Assembly (NCBI GenBank): GCA_021018995.1
Contig: CM037586.1
Span: 150,020,060-150,084,059, forward strand
Length of the DNA stretch: 64,000 bases
From: Chloranthus sessilifolius
Taxonomy: Eukaryota; Streptophyta; Magnoliopsida; Chloranthales; Chloranthaceae
Direction: 5' to 3'
Below the pieces are notes generated by a model. It was not told the origin of the DNA. It did not search any database and saw nothing but the letters and a program-made list of their open reading frames with translations. How positions within the stretch are numbered: position 1 is the stretch's first letter; every line of letters starts with the position of its first letter. This document shows positions 1 to 64,000 of the stretch, piece by piece. The position numbers were made by a program, and so were the translations under genes.

Positions 1-75
1 TACCGTTTATAAATAAATACGGATATTTACAACTAAAGATTGGTCTTCGCAGCCTAGGGTATCCACCGCTAAAAT

Positions 76-525
76 CATTGATTGCCTAGAATTAGACGGT
101 GGAGACCGCTTTTTGTCCCAATCTTGCACACTAGATTTTGAGATCATTTTCCAACTATCGGATGGTTAGCCATTGATTCCACGCCACACACATCCCAAAC
201 AGTGATTGTGACCATGAGTGTACAATGAGAAGGGTTCTCGTATCACTTTTGGGGATGTGTTCTACATGGAATTAAAATCTGATCGTCTGCTAGGAGATCC
301 ATGATCTCAAGATATATTGGGTGGAAGATTGGGATGAAAAATGACACTACAAAAAATAAGACTATTAGCGGAGGCCAAAAACTGCCGCTATTAACAAAAA
401 AACTATTAAAGACTATTAAGACTATTAGCGACGAGGGTATTAGCGGCAATTTTTTTGTTAATGCCACTAATAGTCTTATTTTTTGTACTGTGATCTCCAT
501 CGTCTGATTCAAGGTTGCTAAAATT
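76..525. mobile_element. Foldback (long inverted-repeat) element, copy 1, interrupted
   Basis: The two halves are imperfect reverse complements. The left arm carries an arm motif around 105-170 (GTCCCAATCTTGCACAC, then ACACACATCCC), and the right arm carries its complement around 250-340 and 491-520 (GGGGATGTGT, GGAAGATTGGGA). The same arm motifs recur in at least eight other places in the window, so this is a dispersed non-coding family. The right arm is interrupted at 345-490 by a CACTA-type MITE. The outer edges are approximate. Confidence 0.65.
345..490. mobile_element. CACTA-type MITE, copy 1
   Basis: Starts CACTACAAAAAATAAGACTA and ends with the near-complement TAGTCTTATTTTTTGTACTG. 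It is flanked by the 3-bp duplication TGA (342-344 and 491-493), as expected for CACTA (En/Spm) transposase activity. It has no coding capacity, and internal ATTAGCGGC-type motifs are repeated in both orientations. It sits inside a foldback element and is therefore the younger insertion. Confidence 0.85.
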
Positions 526-630
526 GGCATGATAATTGATATAGTGTGTAGAAGATTGGGACGAAAAGCCCCAGGCTGCAAAGACTAGTCTTTGTCGGTA
601 AATACTGATATCATTTATAAAATTAATTCA

Positions 631-786
631 CACTAAAAAAAATAAGACTATTAGCAACAGATTTTGGCTGTGAAAAATTGTCGCTATTAACAAAAATACT
701 ATTAAAGGCTATTAAGACTATTAGCGGCAGTTTTTTGTTAATAGCGGTAGTTTTTGGCTGCCGCTAATAGTCTTATTTTTGTAGCG
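631..786. mobile_element. CACTA-type MITE, copy 2
   Basis: Starts CACTAAAAAAAATAAGACTA and ends TAGTCTTATTTTTGTAGCG. It is flanked by the 3-bp duplication TCA (628-630 and 787-789). It has the same internal TTAGCGGCAG motifs as copy 1, is about 156 bp long and is non-coding. Confidence 0.85.
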
Positions 787-884
787 TCATTTAATAGAAA
801 ATCTATTGATATCCTTCATCTTCTTTAATAGGATTGTTATTTCTAGAGCATTGTTATTGCCACACCCTTTAAACAAAGAAAATA

Positions 885-1172
885 CTTAAATAAGACAATG
901 TGAATCATTTTTGGTCTCGTTCTTCCATATAATAGATCTTCAGATCATGTGCCTACCATCAAATGGTCATATTTTGATTCCATATGGCACACATCTCCAA
1001 AAGTGAACATGAATAATTTTTTTGTGGTATGCTGGGATGGTTCAATTTTTGGGATGTGTGTCACATGGAATCATCATGTGACCGTTTGATGGTAGGCGGT
1101 AGGGCCACGCTCTCAAGATTTATTGTGTGAAAGATTGGGACAAAAAATGATTGTCATTCAAAGCAATCAATA
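885..1172. mobile_element. Foldback element, copy 2
   Basis: The left arm (ATTCCATATGGCACACATCTC near 980-1000) is complementary to the right arm (GATGTGTGTCACATGGAAT near 1053-1072). The outer motifs near 905-935 and 1120-1150 also pair. The loop is near 1015-1030. No coding capacity. Edges are approximate and no target duplication was resolved. Confidence 0.65.
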
Positions 1173-1749
1173 ATATTTCTTTTGTTAAAGGGGTATGGCA
1201 GTAAAAAAATTGGTGTGGCAGCAAAATATCTTTTCTATCAAACATATAAAAAGACATTTTACACGAAAAATAATATGAAATATGTTTTTATTTTCATTTT
1301 TTTTCCATTTAAAACACATTTTCCACCTTTTTCGCACAAAACAGTTTTAAAGATAAAGGTTTTTTTTTGCATATAGCCCCCCTGAGATATGCCGATATTG
1401 CGTCAGGCCCCCTGAGTTATGGGTATTTATTCTGCAGCCTTTACTTTTGTGTTTCTGTGTCATACACCCCCTTGTCATTAACTAGCCGGGAGTTTATGGA
1501 TGGAAGGACTATTTTGCCCTTAATGAAACCAATATTCTGAAAATACTACCACTCAAAAAGGCCCTTCATTCAGGTTTTGTAATGTATTTTATCCTTAATG
1601 ACATTTTGTAGATTCTCATTTTTGGCCGTTGTCGTATACCTTGCATTTTTTGCAGTATAAAGATCGTTTTGTAAATATTTTATGGGTGATGAGCATGCCC
1701 ACTAAATACTAATCTATGGTCATCCGACCATGTTCTTTATTATATGATT

Positions 1750-2035
1750 GGCTACATTTATTTAAAGCCGAAGATTCTATCATTTTTTTTTGTCCCAAAC
1801 TTCAACATTATAGATTTAGAGATCACGGACCCCCCATCATACGGTCAGATATCGATTCTATGTGAAACACATCCTTCAAAGTGACCTAATCATGGTCACT
1901 TTTGAGGGCATATGTCAGGTGAAATCAACATTTGACCGTTTGATAGGTGGGACATTATCTCAAATCTCTTGTATGGAAGATTGGGACGTAAAATGATCTA
2001 CATCGTCCCATTCAAGGTAGTCATCGGTTTTAATT
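1750..2035. mobile_element. Foldback element, copy 3 (inside the MULE-like element)
   Basis: Arms pair around a centre near 1887-1893 (AGTGACC and GGTCACTTT). GTCCCAAACTTCAACATT on the left pairs with GGAAGATTGGGAC on the right. GCCGAAGATTC near 1767-1777 and GAATCTTCGGC near 2061-2071 may mark longer ends. Non-coding. Confidence 0.6.
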
Positions 2036-2109
2036 GCAGAATCCACTAAGTATGGAGACCGAATCTTCGGCTGTCCATACTAGTACCCTATTCGATTTTT
2101 AACTCTTCA

Positions 2110-2345
2110 AAAATCTAGGCGACCTGCACTCGGGGTATCAGTATTGGTGTCAGGTATTGGTCCATCTTGCACCGATACATATCGACTGATATGGATACGG
2201 TACCACCAATACCAAATCGGTCTTTTTTTAAAAACATGTAAAAAAAAAATTGTATCGGTAAGTATCGGCTAATATCGAGAAAAAAATTATATCGGTAAGT
2301 ATCGACCAATATTGAAAAAAAAATTGTATCGGTAAGTATCAGCCA
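2110..2345. repeat. GTATCGG-type dispersed repeat with a short tandem array
   Basis: A block of GATACGTATCGG-like words. It ends in three tandem units of about 45-47 bp with the core ATCGGTAAGTATCG preceded by a poly-A run (2240-2345). Related GATACG/CGATAT-rich blocks lie at 9410-9690, 22545-22640 and 45160-45470. No ends could be defined. Confidence 0.5.
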
Positions 2346-2564
2346 ATACCAATTGATCTTTCATTTGATGAGTCTTGAATCATATAGCAAATTGGAGGGT
2401 CGAGTATTTTGAGTGGAACATGTAGATTGAAGATTTTCTTTACAAGAATAATTGCATTGTTTGCTACAAATCCTCCATTGGTTGAATATTCGCCCAAACG
2501 TTGACATGCTTTAATGGGAGAATCACCCATCTGATGGGTCTTGAATCTGATTGGGGAATGAAGG

Positions 2565-3222
2565 GCCTTTTAGAAGAGTACCTTTAAATTCACCCACCGA
2601 ATCTTTGAGTTCACCCACGTTGAAACACGTTGATTGAATTGAATCGAATGATGGAGATCATTTATCCTCCTAATATTTCACACGATGGATCTTGAGATTA
2701 TCGGCGTACCATCAGACGGTCAATGTTTTATTTCACGTGACACACATCACAAAAAAGTGACCTTAACATCATGTGCACACTAACCTCAAGGGGTTAGGTG
2801 AGCTGGCTAGGTACATGCTTCCAAAAGCAGGAGACCTGAGTTCGAATCTCCTCCCCCCTTTGAGCCCACCTTAGGGATTTATATCCTGTGTTGACCCGAT
2901 ATGTACTGAATTTGGGGTGCGCATGTGCCCCTGGGATTAGGCGGGTGCTCTAAGAGGCTCGGATACCGAGGTTATCAAAAAAAAAAAAACATTACGTGCA
3001 CACTTAAAATTGATTTTAAGGTCACTTTTATGGGTGTGTACCACATGAAATGAAAAACCGATTGTCTGATGGTACACCGATGATTTAAAAATCGATCTCA
3101 TGAAAGATTAGGACGATAAGCAATCTCCATTGTCAGATTCAATGCAGTCGATGTGTTTCAGCATGGGTAAACTCAAAGATTTTATGAGTGGATTTAAAGG
3201 TACTCCTTTTAGAACGGGGTAA
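2565..3222. mobile_element. Foldback element, copy 4, with longer arms, interrupted by a SINE
   Basis: The arms extend further than in other copies. TAGAAGAGTACCTTTAAAT (about 2570-2589) pairs with TTTAAAGGTACTCCTTTTAG (about 3190-3211), and the inner arms carry the family motifs. The centre is split by the SINE at 2782-2987. If the SINE is removed, the arms meet at a symmetrical centre. Confidence 0.7.
2782..2987 (+). mobile_element. tRNA-derived SINE, copy 1
   Basis: The head resembles a tRNA gene. A box A-like stretch (GTGAGCTGGCTAGGTACATG) is followed about 30 bp later by a box B-like GAGTTCGAATCTCC, and the element ends in a poly-A run. A 17-bp target duplication flanks it: AACATCATGTGCACACT (2765-2781) and AACATTACGTGCACACT (2988-3004), two mismatches. 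These boxes are known internal Pol III promoters. A second copy lies at 7905-8108. Confidence 0.85.
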
Positions 3223-3481
3223 ACTATAATGACATGACTTGTAAATAAAGGTGACTGAAGGGCCTTTTAGAATGGTTGTATTTTTAAAATATCGGTTTCA
3301 TTAAGGGCAAAATTGTCCTTCCTTCCATAAACTCACGGCTAGTTAATGGCAAGGGTATATAAAACAGAACCACAGAAGTAAGGGCTACAAAATAAATACC
3401 CATTACTCAAGGGGTTTGATGAAATATCGGCATATCTCACGGGGTATATGCAAAAAAACCCAAAGATAAAAGGTTTAATTA

Positions 3482-3500
3482 AATATATATATATATATAT
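3482..3500. repeat. (AT)n microsatellite
   Basis: Uninterrupted AT dinucleotide run of about 19 bp between the MULE-like element and a foldback. Confidence 0.9.
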
Positions 3501-3510
3501 TGGGATAATT

Positions 3511-3671
3511 AGAGAAACATGCCTCAAAAACAAATTTTTTGACAAAAAATACCCAACTTCAAACGTTTTAGAAAAACAATGCTTTCACGGATTTTAAAAC
3601 TTCAAAATACCGTGAAAGCACTGTTTTTTCTAAAAAAGTTTTAAAGTTTGTTTTTGAGGCATTATTTTCTA
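3511..3671. mobile_element. Small foldback element, unrelated to the main foldback family
   Basis: AGAGAAACATGCCTCAAAAAC at the left pairs with GTTTTTGAGGCATTATTTTCT at the right. Internal arms GCTTTCACGG and CCGTGAAAGC are exact complements around a loop near 3592-3607. About 160 bp, non-coding. No duplication was resolved. Confidence 0.6.
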
Positions 3672-4924
3672 AAGTGCCCATATATATTCTCTTGTTCCTA
3701 AAGTTTCCTATATTCGCTTGTTTTTGAACTTTTCCCTTGCCATACTCTTCCCCTACTCTGAATTTTTTATCTTTTTTCTCGTAATTTATTTGATTTTTTA
3801 TCAAAATTGCCCATATATATTCTCTAGTGGGAAGTTGTTTTAATGGACGCCATGAGTATTAGCTGATTTTGCTTATTTACGTTATTGCTAAAATTAGGCA
3901 TAGCTTTCCGCCTCGGTGAAAAAAGCTCATCAAAAGTGAGGCTGGCTCTGAGTCTCTGACCCCATTAACCTAAAGGAAGCGTGCCTCTTGATGCATGCCT
4001 TTTGTTTCTAGTTAACTTAGCGGGAAAAGAGTAAAAGACCTTCAAAATCATTGAAGAATGAAAACATGCTATTTTTGGCAAGCACCACCCACACACAGAT
4101 TCTAACTAAAGCAAAAGGGAGGGAGGATACAGTGCTTGGGCCCCACAATGTAGCTGCCTGCAAAATTATATATAAAAAATTATCTACTGTATAATACTAT
4201 CCTGACATAATTGCTTGACATCACATAATTAAATTATAATTTTGTATCAATTAACTTAAAGTAAAAAATAACTATCCTCCTATCCCCTCTCTTTAGACCC
4301 CCTGTGTCTCTCAGGTGAAAGCAACTCCCTTGGCTCGTTTTGGCTCCATATGGACATCAACATTTTAAAAATGGGACCGTCTCTCCCGACGGTCATTTAA
4401 GCAATAAAATGGTATTTAAATGATTTTAATTCTTACACCATCAAGGGTTTAAAATATGGGTGATCTGAATTGTCAAAGTGATATATCATAGATTGAAGTA
4501 CAACAGGCCCAAAAATAGTATTTTAGAGAGATTTAAACCATCCGACCTATGAACTATAATATCAATCATTGATTTTGATTTAATGGCTGAGATTAAAGTT
4601 CATCAATTGGATGGTTCAAATCCACTTATCGACATCTTTCATTGGGCTGAGACATATTTCAATGATAAATTGTTTCTTGGAAAATTTAAATTGATCATAG
4701 ATGTGTGTTACATGTCATAATGATAAATCACACTTTAATGGTGTGAGATAAAAGTAAAATTTTAAAACTCATCTCGCATCCGATCATGCTGGGCAAGAAA
4801 GTGAACTGCACATCCAACCGACCTTCTGACACACCTAGACTTTAATGCTTTTCAAACTTTTTATGCAATGAAAGGGTGAGGTTCAAGATGTCCGTCGAGC
4901 ATGGATGATCCTACCAATGTAGTC
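3672..4924. other. Intergenic stretch without a recognisable feature
   Basis: AT-rich sequence with frequent stops in all frames. The only pattern seen is a short direct repeat (GCCCATATATATTCTC near 3677 and 3808). No gene, RNA or element was recognised. Confidence 0.5.
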
Positions 4925-6450
4925 TGTTGAAATTGTATATAAGAGATACAAGAAGATGGAGAGAGAAGAAGATAGAAATGTAAAACAAACAAATTATAAA
5001 TCGTGAGTATATCGTGCATTATGTAGTGTTAAAATTATAAAATACAAAGGAAAATAAGAAAAAGATGAAAGAGAGAAGAAGAAGAAAAATTGTCACAATT
5101 GATTACATTGTTTACGACTTGTTTCATTAGTATATAAATAAGATTACAAATACAACCGCTCACGGTTACAATTGATTTAGATAACTACAATTGATTATGC
5201 AATTACATAACAACCACATAGATTCACGATATATATCTCAAACTTAATCTTGCTTGTTGGTGGTCACCGCTTGTCTATGAAGTCCATTACTGTCGCATCC
5301 CGCTCATCTTAGAGTCTGTCGGAGCCGGTGGCTAGATCAAGTCTAGCCAAGAGAAAATGTGGGAAAAGATATCCACGTAGAAGATATAAGGCTAGAGAAA
5401 ATATGGGAAAAGACATCCACATAGAATATAAAAGGCCATTAAAATCAAAGTAAAAAATATGCATCCATTAAGCAAATCAATGTGAAAATACATTCACATG
5501 AATAAGAAGTTATCTTTTACTAAAGGTAAAAGAGATAAAGACACAAAAATGAAAATTATATGGGTCAATTTCATGTAAAAGAGATGAAAGGAAAATAAAA
5601 AGTTTATGCGTCAATAAATTTCAAGAAAATATGATAGTAGAAGCAATGACAGGATTATGACTTTGATACCATGTTAAAATTATAAAATATAAAAAGAAAA
5701 TAAGAAGAAGATGAAAGAGAGAAGAAGAAGAAAAATGACCACAATCGATTACATTGTTTACGGCTTGTTTCATTATTCTGATAGGAAAAGTGTATAGATA
5801 AGATTACAAATACAACCGCTCACGATTACAATTGATTTAAATAAATATTCTAATAGTTAGGAACGTGAACATTGAGAATATTCAACTTGTACTTTAGAAT
5901 TTGTGAAATATATCCTTGCATTACATGAACAATAGTAGAAATACGACAAAGGCTTTGGTGAGGGGTTAAAAAGTGCCCTTGAATCATCTCTCATTTCATT
6001 GATAGGGTAAAACGAAAGACCGTAACTCCATAAGGTAAAACAACTAGTGAAAAATACATCCATTAACCAAAGCAATGTGAAAACGACATCCACATGCATA
6101 AAAAGCTACTAACAATAACAGAAAAAAACTACTCTTCATCATTGTAGAAGGGAAAAAAGGACAATAGGAAGAAAGATTAATTTCTCAATAAAGAAACATG
6201 AAGAAATTACAATAGCAGTTGAAATGCAAAAACATTGAAGGTAAAAAGCTAGGACCAAGACCAGACTCAATGCACAAAGCTAATTATGGCTTTGATATCA
6301 TGCTAAAATTATAAAAATAAAGAAAAAATATTAAGAAGAGTGAAAGAAAGAGAAGAAAAAAAATAGAAATATAAAAAAAAAATAATGAATTGTGATTATA
6401 TTGTGCCTTATCTAGTTATCCATTACAAATATAATCGTATGAGGAAGGGG
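4925..6450 (-). mobile_element. Tandem TRIM-like array (LTR-internal-LTR-internal-LTR)
   Basis: Four related LTR-like segments start with TGTTAAAATTATAAA-type sequence at 4925 (partial and diverged), 5027, 5672 and 6301. Two of them are immediately preceded by the complement of an initiator-tRNA-Met primer site: 5660-5671 reads TGGTATCAAAGT and 6288-6300 reads TGATATCAAAGCC on the minus strand. The two internal segments (about 5191-5659 and 5846-6287) resemble each other, for example ATCCATTAA followed by CAATGTGAAAA. No coding capacity, short internal regions and a Met primer site fit a TRIM. The alternation of LTR and internal parts suggests unequal recombination between copies. Boundaries are diffuse. 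Confidence 0.55.
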
Positions 6451-7110
6451 CGGAGCCACATTAGGGCATGAGAGGACGGCTACGCACGCCCCCATAAGTT
6501 TTAGAAAAAATCGCTAATATAGTTGAGGTATTTAAAATTCATAATTTTTCGTTCTCAATGTGGATTTCACATGCTTAAACACATAAATTCGGTTGAGAAG
6601 GAAGAATACTCTTCTCTAAACCCATTGGCTCTCTCTAGAGCTCTTCTTTAAACTCACTTTCTCTCTCTGTGCAATCTCTTCCAACGCCCTCTCTCTCCCA
6701 CGATCTCTCTCTCTCTCTCTCTAGTCACAAGCATATATCGCGCCCTAGCTTTTGTCCCAGCTTCCCAGCCTCCCTGCGATCACTCTCATCTCACTCATAG
6801 GCTCCCATCTCTCTCTCTCTCTCTCTTAGCTTTTAAGAGATAAAAAGTCTAATCGATTTCTCACGTCAAGCCGCTCCAACTCGAATTCGAAGCCCAAGCT
6901 CTAGATTTTTTTTTTTTTTTGACTTTTTTAAATCCCTATTAGACTGTTAATTTGTTAGGGTTAAATTAATTAAGGTTTTAACTTTAGGTGAATGTTAAAA
7001 CCCTTATAAATTTAATACCCTATCACTAAAACTTTTTTACCTTAATGCTAAAACCCTAATTGTGTTTATAAAAAAAAATCGTAATTATGTTCATAAAGAA
7101 ATTCTAATTA
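6451..7110. other. AT- and CT-rich intergenic stretch
   Basis: Starts with a GGGGCGGAGCCACA-type word typical of degenerate plant repeats. It contains short (CT)n runs near 6705-6722 and 6808-6829, a T run near 6907-6920, then sequence rich in AAACCCTAA-like words. No ORF or defined element was recognised. Confidence 0.4.
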
Positions 7111-7275
7111 CCGCTACAAAAAATAAGACTATTAGCGGCAGCCATAAACTGCCGTTATTAATAGAAAACATCCGCTAATACTCTTGTCGCTAATAGTCTT
7201 AATAGTTTTTTGGTTAATAGCGGCAGTTTTTTGCAGCAAAAAAACTGTCGCTAATAGTCTTATTTTTTGCAGTAT
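7111..7275. mobile_element. CACTA-type MITE, copy 3
   Basis: Starts CGCTACAAAAAATAAGACTA (second base changed from the family consensus) and ends TAGTCTTATTTTTTGCAGTA. Internal ATTAGCGGCAG and AATAGCGGCAG motifs match other copies. The flanking 3-bp duplication is ambiguous (TTA or TAC), so the edges are good to about 1 bp. Confidence 0.75.
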
Positions 7276-7890
7276 TACTATTCAGCTTTGCCATAATCCT
7301 TTAAGGCAAACTTGAACTAAACCTTTATGCCCAAAATATAAATAGATCAGGCCTAAGCTAATGCCCCTAGCCCCGTTAGGCTCTCATATATGATATGTAG
7401 TGTATTTCACTTGTAATATTTAAAAAAAAAACTCTTGATGAACTTTATATTTTCGTTTCGTAAACTCTACACTTCATTGAAATGGATATTAACTTCTGTA
7501 TTAGATATTTGCAATATATCATGTTTCTATTTATTTATTTATTTGGATAATTAGGGTAATCCCAAACTTACCCTTGGACTAATCCCTAAGGGATGCCCTT
7601 GCCCCCACCGTGTAACGAGTATTACACACTCTATAGGACATACTGTTATCGCAGAAGAAATGCTAACACTCGATCCAATGATTTGTTGGTAACAAACCAA
7701 AGTCCCTTACCAATTGGATCAATCCCTGGTGGGTTACTACAAAGTTAACATTAATGGGCCAGGCCTTAATGTGAAGTGCTAAACATTAAGTCTAGGCAGG
7801 CTGCCAAGCCTAAACCTCTCTACTTAGGGCCTTAGGTTCATCAAGTTGCAAGTATAGCATCTCTTTGACTTGCATCTGAAAAAACAACCT
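7276..7890. other. Intergenic stretch without a recognisable feature
   Basis: No ORF, inverted repeat or RNA gene was found. Sequence between a MITE and a SINE. Confidence 0.4.
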
Positions 7891-7904
7891 AGAATTAACT
7901 TTTT

Positions 7905-8108
7905 AAATCTCAAGGGGTTTGGTGAGCTGGCCAGGTACCTGCTTCCAAAAGCAGGAGACTTGAGTTCGAATCCCCTCCCCCCTTGAGGCCACCCTAGGGA
8001 TTTATATCCTGTGCTGACCCAACATGTGCTAAATTTAGGGTGCGCATGTGTCCCTTAGATGAGGCGGGTGCTCTAAGACGCCCGGATACCCAAGTTATAA
8101 AAAAAAAA
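7905..8108 (+). mobile_element. tRNA-derived SINE, copy 2
   Basis: Closely similar to the copy at 2782-2987 through the box A-like GTGAGCTGGCCAGGTACCTG, the box B-like GAGTTCGAATCCCC and the tail CCCGGATACCCAAGTTAT, then poly-A. Target duplications of about 13-14 bp (AGAATTAACTTTTT at 7891-7904 and AGAATTAACATTTT at 8109-8122) support retrotransposition. Confidence 0.85.
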
Positions 8109-8364
8109 GAATTAACATTTTACTTCTTGATTAGTTTTATAATATTAAAAAATATTACCATATAGCACGAAACTCTAATGCATGCAAAGCCAGGTCACGG
8201 CCATGTGACACCAAAACTTGGGCATCATATGGACGTGTACAAATCAATCCAAGATCGTCTAGAAAGAAGAAAAAGGCAGTGGACACCGCGCGCCCCCATA
8301 TGGTGGTCAATGAGTTTAAACGAATAAGGAAAGTGCTCTATTAAAAGTTATGACGCCTCTCTAG

Positions 8365-8367
<3 letters not shown>

Positions 8368-8447
<80 letters not shown>

Positions 8448-8544
8448 GGCAAGTGACACCTAATCTAATATGAGGAATAGGTGTCAAGACACCGTGCACA
8501 CAATCAATCAAGTGACGGGAGATCACATGCCAGATAACACGTGA

Positions 8545-8612
<68 letters not shown>
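8368..8612. repeat. Compound (CT)n(TA)n microsatellites
   Basis: A (TC)n run (8369-8395) passes directly into (TA)n (8396-8444). After about 105 bp of unique sequence a second (TA)n run covers about 8550-8612. Confidence 0.9.
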
Positions 8613-8617
<5 letters not shown>

Positions 8618-9120
8618 CTTTAAAAGTATGGTCAAATATTGGGTGATGCCTCATATATTTGGTGCATTGATTTTTTTTATAACTTTGACCACCTTTTGAA
8701 TGATGGATTATAAGACGATATATTTTTTTAGTTTATTTTTTAATTTTTTGGATGTATTTGAATCTTGAATAATCTTGGGCATGGTGCATTGATAGCTGTT
8801 CTTGGAATTAGTTGCCACTTCCAACCCAAATGGCACTAGTGTTATGTTGAGGGGAACATACTGGAGAGCCTTTTTAAAAATATACTTGATGGATAGACCT
8901 ATATTATACATTTTATTGGTACTTTATTATGCTGCAATCTTAGGTAAATTTTATTATTTCATGAAACATTAGATGGAGGTTATAAATTATTATTATCATT
9001 TATTATTTATTTTGTTCTAAAATTCCCTAAAAAGGTCATTTATTATTTATTTTGTTCTAAAATTCCCTAAAAATGGGTGAACTCTGGAGGCCAGGTACCA
9101 CCTGGCCATTTGAGTGCCAT
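8613..9120. other. Intergenic stretch with a short tandem duplication
   Basis: A unit of about 41 bp containing TTATTTTGTTCTAAAATTCC is present twice in tandem (about 8997-9073). Nothing else was recognised. Confidence 0.5.
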
Positions 9121-9123
9121 ATG

Positions 9124-9286
9124 CACTACAAAAATAATGTATTTCAATGGCAGCCAAAAATTACCGCTATTAATAAAAAAATGTCACTACTAGTTTTGTC
9201 CCTATTGAATTAACAAGTCTTTTTTATTAATAGTGGCAATTTTTGACTATAAAAAATTATTGCTAATAACCTTATTTTTAGTAGTG
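9124..9286. mobile_element. CACTA-type MITE, copy 4
   Basis: Starts CACTACAAAAATAATG and ends CCTTATTTTTAGTAGTG. It is flanked by the exact 3-bp duplication ATG (9121-9123 and 9287-9289). More diverged internally than the others. Confidence 0.85.
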
Positions 9287-9409
9287 ATGGCAACCAATGA
9301 AGGGGTTTTCCAAAATCGTGTTGATAAAGACACTTTTCCAAAATCGTGTGGATAAATAAAACATATATTGTGCATTTTATAAGAAATAACTGATGTATTA
9401 TGTAACATG

Positions 9410-9690
9410 GTTTTAAATATCGGCCATTATGTATCGGATTAGGCCGCATCCGATACGATATATACCACCAATTTTGTATGCGATCAAATATCAGGTCAAA
9501 TAGGTCAAATATTAGATCATAAAGAGTGATATGTATCATATATGAATTGAAAAAATATCACCCTTTTGTAATTTTATTTTATTTAAAAAATAAGGTGCTC
9601 AATATCAACCGATTTGACCGATAAGGCCTCCCACATGTGGATATATATTGGCATATAGGGCGTGATATATATCACACTTTAAATCCCACT
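9410..9690. repeat. GTATCGG-type dispersed repeat, copy 2
   Basis: Rich in GATACGATATATACC and ATATCGGCC words, related to the blocks at 2110-2345 and 45160-45470. No defined ends. Confidence 0.45.
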
Positions 9691-9699
9691 TATGCTACA

Positions 9700-10186
9700 A
9701 TCTTGGCTTAATTTTGTTTTTCTTTAGGATGCCGCCATACGACACAGACAACTTAGAAATAGTACCTGTGCAAACTAGAACACAAAGAAGATTCATCTTT
9801 TAAGCAGCTCACTAGGATGAAGACTCGTATAAAGGGCGGGAGCAGGCTTAAGAATTTCGTATAAAAAGTTAAGTGGTGGTATTTAAAGGAGAAGTCTCCA
9901 ATAAGAATTTCAACCCTCCAGTGTCTTATCTTATCCAAAACCAACACAACTCTCCTTGTCTCTCTACATGTCTTGGAAATGGTAGGACCCAAGTACCATG
10001 CACGCCCATCCACCAATGTATGTCTCAATGACTGCTCATTGAACATTATTCCACAGTCCTAGTTTGATTCAGTCTACAGGTGAAATAATAGCACTGCTTC
10101 CACTTTTTGAATGGTTCTTGTGACTTGTCTATATTTTATTTCCATGCCACTTGTGGATAGAATAGCTGTAAATCCAATCCACGAGG
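9700..10186. other. Unassigned sequence with a 97-codon minus-strand frame
   Basis: A minus-strand open frame (10046 to 9753) has an unremarkable composition and shows no motif that could be recognised. It may be a fragment of a host gene or chance. It is not called as a gene. Confidence 0.2.
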
Positions 10187-10478
10187 GCACCTATGCCGAA
10201 AACCATTGGCTACTTTAATGAGGCGTGGAGATCGTTTTCGTCCCCGTGGATCTTAAAACCATGGGCGTATTATCGTACCGTCAAGCTTAGATTTCCCGTG
10301 ACACAAAATCTAAAAAGTGACTCGAAAATTTCGTTTGATGTGTGCCATGTGGAATAATAAAATGACCATTTAATTATATGCCCATGGTCTCAAGATCCAT
10401 TGTGTGGAAGATTGGGACGAAAAACGATCTCTATTCCGTCATTTAAAGTAGTCAATGATTTTTCAATCATAGGTGCCT
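10187..10478. mobile_element. Foldback element, copy 5
   Basis: GGCACCTATGCC at the left end pairs with AATCATAGGTGCC at the right end. The inner arms carry the family motifs CCATGGGCGTATTATCGTACC and GCCCATGGTCTCAAGATCC. The centre is near 10325. Non-coding. Confidence 0.7.
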
Positions 10479-10479
10479 T

Positions 10480-10880
10480 AAAAAATTCCGTATATGCCAA
10501 TAAAGCTACCTTTCTAGATAGGACACGATTATTCTCACCCTTTAATCAGTGCAGAAACTATTGGCTGGTTTGAATCAGACAATGGAGATTATTTTCGGCT
10601 CCAGTTAGACAGTGCCTATCAAACGGCCCAAAGTGATGGTCAATTCCTTTTCTCATGATTTAAGTCACTTTTGGGATGTATGCCATGTGGAATCAATATC
10701 TGACAGGCTGATAGGCGCGCCATGATCTTAAGATATCATGTGTTTTGAGGAAAATTGAAGCCGGAAATAATCTCTACCATGTAATTCAAATCAATCAATA
10801 ATTTTTGCTCATGAAAAGATTCTATGGCACACACCGAAACGAGTGAGAATAGCCGTACCCTCCTAGATATTAGTGCTGCG
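10480..10880. mobile_element. Foldback element, copy 6, adjacent to copy 5
   Basis: Outer arms: GGACACGATTATTCTCACCC (10518-10537) against GAGTGAGAATAGCCGTACCC (10840-10860). Inner arms: AATCAGACAATGGAGATTATT against AATAATCTCTACCATG. The centre is near 10670. It lies head to tail with copy 5. Confidence 0.65.
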
Positions 10881-11247
10881 TATGATATAAATTTTTGCTA
10901 GCCCCTGTCACAACAGAGTTCACCTGTTTTAGTTGGTTCCCGCTCTCTTTTCTAACTCCCTACAAAGAAAGATTTACTTGCTCTAGCATTAATATCTCTG
11001 CTCTCTACTAACTCTCTACCAAAACAAATAAAATCAACGAGTAGAGAGGAGAGTAGAACTTTTGCACATATAAATCTTGCATAAAATTTTGTTATGTAAG
11101 GAATTATCAAGAAGAAGTGGTAGCTGCTAAAATAGATAATAGAATGCTAAAAAAGAGAATGAAAACCTATTAAAGTAGATGAACTCTACAAGAGAGGGGC
11201 TATGGGAGAGCTATACCCTAAACAGCCTACATATTAATGTTTTCGGT
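10881..11247. other. Intergenic stretch without a recognisable feature
   Basis: Stops in all frames. Weak local similarity of CTCTCTACTAACTCTCTACC to itself in inverted form near 11040. Nothing else was seen. Confidence 0.4.
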
Positions 11248-11456
11248 GGAGTAGATGTCGCTTAAGCATGACAATAGCATGCCATATGCATATGAGGTGA
11301 TAGCTCAAATTTATACGCAGACTAATATTTATTCTAGATAAAGTTCATTTAGTGGATGTCGCTTAAGCATGACGATAGCATGCCATATGTATGAGGTAAT
11401 AGCTCAAACTTATACATGCGGACTAATATTTACTCTAGATAATGTTCATTTAGTCT
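11248..11456. repeat. Tandem duplication, unit about 105 bp
   Basis: Two successive copies of a unit starting GTCGCTTAAGCATGAC and ending CTAGATAA then GTTCATTTAGT. The copies differ at a few bases. Non-coding. Confidence 0.85.
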
Positions 11457-11732
11457 TCATCTAACCATTTTCCTTATACCACCCATAGTGACAAATTTTA
11501 TTTTCGGTAATTTTTGGGTAGGAGATCCTTTCAGTACATTTCGGAAAAGTTTTGGGGATTAAAATAAAAAAAAAATATATTTAATATTAAAAAAAAATTA
11601 GTAATTGATCCAAGTGGCCAAACATTGACACTAAGCTCAAGCATAAAACTATAGAAAAAAAATTGACAAAGGGTACTATTATACTCACCCCAAAAAGGCT
11701 GCTTTTCACCCCACCTATTTCACCTGGCATGC

Positions 11733-12025
11733 ATTGACCACCTTTTAATCAGATGGTAGAGGTCATTTTTCTTCTCCATCTTTCGCACAATGGATCTATG
11801 GATTGTAAGTGTACCATCATATGGTTGGGTTTTTAGTACACATGGCACACATCTCAAAATGTGATACTAAAATCATATGATATGATTTTAGGATCACTTT
11901 TTGAGATGTGTGTCATGTGTAATAAAAAATCGACCGTTCGATGATACCCCCGCGATCCATAGATCCATTATGGAGAAGATGAGGACGAAAAACTATCTCC
12001 ACCATCTGATTTAAGGGCAGTCAAT
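11733..12025. mobile_element. Foldback element, copy 7, the cleanest copy
   Basis: ATTGACCACCTTTTAATCAG at the left pairs with CTGATTTAAGGGCAGTCAAT at the right. The arms (ACACATGGCACACATCTCAA and TTGAGATGTGTGTCATGTGT) pair nearly perfectly up to a centre near 11880 (CATATGATATG). About 293 bp. A clear target duplication was not resolved. Confidence 0.8.
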
Positions 12026-12104
12026 ACATACCAACAGAAGAGGTGGGGAGAGAAAGCAACTACTAGAGTGAGTTTAATGGTATGACGTTTTCTATCTAGC
12101 GTTT

Positions 12105-12157
12105 AGTCCCACATCGCTAAGGCAAAGAAAGTCGACGTAAGAGCCACCTTATATAAG
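12105..12157 (+). promoter_or_regulatory. Possible plant snRNA-type promoter (USE + TATA)
   Basis: AGTCCCACATCG (12105-12116) matches the plant upstream sequence element RTCCCACATCG of U-snRNA genes. A TATATAA box starts at 12150, 33 bp after the USE, which is the spacing known for Pol II-type plant snRNA genes (Pol III-type is about 10 bp shorter). A start would be expected near 12180. The sequence from there was not recognised as U1, U2, U4, U5 or U6, so this may drive an unknown small RNA or be a relic. Confidence 0.4.
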
Positions 12158-12339
12158 GTATTGCATTCACCAAAACAACGTACAGTCGACCGTTCTTTTG
12201 GATGTCTACAGTTCTTACATAGTTACACTTCTATTTCTAAATTACCAACTTGGAAAAAAAATAATTATAATAAAATAATAAAAATAATTATAATAAAATA
12301 AAATAAATATGAAAAAAAATTACCGAGAATTTATCGAAA

Positions 12340-12450
12340 TTTCATCAAAAATTACTGAAAAGGTCGAAATTTCGACGAAATTTTCGTTTGACCCTTAATT
12401 CGGCGAATTTCACGAAATTTCACCGAATTTCGGCGAAATTTGTCACTATG
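12340..12450. repeat. CGAAATTTCG-rich short repeat block
   Basis: Contains repeated, often self-complementary GGCGAATTTCACGAAATTTC and TCGAAATTTCGACG words. Preceded by low-complexity AATAATTATAATAAAAT sequence (12258-12310). No ends were defined. Confidence 0.45.
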
Positions 12451-12778
12451 ATACCACCTTGTTTGATGATAAAGAAATGTCAAATATTGGTGAAAAAGAA
12501 ATTCAATTTTCATGTCTCCCCCCAGAACAGTGGGGGCTTCGGAACTCCTGAAGAGTTCAAAATTTTCGGCTTCTAGTGCAAAAGATAGATCCTGACATTA
12601 TCTTCCTCTCTGATACAAAACGACGAGGGGGAGAGTTCGAGAACATCAAATGAGTAGTTGACAATCGTGGTGCCATTTTTGTTGATAGTCGTGGATTGGC
12701 AGGTGCATGGCTTGGCTCTTCTATGGGGAAATAATGCAACGTTGGACCTTTTTTCTATGTCAAAAGCATACATCTCAT

Positions 12779-12934
12779 CACTACAAAATATAAGACTATT
12801 AGCAACAATTTTTGGCTATAAAAACTTGCCGCTATTAACAAAAAAACTACTATTAGCGGTAAGGGTATTAGTGACAGTTTTTTGTTAATAGCGGCAGTTT
12901 TTGGCTACCGCTAATAGACTTATTTTTTGTAGTA
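12779..12934. mobile_element. CACTA-type MITE, copy 5
   Basis: Starts CACTACAAAATATAAGACTA and ends TAGACTTATTTTTTGTAGTA. Internal TTAGCGGTAAGGGTATTAG and TAGCGGCAGTTTTTGGC match copy 1. The duplication is not exact (CAT against ATA). Confidence 0.8.
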
Positions 12935-15649
12935 ATAGATGTGGAAGTTGTTGATGTGGGCAATCACGTTTCATAGCGTTTTAGTGGTTTCTATGGCAAT
13001 CCAGTTACACAGAACATGTCATAATCATGGGCGTTGCTTAAACATGTCATGATCCGAAATTCTATCCCATCTCGAGGGCTTATAATTTCGTATTATAACA
13101 CGCATGCATCCCACATACGCTAAGCGGACATATACATAATCAGAGTTCTCACACTAACATGGTTCTGGTTCCACAAAATTCGTGAATCCAATAATAAAGG
13201 AATGAAATATTATGACAACAAAATAGATTAAATAAAATATGATAAAATCTATGAAATGTTTACTAATCAATGAAAAAATAAAGGTCAATAATAAATCAAA
13301 TGTACAAGACTAATAATGAATACCCAACAATAAACAATAACATTACGAAATTAAAGAATAACTGTCTAAACTGAAAATCCTAATCTTAGTACTACAACTA
13401 TATTATCAGTCATTTGCATAAGGATCATAGTCATCACCAATCAACACTGAGGTACTCCTGATGTCTTGTAGTGTCCCCCTCCTAAGGCTCATGGTACTCA
13501 GCTTCCACGAGATCAACAAATCAGCGTCTGCAGGATCGGGATAATTGGTCTTCTCTTCGTCGATAAAATTACCTGAAAAGAATAAATGTCATGAGGGCTG
13601 AGTTGCTAAATAATGCACAAATCAATAGATACACCACCAATTCACCCTACACTCCTGTGCATTGTGGGTGCATCTTGTGAGTGATAATAGTATGACAGTA
13701 TATAAGAAAAATAGAAATGTCAGAATCATGCGTAACATTAAACTCATATCTTAATCTACATGTAAGACCATAATCTGGACATATTCTAATCCTAACGTAC
13801 CCCACTATACCTCATAAATGTAACTTATCATATTACAACGACACATGCATCTGTATATCGCATGGGCATATATACTCACTTTTATTCCTAATACGATTGT
13901 GCCAGAGTTGCTACTCAAACCTACCATGTGAGGGTTTCCATAGTAGCATACAATCATAATATACCGCCCTCCATAATATAATATAACGTAACATATCATA
14001 TACTTCATCCAGTCTCAGGGGTGCCCGACAAGAACTCATAATCATAATTCATACTGTCTTCTGAGAGACTCGTCTCGACTGTAGACGTTATAGTCCTTAC
14101 GGTAGCTACGTAAGAAATGACACATATAAACTTAGTTTCTTAATCTTATTTGGCCTATACAGCGATGCCTTATTATATACGTATTTTATCTTATCTTACA
14201 TATTATTTTTTATTATTTTTCCTATAATTTAAATTTAGAGTGAGTCATAGTGCGATAAGCTTCACTAAATCACGCTTTCCAATAGGCGAGTTCCATAGTA
14301 ACCTGAATATACTTCATGTCGCAGTCCATACTCTTATAGAATGTTGCATCCGTATATGAATACCTAAATTTCGAGTTTCATGTGACCGTGAAGGGAACCT
14401 CACAATGACTAAGACATAAAGGTCAACTATTCAATCTTATTTCTTAATTTAATCTATCATATTTAAAACTCAGGGTGGTGATAGGGTCACCATATATGAC
14501 ACTGATGTAAATTTTAATTGTGATATTTTACTCGCAAATGCACGAATCGGATTGTATATAGTGGGTGCGGAGTACGAGATCGTTCCCACGAGGACTAATT
14601 TTGAAAGATCTAAAAAGATAAGCAATTCCAGAAATCTACTAAGATCTAACAGTATTCTACCAGTCTTATGATTTAGGTGGTTTGATGAGATGATAATTAC
14701 TGACTACAAACTAAAACTTAACTGATAATTCAAAAATAAAGATAAAGATGAAGTGTGACAGCCCGGATTTTCCCAACCTAAAATTTGGAGATTATTTATT
14801 TATTTATTATTATTTTTTTTTTTAACTTTACACCAAAACCAAATGAGAAATTCGGACCGCCAAATCGTAAATCACAATCTGATACAGAACACTTGGCACA
14901 TCCATATGCAGACGGAAATCAAAGCAAGGTTATATAAGTATCATGAACAAAACTCCAATTCTAATATCTAATATGTACTGAACTAAACAAACGCCAGTGA
15001 TGACTAACCATCACCAACAGTAGTGTACCATGCATGTATAATAGCATGAACGTACCAACCTTGAACTTACCAAGATCCACGATGCACTAAATCTACAATC
15101 CCAAAACAGAGTACAAATCCTTATGCGGAAGCTCCTTTTTCTTCAAGTATGTAGTTTGGCCCTCCTCAAAGCTACACCTGTGACGTATAGTCGGGGTGAG
15201 CTAACATCCAAGCTCAATGGAGAAAACTAATACTAATATACATCTCATCACATGCATAGATTCAAAGACAAGATCAAAATATTTTCTTATCAAGGCTAAA
15301 ACTGACTTCAAAGGCATTTCTTATCAAAATTGAAACTGAGTTCAAAGGCATTTTCTTATCCAAATTCAAAACTAATTTCAAAGGCAAACTGATTTCGAAG
15401 ATGTTTTCTTATCAAAATCGAAACTGATTTCAAAGACATTTTCTTAATAAAATTGAAACTGACTAATCTCTTATCAGAAGCATATTTCTTATTTTCGATT
15501 TACTGAGTTTTAATCACATTCATTTACATGTCTTACATATTCTTACCTGACTTACCCACATGTCTTACATATTCTTACATTGCTTACACATATGTTTTAT
15601 ACATTCTTACTTAGCTTACTTATATGTTGCACACTTTCTTACTTCCCTT

Positions 15650-16060
15650 ACACAATTCGATTCACGGATATCCCGCGTACGGATTCGATTCACGAAGACC
15701 GTGTGTCGGTTCAATTCAAACACTCACTTGCATAGCTTACATTGTCACATAGTTTACACAATTCGATTCACGGATATCCCGCCGCTGCAGTTCGATTCAC
15801 GAGACCGCCGTGCGATTCGATTCTGTAGCTGCCGTGCGATACGATTCATGGATATCCCCGTGTCGATTCGATTCATGGGTTTATTAGCCGCCGTCTTGCT
15901 CGATTCGATTCCGCCCTACCGGCTCACAAGGTACCATATAATCTGCCCATAGCGGTCCACACATGCACATATAATCCGCCCATAGCGGTCTACGATGTTA
16001 TATAATCCGCCCTTAGTGGTCCACAACACACTTATAATTCGCCCATAGCGGTCCACTTAA
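15650..16060. repeat. Two adjacent minisatellites inside the family 2 LTR
   Basis: 15655-15910: degenerate units built on ATTCGATTCACGGATATCCC and CCGCCGTGCGATTCGATTC. 15935-16055: four units of about 33-40 bp with the core ATAATCCGCCCATAGCGGTC. The core has an internal dyad (CCGC and GCGG). Confidence 0.75.
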
Positions 16061-16848
16061 AATTTTTTTAACTTATGGTTCGATTTGGATTCAAATTTAT
16101 ATACAAATTCGATTTAGATTCAATTCAAAGTTCACATTTTCTTCCTTCAAATTTAACTTCTGGGTTCGATTCAAAACTTGTAAAACACACATACGATGTT
16201 CAAGACTGAAATTCCTTACATGATTTTCGAAGGCTATATAAAAGGTTCAAAACAAAGATCATTTCTTGATTCGATACGTCAATAATTTTTAAAACAGCCA
16301 CTATGTCAAAGATTCGATAATTCAAAGCTTTCGAGCATTTCAAACAATCAAAATATTCAATCAAATATTTGAGTTCAAAGATATAAAGTTTTCATTGCAA
16401 GGATTTCAAATGCTAATTCATTTCAAAACAAAACTTATCATCTTTCATTCGATCATATCAAGCATCTATGAAATTAAATCAAAATGCAATTGCGTATGAA
16501 ATTTTCCCCACCTTAACCTCGAATCAGAAAAGCCAAGCAATGCCCTATCGATGGCTTTCCTCCCTCAATCTACATCACAAATATATGATGATGTATCAAT
16601 GATCAACACTAATCACTAATAACTTAGACTATTTAAGTGTTTTAAAAAAAAATCGAGTCAGAACGGGCAAGTTTGCGCCAACATAGAAATTGATGTAACC
16701 TTCCTCCTAAATTTGGACCTTTAAAAATTTAGATTCATAAGTTGTTCAAAACACACAAGTTGTGAGTTGTAAATCTCTTTGTTATATTTCCAACGCCTCA
16801 AGAATCGCATCAATCGGAGGTCGGAGTAGAAAGTTATGGTCAAAAAAC

Positions 16849-17345
16849 CGATTAATCGATTTTCAAAATCGATTAATCGATTTTCCAAAGTCGATTGATC
16901 GATTTTCTCTCGATTGATCGATTTTCAAAGAGCCAAAAATCTTATTCACTATTTGAGGCCAGTCGATTAATCGACCCAATTTTGATTAATCGAAATTCAA
17001 AAATCGATTAATCGATTTTACTCGATTAATCGGTTTCGTTTCTCGACAAAAATCAGAAATTTACCTAACTTATTACTAAATTTTGACCTTTAAAAAGATT
17101 GATTCACAAGTTTGTCAATTCATGAAAGTTGTAGGTCTTGCTGTCCTCTTTCCAACGCAATAAGAATCATATCAATCAGAATTCGGCACAAAACGTTATG
17201 GCCGAAATACTACGATAGTGTCAGTAAGCCCAGGCAAACTCGATTAATCGAAATTCTCTTCGATTAATCGATTTTGTGAAGTTCCTCTTGAATTTCTCTC
17301 TTGTAAAAAATCGATTAATCGAGTTTCAAAATCGATTAATCGATT
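16849..17345. repeat. Cluster of TCGATTAATCGA palindromes (family 2 LTR)
   Basis: At least a dozen copies or one-base variants of TCGATTAATCGA, mostly in groups with centres 18-22 bp apart, for example 16849-16920, 16962-17035, 17240-17270 and 17310-17345. Between the first two centres, positions 16854-16874 form an uninterrupted inverted repeat around a single C. Non-coding. Confidence 0.85.
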
Positions 17346-18798
17346 TTGATAGTTTCTGAGCACTTCTCGAGCTTGAACCTTGAAACCCATTTTTTTTCAT
17401 CAAAATTCAATCCTTTTGATCCTAATCTTTTGCACACATCTAAGCAACATATATTTAATTAAATACATGGAAGAATTGCGTTATTTACCTCTTTAAATTG
17501 GTGATCTACTCGTAGATCGGATCGTCTTCTTCGTTAGATAAAAAGGGTTTCCAAACCCACCTCGATCATCTCCGAGCTTCACGATCACACCCAAGCCCAT
17601 GAAATCGATGGCAATCCTTACACACACACTTCACATAACTCATGCTATGATTTGTGGATCAAAACTCATGATCTCATCGCAAGAAGAGGATTTCAAAACC
17701 CCCAAACGGCTCTAAAACCCATAAAAGCAAAACCAAAAGTCGAAACCGACAACGATCCTTCCCTTATACGATCTCACAAAACCTTTTCCACGCAATCACA
17801 AGGCTTGGAGCATACGAATCCGGCGATTCTTCCTCTTTCTTCTTCCTTCTCTCTTCAAAACCCAAACCATCAAACTCTTGCAACCGGTTAAGGCTTCAAA
17901 AGGAAGCTAGCCCCCTTTTTTTTTTTTTTAAACTAAAAAGGCCGGCTCTCATGCAAAACACATACACCCATTTTGGGTGTTAGTCTTATCTAAGGACCTA
18001 GTTTTTTGCGTGAAACGGGCGTACCTAGTTAAGGTATTATCTATTATATAAATGATCCCTTGGTTCAGTGTGGGGCCTGTACACCCAAACTACTTATCAA
18101 TCGGACCCGACGTTAAGCCAATACGCACCACCACGGTGTATGAACTCGGTCCTAAAAATCTCATACGAGCTCAAACGGACCTAAAATGATCTCGTTTGAA
18201 AAATCTAAATAGTGACATGTTTCTTAACAGACATGCACCCGATCAGGACCTATAGTTGGCTCAAATAGTCGGCCCAACTAGCAGCCAATACAGTTGGCCC
18301 ACTTAGTCAAACAAGTTATTTAACCATTACTAAACTTTTATTCTCTCTCTAGAACCAAAATTATAAGAGAAATAAATTCTCCTGCCTTTATTTTCATTTA
18401 TAACCAACATAAACTTAGGTGTTAAGCCAATACGCCATAGCTAGGAGTATACAATTCATCCAAAGGTCCACACGCGAGTCTAAACCAATCTTTATTATTA
18501 TTTTTTTTCCACTTAAGACTTAGCCCAACTAACTTAATTATTTTCACCATGTCGGGTACGTGATCAGTCGGGCACGCACACCGAGGTATATTGTTCAAAG
18601 GTCAAAATTTTTCAGGATGTTATATGAAGATACTAAATCATCCCATCTTTGGTCCGTTCTTCCCATAATACAAATCTACGGATTAAACTATGAGATATAC
18701 CATTGAAAACAAATATCTTTTATGAAAGATAAATGGTCAAAAACCCCGATAGGTTCCACGTTGCATCCCTGCAATCAGGACTTAGATGATTTTCAGAT

Positions 18799-19132
18799 AT
18801 AGATCTGAGATCAAGGGCATGGATCGGCACACTTGATCTCAGGTTCAAATAAAAATCATCCCCAAAGTGGGTAAAAATTTCAACAATAATACCACCATAG
18901 ATCTGAAATCAAGGGCATGGCTCGGCACACTCGATTACAGATTAGGGAGTAATTAAGATAAAATTACCATTACAGATTCAAGATCCAGGGCATGGCTTGG
19001 CACACTCGATCCCGGATCATAATCGTAATTAGATCCACACGATGAAAGCAAAAAGACCATTTAACAATTATTGGGTAAAATTATCGTCACAGATCTAAGA
19101 TCCCGGGCATGGCTCGACACACGCAATCCGAT
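18799..19132. repeat. Tandem repeat, unit about 85-110 bp, four copies
   Basis: Four units share the core AGATCTGAGATCAAGGGCAT followed by GGCTCGGCACACTCGAT. Spacers between cores vary. They lie in the solo LTR 14503-20167, downstream of its nested insertion. Confidence 0.8.
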
Positions 19133-19644
19133 TAGTGGCGGGAATTTCATCCGTTCTTGATAGCACAACAACCATAAAATAAGATCTCATATTTTAATCC
19201 TAAATTTATATTATTAAAAGTACATCCCTCGGATGGGAATCATTAGATCCCCATCCTTATGAATTTAGCCACACATATTGCAATTAAATGGCATAAATAA
19301 ATAAGGAAGAGAAAATAACATTAATTTAATGAATTAAAAATACCTCAACTTCAAAATAAATTACTTTGATCCAAAAGTACGATGGTCTTTAGAAACGAGA
19401 ATAATGCAGGAATAAACTTGAGCAAAAATATAATAAACTGGAGGAATGAGTACTGGAAATTAAAGGAACAAAGCTCTAAAAAAGGAATAAATAAAAACTC
19501 CCTATTTCTATGTCTAACTATGAAAAAGAAAAGCAAAAAACTAAAACTCTAATCTCCTATCTCCCTAATTTCTAATTCTCCCTCGAAGTGTTTGAGTCCC
19601 TTTAAATAGATTCCCGGTCGCAGAAGTCTCCCCAGCCGCCAATT

Positions 19645-19785
19645 TAGGGTCGATTAATTGACCCAATAGGGTCGATGCATCGACCCTACAAAAGAGACTC
19701 AAAATCAGCTATAAAGTAGTTAATTCCGTGTCAGACTCTCCTTCTCCTCGATTAATCGACCAAAAGGGTCGATGCATCGACCCCC
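19645..19785. repeat. Two palindrome pairs, TCGATTAATCGA / TCGATGCATCGA (solo LTR)
   Basis: At 19649-19685 and 19748-19782, a TCGATTAAT(T/C)GA copy is followed about 21-22 bp later (centre to centre) by GGTCGATGCATCGACC. The intervening GACCC...GGGTC ends are complementary. This is the same arrangement as the pairs in the Athila-like element, with a different palindrome. Confidence 0.75.
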
Positions 19786-20879
19786 AAAAATCTGTGAATT
19801 TCAGCACACTTTTTGTATCAGATACTACTTCGGTATTTCAGCTATAACTTTATGTCCTGAACTCAAATTGAGGTGATTCTTACGCCGTTGGAAAGTTGAC
19901 GAAAAGATCTACAACTTTTGTGTTTTGATAATTTCATAATTCGGCCATCTTGAAGGTACAAATTTATCCACAAGTCGCACCAAGTTCTCGATGACCCAAA
20001 GTTACAGTGTTTTGACATTATTTTCAGAATTCTTGGGCTGTTTTCCACACTTGGCTTGTATTTACCTGAAACACTTTAAATCTAATAATTCTCATCAGAT
20101 AGCCTTCATCGGACAGCTAAATATAGGTATTTAGGGGTAAAATATCATCATATTTCAGTACTCATCAGACACCGTATATGAGATTATATTGAATTCACAC
20201 TCACCTCACTTGTCATGATATCTTATACCACCATGAGTTGTAAGGTATGTAAATATGGTGTGATCTCCACTTCGATATCATCTCAACAAATCATTACGCT
20301 CAAGTATAGACATAATCTCACACTCGCGTAGACATCATCTCAGCAAATCATTACGCTCAAGCATAGACATAATCTCACACTCAAGCATAGACATAACCTA
20401 TCCTATCCATAAAACGTACAACATAATAATGATGAGAACATAATCCTATTTGACTAGTGAATAGATTTGAATTCAAAAGTACCTTATGTATATACGTATA
20501 TATTTATATAGCACACCAATACAAATATAGAATAGAGTAGTTATTAGTATGCGTTAAATTGAGAACGTGAAGGTCAAAGCTCAATTTTATGAGGGCATCA
20601 AATTTCTAAAGTCTCCATACTATCGTGAAGATCGTGTTGAAGCAATAAAAATTAATATATAATATATTATAATCTGATAATTAAATGAAAAGATATCATA
20701 ATTCTAAATTTAGATTTATCATGACCATCGATCGAAACCTAATTTGATATAAGCATGCAATAAGAATTTTAGTCATAATATATTAAGGGTAGAGTACTCG
20801 ATACTCCGCCAACGACATCGATATTTTGGGACCCTAGACCTCGAATCGGGTATGAAATTTGAGTCCAAAACATTGCTGA

Positions 20880-21080
20880 TCGCTTGAGTGAGAACCAAAG
20901 TCTCTCGAGCGACTCATACCAGAGAAATCGCTCTCTAAATGTGCACTGTCGCTCGAACGATTTTCACCCTAAAAAACTCCCTTAGCGTAGTGCATTGGTC
21001 GGTCGAATGATAACCACAGTCACTCGAGCGACTTTCGCTTGAGAAAAATCCCTCTTATGCGATCCACCTCTCTCAAGCGA
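20880..21080. repeat. Cluster of CTCGAG-cored palindromes (family 1 LTR)
   Basis: Variants of TCGCTCGAGCGA at about 20878, 20900, 20952, 20998, 21023 and 21070. Two of the adjacent pairs are 21 bp apart centre to centre. Position in the LTR corresponds roughly to the ATCGATTGATCGAT-type words at 63545-63575 in the related copy. Confidence 0.65.
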
Positions 21081-21844
21081 TCCAAAATATGGACGTTGCC
21101 CTGAAGCTCACAGACGTCCGACCTGAAGCTTATAGATGTCCGATTTGCATGGATCCCAATCGATTAGAGCCATATCCAACTGATTGTTTCTCCATGGAAG
21201 TTAGGGCTCAGATAGGGTTGGACCTTCTTGCCAATTTTTCGGCACCATTCGGCCGGTGGCTCGCCGACCACGGTCAAACAAAGGGATGATTTTAAAAGAA
21301 AATATAAAAATATGCAAATTCACAGTTTAAATAATAAGGGAAATTACTAGTTATTCAGATCTATCATATTTTCAAGATATTAAGGGTTAATAAATTTTAA
21401 ACCCGTCGATGCGCGATCGAACGCATCCTGGGATCTGAGAAGAATAGAGGAGATTGATGGGTACCCATGTGTTGAAGCGTGAACGGTTGATCTTGAGGCG
21501 GTTCAGGTTGAAGAGATCGATGCCCAAAGCGTTCGTTCGTCTAAATCATCTTCTCCTTTTTCATCCTTCGATCTTGTCGGTGGTTGAGCGGAAGATTTGA
21601 GGAAAGAGGCTAGAGAGTTTTGAGGGAGAGGAGTTAAGAGGAAGAAAACTCTTGTGTAATTTTGGTTATAGAGAACAGAGAATTTTTAAGGTTTTATTGA
21701 TAATGATAGCAAAGTTTTAGGTTAATCCTAATTAAGACTTTTTTGTAAAAGATTCAATAAGTAGGATTTTTCCACTCAATAAGGTATTCATGCCTGAGTG
21801 AATTAGTTTTCAAAAGGTTTCGTTCAAGTACTTTGTGTAGGCAC

Positions 21845-22061
21845 CAAGGATCAAAATTTTGGGTTTCATTTCGATTTCGGAGGGGACGGAAACCGAAAAT
21901 TTGAACCGAAATTTCGGCCAAAAATTTGAATTTCGGTTGATAATTTCAAGCCCATACAAAAATATGACCGAAATTTCGGTCAAAATTATTGTTTTAGTGA
22001 GGACCGAAACCGATAATTTGGATCAAAATTTTGATCATTTCGGCCAAAATTTTGATCCTTG
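21845..22061. mobile_element. hAT-type MITE with CAAGGATCAAAATTTTGG ends, copy 1
   Basis: Left end CAAGGATCAAAATTTTGG, right end CCAAAATTTTGATCCTTG, perfect inverted repeats. It is flanked by the exact 8-bp duplication GTAGGCAC (21837-21844 and 22062-22069), the hAT length. The interior is made of CCGAAATTTCGG-type self-complementary words. 217 bp, non-coding. Confidence 0.9.
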
Positions 22062-22379
22062 GTAGGCACCGAAGCAAATGGTGTTTATCTCCCGAAATTG
22101 CAGTTATATCCCTTAACATGTTTCATCTCTTTAAATGGGCATAACTTTTTATATTCTTATCGGAATTCGATAAATTATATATCGTTGGAATCGTATCTAT
22201 GAGCACTTACCAATGAGTCCAAAATTAACAAAGAAAAAGGAACATAGAAAATTTGAATTTTTTGTAAAAGAGGATGGGTTATAGTGTGGAGTGTTAACAC
22301 CGTGCACAATATAGTACATCATCTAGCACCGTTAAAATAGTTAAAATGGGTCGGATTATTTCAAAACATCTGAGTACCA

Positions 22380-22530
22380 GAAGTTCTCTCCTCTGACTTT
22401 GTGCGGGTGATTTCAATGAGATCATGTCTATGTTTGAAAAATCTGGTAGGAGAATTCATAAGTTCAGATTGACCAATTCTGCGAGGTAATTGATTTTTGC
22501 AAACTTTAGGATATCGGGTATGAGGGACTA
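22380..22530 (+). pseudogene. LINE endonuclease fragment, plus strand
   Basis: Translation gives LCAGDFNEIMSMFEKSGRR, matching the GDFNEI...EKSGG block in the middle of the apurinic-type endonuclease of plant L1-like LINEs. The frame then breaks within about 30 codons. It is a short orphan fragment. No other part of this LINE was found next to it. Confidence 0.65.
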
Positions 22531-22544
22531 AGGTGTCAAACCCG

Positions 22545-22640
22545 GTTTCTGTATTGGGTATCGGTCTATGGAGGACCGATACGAATCGGCTGATACGTAT
22601 TGACCGATACCGATACGTATCGGTCCATGGTGTAGATTGT
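22545..22640. repeat. GTATCGG-type dispersed repeat, copy 3
   Basis: GGACCGATACGAATCGGC, GATACGTATTGACC and CCGATACGTATCGGTCC lie within 80 bp. Strongly self-complementary and related to the other GATACG blocks. Confidence 0.55.
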
Positions 22641-23009
22641 ATATTACTGAACCCCATGCATACGCCCTACTTCTAATACTTGTTTACTTAAAAACTAGAA
22701 AAGTATCAGCTGACAACTTTTGCTTGCATAATATAATATATAAAATTATATATTATATAAATGACAACTGATAACTGACAACACATAAATGACAGAAGAA
22801 GACTAGAGGGAAATTACGTGCAGTATTGCAGTGCACTATCGCGTCAGGGTGATGATGTCGCTTATGATTTTAGTCTGCTCAACGACTCGAGAAGGTTATC
22901 AAACTTTTGAAGCGCTCTTTGTCACTCCAACTTGGTCGAAGGAGATTTTCACAGATGAAAGGGCCTCAGAAAGTGTCAAATTCAAGTTTTGGATAAACTT
23001 GAATTGATA
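22641..23009. other. Unassigned stretch
   Basis: Includes a short inverted repeat (ATAATATATAAAATTATATATTAT, 22729-22756). Part may be the 3' end of the minus-strand LINE that follows. No tail was recognised. Confidence 0.35.
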
Positions 23010-24182
23010 AAATGTGCTTCCTCCTAAGGTTTATAAAATGCAGCTGATGCTATTAGATTCTCGCATTTCGTTCATGCCAAATATGCACACCGCGACACAG
23101 AACGAGATGCTAATAAGAGCAGCCCTCCTTTTATTCCCCCTTGCATTATCCATACATAGAATTACGACATCAGCTCAGGAGCCCCCCATGCTCTTGATAC
23201 CAAGCCTATGCTTCAAGGATAACCAGATCCATCTTGAGAAACCACATTTAAAGAACAGGTGCTCGATATCCTCGGAGTGTCCCCAACATAGTACACATCG
23301 AAATGGCATAATTACTCCTCTTCTACAGATATTATCTGTAGTCTGGAGGCTATGATTTAAAGCAAGCCAAACACATAAAGCATGCTTCGGAATATTAGCA
23401 CTATTCCAAATGAACTTGGGCCCAATCAACTCGAGTGCTACTTCCCCGAATAACCTCCCAAGCAGAATTTAAAGTGAATAAACCATTGCTTGTTGGTTTC
23501 CAGATCATATTATCCTTGTAGGTTCCGTCAGGAACTTGCACGCACTAAGAAGATTCCATGCTTCTTCCATTTGTCTGGTAGAGGGAAATGGAAGCCGCCA
23601 TGCGCCAGTAGAGATAATATCGTGGACCGACGCTTCAGAACTGATCCCGGATTGATCAATCAACCGCCTACTGAACATGGGAATAAGAGATTTCCCATCC
23701 ACCCATGGGTCAAACCAGAAACTAGTATCCAAACTATCTCCCAATATAACCCTAGACTATTCACAAACCATATCTCTCGCCTGCAATATGAATCGCCAGG
23801 CCCAAGATGGATCTGGCGGGAGAGAGAATTTCCAAATACTCTCATTCTTAATATACTTTGTCTGCATAACATGAGACCACAGAGATCCTGTATTTTTTGC
23901 AAGGTTCCAAAATAATTTAGCCATACCAGCCAAGTTGCAATCTCTTATCCTCCTGATACCTAACCACCCTTCCTATTTAGGCCTGCACAGTTTCAACCAT
24001 TTTATAAGATGCAACAACTGCCCAAGCATGGGCCCCTTCCAAAGAAATCGAACAAAAATACCTTCAATTTCCTTGATAGTTCGACTTGATAAAAAAAAGG
24101 CACCGATCCAGTAAACCTGAAAACTGCTTAGAACAGAACCTATAAGTTATAATCTGCCGGCATAGGATAAAAGATGACCCTT
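23010..24182 (-). pseudogene. LINE C-terminal region (zf-RVT), decayed
   Basis: Minus-strand frames contain TSFWFDPWVDGKSL (near 23700) and, further down, FIWNSANIPKHALCVWLAL and FRCVLCWGHSEDIEHLFFKC (near 23270-23420). This is the order and spacing of the zf-RVT zinc-binding region that follows reverse transcriptase in plant L1-like LINEs, with the C..C...H...C arrangement visible. Several frameshifts and stops separate the pieces. It continues from the RT region upstream on the minus strand (24183-25720). No RNase H domain was seen before the end. Confidence 0.8.
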
Positions 24183-25720
24183 CTAGCTTTTAAGCCTAAG
24201 GTGAATTTTATCAAGCAACGACTTGCATAAAGAGTGAGACATTCGAGATGTAAAGAGCGGCAAACCCAAATATTTTATGGGAAAATTTTCTTCCCTAAAC
24301 ACCAATATATTTTTAAGTGAAGTGGGCGAGCGACATGCTTTACCAAATATCACAAGATACTTGGTATCATTTGCCAACAATCCAGAATCATCATGAAATT
24401 CCTTTAGCATATTCTTAATGCTAGAAGCCAAGGATTCCTCATCTGTGCTGAATAAAAGAACATCATCTGCGAAGAGGAAGTGAGAAACAATAGGACTACT
24501 AAGAAGAGATGGGCAATTAATCTGCCCCACCTCTACTTTTTGATCCATCATAGCAGAAAAAGCTTCCATAACAAGGGTAAAAATAATGGGAGACACGGGG
24601 TCACCTTGTCGAATACTGCATTCGCTCCTAAGTACCCATGAGGAGTGCCATTCACATGGATGGAGTAGGACGGTGTGGAAATGCACTCGCTCACCCATCC
24701 AATCCAAGTGCTGTCAAGCTTTAACTACTTAAGGATTTTCAGGATGAAATCCCACCGCACCCTATCATAAGCCTTTTTTAGATCAATTTTAAGACACAGA
24801 GTCTTTGGGCCATGCTTCAAGTGGAATTTCCGAACCATCTCATGAGCTAGAAGAATGTTCTCAGTAATTCTTCTACCCTAAACAAACGCCGATTAGTTAA
24901 GGCTCACCAACCGAGGGAGCACTCCCGCTAGCCTATTAGCCATAATTTTAATGATGATCTTATAAACAAAATCACACAGGGCTGTAGGTCTAACCTTATC
25001 AATATTTTTTGCATTATTTTCCTTAGGAATAAGCTTAATAAACGTAGCATTAAGAGATTTGAGCAATTTACTCCATTTGAAGAAATTGCTCACCGCCTTG
25101 CAGACATCCTTGCCGACAATGTCCCAGAAGCATTTGAAAAATTCAGCGGAGAACCCATATGGACCAGGAGCTTTGCCATTAGGAGAGGTAAAGACCACAT
25201 TCTTGATCTCATACATAGAGATTGGCAAAGAAAGCATAGAAATCTCATCCTCATTGAGAACCTGCTTGAAAAGAATAATTGAAATATTCGCATTGTTTGA
25301 CGACTTGAAGATATCTTTGTAATGATCAATTAAGAAGTTCCCAATAGAATCCGGGTCCGATAGTTGCTTCCCATCCGCATCTTCCAATTCAAAGATACTA
25401 TCACTGGCATACGGCTCTTGCACGAAGCATTGAAAAATGAGTATTCCTATCGGCATCATTAAGCCAATGAACTTTAGCCTTCTGCTTATAGAAACCCTCC
25501 TAAAGATCCAATTCCCGATTCAAAGAGGCCACAACGACCCTCTCTTCAATTGCCAGATTAAAATTCAGCGGGTCACTTTGTATAGAAGTTTGGATATGAG
25601 ACCAGGAGCACCTCGCATCAGCCACCCTAGTATGAATGGACCCAAATTTATCATTGTTCCATCGTCGAATCGTCGCTTCAACATTTCTCAGCTTATGATG
25701 AAGAAAGAACATATCGGTAT
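24183..25720 (-). pseudogene. L1-like LINE reverse transcriptase, decayed
   Basis: Minus-strand frames read, in order: the linker typical between endonuclease and RT (LRNVEATIRRWNNDKFGSI near 25690), then GKAPGPYGFSAEFFKCFWD, FIKLIPKEN and RPTALCDFVYKIIIKIMANR (24900-25200), RQGDPVSPIIFTLVMEAFS (24560-24610) and the catalytic box FLFADDVLLFS (about 24455-24487). FADD is the usual LINE form of YXDD, so the catalytic pair is still present, but frameshifts near 24710-24890 and 25460-25500 make it non-functional. The gene is cut at 25720 by the Athila-like element and resumes at 40531. Confidence 0.9.
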
Positions 25721-27097
25721 CGATCGATTTTAAAATATACCCTTGCAAGTGCACAAGATCTATCGTAGTATGGTAAAATCAAGCGTGTCGTACCCAGAGG
25801 GAAGCGTGAAATTTAATTAATCCTTAAAGAGATTTAAGACACCCAAGGAAGTACCAAGGGAGAGAAAACTGATTTACCACACAAGTCTAAATGCAATAAA
25901 AGAAAATCAATCTAAGCCAGAACAAATTATGATAAAGAAAAATGGCAGTTTATGAAAAAATCAAGGAGTTACCTAACCATCAATTCGTAACTTTTCTACC
26001 ATTTAACTCATAATTTCATCTTAAGTCAAAACACAATCATTTATTAGGAAAACAAATGAATCGAAAAGAACATGACTATTAATCCGACATACCCTATCTA
26101 AAAACTATGACTCAGCCTATCATTGTGGTATGAATCATGTAAAAAGCATAGCGTATATCAAAATATTAAGTCATGATAATGATAAATCAATCATTCTGCA
26201 GCCTAGATCGGCCTACAGGAACAGATCTAAATGAAGTGTCTCTTTTATGGTGGTTGATAACCACAATCATTGGCTGTAAACGAAGACTAGATAATATTCA
26301 ATTAAGCCCACACTTATGACAGAATGATTCAATGACAATACCATGAAATTGTAGAAGCAATAATAGAATAGTTACTTATCTACGATTCACTTCCTCCTTG
26401 AGCAATTGACTTTAGCCGCTCATCCTCGGTGTACAAGCTCGTTATAGATCCGAAGACATCGTCTTAATAATGCTATTTTATTTATCATAAAATTTCTCCT
26501 TATAATGCTTTTATTCCTAGGTACAATCTATGCTTTAAAAGTTGTAAAGAAGAAGAAAAATCAAATCCTACTATAATCTACTAAGAGAAGAAAAAGACCT
26601 AAAAACAAAAGAGAGAACTAACCAAGAACCAAAAAGCTAACCCCCTAATCCTAAGCCGTAGCTTTGTTTATATAGGAGTCGGCAATGACAATTTCTATAA
26701 TCGGCTTAATCGATTGAGAGTCCATTCTCAATCGATTGAGTTTAAATTGACTAAATTCGAATTTGAATTCGAATTTAAAATGGAGGGAAAAAGTTGTCCT
26801 TCTTGTCAATCGATTGAGAATTTGTTCTCAATCGATTGACACAGGTGTAAGATCTTCCTTCTTGTAATGGATGCTAGGCCAATCACTTGTTCTCACGGAT
26901 TTTGATGCTTCTGCTGACTTCTTGGTCCACTGTTCTTGTGTAACCTTTAATTATTTCCTTTTATGCTCTTTGAAGATCTAATGATCAGAAACATCTGCAA
27001 TCATTAAAACTATATAACAGCCATTAGATGCTTTTATTGGATAGCTAAATATAGGAATTAAGGTGTGAAATATAATCACATTTTGGCATCGTTTACA
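25721..27097 (-). repeat. 3' LTR of the Athila-like element
   Basis: About 1377 bp. On the plus strand it starts CGATCGATTTTAAAATATAC and ends GGCATCGTTTACA. It aligns along its full length with 39146-40530 with scattered substitutions and short indels, so insertion was fairly old but more recent than the surrounding LINE. Two palindrome pairs lie at 26706-26739 and 26806-26839. No protein-coding content. Confidence 0.9.
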
Positions 27098-27112
27098 CCC
27101 CCAAACCTACAC
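27098..27112 (-). promoter_or_regulatory. Polypurine tract of the Athila-like element
   Basis: On the minus strand GTAGGTTTGGGGG immediately precedes the 3' LTR start TGTAAACGATGCC. This is the expected position and composition of the plus-strand primer for reverse transcription. Similar GGTTTGGGGG tracts also occur at about 29068 and 29126. Confidence 0.75.
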
Positions 27113-29364
27113 TTTGCTAGTCCTCGAGCAAAGGGAGAATGAAAAATAACTAATAATTTAACAAATCAAATGAATGCCACTTTCGTAGGGAGCATGATTG
27201 CATTTAGCGTATTCAACAAGCCTTTAAACTCCTAGGTGATCCCTAGTGGAGGAGTTGTGTCTCCTGAAGGTTTTTAGTAAACATACCTACAAACTTCATA
27301 AACTAATAAACTCCATAATTGTAATCATGCCCTTAAATAGTCAAATGTCCGTGAATACTTTTAAGATGCTTCTGACCATGCTCATTTTATTAATGCTCAT
27401 TCAATTCAATTCATTATTTTTTCTAATAATTCATGATTCCTGCCCAGAGTGTCATGCTGTTATCACTGCTAAAATCCTTTCATCTGAGAATAAGTTTAAA
27501 TTAGAAACCTTTAGATCCCATGTCTAGACTCAATGCTCACCATAGGTATGCACTCAAAATGAAATTGCTCCAATGAGTGGTCTATATTTTCATCCATATG
27601 TGAGATTGAGTTGTAACACAAAGTAAAAAAATCTCACATGTTATAAGAAGAACGGTGCATCAAAGAATTAAAAGAAATCTCATGAGGAAAGATATTTGTA
27701 TCCTAAACATGCATATACCAAGCATCATAGACATTGTGCTATCACTCTCCACAAGACATTTACCATTCATGATTAGATCATAAAGGTCTTTTTTCAAGGT
27801 TATAACGGGTCTCGGGTAAAGGTTAAGAAAGAAAGGAAAAAATTGGATTCAAATTTCTCTGAGAAATCAGAAAAAGAAACACAATTGATTTTCTGATTTT
27901 TCACACTTTCTTTTTCAAAATTTTCAGAACCTTTTCCTTTTTATCACTTTTCTCCTTCTTTTCTTTTTCTTTTTAACACCACCATTACATATTTCCCTAC
28001 TTCTTGCACCAAGATGTATTTTTTTTTTCTCTCCCCTTTTATATTTTTCTGCCATATACTCCTTACAGTACTATTGCCATAACTCTCTATTTCCTTTCTT
28101 GCTCTCATCCCTAATTTCTCAGAGATTGAAGGATAAGGTTTTCTTTTTCAAACTTGTGTGGGGTATGATTGATATAGCTTAACAAGGAATATTTTGGGGC
28201 AAAATCTTTCAATTAAGGCTCAAAGGGGGTGCAATAAGATAAATCAATATATGGTGGGATATTTTGGGCACAAACGAGTCAACAATGGCCTTTGATCACC
28301 TCCTCTCATGATGGTAATGATGCCTCTTTGCCTTGAATTTTCACACAATGTGTTCCGGTGTAATGGTATAAAACATGCGAAATCGACAAATCAGGATAAA
28401 GTATATGAGATTTCAATAATTAAGCATGAAGTTTAAAAGATACTCTAAAATTTTTCAGCACTCATCAAAAACGAGGAAGAAGTTCCAAAGCTTACTAGGT
28501 TTTAGTCTTTTCTTTTGGATCTTAGAATTTCCAAGTTATAGACTTAATTCTCAGATTTTGGAATTAAAGCATGGTGATAGTGCAAGATTTCTGGTCATAG
28601 ATCATGAACATCATTATTCGACTTTAAAATTTATGAGCATTTGTAAAACAGTCATGGTGTGATGGAAATTTCTTTACAAATTTTTGGTCATTAATAATTC
28701 AAGGGCATGAGACCATAATTCAAAATTCATACGTTTTCTGACCATCAATCAATCGATTGACTTACTTGCCTCAATTGATTGACTGCTGCAAGCCTCCAAA
28801 AGGTTAAGTTTGACAATTCTGTTGTCAATCGATTGATTTTTGTGAATCAATCGATTGACAACCTTTATCCTGCAGAAAATTTCTGGATTGATGGCTATCA
28901 ATCGATCGATTGAGAAAATGGTCTCAATCGATTGACTGCTACTCTTTTAACTCCGAAAATAGCCCTTAAATATATATATATATATATATATATATTTATT
29001 TATTTTTTTTCTCAATGGTTTTTTTTTAATTATTTATTTTAAACATGAATCTAATACAAATACAATGCCCCCAAACCTGAATTTTCCAATGTCCTCATTG
29101 GATTGATTGTTGGAAAGTGTATGACACCCCCAAACCTGTTAAATGCAATCGAGGACCAAGGAGGCTGACCAGGTGAAAGGTATTGTGATTTGAACAATAA
29201 AATTGAAAAGAGAGACATTTAACTAAATTATTTTTATTGAAATTACAATTGACTACATGTAATGAAAAGAGAACAAAAACTTAATTAAAATAACCTAATC
29301 TAAACACTAAAAAGAAATAAATTGGAAAAAATTCAAAATCTAAATCCTAAACTAGTCCTACTCC
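27113..29364 (-). other. Non-coding 3' region of the Athila-like element
   Basis: AT-rich sequence with pyrimidine-rich patches (27895-28060), an (AT)n run (28971-28994) and three palindrome pairs (28749-28782, 28825-28858, 28902-28935). Two extra tracts reading GGTTTGGGGG on the minus strand lie at about 29068-29080 and 29123-29140. Open frames here (for example 27246-27527) have no recognisable motifs and are not called. Confidence 0.6.
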
Positions 29365-29830
29365 TTAGTCATCATTGGAGACCATCCCTTGCTTCGGCTT
29401 CGAGAATGTATAGCACCACTTCTCTCCAGTGATTTTGACCTCACTGAGTGCTGGTATGGGAGCTTGTGGTGGTGATATTGGTGGGGTAGGAGGTGGCGGT
29501 ACAAGTGGTGGTTGCGGATTCAATTCCGCCCATAAGTAGGTCGGAATCAAATTCGTTGATGGATTATTTTCGGCTTCAACGGAGCGAGCCCGGTGTGGAT
29601 GGTTATGTGGGAGCGAAGTCGGGTGTGGAGATTCCAAGTCAAGATCAATGACTTCTCGATTTGATAAATCGAGAAGTTGCTATGGCGGTTCTCAATGCAG
29701 TCTTTTCCTTGCTGGTTCCACCAATTTCTTGACTGCGAAACGGGTGCGGTATTGGATTGAAGACATGGCGCGAAGGTAGAGAAGATGGTTGATCTTCTTG
29801 ACTGAAGGAATAAGTTAAGAGCCTAACCTA
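29365..29830 (-). pseudogene. Proline-rich small ORF remnant in the Athila-like element
   Basis: A minus-strand frame of 90 codons (29637-29365) runs from a basic start to a proline-rich centre (PPLVPPPPTPPISPPQAP) and ends GEKWCYTFSKPKQGMVSNDD. The same frame appears to extend upstream to about 29830 but is broken by stops near 29670-29690. No family was recognised. Its position, between the extra ORF and the 3' LTR, suggests an element-encoded or captured sequence. A chance ORF is also possible. Confidence 0.35.
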
Positions 29831-30556
29831 AGGGGGGTTAATTAGAGGGGGATTTCCTAAAGTACGAGACTCTAAGGACTCCTTAAATCTTGATTTTCGG
29901 AATGAAAGAAGTAATTTTCCGGAAACGTGCATCAGTCAATCGATTGACTGTTAAGTGTCGATCGATTGACCCGTGATGTCAGAAGTGTTACTTGGTGCAT
30001 GACCAAAACTTTTCTTTTTAAGAAAGACTTTTCGATAACATGAAATCAAAGCAAATTCAGAAATTTTCTGTTCTTGACAGAAAGTATTTTCTGTTCACCA
30101 AAGTGTCAATCGATTGAAATTGCTTCCTCAATTGATTGACCCTACCCAATGCATACTGAGCCTAAATCGAAAAATCCTCAAGCATTGAATATTAATTTGA
30201 ATGTCATAGTTGATCGATTGAAAAAGGCTTTTCAATCGATCAACAGTTTTGAATTACTTTTCAAGAATTTGGGAATTAAAGTTCTCAATCGATTGAGATT
30301 TTTATCTCAATCGATTGACTGATGAACTTATGCACCAATCCGAGAATACACAGAAACATAACACACTAGAATACTCCAATTTTCATTCATTCAATCATAT
30401 GATTTGATTACAAAATATGATCCTATCAATAGAACCAGATTAACTAAAAATAAATCCTAACATCTAACCAAACTACAATTCGTCAGACACACAAAAGCAA
30501 AATAAATATGAACACACCAACAAACCAAACTAAAAACAAACACTAACAGAAACAAA

Positions 30557-30756
30557 CTAAACATCATCATCATCATCATCATCTTCAGGATCTCCCTCTC
30601 CATCCATCGCCGCTCTCGCTCTTGCGATGAAATCGTCGGCATGCCCCGAGAACGACTCTCGGGCAATCCGCATGAGAAGAGAACTCTGAAATCGGGACTG
30701 TCGATCCATACCTCCCAACGTTGTACTCAACCCATCCATCTGCGGCTTGAGGCGAG
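30557..30756 (-). pseudogene. Shifted-frame continuation of the extra Athila ORF
   Basis: After the stop at 30757-30759 the neighbouring frame reads on as MDGLSTTLGGMDRQSRFQSS and ends in an acidic tail, EGDPEDDDDDDDV, before a stop at 30557. The aspartates come from a (GAT)n repeat at about 30557-30583. The two frames overlap for about 25 codons, so a single indel near 30780-30850 would explain the split. The acidic tail is visible; its function is unknown. Confidence 0.5.
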
Positions 30757-31722
30757 CTACTGCTGCCTCGGCATTAAAATCGGGGACCTCTTCAGGACGA
30801 GGTCGTCGGATGTCGCCACGTTGGTGTTGTGCAGGGTTTGGTCGGGGAGGAGGAGGTATTTCATCAACATCGACTGGTGGTGGTATAACACGTAGAATGG
30901 CCTTGATGCTTTTGTCCCAAAATTCGTACCATAGTGATAGAATTGCATATCACCAATTTCTTTATCATCAAAGATCGGGCACCCGACTTGGTCCAATAGA
31001 TGCATGACATGGTGCGGGAAGTGCAAAAGGATGGCTTCCCGCTTACATGGTACTGTGGTGATGACGATGTCGCTGTGACATCTATACATTTCCTCAAGCA
31101 TCAGACCCGGCGCGTCGAACCAAGTATTTATGTGTGCCGCATTGAGTGCTAACACCCGATTCTTTGTCCTTTCACTCTTAGTACTATGCGGAAGCAAGTT
31201 GTTGGACATCACTATGTCCCAAAATAGAATATCCATTGGTAGGACCGCATGCTTAGTCGACAATCCCGACCCGTGCCTTCCCCCACACATATTGTTGATC
31301 ATTATTTCTTGACTGAGATCAACAATTGGATTGATATGGTGGTTCATTGGGCGAACCACATAGAAGTTAAATGCCTGTGCAAGATCAATGGTGTGCAGAT
31401 TATACGACCAGTTGTCGATACTCAAGCGAATGAAGGCAAAATCCGTCGGAGATAGTGGTGCCGATACCCACTCTATATTTTTGTAAAACAGCCGTATGAT
31501 ATGTAATGAGACATCAATAAGAGGAGGAGCAATCAGCATTTCCAAGTGCAGGGCCTCGATGAATTTGATTAAACGTGCCGCTTTGGCGATGCGATGATAC
31601 TTTGTGATATGGAAGAAATTTTCAGTTTGACATTGGCGGTTCACGTACTTATCGTTTGGGATGCGCATGGGGTTGTTATCAGGACGAGGTGGTCGGTAGA
31701 TCATTGGTCCAAGCGCCGCCAT
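30757..31722 (-). CDS. Extra ORF downstream of integrase, 321 codons, intact
   Basis: Uninterrupted 321-codon frame from ATG at 31722 to TAG at 30757, in an element whose gag-pol is full of stops. No transmembrane segment, signal peptide or zinc motif is visible, so it does not look like the env-like product known from the equivalent position of Athila elements. The middle part (residues about 150-240) has the look of the 'putative plant transposon protein' domain (PF20167) often associated with Athila elements: a helix-rich stretch with MDILFWDIVMSNNLLPHSTK followed by an ALNAAHINTWFD segment. That assignment is from memory of the family layout and is tentative. The coding frame probably continued to about 30557 before an indel. 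It is flanked on both sides by palindrome-rich non-coding DNA. Whether it is expressed cannot be seen. Confidence 0.55.
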   Translation of the reverse strand: MAALGPMIYRPPRPDNNPMRIPNDKYVNRQCQTENFFHITKYHRIAKAARLIKFIEALHLEMLIAPPLIDVSLHIIRLFYKNIEWVSAPLSPTDFAFIRLSIDNWSYNLHTIDLAQAFNFYVVRPMNHHINPIVDLSQEIMINNMCGGRHGSGLSTKHAVLPMDILFWDIVMSNNLLPHSTKSERTKNRVLALNAAHINTWFDAPGLMLEEMYRCHSDIVITTVPCKREAILLHFPHHVMHLLDQVGCPIFDDKEIGDMQFYHYGTNFGTKASRPFYVLYHHQSMLMKYLLLPDQTLHNTNVATSDDLVLKRSPILMPRQQ

Positions 31723-32459
31723 TTCGATTGTACAAGGAGAATGAAGGGATTATATGAAAAGCTTAGGTTGGAGGGAGATTGTGCAGAAGGGGACTACGGG
31801 TGTTCCCATTATATAATCTTCTTGTCAATTTGATTGAGTCATGGACTTCAATTGATTGAGACCGATTGACCTCCACCACGTTGTGTGATCTTTAATGAGT
31901 ATTTGGAACGTGGATGCGACATAGTGCAACCATTCATGCACCCTTAATGTCGATCGATTGACACAGGCCTTTTCATGAAAAGTTGCGATGTTTAAGTGCC
32001 TTGGGAACTGGCAGAGTTAAGTGGCATTTAGGTCAATCGATTGAGAGGTTAGTCTCAATTGATTGACATTGAAGTGCTCCTTGACTTAGCTACCATCAAA
32101 AAGACGTGTCGATTGATGCTCCGATTTTTGAAAACTTTCCATTAACTCGAGGTACTGTCAATCGATTGAGATATGAGTTTCAATCGATTAACATCATAGA
32201 TGTGTCGATTGGTCTAGCACACACATGATGAGGTGAGATGATGATGATTTGAGACATCAATCGATTGATAGTGAAATTATCAATCGATTGAGCATTGTAC
32301 AAGGTCAATCGATTGACTTTTCTCAAGTCAATCGATTGAGAAAAACTCTCTATTTCTATCACAACAATTAAAACACACTGGGTTGCCTCCCAGGAAGCGC
32401 TGAGTTTATATATCGACAACTCGACCGCTTCTTTTTCACATTGGTGGCTCAACGAGATC
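31723..32459 (-). other. Non-coding spacer between integrase and the extra ORF
   Basis: Contains five palindrome pairs (31825-31859, 32033-32066, 32158-32191, 32257-32291, 32305-32339) in about 515 bp, the densest part of the element. The minus strand around 32385-32405 reads GCGCTTCCTGGGAGGCAACC, similar to sequence often found just after pol in Athila elements. It may hold the promoter, leader or splice acceptor for the extra ORF, but nothing specific was recognised. Confidence 0.5.
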
Positions 32460-33679
32460 TGTTACTTTGACCATCATTTAGGGCTTCGGCTCAAACATTG
32501 GTTTAAGACGCTGACCATTTACTTTTAGGATTCGATCATCCTTCAAGTCTTTAATCTCCACGGCACCATATTCGGATGAGGAAATGACCTGAAAAGGTCC
32601 CTCCCATCTTGATCGCAACTTTCTCGGATGAAGTTTTAGCTTTGAATTGAACAGCCAAACTCTTTACCCTGGATGAAATTCCTTTCTGGATATTAACTTA
32701 TCGTGAAGCCTTTTGCATCTTTCTTTGTAAAGTCTAGCATTCTCATATATTTCATAACGTAACTCATCGAGTTCGTTTAGTTCCAGACGACGGTTCGATC
32801 CAGCAGATTGCATGTCAAAATTAAAACGTTTGATTGCCCAAAAGGCTTTGTGTTCAATTTCAACTGGGAGGTGGCAAGCCTTCCCAAACACAAGCCGAAA
32901 TGGAGACATCCCGATTGGTGCCTTGAATGTTGTCCTGTATGCCCAAAGAGCATTCGATAGACGAAGAGACCAATCCTTTATGTCTGTTCTGATAGTCTTT
33001 TCCAAAATTCGCTTGATTTCACGATTCGACACCTCAACTTGACCACTAGTTTGCGGATGATAAAGTGCTGTCACTTTGTGAGTAACCCCATATCTCTTCA
33101 TTAATGTTACAAACTGGCGATTGCAAAAGTGTGAACCACCATCACTGATGATAGCTCGGAGAATCCCGAATCGGTTGAACACATTCTCCTTAGTAACTTT
33201 ACTACCACTTTGTGGTCATTCGATCGAGTGGCTACTGCTTCCACCCATTTTGAGACATAGTCTACAACCACCAAAATATAGATGAACCCAAATGACGGGG
33301 GAAATGGTCCCATGAAATCAATTCCCCACACATCAAAAATTTCGACAACCAAAATTGGGTTTAATGGCATCATGTGTCGTCTAGAGATATTCCCTAACTT
33401 TTGGCAATTTACACACCTCTTGCAATAATTCATTGCATCACAGAAGATAGTGGGCCAGTAGAATCTAATTTATAAAATTTTTGATACCGTTTTTCATTCC
33501 CCAAAGTGACCTCCACAAGCCCCATTATGACAAAAATTCATCACGCTTAATTGTTCTTCTTCGGGCACACATCGTCGGATCACCTGATCAGAGCAAAATT
33601 TAAACAAGTCTGGTTCATCCCAAAAGTAGTGCTTCACTTGGGAGAAAAATAAATTTTTATCATTTTTGCCCCACTGCAA
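32460..33679 (-). pseudogene. Integrase region of the Athila-like element
   Basis: Minus-strand frames contain, in order: an H..H...C..C zinc-binding part (HNGACGGHFGE, then [13 protein letters not shown]), the catalytic core with [10 protein letters not shown] (first Asp), an [10 protein letters not shown] block (second Asp), and [20 protein letters not shown] (catalytic Glu region), then the C-terminal region with LRSRWEGPF and [10 protein letters not shown]. There is a frameshift near 33107-33182 between the first and second catalytic Asp, and a stop near 32664. The RT-RNase H frame lies upstream. Retroviral-type integrase joins the cDNA to chromosomal DNA. Confidence 0.9.
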
Positions 33680-33904
33680 TGGTATTCAGCCCGTAACCAA
33701 GTAGCTGATAATGTTAGCATACTAAGGAGTTCCATTTCGAGTCGTATGGATAACCATCAACTGCTCATCGGGAAAAGTGTCCCGAATAGATTCTGTAGAA
33801 GATATTGCCTCAGGAAGTATAGGAGACAGGTGGTCTGCAACTACGTTTTCAACTCCCTTTTTATCTCGTATTTCAAAATTGAGTTCTTACAGTAGCAGGA
33901 TCCA

Positions 33905-35236
33905 TTAGATCAATCTTGGCTTTGTGTCCTTCTTTGCCAACAAGTACTTAAGCGCGGAATGATCTGAAAAAAATATGATCTTCGATCCGAGCAAGTATGA
34001 CCGAAATTTGTCTAATGCATAAACTACAACCAATAATTCTTTCTCTGTGGTGGTGTAGTTTATTTGTGCATCTTTCAAAGTTTTACTTGCATAATAAATT
34101 ACATGAGATAATTTATTCACTCTTTGGCCTCGAACTGCTCCAATAGCATAGTCTGATGTGTCGCACATTAGTTCGAAGGAAACTGAGTAATCCGGAGGTT
34201 GGATTATGGGGGCGGTGGATAACAGTTCTTTCATTTTCAAAAATGCCTTCATGCAATCATCATCAAAGATGAAAGGGATGTCCTTCCCAAGCATAGTATA
34301 CAATGGTTTAGCCACTTTGCTAAAATCCTTGATAAATCCTCTGTAAAATCCTACATATCCCAGAAATGATCGAATTTGTCGAACACTCTTTGGTGGTGGC
34401 AAATTAGCAATTAAGTCGACTTTTGTCTTATCGAATTCAATTCCTTTCTTGGAAACGATATGCCCCAACACAATTCCTTGTTGAACCATAAAATGGCTCT
34501 TTTCCCAGCTTAAAATAAGATTGGATTCTACACAATGCTGTAATACTTGTGTCAAATGGTTAAGACACGTTTTAAAGGTCCTCCCAAAAATTGAGAAGTC
34601 ATCCATAAATACTTCGATGAATTTGTCAACCATATTCGAGAATATTGCTAACATACAATGTTGAAAAGTGGCCGGCGCATTGCAAAATCCGAACGACATT
34701 TTTCGATACACAAAGGTACCATAAGGGCAAGTAAATGCTATATTTTCTTAGTCTGATGAAAATACAAGCACTTGATTATATCCCGAGTAACCATCAAGAA
34801 AATAATAATATTCTTGTCCTGCCAACTTTTCTAGAATCTGATCAATAAATGTCAAGGGAAAATGGTCCTTTCTTGTGGTAGTGTTCAATTTCCGATAATT
34901 AATACAAAAACGCCATTCAGTGGTCTCGCGTGTAGGCATCAGTTCCCCTTCAGTAGTCTCTTTCACTATAATTTCTGACTTTTTGGGAACTACTTGAACT
35001 GGGCTTACCCATTCGCTATCAGAGATCGTATAGATGATTCCAACATTGAGTAACTTGATAATCTCTTTAAAAATGACTTCTTTCATGTTTGGATAAAGTA
35101 GTCTTTGTAGTTCCCTCGATGGTGTATTATTATCTTCCAAATGTATTTTATGCACACATACTGATGGATCAATCCCTTTAAGATCGGTTAAGGTCCATCC
35201 GATAGCTTCTTGGTGGTCCTTAAGTACTTTCAACAA
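33905..35236 (-). pseudogene. Reverse transcriptase-RNase H of the Athila-like element
   Basis: From 35236 on the minus strand: a pre-RT block (GIDPSVCVHKIHLEDN), RT fingers and palm (WVSPVQVVPKK, WRFCINYRKLN, HFPLTFIDQILEKLAG, YYFLDGYSGYNQ), the catalytic box FMDDFSIFG (about 34588-34611), then the connection (RSFLGYVGFYRGFIKDFS) and RNase H (CDTSDYAIGAV, TTEKELLVVVYALDKFRSYL, FFSDHSALKYLL). A single in-frame stop (34748-34750) separates the two long frames, and both are in the same reading frame. The frame closes at 33905. This is the best-preserved pol domain and allows confident Ty3/gypsy assignment. Confidence 0.95.
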
Positions 35237-35370
35237 TTCATGCTCTTACTTTTCTGATAATGTTGATAAAATTATTATCAAAAATATTTTCTGAGGTCCC
35301 AAGAAAGCATATTTAAGTGACTTAGGCAGTTGCTTTAATTCAACAGTTGGTGGGTGCCTGATTGATGGTG

Positions 35371-36230
35371 TCAACTCACCCTTTGCCTCAATGGGTAACG
35401 GTTCTCCTTAGTCTCAGTCTCACATGATTTATCATCTTGACTTGATGAATTCATCCTCTTTTCTTCTGATTGTTTCTTTTCAGTTCCTTTTTTCTCATAG
35501 ATGGCCAATAAAGCAGTTTCGAATGCTTCTTTGGTCAGCATTGATGGCAAAGCTTTATCCACTACTTCGTCCACCTGATCGATGTAGAAACAATCAACCT
35601 CATCCTTATTGGGGAAATGGTTCATTGCATGAAATATATTGAGCCTGACTTTCATGTTTCCAAAAGAAACATCTATGACTCTAGTTCGACAATTGATAGA
35701 GGCATTAGCGGTTGCGAGAAACGGACGTCCAAGAATGATTGGGACTTGATTTGTTGATTTAACAGGCGGTTTCATATCCAACATAACAAAGTCCACTGGA
35801 AAGACAAATTTATCTATTCCAACCAAAACATCTTCAATGATACCCCTAGGTCATTTTTCTGACTTATCAGCCAGTTGGAGTGTAACTGTCGTGGGTTTCA
35901 ATTCGCCTAGTCCTAATTTCTCATACCCTGAGTATGGGATCAGGTTGAAACTCGCTCCTAAATCCAGTAACGCCTTACCAATTGGTTGCCCACCTATGAC
36001 ACATGGAACAGTTGGAATTCCAGGTCCTTCAGTTTTTGTGATGCGTCCAATCGCAATATCGAACTGACTTGATTAGTCAGGAACACCTTCTTAGACACTT
36101 GAGCGCGTGCCTTTCTCTTACGGGTGCAGAGATCCTTAAAAAATTTAGCATACTCAGGAACTTGTTTGATTGTTTCAAGCAATGGAAGATTTATTTTTAC
36201 TTGCTTTAATGTTTCAAAGATTTCCTCCAT
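35371..36230 (-). pseudogene. Aspartic protease region of the Athila-like element
   Basis: The minus-strand frame starts with INLPLLETIKQVPEYAKFFK, a block that precedes protease in Athila polyproteins. It then contains the active-site segment ALLDLGASFNLIPY (about 35935-35980), in which the usual DTG/DSG is DLG, and a second conserved block IILGRPFLATANA. A stop near 35850 and a frame change near 36010-36070 break it. It is followed by an acidic, lysine-rich linker to RT (35371-35500). Retropepsins cleave the gag-pol polyprotein. Confidence 0.85.
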
Positions 36231-36394
36231 TTTTTACGGTCCTTTCCCCATTTTAGATGGAGGTGTCAGGCACTCAGGAAATGGTGCCTTTGGGATATAG
36301 GGATTGGATTCAAGTTCTGGTTCTCCTTCAGATTCTTGTTGGACAATTTAAGGTGACTCTTTCTCTTTTATTTTCTCTGGCTCTTTGTCTTTTG

Positions 36395-38035
36395 CTATTT
36401 TTTTTTCTTTTTTTTTTCCAATTCTATTGGCATTGCTACTTGATTATCAATCGCTCGCCCACTTCTCAATACAGTAACAGCTTTCAACTGTTGACTATTC
36501 GATGGCCCTTTATCAGGTGATGCTTGACCTCGAGGATTGTTGAGGGGTTGACTAGGAAGCCTCCCTTCCTCTTGTTGACTCAATTGATCGGTCAATTGGC
36601 TAATTTGGTCCATCATCATCTGTTGAAAAGTTTGCATGTTTTGCATAATATTCTCTTTCAAATCAGAATCTTTTAAAGCGGTGGCATGAGATTGATTGAA
36701 ATTCTGATTTTTCCTGTACTCAGAATTGGGATAATGATAATAAGAATTATGTTGAAAATTAGAATTCTGTTGTGGACGAAAGTTATATTGTCCACTCATT
36801 GTGTTAGATCTATACTATTGGTTCACCTATCCAGTTTGATTTGATCCTCCCCATCCTAAGTTGGGGTGATTTTTTCTTTCTGGATTGTATGTGTTGGAGT
36901 ATATGTTTCTACCCTGCCACTGATAAGATTGAGTCACATTCACCTGCCTTGAGGAGAAGGTTCATCAGGAAAGAATGACAGGGTAGTTGGACATTCATTG
37001 GCCATGTGTCCTGAGTGTTCACAAATTGAACAAGCAGTGGGGTTGATGGGAGTTTTAGCTTGCTTGGTTGCAAGTAACAACATGTTCACTTGTTTGGATA
37101 ACATATCAACTTTTGTTGATAGATCTAAAACATTATTGTTGACATCATAAAGTCCATCTCTTGTCAACACATGAGATTTAGTTGTCACATCCAGGTTGGC
37201 TCGCCCCAATGTCTCATTTTGTATTGAGGCATGATATAACTTCTCAAATAATGCCCATATTTCATTAGCATCTTTTGTGGCACATGATCTTCCATAAGAT
37301 GCATCAACCATGCGTCTCTCTTTTGGAATTAGTCAATTGTAAAAACTTTGGACCTGTTGCCACCTTAAAATTTGATGATTAAGACAACTTTTGATCAATT
37401 CCTTAAAGCGCTCCCAACATTCATGAAATGTTTCTGTAGGTTGTTGGGAGAAGAATTGAATCTTCTGACGCAACTCAATGGTTTTGGTTCTGGGAAAATA
37501 TTTTTTTAGGAATTGACGGTGTAGCTCTGCCCAACTCTAAATAGATTGTGATTCTAAGGAATAGAACTAAGTTTTTGCCTTATCCCTTAAAGAAAAGGGA
37601 AAAAGTTTTAACTTAGCTATCTCGTCGGTGACATTATGAACTCTGAATATTTTTACACACCTTAGTAAACTCATTTAAGTGAACATGTGGATTTTCATTG
37701 GATAATCCATGAAAAATTGGTAACATTTGAATCATTGCGGATTTGAATTCATAATGATTTCCTGGAATGGGGGCATGCATGAAACTATCCTAATCTTCGT
37801 AAAAACCAGGATCATTGTAATACTCCAATGTTCTTGGGTCCTCATCATCATTATTATTTTCATTATTTCTATTATTGATATTTTGATTGTTCCCATTCCT
37901 TTATTGTCTTTGATCTGTCATGATTTCAGTATGATGACACTGAATCCTTTGGGTTCTACGATTCTCTCTGCAAGACCTTTCGATTTCACGATTCAACGGT
38001 TGTAGATGTGGGTGATGAGATCGAGTAAAGCTCAT
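36395..38035 (-). pseudogene. gag of the Athila-like element
   Basis: A likely start ATG at 38035-38033 begins MSFTRSHHPHLQPLNREIER. After stops near 37910 and 37795 the frame carries a retrotransposon gag region (SAMIQMLPIFHGLSNENPH, then HLNEFTKVC). Later comes a CCHC zinc knuckle, CSICEHSGHMANEC (about 36990-37032), with all four ligands intact, and a Q/N-rich tail with the Athila-type signature SNTYNPERKNHPNLGWGG (about 36845-36900). Multiple stops and shifts remove function. Gag forms the particle and packages RNA. Confidence 0.85.
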
Positions 38036-39121
38036 GCTCCAACACCCAAGGCAAGGATTAATGAATCCACAATAAACCCACAAACTTCAGATTCAATCGA
38101 TTGAAGCAATGACCTCAATCGATTGAGACAAAACACACAATAATGTTCCTGCAGAGACTTATCAGTCAATCGATTGAGGTTCAAAAGTCTAGCTAGACAA
38201 CACAGAAATTACAGTTGAAATGGCAAACAATCAAAGGTCTGATCGATCGATTGACAAAGAAATGTCGATCAATTGATAGAATCGTAAAAATTTCTCAGTA
38301 AGCACGCTGGCAAATGATATCCCAGCCTCAATCGATTGACAATAAAATATCGATCGATTGACACTGAAGTCAGAATTCGAACATAATTTTTTTTTTTTTT
38401 CGAATTTAAAATTTTAAAATTCAAAATCAAAAATCAAAATTAAAATTGAAAAATAAGATTTAAAATTTGAATTTCAAAATTAAATTTTAAATTTTAAAAT
38501 TAAAAATCAAGATTTGAAATTCAAAATTTAAAATCAGAAGTTGAAAATCAAAATCAAGATTTGAACTTCAAAATTTAAATTTTAAAATCTAAAAGCAATC
38601 CGAAAAAATCCTACAAAATCTTACCTAGAAGAAGGAAGGAAAGAAAAGAGAATCCTATAGATCCTAAACCACAAATCCTAAAAATCCTCTACTTCTTAAA
38701 AGAACTTCACAAAATCCTACCAAAGAAAAGAAAATAAGGAAAAGAAGATTTTGCAAATATGAAAATCAAAATTCAATTTAAAAATGAAATGTCAAAATTT
38801 AAATTTCAAATTTCAAATTTCACAAATCGAAATTCCAAGTTTCACAATTTCAAAAATTTCATCAATCAAATTTTAAAGATCCATAACTCAAAATTTCAAA
38901 TTTCAAAAGTTCAAAATTCAAAATTCGGATTTTACTTTGTTAGAATTTTAGAAATTACAACTCAGAACAGTCGATCGATTGATACTTTCGAATCAATCGA
39001 TTGTCAAATCAGCCATCAATAATCACAACACTCAGTCAATCGATTGAAGAAGAGATCTCAATCGATTGACTGTCAAACAATCTACATAAATCTCTTTCCG
39101 AATTATCAAAATTTCACTGAT
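38036..39121 (-). other. 5' leader of the Athila-like element
   Basis: Non-coding, about 1.1 kb between primer site and gag. It contains five palindrome pairs (38093-38126, 38243-38276, 38328-38361, 38971-39004, 39036-39069), a single palindrome near 38165, and an A/T simple-sequence block (38390-38590 and 38755-38930) made of AAAATTTAAATTTC-like words that can fold on themselves. The leader is where packaging and translation signals would lie; none was recognised. Confidence 0.6.
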
Positions 39122-39145
39122 TCTCCGGCATCTGCGCCAAAAACT
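39122..39145 (-). promoter_or_regulatory. Primer-binding site, tRNA-Asp type, diverged
   Basis: On the minus strand the 5' LTR ends TTGATCA and is followed by AG and then TTTTTGGCGCAGATGCCGG. This matches the tRNA-Asp-complementary site TGGCGCCGTTGCCGG used by Athila and related elements, except for a few changes in the middle. Confidence 0.75.
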
Positions 39146-40530
39146 TGATCAATTTTAAAATATACCCTTGCAAGTGCACAAGATCTATCGTAGCACAGTG
39201 AAATCAGAGGTGTCGTACCATAGGGAAGCGTAAAATTTAATTAATCCTTAAAGAGATTTAAGACACCCAAGGAAGTACCAAGGGAGAGAAAATTGATTTA
39301 CCACATAATTACCACACAAGTCTAGATGCAATAAAAGAAAATCAATCTAAGCTAGAATAAATTATGATAAAGAAAAATGACAGTTTATGAAATGATCAAG
39401 GAGTTAGCTAACCATCGATTCATAACTTTTCTATCATTCAACTCATAATTTCTTTTTAAGTTAAAACACCATCATTTATTAGGAAAACAAGTGAATCGAG
39501 AAGAACATGACTATTGATCCGGCATATCCTATCTAAAAACTATGACTCAGCCTATCATTGCGATATGAATCATGTAAAAAATATAGTGTATCTCAAAACT
39601 TTAAGTCATGACAATAATAAATCAATAATTCTGCAGCCTAGATCGGCCTGCAGGAACAAATCTACATCAAGTGTCTCTTTTACGGTCGTTGATAACCACG
39701 ATCAATGGCTGTAAACGAAGACTCGATAATATTCAATTAAGCATACACTTATGACAGAATGATTTAATGACAATACCATAAAATTGTAGAAGAAATAATA
39801 GAACAGTTACTTATCTACGGTTTGCTTCCTCCTTGAGCAATTGACTTTAGCCGCTCATCCTTGGTGTACAAGCCCGTTGTAGATCCGAAGATATCGTCTT
39901 AATAATGCTCATTTATTTATCACAAAATTTCTCCTTACAATACTTTTGTTCCTAGGTACAATCTATGCTTTAAAAATTGTAAAGAAGAAGAAAAATCAAA
40001 ACCTATTACAATCTAATAAAAGAAGAAAAAGACCTAAAAACAAAAGAGAGAACCAACCAAGAGCTAAAAAGCCAATCCCCTAACCCTAAGCCGTAGCTTT
40101 ATTTATATAGGAGCTGGCAATGACAATTTCCATAATCGGCTCAATCGATTGAGAGTCCATTCTCAATCGATTGAGTCTAAACTGACTAAATTCGAATTTG
40201 AATTCGAATTTGCAGTGGAGGGAAAAAGCTGTCCTTCTTGTCAATCGATTGAGAATTTGTTTTCAATCGATTGACGCATAGGTGTAAGATCTTCCTTCTT
40301 TTAATGGATGCTAGGCCAATCACTTGTTTTCACAAATTTTGATGCTTCTACTGACCTCTTGGTCCACTGTTCTTGTGTAATCTTTAATTATTCCCTTCTA
40401 TGCTCTTTGAAGATCCAATGATAAGAAATATTTACAATCATTAAAACTATATAACAGCCATCAGATGTTTTCATCTGGTGGTTAAATGTAGGAATTAAGG
40501 TGTGAAATAGTCACATTTCGGCACCGATTA
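39146..40530 (-). repeat. 5' LTR of the Athila-like element
   Basis: About 1385 bp. The plus strand starts TGATCAATTTTAAAATATAC and ends near GGCACCGATTA, where the expected terminal ACA has mutated. Two palindrome pairs (40141-40174, 40241-40274) correspond to those in the other LTR, with the same or nearly the same spacers. Confidence 0.9.
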
Positions 40531-40980
40531 GGTTCTCTCAATACAAATATTTCATGTCCTCTCAATAACATCCTGGAAGCCAGGTTGATGATTCCACATT
40601 GGGAAATATTTGAATGGCTTTGGCCCATCCACCTTCGTTTGTTGCATCTTGATTAGGATTGTAGCATGATCGGATACCCCGACCGGAAGATATTTAGCAA
40701 CAACGTTCGAGAAGTGGCACCGCCAGTCATCCTTGGTGAGAGCCCTATCTAATTTGCACAAAATACGTCTCTGCCCCAAAGACCGATTATTCCAGGATAG
40801 AGTATTGCCAATAGATCTCATATCAAACAGCCCACAAGTATCAACACACTGATTAAACTCATTCAAGATCCTGCTCGGAACACCACGCCGTCCAATTTTT
40901 TCAGCTTGAGATCGAACACAATTGAGTCTTTTAGTGTGGCTATGCTTACCAAGCAATGTTGGAGATTAGAATCTAACCAC
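40531..40980 (-). pseudogene. LINE endonuclease C-terminal half, separated from its RT
   Basis: A minus-strand frame of 134 codons (40956-40552) contains IGNTLSWNNRSLGQRRILCK, LDRALTKDDWR and VGVSDHATILIK, the C-terminal motifs of LINE endonuclease (the SDH block is catalytic). It leads straight to the LRNVEATIRRWNN linker found at the other side of the Athila-like insertion (25720). The 5' part of the LINE is missing, as is usual for 5'-truncated copies, although the strand switch at about 40980 leaves the edge open. Confidence 0.85.
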
Positions 40981-40994
40981 CAATCACTTAGTTA

Positions 40995-41690
40995 CAAACT
41001 CCTTAAAGCTTGATACTTCCCAAACTTCGATTTCTTGACTGCTAAGAAAGGGCACAATCCCTCCTCTAGGTGGAAAAGTATCTTGTCGGCTCATGGAACG
41101 TTGGAAAGAGGGCTGACATGGAGAATTGGAAGAGGAGAGGATGTGAATGTATGGAATGATCAATGGGAACCTAGGCCACTGACTTTTCAAGTGATCACAC
41201 CCAACCCAAATAAATATATCTGCCGTGTCGCCTAGTTGATAAACCAGGAGACCAGATCGTGGAACATGGACCTGTTAAGGTGCAACTTTATGCAAGAGGA
41301 CGTAGACGCTATCTCTAATATCCCACCTTACCCCGGCTGCAATATAAGACCGAAAGTTTTGGTCTCGAAGTCAAAGGGAAAATTCACTGTCAAAAGTGCA
41401 AATCATGCAATCCAAGGAGATCCAGTACACACAAAAGTTCTGGCTCTAATGATAACTATGAGTTGCTGAAGGAGATATGGCAGTGCTCCATGCCCATTAA
41501 AATTAAAACTTTTGCTTGGAGAGCAGTGAAAAATATTCTTTCCGTGCGGTCAAGATTGCGATAAAAAATTACTATACAGGATGTTGGGTGTGAGGATTGT
41601 CGTGCGGACCTTGAAGATATCACCCATATTTTAAAATCGTGTGATTGGGCATCTTGGCTTTAGTTTACCAATCCTCTTAGTGGTAGATTG
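40995..41690 (+). pseudogene. LINE zf-RVT region, plus strand
   Basis: Plus-strand frames read NPSSRWKSILSAHGTLERGL, WRIGRGEDVNVWNDQWEP, then SKSKGKFTVKSANHAI and FAWRAVKNILSVRSRL and a C..C...H...C remnant (CEDCRADLEDITHILKSC). This is the region after RT in plant L1-like LINEs. Frameshifts and stops are present. Its sequence differs from the zf-RVT at 23010-24182, so it comes from another LINE. It is interrupted by a solo LTR at 41727. Confidence 0.85.
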
Positions 41691-41726
41691 CATTGTCACA
41701 TGAGTGTTTTATTATGAAATGAGCAG

Positions 41727-42997
41727 GTGATCGTTTAAAAGAGTGTAACCTTATAAGTGCACAAGCTAATGAAATACAACCAAGTATTACAGATGTCAAA
41801 CCCACATGGAGCAAATAATTTTACTAATTCGTACGAGCATTACTCCTACATTTTATCAAAGTTGGAAAGGTTTGTGATGGAGTTAATGCTACTTGATAAA
41901 ACACAAATAAAAAATTAAAAACTAATTAGATGATGCATAATTAACGAATGAAATAAAGATGAAGACAATATTCAACGATACGGCTACACCCTAGATTCGT
42001 AAATTCCTCCCCTTCAATTAAATCAAACTTAATTAACAATCATCTACCCTTGTTTCACTACAAGCAAAACAAATAAAAAAAAATATGATCTCGGATTCAT
42101 GCATACATTATCCTAGCTACTGCGATGCATTCATGAATCATATGAGTCATATACAAGGTATAACAGATCATGAATAAACAACCATGCATAACAAGTTAAT
42201 CAATCATATATAGGGCATCCTATATTAATCTACAAGATTAATCTAGGTTTTGAAATAATCCTTCTACGCTCACTGATCTACAAGATGAATGAGTATAGAT
42301 AGATTTAAAATAGAAACTTAGTATTCAATAAAAATAACTTAGCCCTATGATTTGAGATTGAAATGAAGAATGAAAAACTAAAGAGAAATCTTTTACCCAT
42401 CTAGGGTTCGCTTTCTCCTTGAATAAGAGATTTAGCCCCTCATCTCCGATCTATACAAAACGCACATATCCGATATCGTCAACATGATACGTCAATATTA
42501 ATCGTTGAATCGTTATGGAAAAGATTCGAAATCTTACGACTATTGAATAAGAAAAAGCTTAAGGAAAATAAAATGCTAAAAACTAATGAAGTAGATTAAA
42601 AGCTGATAAAAAAGAAACCCAAACCCTAATTCTTATTTTCCTTTATATTGGCCTTGGTTCGAAACTCTAAACATTTAGGATCGATCGATCGACTCCAAAT
42701 TTCGATCGAGTAATTCTAAGCAAAGTCTTTTGCAGATTTAAATCTCTTTAAGTCGATCGATTGATTTTTTGATTGTGAAGAGGTTCTTCTGACGAATTTA
42801 TTTTTTCTTAGTTGATCGATCGATTCTAAACATTCGATTGATCGATTTTGAACAGGTTCTTTTGTGGAATTCGTTCTTTGAGCTTCAATTGATCGAGTTT
42901 ACGTTCCCATGTTTGTTATTTTTTACGCTCTTTTATGCCATCGATTGCATCTAACGGTCAGACTTACCTGAAACCATCAAACCCCTACAAAAGCTGT
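41727..42997. mobile_element. Solo LTR inserted in the plus-strand LINE
   Basis: Begins TGATCGTTTAAAAGAGTGTA, with GTGCACAAGC soon after, matching the layout of the Athila-like LTR start (TGATC, then GTGCACAAGATC). No coding sequence. LINE homology stops just before it and resumes just after. Palindrome words (GATCGATCGATCG at 42682, GTTGATCGATCGATTC at 42813, TTCGATTGATCGATT at 42833) lie in it. Flanks share CAGG but an exact 5-bp duplication is not certain. Confidence 0.65.
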
Positions 42998-43002
42998 CAG
43001 GT

Positions 43003-43270
43003 TGCTTTTTTTGAGTTCCCTTGGGCAATCCAATTGCTTCGATGGCAAAGCCGATGGGCATTGTGACTAATGCGGAGCATAGTGAACTGAAGGCGTTTTA
43101 TGAAGTGGGCCCATGAAATTGTGTTGAGATATATTATTTTGGAAGGGGATGCGAGCAGTGTGATTGATCCTCATAAAAGAATAACTGAAGACCTGCTAAT
43201 ATGGCTGCGGATGAAATAGCTAAAATGGGACTCAAGTACACTGAACCTCTCTATTTCTCTCGGCTGGCTA
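43003..43270 (+). pseudogene. LINE-associated RNase H remnant, plus strand
   Basis: Plus-strand frames contain NAEHSELKAFYE, then WAHEIVLRYIILEGDASSVI, matching the RVT_3-type RNase H at the C-terminus of many plant LINEs (E...A, then EGD..V). Two frameshifts break it. It is the downstream part of the LINE at 40995-41690. Confidence 0.7.
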
Positions 43271-44353
43271 CTTGATGGAAGGTCTAGCAAGTTGGAGAGA
43301 GAGGGGTGTTGGTCTTATAAAAGCTGGACCATTGATTGACCGCCAACTGGCACTTGCCAAATGGGGAAATGTGGCAAGGCTAGTGATATCCTTGAGCCAA
43401 TATTTTCTCTAGAGTCTAGACGATCTTGATCTATGGTTTTCCATTGCATCCTTGTGCACGAATGTAGTTTTCACATCTCAAATGGGTTCATCAACCCATT
43501 ATATATACGATTTGGATTTGCCCATTAATACTCGAGGAGAAACACCCCCATTAATCACATAACAGTCAGTGACTACTTTAATTTTATAGTCAATCATATT
43601 TTTTGAACTAATCAATTGTGTATAATGACGATTTTATTCTTCCATTAACATAGCCATTATAAGGTACCATGGCCACAGGTGCCAACAGGAGGATGTTGGT
43701 CTGTTATTATATACTTCACTCCTTTCTATCGAGGAAAGAGAGAGGAGACGCATCACTTGAAAAGATATGTATGATCACCAAGTCAACCTAACTTGTGTAT
43801 ACAAGAGAAGGATTTGTTAATATGTTGACTACCTATATTCCAACATTTCTCCCCAACATTATGAGGATTTTTTTTGTTATTTTAACATTATTTTCGTGGA
43901 AAATAATAAGGTTTATTTGTTAGATCTTGTTGTCACATTCTATACCAAAATCCGTGTAGATCTGCCTTAAAATAGTGTGCCAAGATGAAAGAGTTGTGTG
44001 GTGGTAGTCCATAGCAAATGGACTTGAGGAATGTAGGTACCACAGCGTTGTTTGCAGGAAGTTGTGGTGAAGTCCATAGCAAGCCGTTACCACAGTGTGC
44101 TCCGCAGTTAACAACTTGTGGGTTACTTTAGAGCGCGCTGTCAACCAACGAACAGCACTAGCGAAATTCTTTTTAAAAAAGGGGTTTTTGGTACTTTCCC
44201 GGGTACCCCTTTTAGGGCAACTTTTAGGGTCCCTTAGCTAAGCTTCCTTTCAGATCTTTAGCCAATTAAGCTAGCCTCCTTTTGAAGTCAAGTTGCCCAT
44301 CTTTTTTATTTTATTTTTTTGGAAATTATTTATTTTATTAATATAAAAACTTG
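43271..44353. other. Intergenic stretch without a recognisable feature
   Basis: No convincing ORF, RNA gene or inverted repeat. A 74-codon minus-strand frame (44144-43920) has no recognisable motif and is not called. Confidence 0.4.
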
Positions 44354-44515
44354 CACTACAAAAATAAGGTGTTTCAGCGGCACTTACTTTTAATACAATT
44401 TTTGATAGCAGCAATACTAATAGCGGCAGTTTTTAGTAGCGACATGACTAATAACAACAGTTTTTTGTTAAAAAAAAAAAAAAAACTGTCGCTAATAGTC
44501 TTATTTTTTGTAATG
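44354..44515. mobile_element. CACTA-type MITE, copy 6
   Basis: Starts CACTACAAAAATAAGGTG and ends TAGTCTTATTTTTTGTAATG. It is flanked by the exact 3-bp duplication TTG (44351-44353 and 44516-44518). An internal A run of 16 bp (44470-44485) lies next to the TAGCGGCAG-type motifs. Confidence 0.85.
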
Positions 44516-45159
44516 TTGGGAAGTGCCTCATGATGTCCGATAAAAACACTAGCAAATATCCTAAATCAATTCTACCTAGAAAATTGGACTTAGAGAAAAT
44601 CAAAGTACTTGAGGAATGTAGGAAATCCAAGTGAAATGAGAAAAAACCTACATTAGGAGGAAACCGAAAGATCCGATAAAAAACCTCTAAGAACAAAAAG
44701 CATAAAAATAAAGAAAATAAACCCCCGAGTTAATAGGACAGAGTCCTATTAAAATACAAAGCAAGACCACCCATACTCTTCAAACTTTGGAAAAACACAT
44801 AAAATGTTTTAATTTCTTCAAACTTCCAAAGGATCTTTTACTTCCACTTTCTTCTTCTTTTGCCCAAGACCCAACGGAGTTGGTGTATTGATTTTTGCCT
44901 TGAGGGATTTGAGCTGGATCGTTTTGTGGTCATCAACAATTGATTGGAGAGATCGAGTTCGGAGGCTATGGAAACGGTCTGCGATGGATCGTTGGATTCC
45001 ATTGGAATTTTATAGGGCATGTGTTAATTGTCGATATATCATTTGTACTCATTGTAATCGTTTTGTTTCATTGATTGGGTTTTCATGTAAAAAATTGTGT
45101 TGTGTATTTTATTTGTGATTGTGCTTCTAGTTGTCCATGATGCGCTTCATGATAACCAC
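44516..45159. other. Intergenic stretch without a recognisable feature
   Basis: Short open frames on both strands near 44840-45118 carry no recognised motif. Could include a fragment of host sequence, but no support was found. Confidence 0.35.
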
Positions 45160-45470
45160 GAGGAATTTGCTCAACTTTGAAGCCCGATACAAACTGGCGT
45201 ATCGGCTGGTTTTTAAGCAGATATTTATCTGAAATATTGGATACACATTGGCTAAATCGGTGGATACTGAAGGACTCTTTTCTACAAAAGAAATATAAAA
45301 ATTATATAAACAATTAAAAATATAAAGAATAGCTCAAAGATCATTTTTGGTATTATATCCGATTCATATCGGCCGATATGACCCGATATAACCCAATAGG
45401 AGCCGATATTGACCAAGTTTGATGCAATATTTGACCCATATAAAATTGGAGGTATATATCGTGTCACATG
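45160..45470. repeat. GTATCGG-type dispersed repeat, copy 4
   Basis: CTGGCGTATCGGCTGG, CATATCGGCCGATATGACCC and AGCCGATATTGACC lie within 300 bp, the same vocabulary as copies 1-3. Confidence 0.5.
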
Positions 45471-45854
45471 TCACCTAACTCAAAACATATTGCTGAAATT
45501 TAAAACTATGGTATTAAGTACATTACCGGGCCAGTTGAGAGCCGCGGTACTCCAGTCAATATCCTTTGGTCCAAATGGTCAAAATTTTGGTGCTAACTGT
45601 ACCATAGGTGGCACAAATGAGCATAAGCTCATTTTTGACCTTGGCACTGAGGTCGGATATCTTACACTAAGTCCTCCACTTTGTCTTCCTAAACTTGCAC
45701 CCATCAATATGTTGACTAGGATTACCAGTGGAGCCACTCATTCAACCATCTAGAAAATAATATTTGTAATCATTGACTTTGATTTTAGCTGGTGTTACTA
45801 TTACCACACCGCCTTATATTACCGTCATCTCACTTAAGAAAAATATATTCATTG
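45471..45854. other. Unassigned sequence with a 114-codon plus-strand frame
   Basis: The frame 45409-45753 overlaps the GTATCGG repeat at its start and shows no motif. It is most likely chance. Confidence 0.25.
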
Positions 45855-46145
45855 TTTTGAATAAAGTAATGGAGGTTATTTTTTGTCCCAATTTTTTACT
45901 TAATACATCTTGCGTTCAAGCCTACCATTAGATTACCGTAGTTGATTCCACGTGTCACACATTCCAAAAGGTGAATATGAACCATGTTTGGTGATTGATT
46001 GTGATGACACTCACTTTTTGGAATGTGTGCCACATGAAATCAACATCTGACCTTTTAGATAGGATCATGATCTCAAGATCTATTTTGTTGAAATTGGGAC
46101 AAAAAATAACCTTTCTTGTCCGACTCAAAGCAGTTAATAGCATTT
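45855..46145. mobile_element. Foldback element, copy 8
   Basis: CCACGTGTCACACATTCCAAAA (near 45947-45969) pairs with TTTTTGGAATGTGTGCCACATG (near 46014-46036). Outer arms GGAGGTTATTTTTTGTCCCA and GGGACAAAAAATAACC are also complementary. The centre is near 45990. Non-coding. Confidence 0.75.
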
Positions 46146-46326
46146 TGTTTTGCTTAAATGAGGGAGATATAACATACGATGGCGTGGTTGTAAAATCAGC
46201 ATTGATTTTTCACATATACTATTCAGTGTTGCTATTGTCATTAACTTTATGTACAAATGGTGGCCAATTATGGTTAGTGGAGAAAGAGTGTCCACCATTA
46301 TGTGCTCTTTTATTAACTTTAAGTGG

Positions 46327-46328
<2 letters not shown>

Positions 46329-46369
<41 letters not shown>
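46329..46369. repeat. (TA)n microsatellite
   Basis: Uninterrupted TA run of about 40 bp that ends exactly where the family 1 LTR begins. Confidence 0.9.
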
Positions 46370-46372
<3 letters not shown>

Positions 46373-48540
46373 AACAACTCAGATTTTTTAATTTTATTTA
46401 ATGATATTAGATGATATATTACTCATGCATGGTGTTAATGTTCCACACCAAAATTCATCCACTTTAGAAATAATTTGATTTTTTTATATCAATATTAGAC
46501 TCATTGAGAAGTACTCGCCGATATAATTTCAGCGATATATAATTTATAAATTTTCGATAAGAATATAAAAAATTATGCCCGTTTGAAGAGTGAAACAGGT
46601 TAAAGGGCATAATTGTAATTTCAGGAGAGAATCACCATTTGCTTTGGTGCTTACACAAAGCGCTGAAACAAAACTTTTTCTCAAGTTATTCAAGTGTTGT
46701 ATGAATTCTCCTTTCGTAGAAAAACTATTATTTTATTAAATCTTGTATGGAAAGTCTTAATTAGAGTTAACGTAGAAAGAGAATTAGATATATATTCATT
46801 TTTTCTCTCAATTGTCTTACTCAATTCTCTCTTCTCTGTAAAAGCTCCGGCAGTGCCATCTTTTTTAACTCCTCGTCGAATCTCCATCGATTTTTCGATC
46901 TTATCAGAGAATTTTCTACCATCAAAGTTTCTCATTGCCGCGACCGATCTATCGTAAGAAAGGAATTCTCGCGAAAAGACTCGGGCATATCGTCTCTCGA
47001 ATCCGATCTCCATTAACCCAAATCATCGTAGGATTCGAATCACGCTTCAACAGGTGGGTGTCTCTAAATCCATATTAAATTATTCAGTTATTTCTTAAAA
47101 AAAAAACCCTAATTTTCTCCTAAAATTTGACAGATTTCGGGTCTTAAAAACATAAAAATTTAACCTAAAATCGATATTATCGTTTTTCCCAAATTTTCGT
47201 GAAATTCGGTCAAACTCTTCAACAGACATAGCCTTGGTATTTTGGCCATAACCTTTTACTCCGAATTTGGATTGACATGATTCTTATGATATTAGAAAGA
47301 AAACAGCGAGATCTACAACTTTGTCAGAAATAACAATTTCACGAATTTAATATTTTTAAGGTCAAAATTAAGCTGCATGTCGGGATACATTTTAAATAAT
47401 CCAAGGTTGCACGGATTTGACATTATTTTTTTAAACTCTTGGGTTACTTTATGCTCAACTTGCCTCCAGACTTATAAATCACTAAAATTATATAAAATAT
47501 ATTAAATAGCTTTCATCGAATAATAATCTATAAATTTAAGGGGTTAAATATTAATGTTTTTCAACACTCACCATTCTATTACCTCTTTTAAGCCTTTTAC
47601 AACCCTTGAATGGACATGTGTGTCCTTTTAAAATTTGAAATACGTCCGATTGCTATACCAATCGACCATCAGTTTCTATGGATATAATTAACCCCAATAA
47701 AGTATGTTTTCAACTCAATCATAAAATAAATATAGTTAAATATTTATTATTCTCTGTTTTACTTCAATGCTTCATGCGTTATGCTCTATATTAATTTTCT
47801 TCAAAAATATAAAATGCCTAGGGTTTATATTATAGTTTATTCTTACATATGTTCACCATCATCATATGACATTCATCATGTAGAATATTACGATAGGGCA
47901 TATGCATTTAAGTTAAGAATAAGATATAACACATGACATAAGACTTCGTCATGGTGAGATTTCTTTCACGGTCAAGTGAAACTTGAAATATAGGCGTTCA
48001 TGTATAGATGCAACCCTCTATGGTAGAATGGGATGCCACATGAAGTACATCCAGGTTACTATAGAACCCGTCCCTTGAAAAACATGATTTGTGAGGCTTA
48101 TCGTATCGTGACCCATTTTAATTAAGTTTAAGAAAAGATGAAATATGAATATGTTAAGATACGAGATATTAAGAAAATGGGGACTTAAGCCCACGTAAAT
48201 ATGAAATCGGGACGGGGACTTAGGCCCAGAACCGAATAAAGATATGATATATTAAGATACACTGTGAAGGCCAGCTAAACACAAATTAAGTTCTACACGT
48301 GTCATACCTTCCGAGCCACCGTAAGGGTCCAACGTCTACAACCAAGACGAGTCTTAATGACATTATAGCCTTGTCTCGAACTAAGGAGACATCGTAGTTA
48401 CTAGGCCGGTAATCTTATCTGGCTGAATAGTGGTTTATGTTATGATATGGAGGTTAGATGATTATCTACACGTGGACCTCGCGTGATAGGCTCGAGCAGC
48501 GATCTTGACACATATCAATACAGTGAAAAGTTGACTTCCC
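46370..48540 (-). mobile_element. Family 1 LTR, minus strand, 5' truncated
   Basis: The plus strand starts TGTAACAACTCAGATTTTT, which is the complement of an LTR end in GTTGTTACA. The landmarks of the copy at 13045 appear in reverse order and orientation: AATTATGCCCGTTTGAAG (46574), a GGCATATGC segment, GACGAGTCTTAATGACATT and TACCTTCCGAGCCACCGTAAGG (48307). The far end with TGTCACGACCC was not found, so it is truncated near 48540. Confidence 0.6.
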
Positions 48541-48716
48541 AAATTCAGAGCCTCAAAAATCTATAATCATAACTTTTGAGAGTTTCTAGAGGTGAGAAGG
48601 TTTCTTAAAAAGACTTTATCAATGCAGTCAAAAGCTGACTTCCCAAATTCAGAGCTGCAAAAATCTATAATCATAACTTTTGACAATTTCTAGAGGTTAG
48701 AAGGTTCTTAAAAAGA
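48518..48716. repeat. Tandem duplication, unit about 104 bp
   Basis: Two copies of a unit with GACTTCCCAAATTCAGAGC, AAATCTATAATCATAACTTT and TTTCTAGAGGT in the same order, about 104 bp apart. Non-coding. Confidence 0.85.
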
Positions 48717-49484
48717 ATAATTATTTTTATGACATATGTTATTATTATTATCACCATCATCATCACCATTATGACAGTCATATTCCACCTAGTTGAGATT
48801 GATTTTATTGTAAAGATTTGACGAGAGTTTTCACAACTGGCCGCCAACTTATTACTAACCCACTTCCTTTCATATCAGGGGCTTGTGATATATAGAAAAC
48901 AATGTAATCTTTTTGAGGAAATGAGGAGGATCGCCTTGGGGTCATTGGATGGAATTGAATCTCGGTGGATTGTCGATTGTTTTGAATTGCGGGGATGGCA
49001 TTTTGGGACAGGATTCTTTCGAAAGCGCCCCAATATAAAAATCGAAAAATACCCCTTTACTAAGATCAATGAATAAACCCCCCATAATACATAAAAGGGT
49101 AGCTCTATTTACAGCTACGAAATTAGTGAGGGCATCTACGTTGTAAATCATTCGCATGATTTGTCTGTCAGGTGATTTTGCTGTGAAAAAGTTGACCGGT
49201 TAATGGTGTGCCTATAGTCTTAATATTTATGTTTATGAAAGATAACGATCTCGCTCTTCCGATTCAAAGCATTCCGCTGTTTTCAGCATAAGTGCCCCCC
49301 TTATATAAAATAGGCGGTTAGATATATATCTGAATCTTTATTTTGTTGCCGATCAAAAAACTGAAAAAAAAAAAATCTTTATTTTGTTGTCACTTTATCT
49401 CACGATTGAATAGTTGGAAATAGAGAAGGAGAAATTTGCTCTCTCACCAACCACTGGTCATTCTACCTCATAATGCGCTGGGAA
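48717..49484. other. Intergenic stretch; one foldback fragment
   Basis: A piece resembling one arm end of the main foldback family lies near 49240-49290 (GATCTCGCTCTTCCGATTCAAAG). Otherwise no feature was recognised. Short frames near 48875-49157 overlap on both strands without motifs. Confidence 0.35.
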
Positions 49485-49975
49485 GGGTATTTTTTTTTTG
49501 GGGACTTTAGAAAAACAAGCTACTTTAGAAACGTTTTAGGCAAGGGAGTCATTACTTGCACACGAGTTTTAAGTCATTGCATGGGGTTTAAAAAAGACTT
49601 TATATTTTAGGGACATGGGTTATGTGAAAATGCAATCTAGGTTGTCTGATTTAAAGTTCATGATCTATAAATTCTTGGTGGATAAGATTGGAGCAAAACT
49701 CCTTATTTATCATATGATTTATTGTTGTCAACTACTGAATCAAACAATTGTCTTTGACTATATTTATTTACATGATGAAGATTATATTTCATGCCAATCT
49801 TATCCACTAAGGATCTATAGATCATGAACTTTCAATCAGGTGGCTCAGATTCCATTTTCACATGTCACATGCACTTAAAATACAAAGTTTCTTTTTAACT
49901 GCAATGCAATCATTTAAAAAGTGAGTGCAAGTAATCGCCCCTTTTAGGCTATTAGGCTAGGAAAAAACATGTTTA
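49485..49975. mobile_element. Second foldback family, copy 1
   Basis: GTCATTACTTGCACACGAG pairs with GTGAGTGCAAGTAATCGCC, and TCTGATTTAAAGTTCATGAT pairs with ATCATGAACTTTCAATCAG. GTGGATAAGATTGGAGC near 49678 pairs with GCCAATCTTATCCAC near 49793. The loop is near 49745. Non-coding. A related copy lies at 51170-51610. Confidence 0.7.
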
Positions 49976-50155
49976 GGTAAAAGGGGTTTCACGGAAATTA
50001 GGAGTTCAGAGATATGTGAGATCTCAATATTGGCACATGTGAGGTATGAAAAAGTTCGTAGCAAATTATATCACTACCTCTTTTTCTTAGCAAATTACAT
50101 CACTACCCTCTTGTTTAACAAATTACATCACTAACACTCTTTCTTAGCAAATTAC

Positions 50156-50518
50156 TAGGGGTGTATTTGGTTCGGTTTGGTCGGTTTTAGACCAAAACCA
50201 CAAACGAAATTGGTTTTAATTGGTTTCTAAATATTCAAACCAAACCAACCCGATTCAATTCGGTTTCGATTTGATTCGGCCGGTTTCAATTTTCCTATAA
50301 GTTCTACTTGTACATCAAAATTTTCCCAATTTCTCAACCTGCTTTACACTTTTACTATTTTCATTTTTGCTAGTCATTTTATTTTTGCTAAAATACACTC
50401 TACGTCTTGTGAGATGCGAGTCTTAAGTAAGGTTGTGAAATACAAAATTTGGGCCTAAATTTTGGATAAAAAATTCGAGGCCCAATTGTCTACTTGATTC
50501 AAGTTGACTATATATATA

Positions 50519-50592
<74 letters not shown>

Positions 50593-50756
50593 ACTTACAA
50601 TCGGTTCGGTTGGTTTTGGCTTGAGAAGGCTCGAAACTGAAACCAAACAGAACTTTGTGGTTTTTCCTTTTGCCAAACCGGTACCCATCTAAACCGGACC
50701 AAAACCGATGGTTCGATCCGGTTTGGTCGGTTCGGCCCAAAAAATGCACAACCCTA
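50156..50756. mobile_element. hAT-type MITE inserted in the minisatellite
   Basis: Starts TAGGGGTGTATTTGGTTCGG and ends AAAAAATGCACAACCCTA, with arms of the GGTTCGGTTTGGTCGGTTTT type. It is flanked by the exact 8-bp duplication CAAATTAC (50148-50155 and 50757-50764), which is part of the minisatellite unit. It contains a (TA)n tract. Non-coding. Related in type to the common plant hAT MITEs with TAGGGGTG ends. Confidence 0.9.
50509..50588. repeat. (TA)n microsatellite
   Basis: About 80 bp of TA repeats with one TC interruption, within the hAT-type MITE. Confidence 0.95.
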
Positions 50757-51169
50757 CAAATTACATCACTACCCCTCTTTCTTAGCAAATTATATCACTA
50801 CACTCTTGCTTAACAAATTACATAACTATCACTCGTTCTTAGCAAATTACATCACTACCCCTCGATGGGTAATGGGCGATAGGCGATGGGCGATGTGGCC
50901 CATCGCCCAACACCGATTACCCATCGAGGGATAGTGATGTAATTTGCTAAGAAAGAGGGGTGGTGATGTAATTTGTTAAGCAATAGGGTAGTGGTGTAAT
51001 TTGTTATAAAAGAAGAAGGGTAGTGATATAATTTGCTAAGAAAGAAGGGTAGTGATGTAATTTACTAAGAAAGATGGGTAGTCATGTAATTTGCTAAGCA
51101 AGATGGTAGTGATGTAATTTGTTAAGAAAGAAGGATAATGATGTAATTTGCTAAGAACTTTTTCAAACC

Positions 51170-51610
51170 CCACATAAAAGGGAGCCGTTACTTGCACACA
51201 CTGCTCAGATTGCACCGAATTTAAAAAAGGACTTGCAAGTTTGGCGACCTCTACTATGTGAAAACACCATGTAAGCTGTTTGATTTGAAGGCCATGATTT
51301 AAAGATATCAATTATAAAAGATTAGAACAAAATACAATTTTCATCATTTGCTTAAATGGAGTTAAAGGCTATTATATAATTCAAGAGATGACTACAATAG
51401 ATCATATGACAAGTATCGTGTTTTGCTCCAATTTTATGTACCAGAGATCCGGTGTTCATGAACTTCAAATCAGACCGTCCATGTTGCATTTTTACATATC
51501 ACATGCCCCTAAAATACCAAGTCTTTTTTTAAATTCGGTGCAATCACTTGAAAAGCGTGTGCAATTAATGGCTCCCCCACGTAAAAGCGTTTCTAAAGTA
51601 GGCATATTTT
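51170..51610. mobile_element. Second foldback family, copy 2
   Basis: GGGAGCCGTTACTTGCACAC pairs with GTGTGCAATTAATGGCTCCC, and GTTTGATTTGAAGGCCATGA pairs with TCATGAACTTCAAATCAGAC. The loop is near 51375. Non-coding. Together with copy 1 it flanks the palindromic minisatellite. Confidence 0.75.
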
Positions 51611-51884
51611 TCTAATTTTCCCTACTTTTTCCTTGTAAAAGGAGTAAATTAGGTACCAATATTATCCACCAAGGTCGGTACTCCTTTTGTTAGATTCATA
51701 AATTGTAGTAAAAATGTGTTTTGGAGTATTTATCACTGATTTAACGACAAAAAATAATTGTACCTCTCTCGAGTTGGATGGAAAGAGATTAACATTACAC
51801 CATTTTGAGTGTATAAACGCAACACACGTAATACTTACATGCATAAACTTCCGTAACTTCCTTCTATCTACAGCTAGATTAGCT

Positions 51885-52203
51885 CCATAGACTAGTAGCT
51901 ATCAACATAAATTGAAGCCATCCTGAATCTTTTGAACCTCACATAAAATAGCTTGATCAGTTTTGTTTAAGTTCTGAACCTTATACTGTTGAGGGTTCCA
52001 CATTATCCACACTCTTCCATACTCGTGAGATTGGTAGTTATCGACAGTCTCAAAGTCTCCATATATTCTTTTTGAATTTTTCCAGACCTATTTGTTTCCA
52101 TCAAACAAATAATTTCTATATCATGATTTCTGATCAGCTTTTTGACCTCTGTTTGTTTTTCACGATATCCAAAGCCCCTAATGTTCCATAAACAAATATT
52201 CAT
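51885..52203 (-). pseudogene. LINE endonuclease N-terminal fragment
   Basis: A minus-strand frame of 66 codons from 52203 begins MNICLWNIRGFGYREKQTEV and includes DIEIICLMETN, the typical start of plant LINE endonuclease (WN.RG...., ..ETK-type catalytic Glu). After a shift it continues with RVWIMWNPQQ. The rest of the LINE is absent here. Confidence 0.8.
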
Positions 52204-52408
52204 TGTGATTGAGATGAGATTTGACTTTCACTGTTCGGTTTAAAGGCTTTTTGACTGACCCTAAGCTCCCTATAGAAATGCTTGTTTTCATAATTCTGGG
52301 GAAAATATCTTAAATATTGTGATCTTGGGATTAAGTGGGTAACTCACTAACTTGATGAAAAAACAAGCCATTTGTCCTAAAAAGTGACCAATTTTTCAAA
52401 ATATAGAT

Positions 52409-55081
52409 TGTAATAGCCCTGAAAAGTCGAACAAGAAACTAGACTGTTTCGATATGCGTGCCCGATACGAAAATCGAGACAGATTTAGAATTTTTATAAT
52501 TAATATTATTTGAAATAATATTAGCCTGTCGTTATGTGAGGTCAAGGGTGACTTTTCACGTGAATCCGAGTCTAGTAGAACCTTGGCGTGGCACGTTGCG
52601 TCGTAGCGACCATGTTCGCGCTTCACACCGAAGTCAAACCTTGGGATTAAGCTGAAATATCAGAGATATTTCAGTTTGGTAACTTATAAGGGAAGGAAGA
52701 GAAGAGACCAGAAAGATCTCCTGTCTTCTTCTTCCTCTTGTTCTTGAAGTAAACTCTGTAGCTAGGTTTTGCTTGGGTGAGTTCTTCGTGAAAAACAGGA
52801 TTAGCGATACCCGAGATTGTGAGTTGTCTGAGTTAGGGTATGTAGAGTTTAATGAGACGAGCTCAAGTATAGTCTATGAGTGTGTGAGACCTCAGCGTGC
52901 TGAATCAGAGCCAAAGGTCTCCTTATCGAAAGCATACCGTCGATAAAGCCCAAGTCCAGATCCAAAACCCTCTTTCGGATTGATTTGCCAAAACCCCGAA
53001 AGGGCCCGACTAAAGGTGTGTTTATGCTTTTAAATATGGGCAAATGAGAGCCCTTATGTATGTGTGTATGTGTATTAATGGTTGCAAGAAACCATTAATG
53101 AAGATGGGTCAAAATAGGGAAGAGTAGATGACCTCCATTAATGACAGAGTTTCTGTCATTATTGATCGATCAATGACAAAGATTGATCGATCAATACTTG
53201 GGTGATCGATCAATGAAAGCCATTGATCGATTAATCTGTATAAGACAAAGAAGTGAACAAAAGCCTTGAAAATTCTGGAAGTTTAATGCACGAAGGGTAT
53301 TGATCGATCAATTTGTGAATTGATCAATCAATCCTGGGTATTGATCGATCAACAAGAAAATGATCGATCGATGACTGGTGGTGATCGATCAATGAAGGCA
53401 TTGATCGATCACTGTTGTGTATTAATCGATCAATAGAGGCATTGATTGATCAATCTGTATAAATATTAAATGTGAACAGAAGGTGGGAAATTTGAATTTT
53501 TGGCTATTGATCGATCAACGAAGGTATTGATCGATCAACATGATGCATTGATCGATCAACTGAGCAAGTAATCAATCAATTTTCCTTTGTGGATTGTGAA
53601 GAGGAAAGGAGCTATTGATCGATCAATAGAGGTATTGATCGATCAATGATGAGAGGTGATCGATCAATAGGGGCTATTGATCGATCAATTTACTCTATTG
53701 CTTGTTAAAGAGAAGAGAGAATTGATCGATCAATGGGGTCATTGATCGATCAATAAGAGTGGTGATCGATCAATCACCCCTGTTTCTGCCTGTTTTGAAT
53801 TATATAAAGTAAACCTCACTGGACATTGTACCAGTTTATGTTCTGGCATCCCTGACACTTAGAATACTATGTTTAGGGTCTAGGATCAGACCATGACTTT
53901 CTGAAAGGCTTTAGAATTGCTTCGAAAGAAGTCTAACCTGAGGTAGGGGAATTCCATTGAAATTGCATTTATTTTTGATTTCATGGTTCCAAAGCTTCTG
54001 TATTTGATTGCATAGTTTGATTTTATCGTCCAGTCATGTTTAGCATATGTGTGACAACTCTATTATAAATCTGACACCTGTCATCTGTTATCCGATTTCC
54101 GTTAAGTATGATACACCTGCATGTAATTTAAGGTTTAATACTCTGACGAATCCCACCGACTCGGCGGTATAACCGTTTCTGGCACACTCGTGCATCTGCT
54201 TGAAAATCCTCTGTACAATTGCACTCCGTAGTTTAGGCATTGTTGCGTTTCCTGAAATTGTTCATGTGAACGACGATGGTCGGGATTACCCATCGGACCA
54301 AATCTTGCTACCACATGCTATACTCACAGGAGTTATTTAAGTTTACTATGCTAAGTCATTATACACGGTATGCATCACATTAGGTCAATTCCAATAAGAT
54401 CTGTCTGTTTGATAAATTCTGTATATTAAAAACACTGTTGGCATCTGTTCAGTTCTGTTCATATCTTCTGTAATCATGTTTTACAATTAAGATGCAACTT
54501 TAAATGATATTCTTCTACCGAGCTAAGATGTAGCTCACCCTGCTTTCCATTAACTTTATAGGTTCTAAGGATGTAGCTCCCTACATCGAGAGCGACCCAG
54601 ATTACCAGCCTGACCCAGAGGCTGAGGCCGAGGACGAGGAGACGGACATCCAAGCAGACGAGTTCTACCCGTAGCCTGGGTACTTGAGTCCGATGTTTTG
54701 TATTTTGATATTCCAGATTATTGTGTGCCTGATGGCTACCGTCTGTATATATATTACTATAGATATTGTATTCATGTACTTTTATACATTCTATTGGAAC
54801 CACTATCAGGAACCATTATTTGGGTGATGGATGTCCATCACCAATGGTTCTTCTTGGTTCCTTTTTGGGAATGTATATTCTTTTGGTATATAGAAATACA
54901 TGTTTTATTTATTGTATTCATTTATTTTTAAACGCCTTATGTGATAACTCGACCTACCACTGCTGGACAGTGTGCTTGATTTTCGCTGTACGAGCAGACA
55001 CTTTATGATTTGTCCTGGGGATCATCCAGAGTATGATCCTGATGGCACGAATTTTCGGGCGCGGAAATCCGGGCTGTCACA
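52409..55081 (-). mobile_element. Family 2 LTR (probably solo), minus strand
   Basis: The plus strand starts TGTAATAGCCCTGAAAAG and ends GAAATCCGGGCTGTCACA. The reverse complement therefore starts TGTGACAGCCCGGATTTC, as in the element at 14754. An exact 5-bp duplication TAGAT lies at 52404-52408 and 55082-55086. No gag-pol content in 2673 bp. Both family 2 copies have a GGGTGAGCT motif (on their own sense strand), here near 54530-54540 and in the other copy near 15195. A dense palindrome cluster lies at 53150-53775. Confidence 0.8.
53150..53775. repeat. Cluster of TTGATCGATCAA palindromes (family 2 LTR)
   Basis: More than twenty copies or one-base variants of ATTGATCGATCAAT within about 620 bp. 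Adjacent copies in a pair are mostly 19-21 bp apart centre to centre. Examples of complementary spacers: CAATAGAGGTATTG near 53624, CAATGGGGTCATTG near 53730, CAATGAAGGCATTG near 53390. Non-coding. Confidence 0.9.
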
Positions 55082-55086
55082 TAGAT

Positions 55087-55556
55087 CCTTAACAACTTTG
55101 TTACATAATACCAACTCTGAAAGAACATAGTAGATAATCTCCATGGCCTTTGTATTTCCTGGGGGTTGTCTGTTATTGCAGTTACTACAGATGATGCATT
55201 GAAATTTATGTCCTCTTTAGGTGGTGTTTATGACATTTATTTGTGCGAAAGGCGAATATTCTGAATCCCACGTAAAAGATTTTGCCACTAATTCTGCTAT
55301 TGGATGTGCAGAATGGTGGCACCTATGTTGGAGAATATGTTACGAGCAAGAGTACGGCTCCGGAGTTTATCGTTTTTCAAATGAACATCATTATGAGGGA
55401 GCCTAGCACGAGGGTAGACGGCAAGGACTCGGTATATGCACCTTTAGAGTTTATGTCTTCATGACCTTAATCGTTCCCTACTCTTTTCTTGATTGGTATA
55501 ACATTAACAAGTGAGCGGATGAGGAAGTATCAAACAGAAGTTTGGGCACCGTAGAC
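55087..55556. other. Unassigned stretch
   Basis: Overlapping plus-strand frames near 55221-55464 include VGEYVTSKSTAPEFIVFQMN. No family was recognised and the sequence is too short to support a gene. It may be a fragment of host or element coding sequence. Confidence 0.3.
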
Positions 55557-55659
55557 CAAAGATCAAAATTTTGGGTAAAATTTGGGCCGAAATCCGAAAA
55601 TTTGGCTGAAATTTCGGTCCAAATTATCGTTTCGGTGGGAACCGAAATTTTGATCCTTG
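55557..55659. mobile_element. hAT-type MITE with CAAGGATC-type ends, copy 2
   Basis: Left end CAAAGATCAAAATTTTGG, right end CCGAAATTTTGATCCTTG. The 8-bp flanks CCGTAGAC and CCACAGAC differ at two bases. A shorter, 103-bp relative of the element at 21845-22061. Confidence 0.75.
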
Positions 55660-56224
55660 CCACAGACTACTTTACCACACACGTTTTTTGTTTCAATCTT
55701 CCTTCCTTTCTTCTTTTTTTTAGAGGATTCAATCACGAGTTCCTTCTTGGAGCCACTTTCTTGAAGATGGCTAATTGGGAAGCAGGTTGGCATTACTTTC
55801 GCTTCATGATACATACATGTAAATAGTGTTATATTTATTCATTATTTTAGAATAAATAAATATTTTAAATAATTTTAAAGAAAATAAAACATCATTTTGA
55901 TTTACTTCTTAGTTTTGTGAGTTAATTTTTTAGGCAATAAATATTCTCTAGTTTTGTATGCAAACAAATAGTCTCACATAATATTAAAAGTGCCTATTCT
56001 ATATATAGAACCTTTCACCTCCTATTATTGTTTGACAATGAGAAGAATAGCATGTGCCTAGTGGCGAGCTGCTTTGTTCGTGTGTGCGTGACGATTGGCG
56101 TTTAGGTGCACGCACTTCGGACTAGGTAAATCCAACGATCAGATTATTTATGGGCCGGGTCGGGTCTAATGGGCTACTAATCAATGGGTTAATTCGGATC
56201 TATTGGGTCAAATGGACTGATCAA
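55660..56224. other. Intergenic stretch before the copia element
   Basis: No gene or defined repeat. It contains a T-rich patch (55714-55722), and GGGCC/GGGTC-rich sequence at 56153-56215 that may already be part of the copia LTR. Confidence 0.35.
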
Positions 56225-56738
56225 ATGTTGACTGTTAGACCTAATCGTTTCATAACACCTTATAAGGTGTGCAACTTTTTGAATTTGAATTCGAAAAGGT
56301 GCAACCGTTGGATGAAGCGGTTGAGATTTTTAAAAGATCAGAGCCATCCAAAATATGACTGTTGGTCTAACAGTCATATTGAAAAGTCTATATAAGGAGA
56401 CCTTAGGACACAAATTTAAAAAACTCTGAAATCCATCGAAATCCTTACATACAACTTGAGAAGTCTTTTTGTTTGTACTTCATCAGATTGAGTTTTCTTC
56501 TTTTGTTGGTACTTTATCAGATTGAGTTTTATGGGCAATCCTCTACTGTTGCAAAGTAACGGATCGCATCCAAAAGATTAGACTCGTTGCATCGTGAAAA
56601 CGTCTCGCTGGAACCCTTTTGCAATAGTAGAGAGTACGGAGTGAATAGCGTTTTAAAGATAGCGACTACGTGCATCGAGTCTAATTTCTCTTGTCCATTT
56701 CATCATTTTCGAATTTCAATTACTAATTTTTTCTAATA
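56225..56738 (+). repeat. 5' LTR of the copia element
   Basis: Contains an inverted repeat ATGACTGTTGGTCTAACAGTCAT (56356-56378) and a TATATAA box (56389), with likely transcription just downstream. It ends TTCTAATA. The start is placed at a TGTTGACTG; part of the sequence upstream may belong to it. Confidence 0.65.
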
Positions 56739-56764
56739 ATTTTAAAAAGCTATTTTGTATTATC

Positions 56765-57534
56765 ATGGCTTCAAATATAAAAAATATGAAAGTGATGGCT
56801 TATGAATTCATCAAATTGGAGCGATTCGATGTCAATAACTTCAAAAGATGACAACAAAGCTATATTTCCTATTGAAGACTATGGGAGTTGCTTATGTCCT
56901 AACCACTGTAAAATCCACGGAGCCTGAAGACTCTAATGAAGAATCTATTGCTAATGCTCATAATTGTCAAAAATGGGAGCAAGATGATTATATCTGTAAA
57001 GGACACATTCTCAATACGCTAGAAAATTCATTCTTCGATGTGTATCAGAGTATGACGTATGCAATGAAACTTTGGAAGGCGTTGGAGACAAAGTACAAAA
57101 CCAAAGATGCTAGTACAAAAAGTTTTATTGTAAGTCAATATTTAGATTTTAAAATGACTAATAATAAATCGATTCTCGATCAAGTTCATGAGATTAGGTA
57201 TATTATTGGCCAAATTAATCAAGAGAGCAAAAAAATGGAACTCATCTTTCACAATCATGCGATATGAATATCCACAAATTGTCTGTCTCATCGAAGGATT
57301 GCAGAAAGATTCTCAAACATAAAAAGAATGAACTTTCGTTTGAAAAGTTGTGTCACCATCTTCGAGTTACAAACGAACTTCGTATTCACGACAAGAAAGA
57401 CGGAAAATCTCAAGTAACTTCAAAGGCTCATATGATAGAAGTTGACACATCCAAATCACATGGAAAGCGGAAAGAAAACTTTAATTCTGATAAGGCTAAC
57501 AAGAAAAACAAGAGCCAAAGCCATCAGGGCTAGA
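56765..57534 (+). pseudogene. gag of the copia element
   Basis: From ATG at 56765 (MASNIKNMKVMAYEFIKLER, then FDVNNFKR), a frameshift and stop occur at 56849. The neighbouring frame continues with KLYFLLKTMGVAYVLTTVKS and SMTYAMKLWKALETKYKTKD, the UBN2-type copia gag pattern. A further shift near 57265 leads to a basic tail (GKRKENFNSDKANKKNKSQS). The zinc knuckle follows at 57545-57595 as CYHYSKLDHLKKDY, in which two of the expected cysteines are tyrosine. Confidence 0.85.
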
Positions 57535-57596
57535 AGAAAAAGGACAGTTGTTATCACTATAGTAAACTTGATCACTTAAAAAAGGATTACAAACTT

Positions 57597-58720
57597 TTGA
57601 AAAGGGAGAAAGAATCTCAAGCGAATGTGACTGAAGAAAAGTTCGTAGCCATAATTTTTGAAATCTATATGGTTAAAAGCAAAAAAGATTGGTGGATCAA
57701 TTCTGGTGCCACTTGGCATGTTTCTAATTGTAGATCTTTCTTCGCCAACTATGTGGAGGATACGAATGGACAAGAGTTCTTCATGGGGAACGCTTCAACT
57801 GCAAAGGTCAATGATTCAAGAAAAATCAATCTCAAATTGACCTTTGATAAGACTCTTACTTTGATTGATGTGTATGTTCCTGAGATTCGTAAGAATCTGA
57901 TTTCGACTAGTTTACTCAATAAATATGATTTCAAGTTAGCGTTTGCATCAGATAAAGTTGTAATCACTAAGGGTGGTATATTTGTGGGGAAAAAATATGT
58001 TTGTAATGAGATGTTTAAATTGAATGTAATAAATGAAATGTCTTCTTTTATTTATATTATTAATTCTCTTTCATTATGATATATAAATTAGGGCATATGA
58101 ATGTTAATTGTTTAAATTCTATGATAGAATTAGAATTAATTCCTACATGCTAGAAAAATATTCATGAAAAATATAGAATTTATATTCAAATTAAAATCAC
58201 TAAAAAACATTTTAATAAAGTAGAAAGAAAATCTCAGATTTTAAAACTCATTCATACTGATATGAGAGATTTAAATAATATTTTAAATAGAGGGGAAAAA
58301 AGATATTTTATAATTTTTATTGATGACTATTCTAAATATACTTATGTTTATTTGCTAAAATATGAAGATGAAGCTTTAGAAAAATATAAAGCTTTTAAAT
58401 AAGTTAAAAATCTGTTAAATTTTAAAATTAAAACTTTAAAATTTGATAGAGGAGGAGAATACACTTCAAATAATTTTAATGAATTTTGTGAAAATGTGGG
58501 GGTCGTACATCTTATAGCTATACCTTACACTCCTCAACAAAATGGTACAACAGAAACAAAAAATTAAACTTTAATAGAAAAATGGTAAATGACATACTTT
58601 TAAATTTTGGTTTAAATTTAAATTTATGGGGTGAAATACTACTCACTGCTTGTCATGTTTTAAATAGAGTGTCACAAAAGAGTTTTAGTATAACTATCTA
58701 TGAGTTATGAAAGAAAATAA
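57597..58720 (+). pseudogene. Protease and integrase of the copia element
   Basis: The protease active site reads WWINSGATWHVSN (about 57690-57730), so the catalytic Asp of D-S-G is Asn. The following 160-codon frame ends at 58079. Beyond it, integrase is recognisable as HTDMRDLNN (58251), FIDDYSKYTYVYLLK, FDRGGEYTSNNFNEFC (58441) and PYTPQQNGTTETKN (58525), giving the D, D and E positions. Several stops interrupt it (58148, 58399, 58566). Confidence 0.85.
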
Positions 58721-59094
58721 AATAAAATCTTAAATACCTCAAAGTATTGGGGGTATTGTGCACTGATTAGATTATCAGATCTTAAGAGATCTAAATGAGA
58801 TAATAGAGTCATTGAATGCGTATTTATTGGATACTCATTAACTAATAAAGCCTACAGATTTTTGATAACTGAAATTAATGGTATAATTGATCAAAACAGT
58901 ATAATTAAATCTAGAGATGCTGAATTTTATGGACACTATTTTTTTCTATTATTAGAATTAATGAAAATTCTGATAAAGAAAAATTAATTATAAATTCTGA
59001 AAATATAGAAAATATGAATCTCAAAAAAAGTAAAAGAATGTGAAACGAAAAATCTTTTGGTTCAAATTTTTATATGTTTGTAGTGGAACGAATA

Positions 59095-59934
59095 AGATCA
59101 GAATAAGTAAAGGAAACCATGTTTTCTTTTTATATCGAAAATGATCCTTTAACATTTGATGAGGCTATGAAATCACAAGATATTATCTTTTGGAAGGAAG
59201 CAATAAATGATGAAATAGAATCTATAATGGATAATAAAATATGAAAACTAGTTGATCTTTCTCAAGGATCTAAACCTATAGGTTGTAAATAAAATTTCAA
59301 ACGAAAACTAAAAGCTGATGGAACTATAGATAAGTTTAAATCTAGACTGGTAGCAAAAGGATTTAGACAAAAAAAATATATTTACTTTTTTGACACTTAT
59401 GAGCCGGTAGTAAGAATCTCGACTATTAGGATATTAATAGCACTTGCTTCTATTTATCATTTATAAATTCATTAAATGTATGTAAAAATCACTTTCTTAA
59501 ATTATGAATTAGAAGAAGTTTATATGAAAGAACTTGAAAGTTTTGTAATGACCGGACATGAGCATAAAGTTTGTAAATTAATTAAATTTTTTTATGTTTT
59601 CAAATAAGCTCTTAAACAATGACATGAAAATTTTGAAAGTGTTATTGTTTCTAACGATTTTAAAATTAATGAATTTGATAAATGTGTTTATAATAAATTT
59701 TCTGTAAGTAAAGGAGTTATCATATGTTTATATGTAAATGATATACTTATATTTGGTACTGATTTAGATAATATAATGATTGCTAAATCTTTTCTCTCTT
59801 CCAATTTTGATATGAAAGATATGGATAATACCGATGCCATCTTAGGAATCAAAATAATAAGAAATGATAATGAACTTACTTTAACCTAGTCTCATTACAT
59901 AGAGAAAATTCTCAAGAAATATAATCATAATCGA
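59095..59934 (+). pseudogene. Reverse transcriptase of the copia element, 3' deleted
   Basis: Frames read DPLTFDEAMKSQDIIFWKEA, IDKFKSRLVAKGFRQK, DTYEPVVRISTIRILIALAS and VIICLYVNDILIFGTDLDN (catalytic YVDD box changed to YVND, about 59731-59742), then MDNTDAILGIKI and HYIEKILKKYNH. Coding homology then stops at about 59930 and LTR sequence begins at once, so RNase H is deleted. Many in-frame stops. Confidence 0.9.
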
Positions 59935-60413
59935 TTATAAAGGTGTGTAACTTTTCAAATTTGAATTCCAAAATGTGCAATCTTTCATACAGCTGTTGCA
60001 TGAAGCAATTGAGATCTCTAAAAGATCTGAGCCGTCCAAAATATGACTGCTGGTCTAATAATTACATTGAAATGTCTATATGAGGCGACCTTAGGACACA
60101 TTTAAAAAACTCTTAAATCCATTAAAATCCTTACATACAACTTGAGAATTCCTCTTGTTTTCTTCTTTTGTTGGTACTTCATTTGATTGAGTTTTCTGTG
60201 ACGATCTTTTATTGCTGCAAAGTAATGGATCGCATTTAAGAGATTGGACTCGTTGTATCTTAGAAATAACTCGCTGGAACCCTTTTGCAAACTCGGAGAT
60301 TTGCTCGAGTAGGGAGCGAATAACGCTTTAAAGATAACGACTACGTGCGTCGAGCCCAATTTTTCTTGCCCATTTCATCATTTTTGTATTTCTATTCTTA
60401 ATTTTTTCTAACA
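59935..60413 (+). repeat. 3' LTR of the copia element, 5' end missing
   Basis: Joins homology to the 5' LTR at AAGGTGTGTAAC. The first part present in the other LTR (TGTTAGACCTAATCG and following) is absent. It ends TTCTAACA. Confidence 0.85.
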
Positions 60414-61177
60414 AATAGATGGGTGTCATATGTATTTTGTTATCTTTTGTTATAAAGAGTAGATTTATGTGCCGATGTTGTGTTGTATGTGAACTAAAGC
60501 TTATGTGAGATCAACCAACTCATGATACAACGTTAATGCGCATGTCTTTCATTTGAAATACAACCCTAGTAATCTCTTTTCTTCATGCCTATGTACTGAC
60601 AAACTAGTTGTTTTGTATGTGAAAGAAGAATTTTCTCATATCAAAAGTCATGAAACAACCCTACTCGCCACAGGCCGGGTTTGGGTCCAAGATCACAACA
60701 CATCAGACCGGCCGATTTGTAATATTTGTGACCGAAGTAGTAGCTAGGTCGGGTTTGGTTACTGTGTGTTCGAAATGAACTGGCCGGATTAATGCGAGCA
60801 CGCCCCCCCCCCCCAAACAATAAATTGGTCACTCTCGTGCCAGTGCCAAGAGCAAACCACAAGCCAGCCTCGATGTGTGTGTTAATTAAATGACTGAGAT
60901 ATGGGTATACTTTCATATTAATTTTACAAAAATAGACAATTGTCCATATTAAAGTTCCTAGATCGCTCAGTCCAAATCTCAGAATGTTAGGCCTAGGGTA
61001 GATTCTCAATGAGAGGGCTGGTGCACTTTTTTCCTTATGCACTATTTTAAAATAAATAAAGTGGTGTGCAAACAGCAGTGGCTGATGTGCGCCTAAAAGA
61101 TTTATTTTATTTAATAGAAAGAAACCTCTGTCTGGGTCTATGTAATTTCTGAGGATGCCCACATTCAAAACCCCTTG
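60414..61177. other. Intergenic stretch with a 175-codon minus-strand frame
   Basis: The frame 61168-60641 has no recognisable motif and crosses a C run (60806-60814) read as glycines. It is most likely chance. No other feature was seen. Confidence 0.3.
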
Positions 61178-61480
61178 AACTGCTTCGACTTAGATGATTG
61201 AGATTGTTTTTCATCCCAACCTTTCACACAATGGATCTTGGGACCATAAGCATATCATCAGACAATCAATTTTTTATTCGATATGACATAAATCCCTAAA
61301 AAATGGCCCTAAAATCACATGTTAGGCATCACACTCAAACCAAGTTTTGGGATATGTGCCATGTGGAATAAAAATAAACCCTCTAATGGTAAGCTCATGG
61401 TCTCAAGATCCATCATGTGAAAGATTCACATGAAAAAAGATCTCTATCGTCTGATTGGAAGTAGTCAACAGGTTGAGTGT
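61178..61480. mobile_element. Foldback element, copy 9
   Basis: CATCCCAACCTTTCACACAATGG pairs with CCATCATGTGAAAGATTCACATG, and CATAAATCCCTAAAAAATGG pairs with CCAAGTTTTGGGATATGTGCC. The centre is near 61315. Same family as copies 1-8. Non-coding. Confidence 0.7.
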
Positions 61481-61494
61481 AGGCACCCATAGGT

Positions 61495-61680
61495 AGGGCT
61501 GCAACAGAGCCGAGCCAGCTCGACAACTCGGCTCGGCTCGGCTCGAAAAATAAGAGCTTTTCTCTTTAGAACTCAGCTTGAGAGCCGAGCCGAGCTGGAC
61601 AGTTTGTAGCTCGAATGAATAGAGCTGAGTTAGAGCTACGGTTGGCTCGGCCCGACTCGGCTCTTTGGCTCGGTTTATAT
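61495..61680. mobile_element. hAT-type MITE fragment with GGCTCG-rich arms
   Basis: Starts TAGGGCTGCAACAGAGCCGAG and contains CTCGGCTCGGCTCGGCTCG and its complement GAGCCGAGCCGAGC. This is the vocabulary of common plant hAT MITEs. The right end is not present: it runs into an ATAT tract and a family 1 LTR at 61687. Confidence 0.6.
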
Positions 61681-61686
61681 ATATAT

Positions 61687-64000
61687 TGTCACGACCCGAA
61701 ATTCTACCTCATTCTGAGGGCCTAAAATTCCGAGTTATGACCCGCACATATCCCTGATATGCTAAGCGGACATACACATAATCAGAGTTCTCGCGCAATA
61801 ATGATTCCACGAAATCTGTGAAATCCAACAAATAAGGTGAAATATAAATGCACTCATAAATATCGAATAGGTGTAATGAATTTGAATAATCTACCAATAA
61901 AACAATAATGAAAGTCAGAGACAAATCCAATAAAATAAAATCATAAAATCAATGATAATAATAAGGACCCAATCTACTACCAAATCCGCAATGATCAATA
62001 TTCGACACTCAAATCGAAATCAGCACCGTAGCCCTCCTGGTACTCAGCTCCGTTGCCCTCTCAAGGCTCCTGGTACTCAACACCCGTGGGATCAATGAAA
62101 TCAGTGTCAGTGGGATTTGGATGGCTGGCGTCTACTCCACCAGCGTAATCACCTGCAGCTGTTAGATTATTGTGGGATGAGTTTACTCAGTCACGTAAAC
62201 TCAGTGGGATACACAACCAATCCACCCCATACTACTCAGGTGCATTGTGGGTGTGTCTTGTGAGTGATAAACATAATATCCCAAAGCAGATAACAAAAGA
62301 AAGACATAATCATATGCATATCGTAAAACTCCTATCATATCATAAATGCAAGATCATGATCTGGACACTGATATCTTAACGTACCTCACCATATCTCATA
62401 TCTTATCATACCATGTCTTATTATCATTCTCGCACATACGTCTGTACATCGCATGAGCGTAACTAACATACTCATAAAATCTTAAACGACCTGTGCCAGA
62501 GTTGCTACTCGAGCTACTATGGGAGGGTCAATATAGTATCATACCACCATATCATAACGCCATCGTGTCATACTCGTACTCTACCATCCAGCCAATGGAG
62601 AGACATAATGGCCAAAGTTACTCATAACATACTTATATTCATAATCTCTCCCAGAGATCCGTCTTGGCTGAAAGACGCTGTTTCCCTTACGGTGGCTACG
62701 TAAAGAACGGCACGTACAGAGACTTAAATTCTTTAGTTTTTTGCTGGCCTATACAACGGTAGTTTATTATCGTACTCGTAACATATCTTATCTTATCTCG
62801 TACTCATACTCGTAACACACTCTTACAACTTAATTCTAAGACGAGCTATAGTGAGATAACTTCACCACCGCTAAGGCCCAAGGCCCGAATCTCATATCAA
62901 AACTCATATCTTATCCGCTCATATTAAAACTCGGGGTGATAGGGTCACCGTATATGCCACCGTATACAAGGTTACACTGAATTCATACTCACCCGACTCG
63001 TCATGGGTCCCATTCCACCATGAGTTGTAAGGCATGTGAATACGGTGCATTCCTCGCTTCGATACCATCTCAACGAAGCACCATGCCCAAGCGTAGGCGT
63101 GATCTCATACACTCTCGTACCCATGATCTAACATATCCTTAACTCGTATAACTTGATCAGGATGTAAACACAAAAGTATTACATGTATAGAACGATTTAC
63201 ACTTAGGTTTTGATTATGTTTATACTTATATTTATTTACATAACATACCAATATAATTATAGAATAGGGTTATAAGTGTGATTTCGATAATTGTAAAGGT
63301 CAGGGTTCGATTTCATAAAGGCATCGAAGTTCTAATACTTTTCATTATTGAAGTGGTCGCGTTGAAGCGATAAAATGATATATATATAGTATACTATAAT
63401 TAAATGCTCAAATAAAATGATAGTACAATTTAAAGTGGAGTACATTATGACCATCGATCGAAACTATCAAATGATTTAGGGTGTAGTGAGTTTTGGTCGT
63501 GCAAATAGAATTTTAGTGGTAATTAAGGTCATCTGTTCGGACGAGAATCGATTGATCGATTTTGAAATCGATCAGTTGAGAGTATATTATTTGAATGATT
63601 TAATTCGATTTAGAATCGGTTTAAAGTGAACAATGGTTCGATTTTGTTCGGAATCAATAAATCAATTTGACATGTCAATGGATCGATAAAAGTACAATAC
63701 AATGAATCAATTTGGTGCTAAGAAGAAGTTTCTCAAATAAATAATAATACTATATAGGTATAGTGTGGGGCGGGTTACTATAGATTAAAATAATATACAA
63801 TCTAAACTATATAATATAGTATACCAATTATAATAATATTATAATTTAAAAAGAGGCACAGGAAGGATTAGGTATAATGAAACCCAGGCATCTTAAGTTA
63901 TTAAGTAAGGTGTGGTACTTGTTTTAAAGCATGGGTCTCACTAGTCCATGTGGAATCGGTTTCAATTTGGGTAAATGCATATGTTTGTGTGTTGGCTTTA
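61687..64000 (+). mobile_element. Family 1 LTR, plus strand, runs out of the window
   Basis: Starts TGTCACGACCCGAAATTC. It aligns with 13045-14502 and then with 20168 onward without a gap, which is how the insertion at 14503-20167 was recognised. Landmarks: TAAGCGGACATACACATAATC, CTTACGGTGGCTACGTAAAG, ACCATGAGTTGTAAGGCATG and, near 63545, ATCGATTGATCGATTTTG palindrome words. No gene was seen. The end lies beyond 64000. Confidence 0.75.

Follow-up and report, generated by a model that had tools for sequence, protein, structure and literature searches.

Paired palindromes with a fixed spacing in an Athila-like gypsy retrotransposon of Chloranthus sessilifolius: a possible protein-binding array comparable to the repeated motifs of Sireviruses

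A gypsy-type, Athila-like retrotransposon lies on the minus strand of the window, the 64-kb stretch of DNA that was analysed. Its LTRs were delimited approximately by alignment to one another (3' LTR, 25722..27085; 5' LTR, 39147..40522; both on the minus strand) and differ by 8.8% over 1361 aligned bases. The gag-pol region (32667..37332, minus strand) was located by Pfam matches and is split into several frames; reverse transcriptase (RT) and RNase H score above the cut-off, and zinc knuckle and integrase pieces score below it. On the minus strand RT and RNase H precede the integrase, and the RT_RNaseH models are of the gypsy type. The order gag-RT-RH-IN, with an additional ORF between it and the 3' LTR, is that of the Athila lineage, but other gypsy lineages can have the same layout, and Athila is the name that we take to apply. 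The extra ORF (30757..31722, minus strand, 321 aa) is called env-like by position only. Its Pfam match to Transposase_32, at 13.7 bits, is under the cut-off of 45, and no significant relative of it was found among 520 candidates. No relative of the RT piece was found among viral contigs. A small ORF region is located at 29368-29822.

The palindrome TCAATCGATTGA is present in 27 exact copies between 26728 and 40274, compared with a mean of 0.01 in shuffles, and all of these copies are confined to this one element. Allowing up to two mismatches gives 46 non-overlapping matches in the element, a few of which are probably due to chance. There is no exact copy in gag-pol, which has a single 2-mismatch match at 33216. 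The first-pass annotation had counted 21 pairs, 19 with a 10-bp spacer and two with an 11-bp spacer, and this count was reproduced. With at most two mismatches in each arm, the centres are 22 bp apart in 18 pairs and 23 bp apart in two; the extra pair (31825-31837 / 31848-31859) also has a 10-bp spacer and carries one inserted base in its left arm. The pairs at 40141 and 40241 recur in the 3' LTR at 26706 and 26806, so 19 pairs are independent. When 42 sites were scattered over the non-coding blocks, with one LTR only and three chance-like 2-mismatch matches kept, 0.25 neighbours at 22 bp were expected and at most 4 occurred in 20,000 random draws; 15 were seen in this comparison, in which the handling of overlaps loses one true pair (28902). 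Helical phasing among units beyond the pair gave no clear signal in 15 gaps.

The sites look to have been nearly perfect palindromes at the time of insertion. The 39 arms have 0.46 mismatches per site and 62% are perfect, compared with 0.57 and 56% predicted from the LTR divergence, a comparison that is flattered because sites with more than two mismatches would escape it. The arm variants are uneven between the strands (14 vs 4). The HD-Zip dimer site is the 9-bp CAATNATTG; TCAATCGATTGA has CAATCGATTG instead, which makes its centre one base longer, as the first-pass annotation had stated, and it is therefore not a site of this type.

The pairs are arranged in arrays. The 5' LTR has two pairs (40141..40274), the same as those of the 3' LTR (26706..26839), and in each the nearest site is 32 bp from a TATA box on the minus strand, at 40109 and 26674, respectively. 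Between pol and the env-like ORF lies an array (31825..32339) that contains the pairs 31825/31848, 32033, 32158, 32257 and 32305, the last two being those with 11-bp spacers, and a single site at 31950. Next to it is a candidate internal promoter, TATATAAT (31808..31815, minus strand), 93 bp upstream of the ATG of the env-like ORF; it is 33 bp from the site at 31848 and 10 bp from the degenerate partner of that site. No adjoining TATA box was found for a three-pair array (28749..28935; pairs 28749, 28825 and 28902), a four-pair array (29936..30318; pairs 29936, 30106, 30210 and 30285), the leader array before gag (38093..38361; pairs 38093, 38243 and 38328 and a single site at 38166) or the leader array near the 5' LTR (38971..39069; pairs 38971 and 39036). 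No partner arm can be recognised for the single sites at 31950 and 38166.

Other clusters in the window are built of different CGAT palindromes with a pitch of 18-22 bp. Cluster A (16848..17343) consists of TCGATTAATCGA with a pitch of 18-22 bp within groups. Cluster B (19650..19780) has two pairs of TCGATTAATYGA with TCGATGCATCGA at a pitch of 21-22 bp, and a weak TATTTAAAG on the minus strand lies 42 bp off, with nothing better found. Cluster C (53162..53773) comprises 23 sites like TTGATCGATCAA with up to three mismatches and a within-group pitch of 19-21 bp; it lies in a solo LTR (52409..55081, plus strand) that has TG...CA ends and a 5-bp duplication, TAGAT, on both sides, and a TATA box at 53801 (plus strand) is 28 bp away. 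Cluster D (42681..42845) is composed of TCGATCGATCGA-type palindromes, with one pair at 22 bp and a TATAAAG at 42647 (minus strand), 34 bp away. Across the window, the Athila-like element included, repeated near-palindromes form 46 pairs at 18-24 bp, against a mean of 0.0 in 30 dinucleotide shuffles. In viral contigs neither TCAATCGATTGA nor TTGATCGATCAA was found as an exact pair. One stretch of viral contig contains TCGATTAATCGA, and one exact TCAATCGATTGA pair is present in each of five stretches of prokaryote genomes.

With the LTR array counted once, four of 11 arrays (those of the LTR, before the env-like ORF, in the cluster C solo LTR and in cluster D) stop 28-34 bp short of a TATA box, under a TATA pattern that was broadened to admit TATAAAG after cluster D had been inspected. 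The chance of a TATA box at 20-45 bp from a random position is 0.07. In the other seven, no TATA box was found in the 150 bp scanned on one side.

The pairs were proposed in the first-pass annotation to have a spacer of constant length and free sequence and not to be copies of one 34-bp repeat. The latter is borne out, since the middle six bases of the spacers are unrelated (identity 0.286 vs 0.272 by chance, 17 units). Tandem copying of a 34-bp repeat was rejected on these middles, with whole 10-bp spacers slightly more alike than random ones (0.322 vs 0.273, 95% range 0.243-0.311, 16 units). The constant length and the unrelated middles thus stand; complete freedom of the spacer does not, because of this slight likeness and because the end bases covary, as described below.

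The closest known relatives of these sequences are the palindromic repeated motifs (RMs) of Sireviruses. The sections of PMC2829016 (Bousios et al. 2010) that deal with RMs describe them as palindromic, numbering 8-32 per element over 13 elements and variable in word from element to element; in the LTR they precede the TATA box, and in ENV-bearing elements most linker copies lie upstream of ENV. TCAATCGATTGA likewise has at least eight copies in its element, a cluster 32 bp upstream of a TATA box in both LTRs, and copies at 31825-32339 upstream of an ORF that is env-like by position only. A CGG-CCG core is reported there for 12 of the 13 Sirevirus elements and is not found in TCAATCGATTGA. The element without it is tobacco Tnd-1, which according to the same sections also lacks a conserved TATA box, ENV and linker copies; its word, ACAATCGATTGT, and TCAATCGATTGA both contain CAATCGATTG. 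The RMs as described there have no fixed pair spacing and, unlike them, the palindromes of the Athila-like element also occur in the leader and beyond the env-like ORF, besides the LTR and pre-env positions. Sireviruses are Ty1/copia elements, whereas the present element is Ty3/gypsy, and because of its gypsy-type RT/RNase H-integrase order the palindromes are not filed as a Sirevirus motif but as the same kind of thing.

Other plant repeats are more distant. Clusters of palindromes in maize Sirevirus LTRs have been linked to small RNAs (Bousios 2016, as cited in part of PMC10760457); they too are LTR palindromes with predicted structure, with another word and in another superfamily. The short interrupted repeat cassettes of Arabidopsis, some of them in ATHILA, are short direct repeats with unrelated spacers; it is their layout that defines them, a palindrome is missing from the repeat in about 57%, and no fixed pitch is given in the relevant part of PMC10342631. 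Among the matches listed in searches at the level of titles, from which most subscription papers fall outside, PMC2829016 was the sole plant retroelement paper for CAATCGATTG with LTR. It was also the only one for a palindromic repeated motif in a gypsy LTR with a TATA box, by which absence from print is not claimed, and the only title on such motifs for Athila or Tekay palindromes. Six palindrome words and their longer forms gave no title on retrotransposons and one on a plant chloroplast genome. The portions of PMC11963269, PMC11302176 and PMC6911290 that were searched contain no such palindromic motif.

Overall, there is roughly an even chance that the pairs serve the retrotransposon as cis-regulatory binding sites, comparable in kind to the Sirevirus RMs. 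A dimeric DNA-binding protein, encoded by the host or by the element, would recognise the CG-centred palindromes one by one; the spacing of about two helical turns would place the two dimers of a pair on one face of the DNA, where they may bind cooperatively. Where arrays adjoin TATA boxes they would drive transcription: of the element in the LTR and, at the putative internal promoter, of its env-like ORF. This protein-binding reading is supported by the 27 exact copies against 0.01 expected, with none in gag-pol; by spacer middles that are unrelated while the sites look to have been nearly perfect at insertion; and by the Sirevirus motifs, with their like copy number, placement before TATA and ENV, and Tnd-1 word. 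A protein on one DNA face had been suggested in the first-pass annotation, and some support for it comes from the similar pitch of other words in clusters A, B and C and from the TATA distance in four of 11 arrays, one of them before the env-like ORF. Nothing was noticed in favour of the recombination-type site that was also put forward there.

Several observations count against protein-binding arrays. Seven of 11 arrays are without a TATA box, the TATA pattern was broadened post hoc, and the degenerate site is only 10 bp from TATATAAT. Tnd-1, which has the nearest word, lacks the conserved TATA box, ENV and linker copies, the pitch of cluster A is loose (18-22 bp), and the strand bias of 14 vs 4 is not predicted by a symmetric dimer site. 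An internal promoter is also not needed, since splice acceptors have been predicted for the Athila ENV, as cited in the part of PMC2829016 on ENV expression.

The main rival is a hairpin function, in which each pair is one stem-loop, with a stem of about 14-17 bp and a 6-nt loop, acting in RNA or single-stranded cDNA (e.g., in packaging, dimer contact or stability), and the 22-bp pitch reflects stem plus loop. We regard this as rather unlikely, although the small hairpin proposed in the first-pass annotation gains some support from the covarying flanks. In the 19 independent units the inner two spacer positions are Watson-Crick in 24 of 38 cells, with 14.0 expected and all four pair types present (p 0.0006 overall and 0.0004 when shuffled within regions, both uncorrected for multiple tests and for positions picked after viewing the spacers). 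Self-palindrome and direct-repeat controls were not significant (18 units). Changes on both sides affect 23 cells, compared with 9.5 in shuffles (16 units with perfect 10-bp spacing), and such covarying spacer ends are unexpected from two independent protein sites and so count against the protein-binding reading. Single units also fold strongly (z -5.8 to -9.5, eight folded). Nine of 38 units are altered in both arms and two of these (30210 and 53381) are exactly complementary; the arms of 30210 are perfect reverse complements, yet neither is still a perfect palindrome. Against stem-loops, the other seven (38243, 38971, 31825, 53202, 53422, 16891 and 19650) are not complementary, the antisense strand is the better folder (-19.6 vs -9.9 kcal/mol), and the signal in the outer flanks is weak (overall p 0.04; p 0.06 within regions; p 0.18 for k=1-2 alone). 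In cluster C one register gives no more than a trend (p 0.07) and the other runs the opposite way (p 0.99), self-palindromes are the better fit for clusters A and B combined, palindromic arms are unnecessary for a stem, and two single sites have no partner. A choice of hairpin strand from G-U pairs was attempted and dropped, the arms favouring the plus strand and the flanks being undecided. Also rejected for the Athila-like element were a direct-repeat origin of the pairs, for which there is no such flank likeness, and an extended self-palindrome, which is unsupported there and favoured in clusters A and B together.

The protein and hairpin readings could also be combined. It is possible, if unlikely, that several repeat families of this plant share one regulatory grammar, in which CGAT palindromes are spaced roughly two helical turns apart and the nearest lies about 30 bp from TATA, the word changing between families and the geometry not. 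In the Athila-like element the pairs would in addition be kept as stem-loops, so that the same sequence provides a double protein-binding site in DNA and forms a hairpin once in RNA or cDNA.

The palindromes might instead be targets of an element-encoded anti-silencing protein comparable to the VANC proteins of VANDAL transposons, perhaps from the env-like ORF or the region at 29368-29822, but this appears improbable. As far as the relevant portions of PMC5735166 and PMC10398659 describe it, the VANC motif is YAGTATTAY, in one-orientation arrays in DNA transposons, with a known recogniser. VANC targets, such as those of VANC21 and VANC6, resemble TCAATCGATTGA in being short and dense in the non-coding parts, between or before ORFs, of one family, and their motifs differ between related families; the other clusters of the window similarly have different words and similar geometry. 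However, the VANC motif is non-palindromic and in a single orientation, whereas TCAATCGATTGA is palindromic, the VANC proteins are described there from Mu-like VANDAL transposons, one in this element would be putative, and the env-like ORF has a sub-threshold Pfam match and no significant relative.

Neutral growth, in which short duplications (tandem or inverted) and templated quasi-palindrome repair would have spread the word without function, is highly improbable. In its favour, whole spacers resemble one another slightly more than expected by chance, plant Retand elements reportedly often have tandem arrays between pol and the 3' LTR, and template-switch repair could by itself render flanks complementary. 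Against it, the arms look to have been nearly perfect at insertion while the middles of the spacers show no more than chance identity, and neither a gag-pol without exact copies nor the TATA spacing is predicted.

What sets these pairs apart from the Sirevirus motifs as described is the gypsy host and a constant separation close to two turns of the helix. If the pairs are protein-binding arrays, a cis-regulatory design of Sireviruses (Ty1/copia) would also be used by a gypsy element, and the fixed geometry would predict a reader that binds as paired dimers. An internal promoter would be predicted for the env-like ORF; for plant ENV the routes known or predicted in the part of PMC2829016 on ENV expression are spliced mRNA and stop-codon suppression, and an internal promoter is a hypothesis only, so that the prediction is directly testable. 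The 34-bp pair would provide a short, concrete probe for the protein that activates such elements or keeps them unsilenced.

The word TCAATCGATTGA occurs 27 times exactly in the 64 kb of the window, where 0.01 occurrences are expected, and all copies lie within 26728-40274, inside the Athila-like element, a retrotransposon on the minus strand. Allowing up to two mismatches gives 46 non-overlapping matches inside this element, three of which (29095, 31422 and 33216) are chance-like. Center-to-center distances are 22 bp in 18 pairs and 23 bp in two, and an additional pair has a 10-bp spacer and one inserted base in its left arm, which reproduces the 21 pairs counted by eye in the first-pass annotation. 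Nineteen pairs are independent, the other two being LTR duplicates. Neighbors at 22 bp number 15, against a mean of 0.25 and a maximum of 4 in 20,000 random placements of 42 sites across the non-coding blocks. Single sites at 31950 and 38166 have no recognizable partner palindrome. The best explanation of the pairs, judged from sequence, is a putative double protein site of the kind represented by the Sirevirus motifs.

The element has LTRs at about 25722-27085 and 39147-40522 (minus strand) and encodes, on the same strand, a weak gag zinc knuckle, reverse transcriptase and RNase H, pieces of integrase, and an extra ORF that is env-like by position (31722-30757, 321 aa). Such an order is the one seen in Ty3/gypsy elements; Athila, the name used in the first-pass annotation and kept here, is a provisional label. 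Palindromes occupy both LTRs and the leader, the interval separating pol from the extra ORF, and the region past that ORF. Gag-pol contains no exact palindrome and one match with two mismatches, at 33216. The leader between two palindrome arrays (38403-38930) is of low complexity, with many AAATTT- and TTGAAATT-like words. Past the env-like ORF is a small broken ORF region (29368-29822, minus strand) with no Pfam match. Pieces of a LINE-like element flank the retrotransposon; the left (24186-25519) has a reverse transcriptase match, and the right (40555-40965) is LINE-like by eye, without a Pfam match.

Between the two LTRs, 8.8% of 1361 aligned positions are different (K2P 0.095). At this divergence a 12-bp site should carry 0.57 mismatches and 56% of sites should be perfect; the 39 arms compared have 0.46 and 62%, a comparison biased toward near-perfect arms because it is blind to sites with more than two mismatches. 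The arms look to have been near-perfect when the element inserted. Identity among the middle six spacer bases is no higher than chance (0.286 versus 0.272; 17 units). Whole spacers slightly exceed chance (0.322 versus 0.273, 95% range 0.243-0.311; 16 units), and the excess is located at their ends. Palindrome variants in 25722-40510 are strand-uneven: A3>G occurs eight times and its mirror T10>C once, and overall the split is 14 versus 4, with six overlapping or chance-like matches excluded.

Four other clusters show a similar geometry with different words: A (16848-17343; TCGATTAATCGA, pitch 18-22 bp), B (19650-19780; two pairs, 21-22 bp), C (53162-53773; TTGATCGATCAA, 19-21 bp) and D (42681-42845; one pair, 22 bp). 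For repeated 12-bp near-palindromes of any word, the window holds 46 pairs at 18-24 bp, the Athila-like ones included; the mean in 30 dinucleotide shuffles is 0.0. Clusters A and B have an additional conserved block in common and may be one family, so two to four families are counted besides the Athila-like one. One block, some 140 bp long (AAGTTGTAGATCT...TTTCCAACG...AAGAATCA...AAAGTTATGGCC) occurs at 16707-16848, 17076-17210, 19831-19966 (minus) and about 47230-47380 (minus); it adjoins palindrome pairs in A and B, and the copy at 47 kb has no perfect palindromes of at least 12 bp. Cluster C is part of a solo LTR (52409-55081) flanked by a 5-bp duplication, TAGAT. Its sites form groups of 4, 8, 4, 4 and 3, and in three groups the third site starts with GTG, not TTG.

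The main rival is that each pair forms a hairpin. In the Athila-like element the first and last spacer bases are Watson-Crick paired in 11 of 18 units, with all four pair types, versus 4.8 expected. Across 19 units, the two inner flank positions are paired in 24 of 38 cells versus 14.0 (p 0.0006; 0.0004 with shuffles confined within regions) and the three outer positions in 26 of 57 versus 19.2 (p 0.04; 0.06 within regions), with positions picked after the spacers had been inspected and p values uncorrected. Tests of these flanks for self-palindromy and direct repetition were both not significant. Changes on both sides fill 23 cells in the 16 units whose spacing is exactly 22 bp, versus 9.5 in shuffles, none of 500 being as high. 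Among 38 units surveyed for double changes (19 Athila-like, 11 from C in one register, six from A, two from B), both arms are changed in nine; those at 30210 and 53381 are exactly complementary, and those at 38243, 38971, 31825, 53202, 53422, 16891 and 19650 are not. For cluster C, pairing reaches no more than a trend (p 0.07) in one register and goes the opposite way in the other (p 0.99), and the pooled flanks of A and B agree better with self-palindromes (p 0.003) than with hairpins (p 0.04). Folding favors the plus strand, the element's antisense strand (-19.6 versus -9.9 kcal/mol), which counts against a plain genomic-RNA function. Double protein site and hairpin could both be true.

For the double protein site, the nearest relatives are the palindromic repeated motifs of 13 Sireviruses (8-32 copies), which, in the sections consulted of Bousios et al. 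2010 (PMC2829016), precede the TATA box of the LTR and, where an element carries ENV, are mostly found upstream of that gene; the classic Ty1/copia elements compared there lack them. The tobacco Tnd-1 motif, ACAATCGATTGT, has CAATCGATTG in common with the Athila-like word, but the same sections describe Tnd-1 as without a conserved TATA box, ENV or linker copies. VANC targets are placed like the Athila-like palindromes but, in the part consulted of PMC5735166, are not palindromic.

In both LTRs, 32 bp separate the nearest palindrome from a TATA box, and 33 bp do so in the array preceding the extra ORF, where a degenerate partner is closer (10 bp); the distance is 28 bp in cluster C and 34 bp in cluster D, the pattern having been broadened to accept TATAAAG once D had been seen. 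Counting the LTR array once, 4 of 11 arrays have a nearby TATA box; the remaining seven lack one within 150 bp on the examined side, cluster B among them, which has only TATTTAAAG, 42 bp away. The chance of one 20-45 bp from a random position, on either strand, is 0.07. The internal TATA box is 93 bp upstream of the extra-ORF ATG (31722), which suggests a candidate internal promoter before this ORF; this has a rival, because predicted splice acceptors are cited for Athila ENV in the text consulted of PMC2829016. The putative double protein sites would act at promoters wherever a TATA box is nearby.
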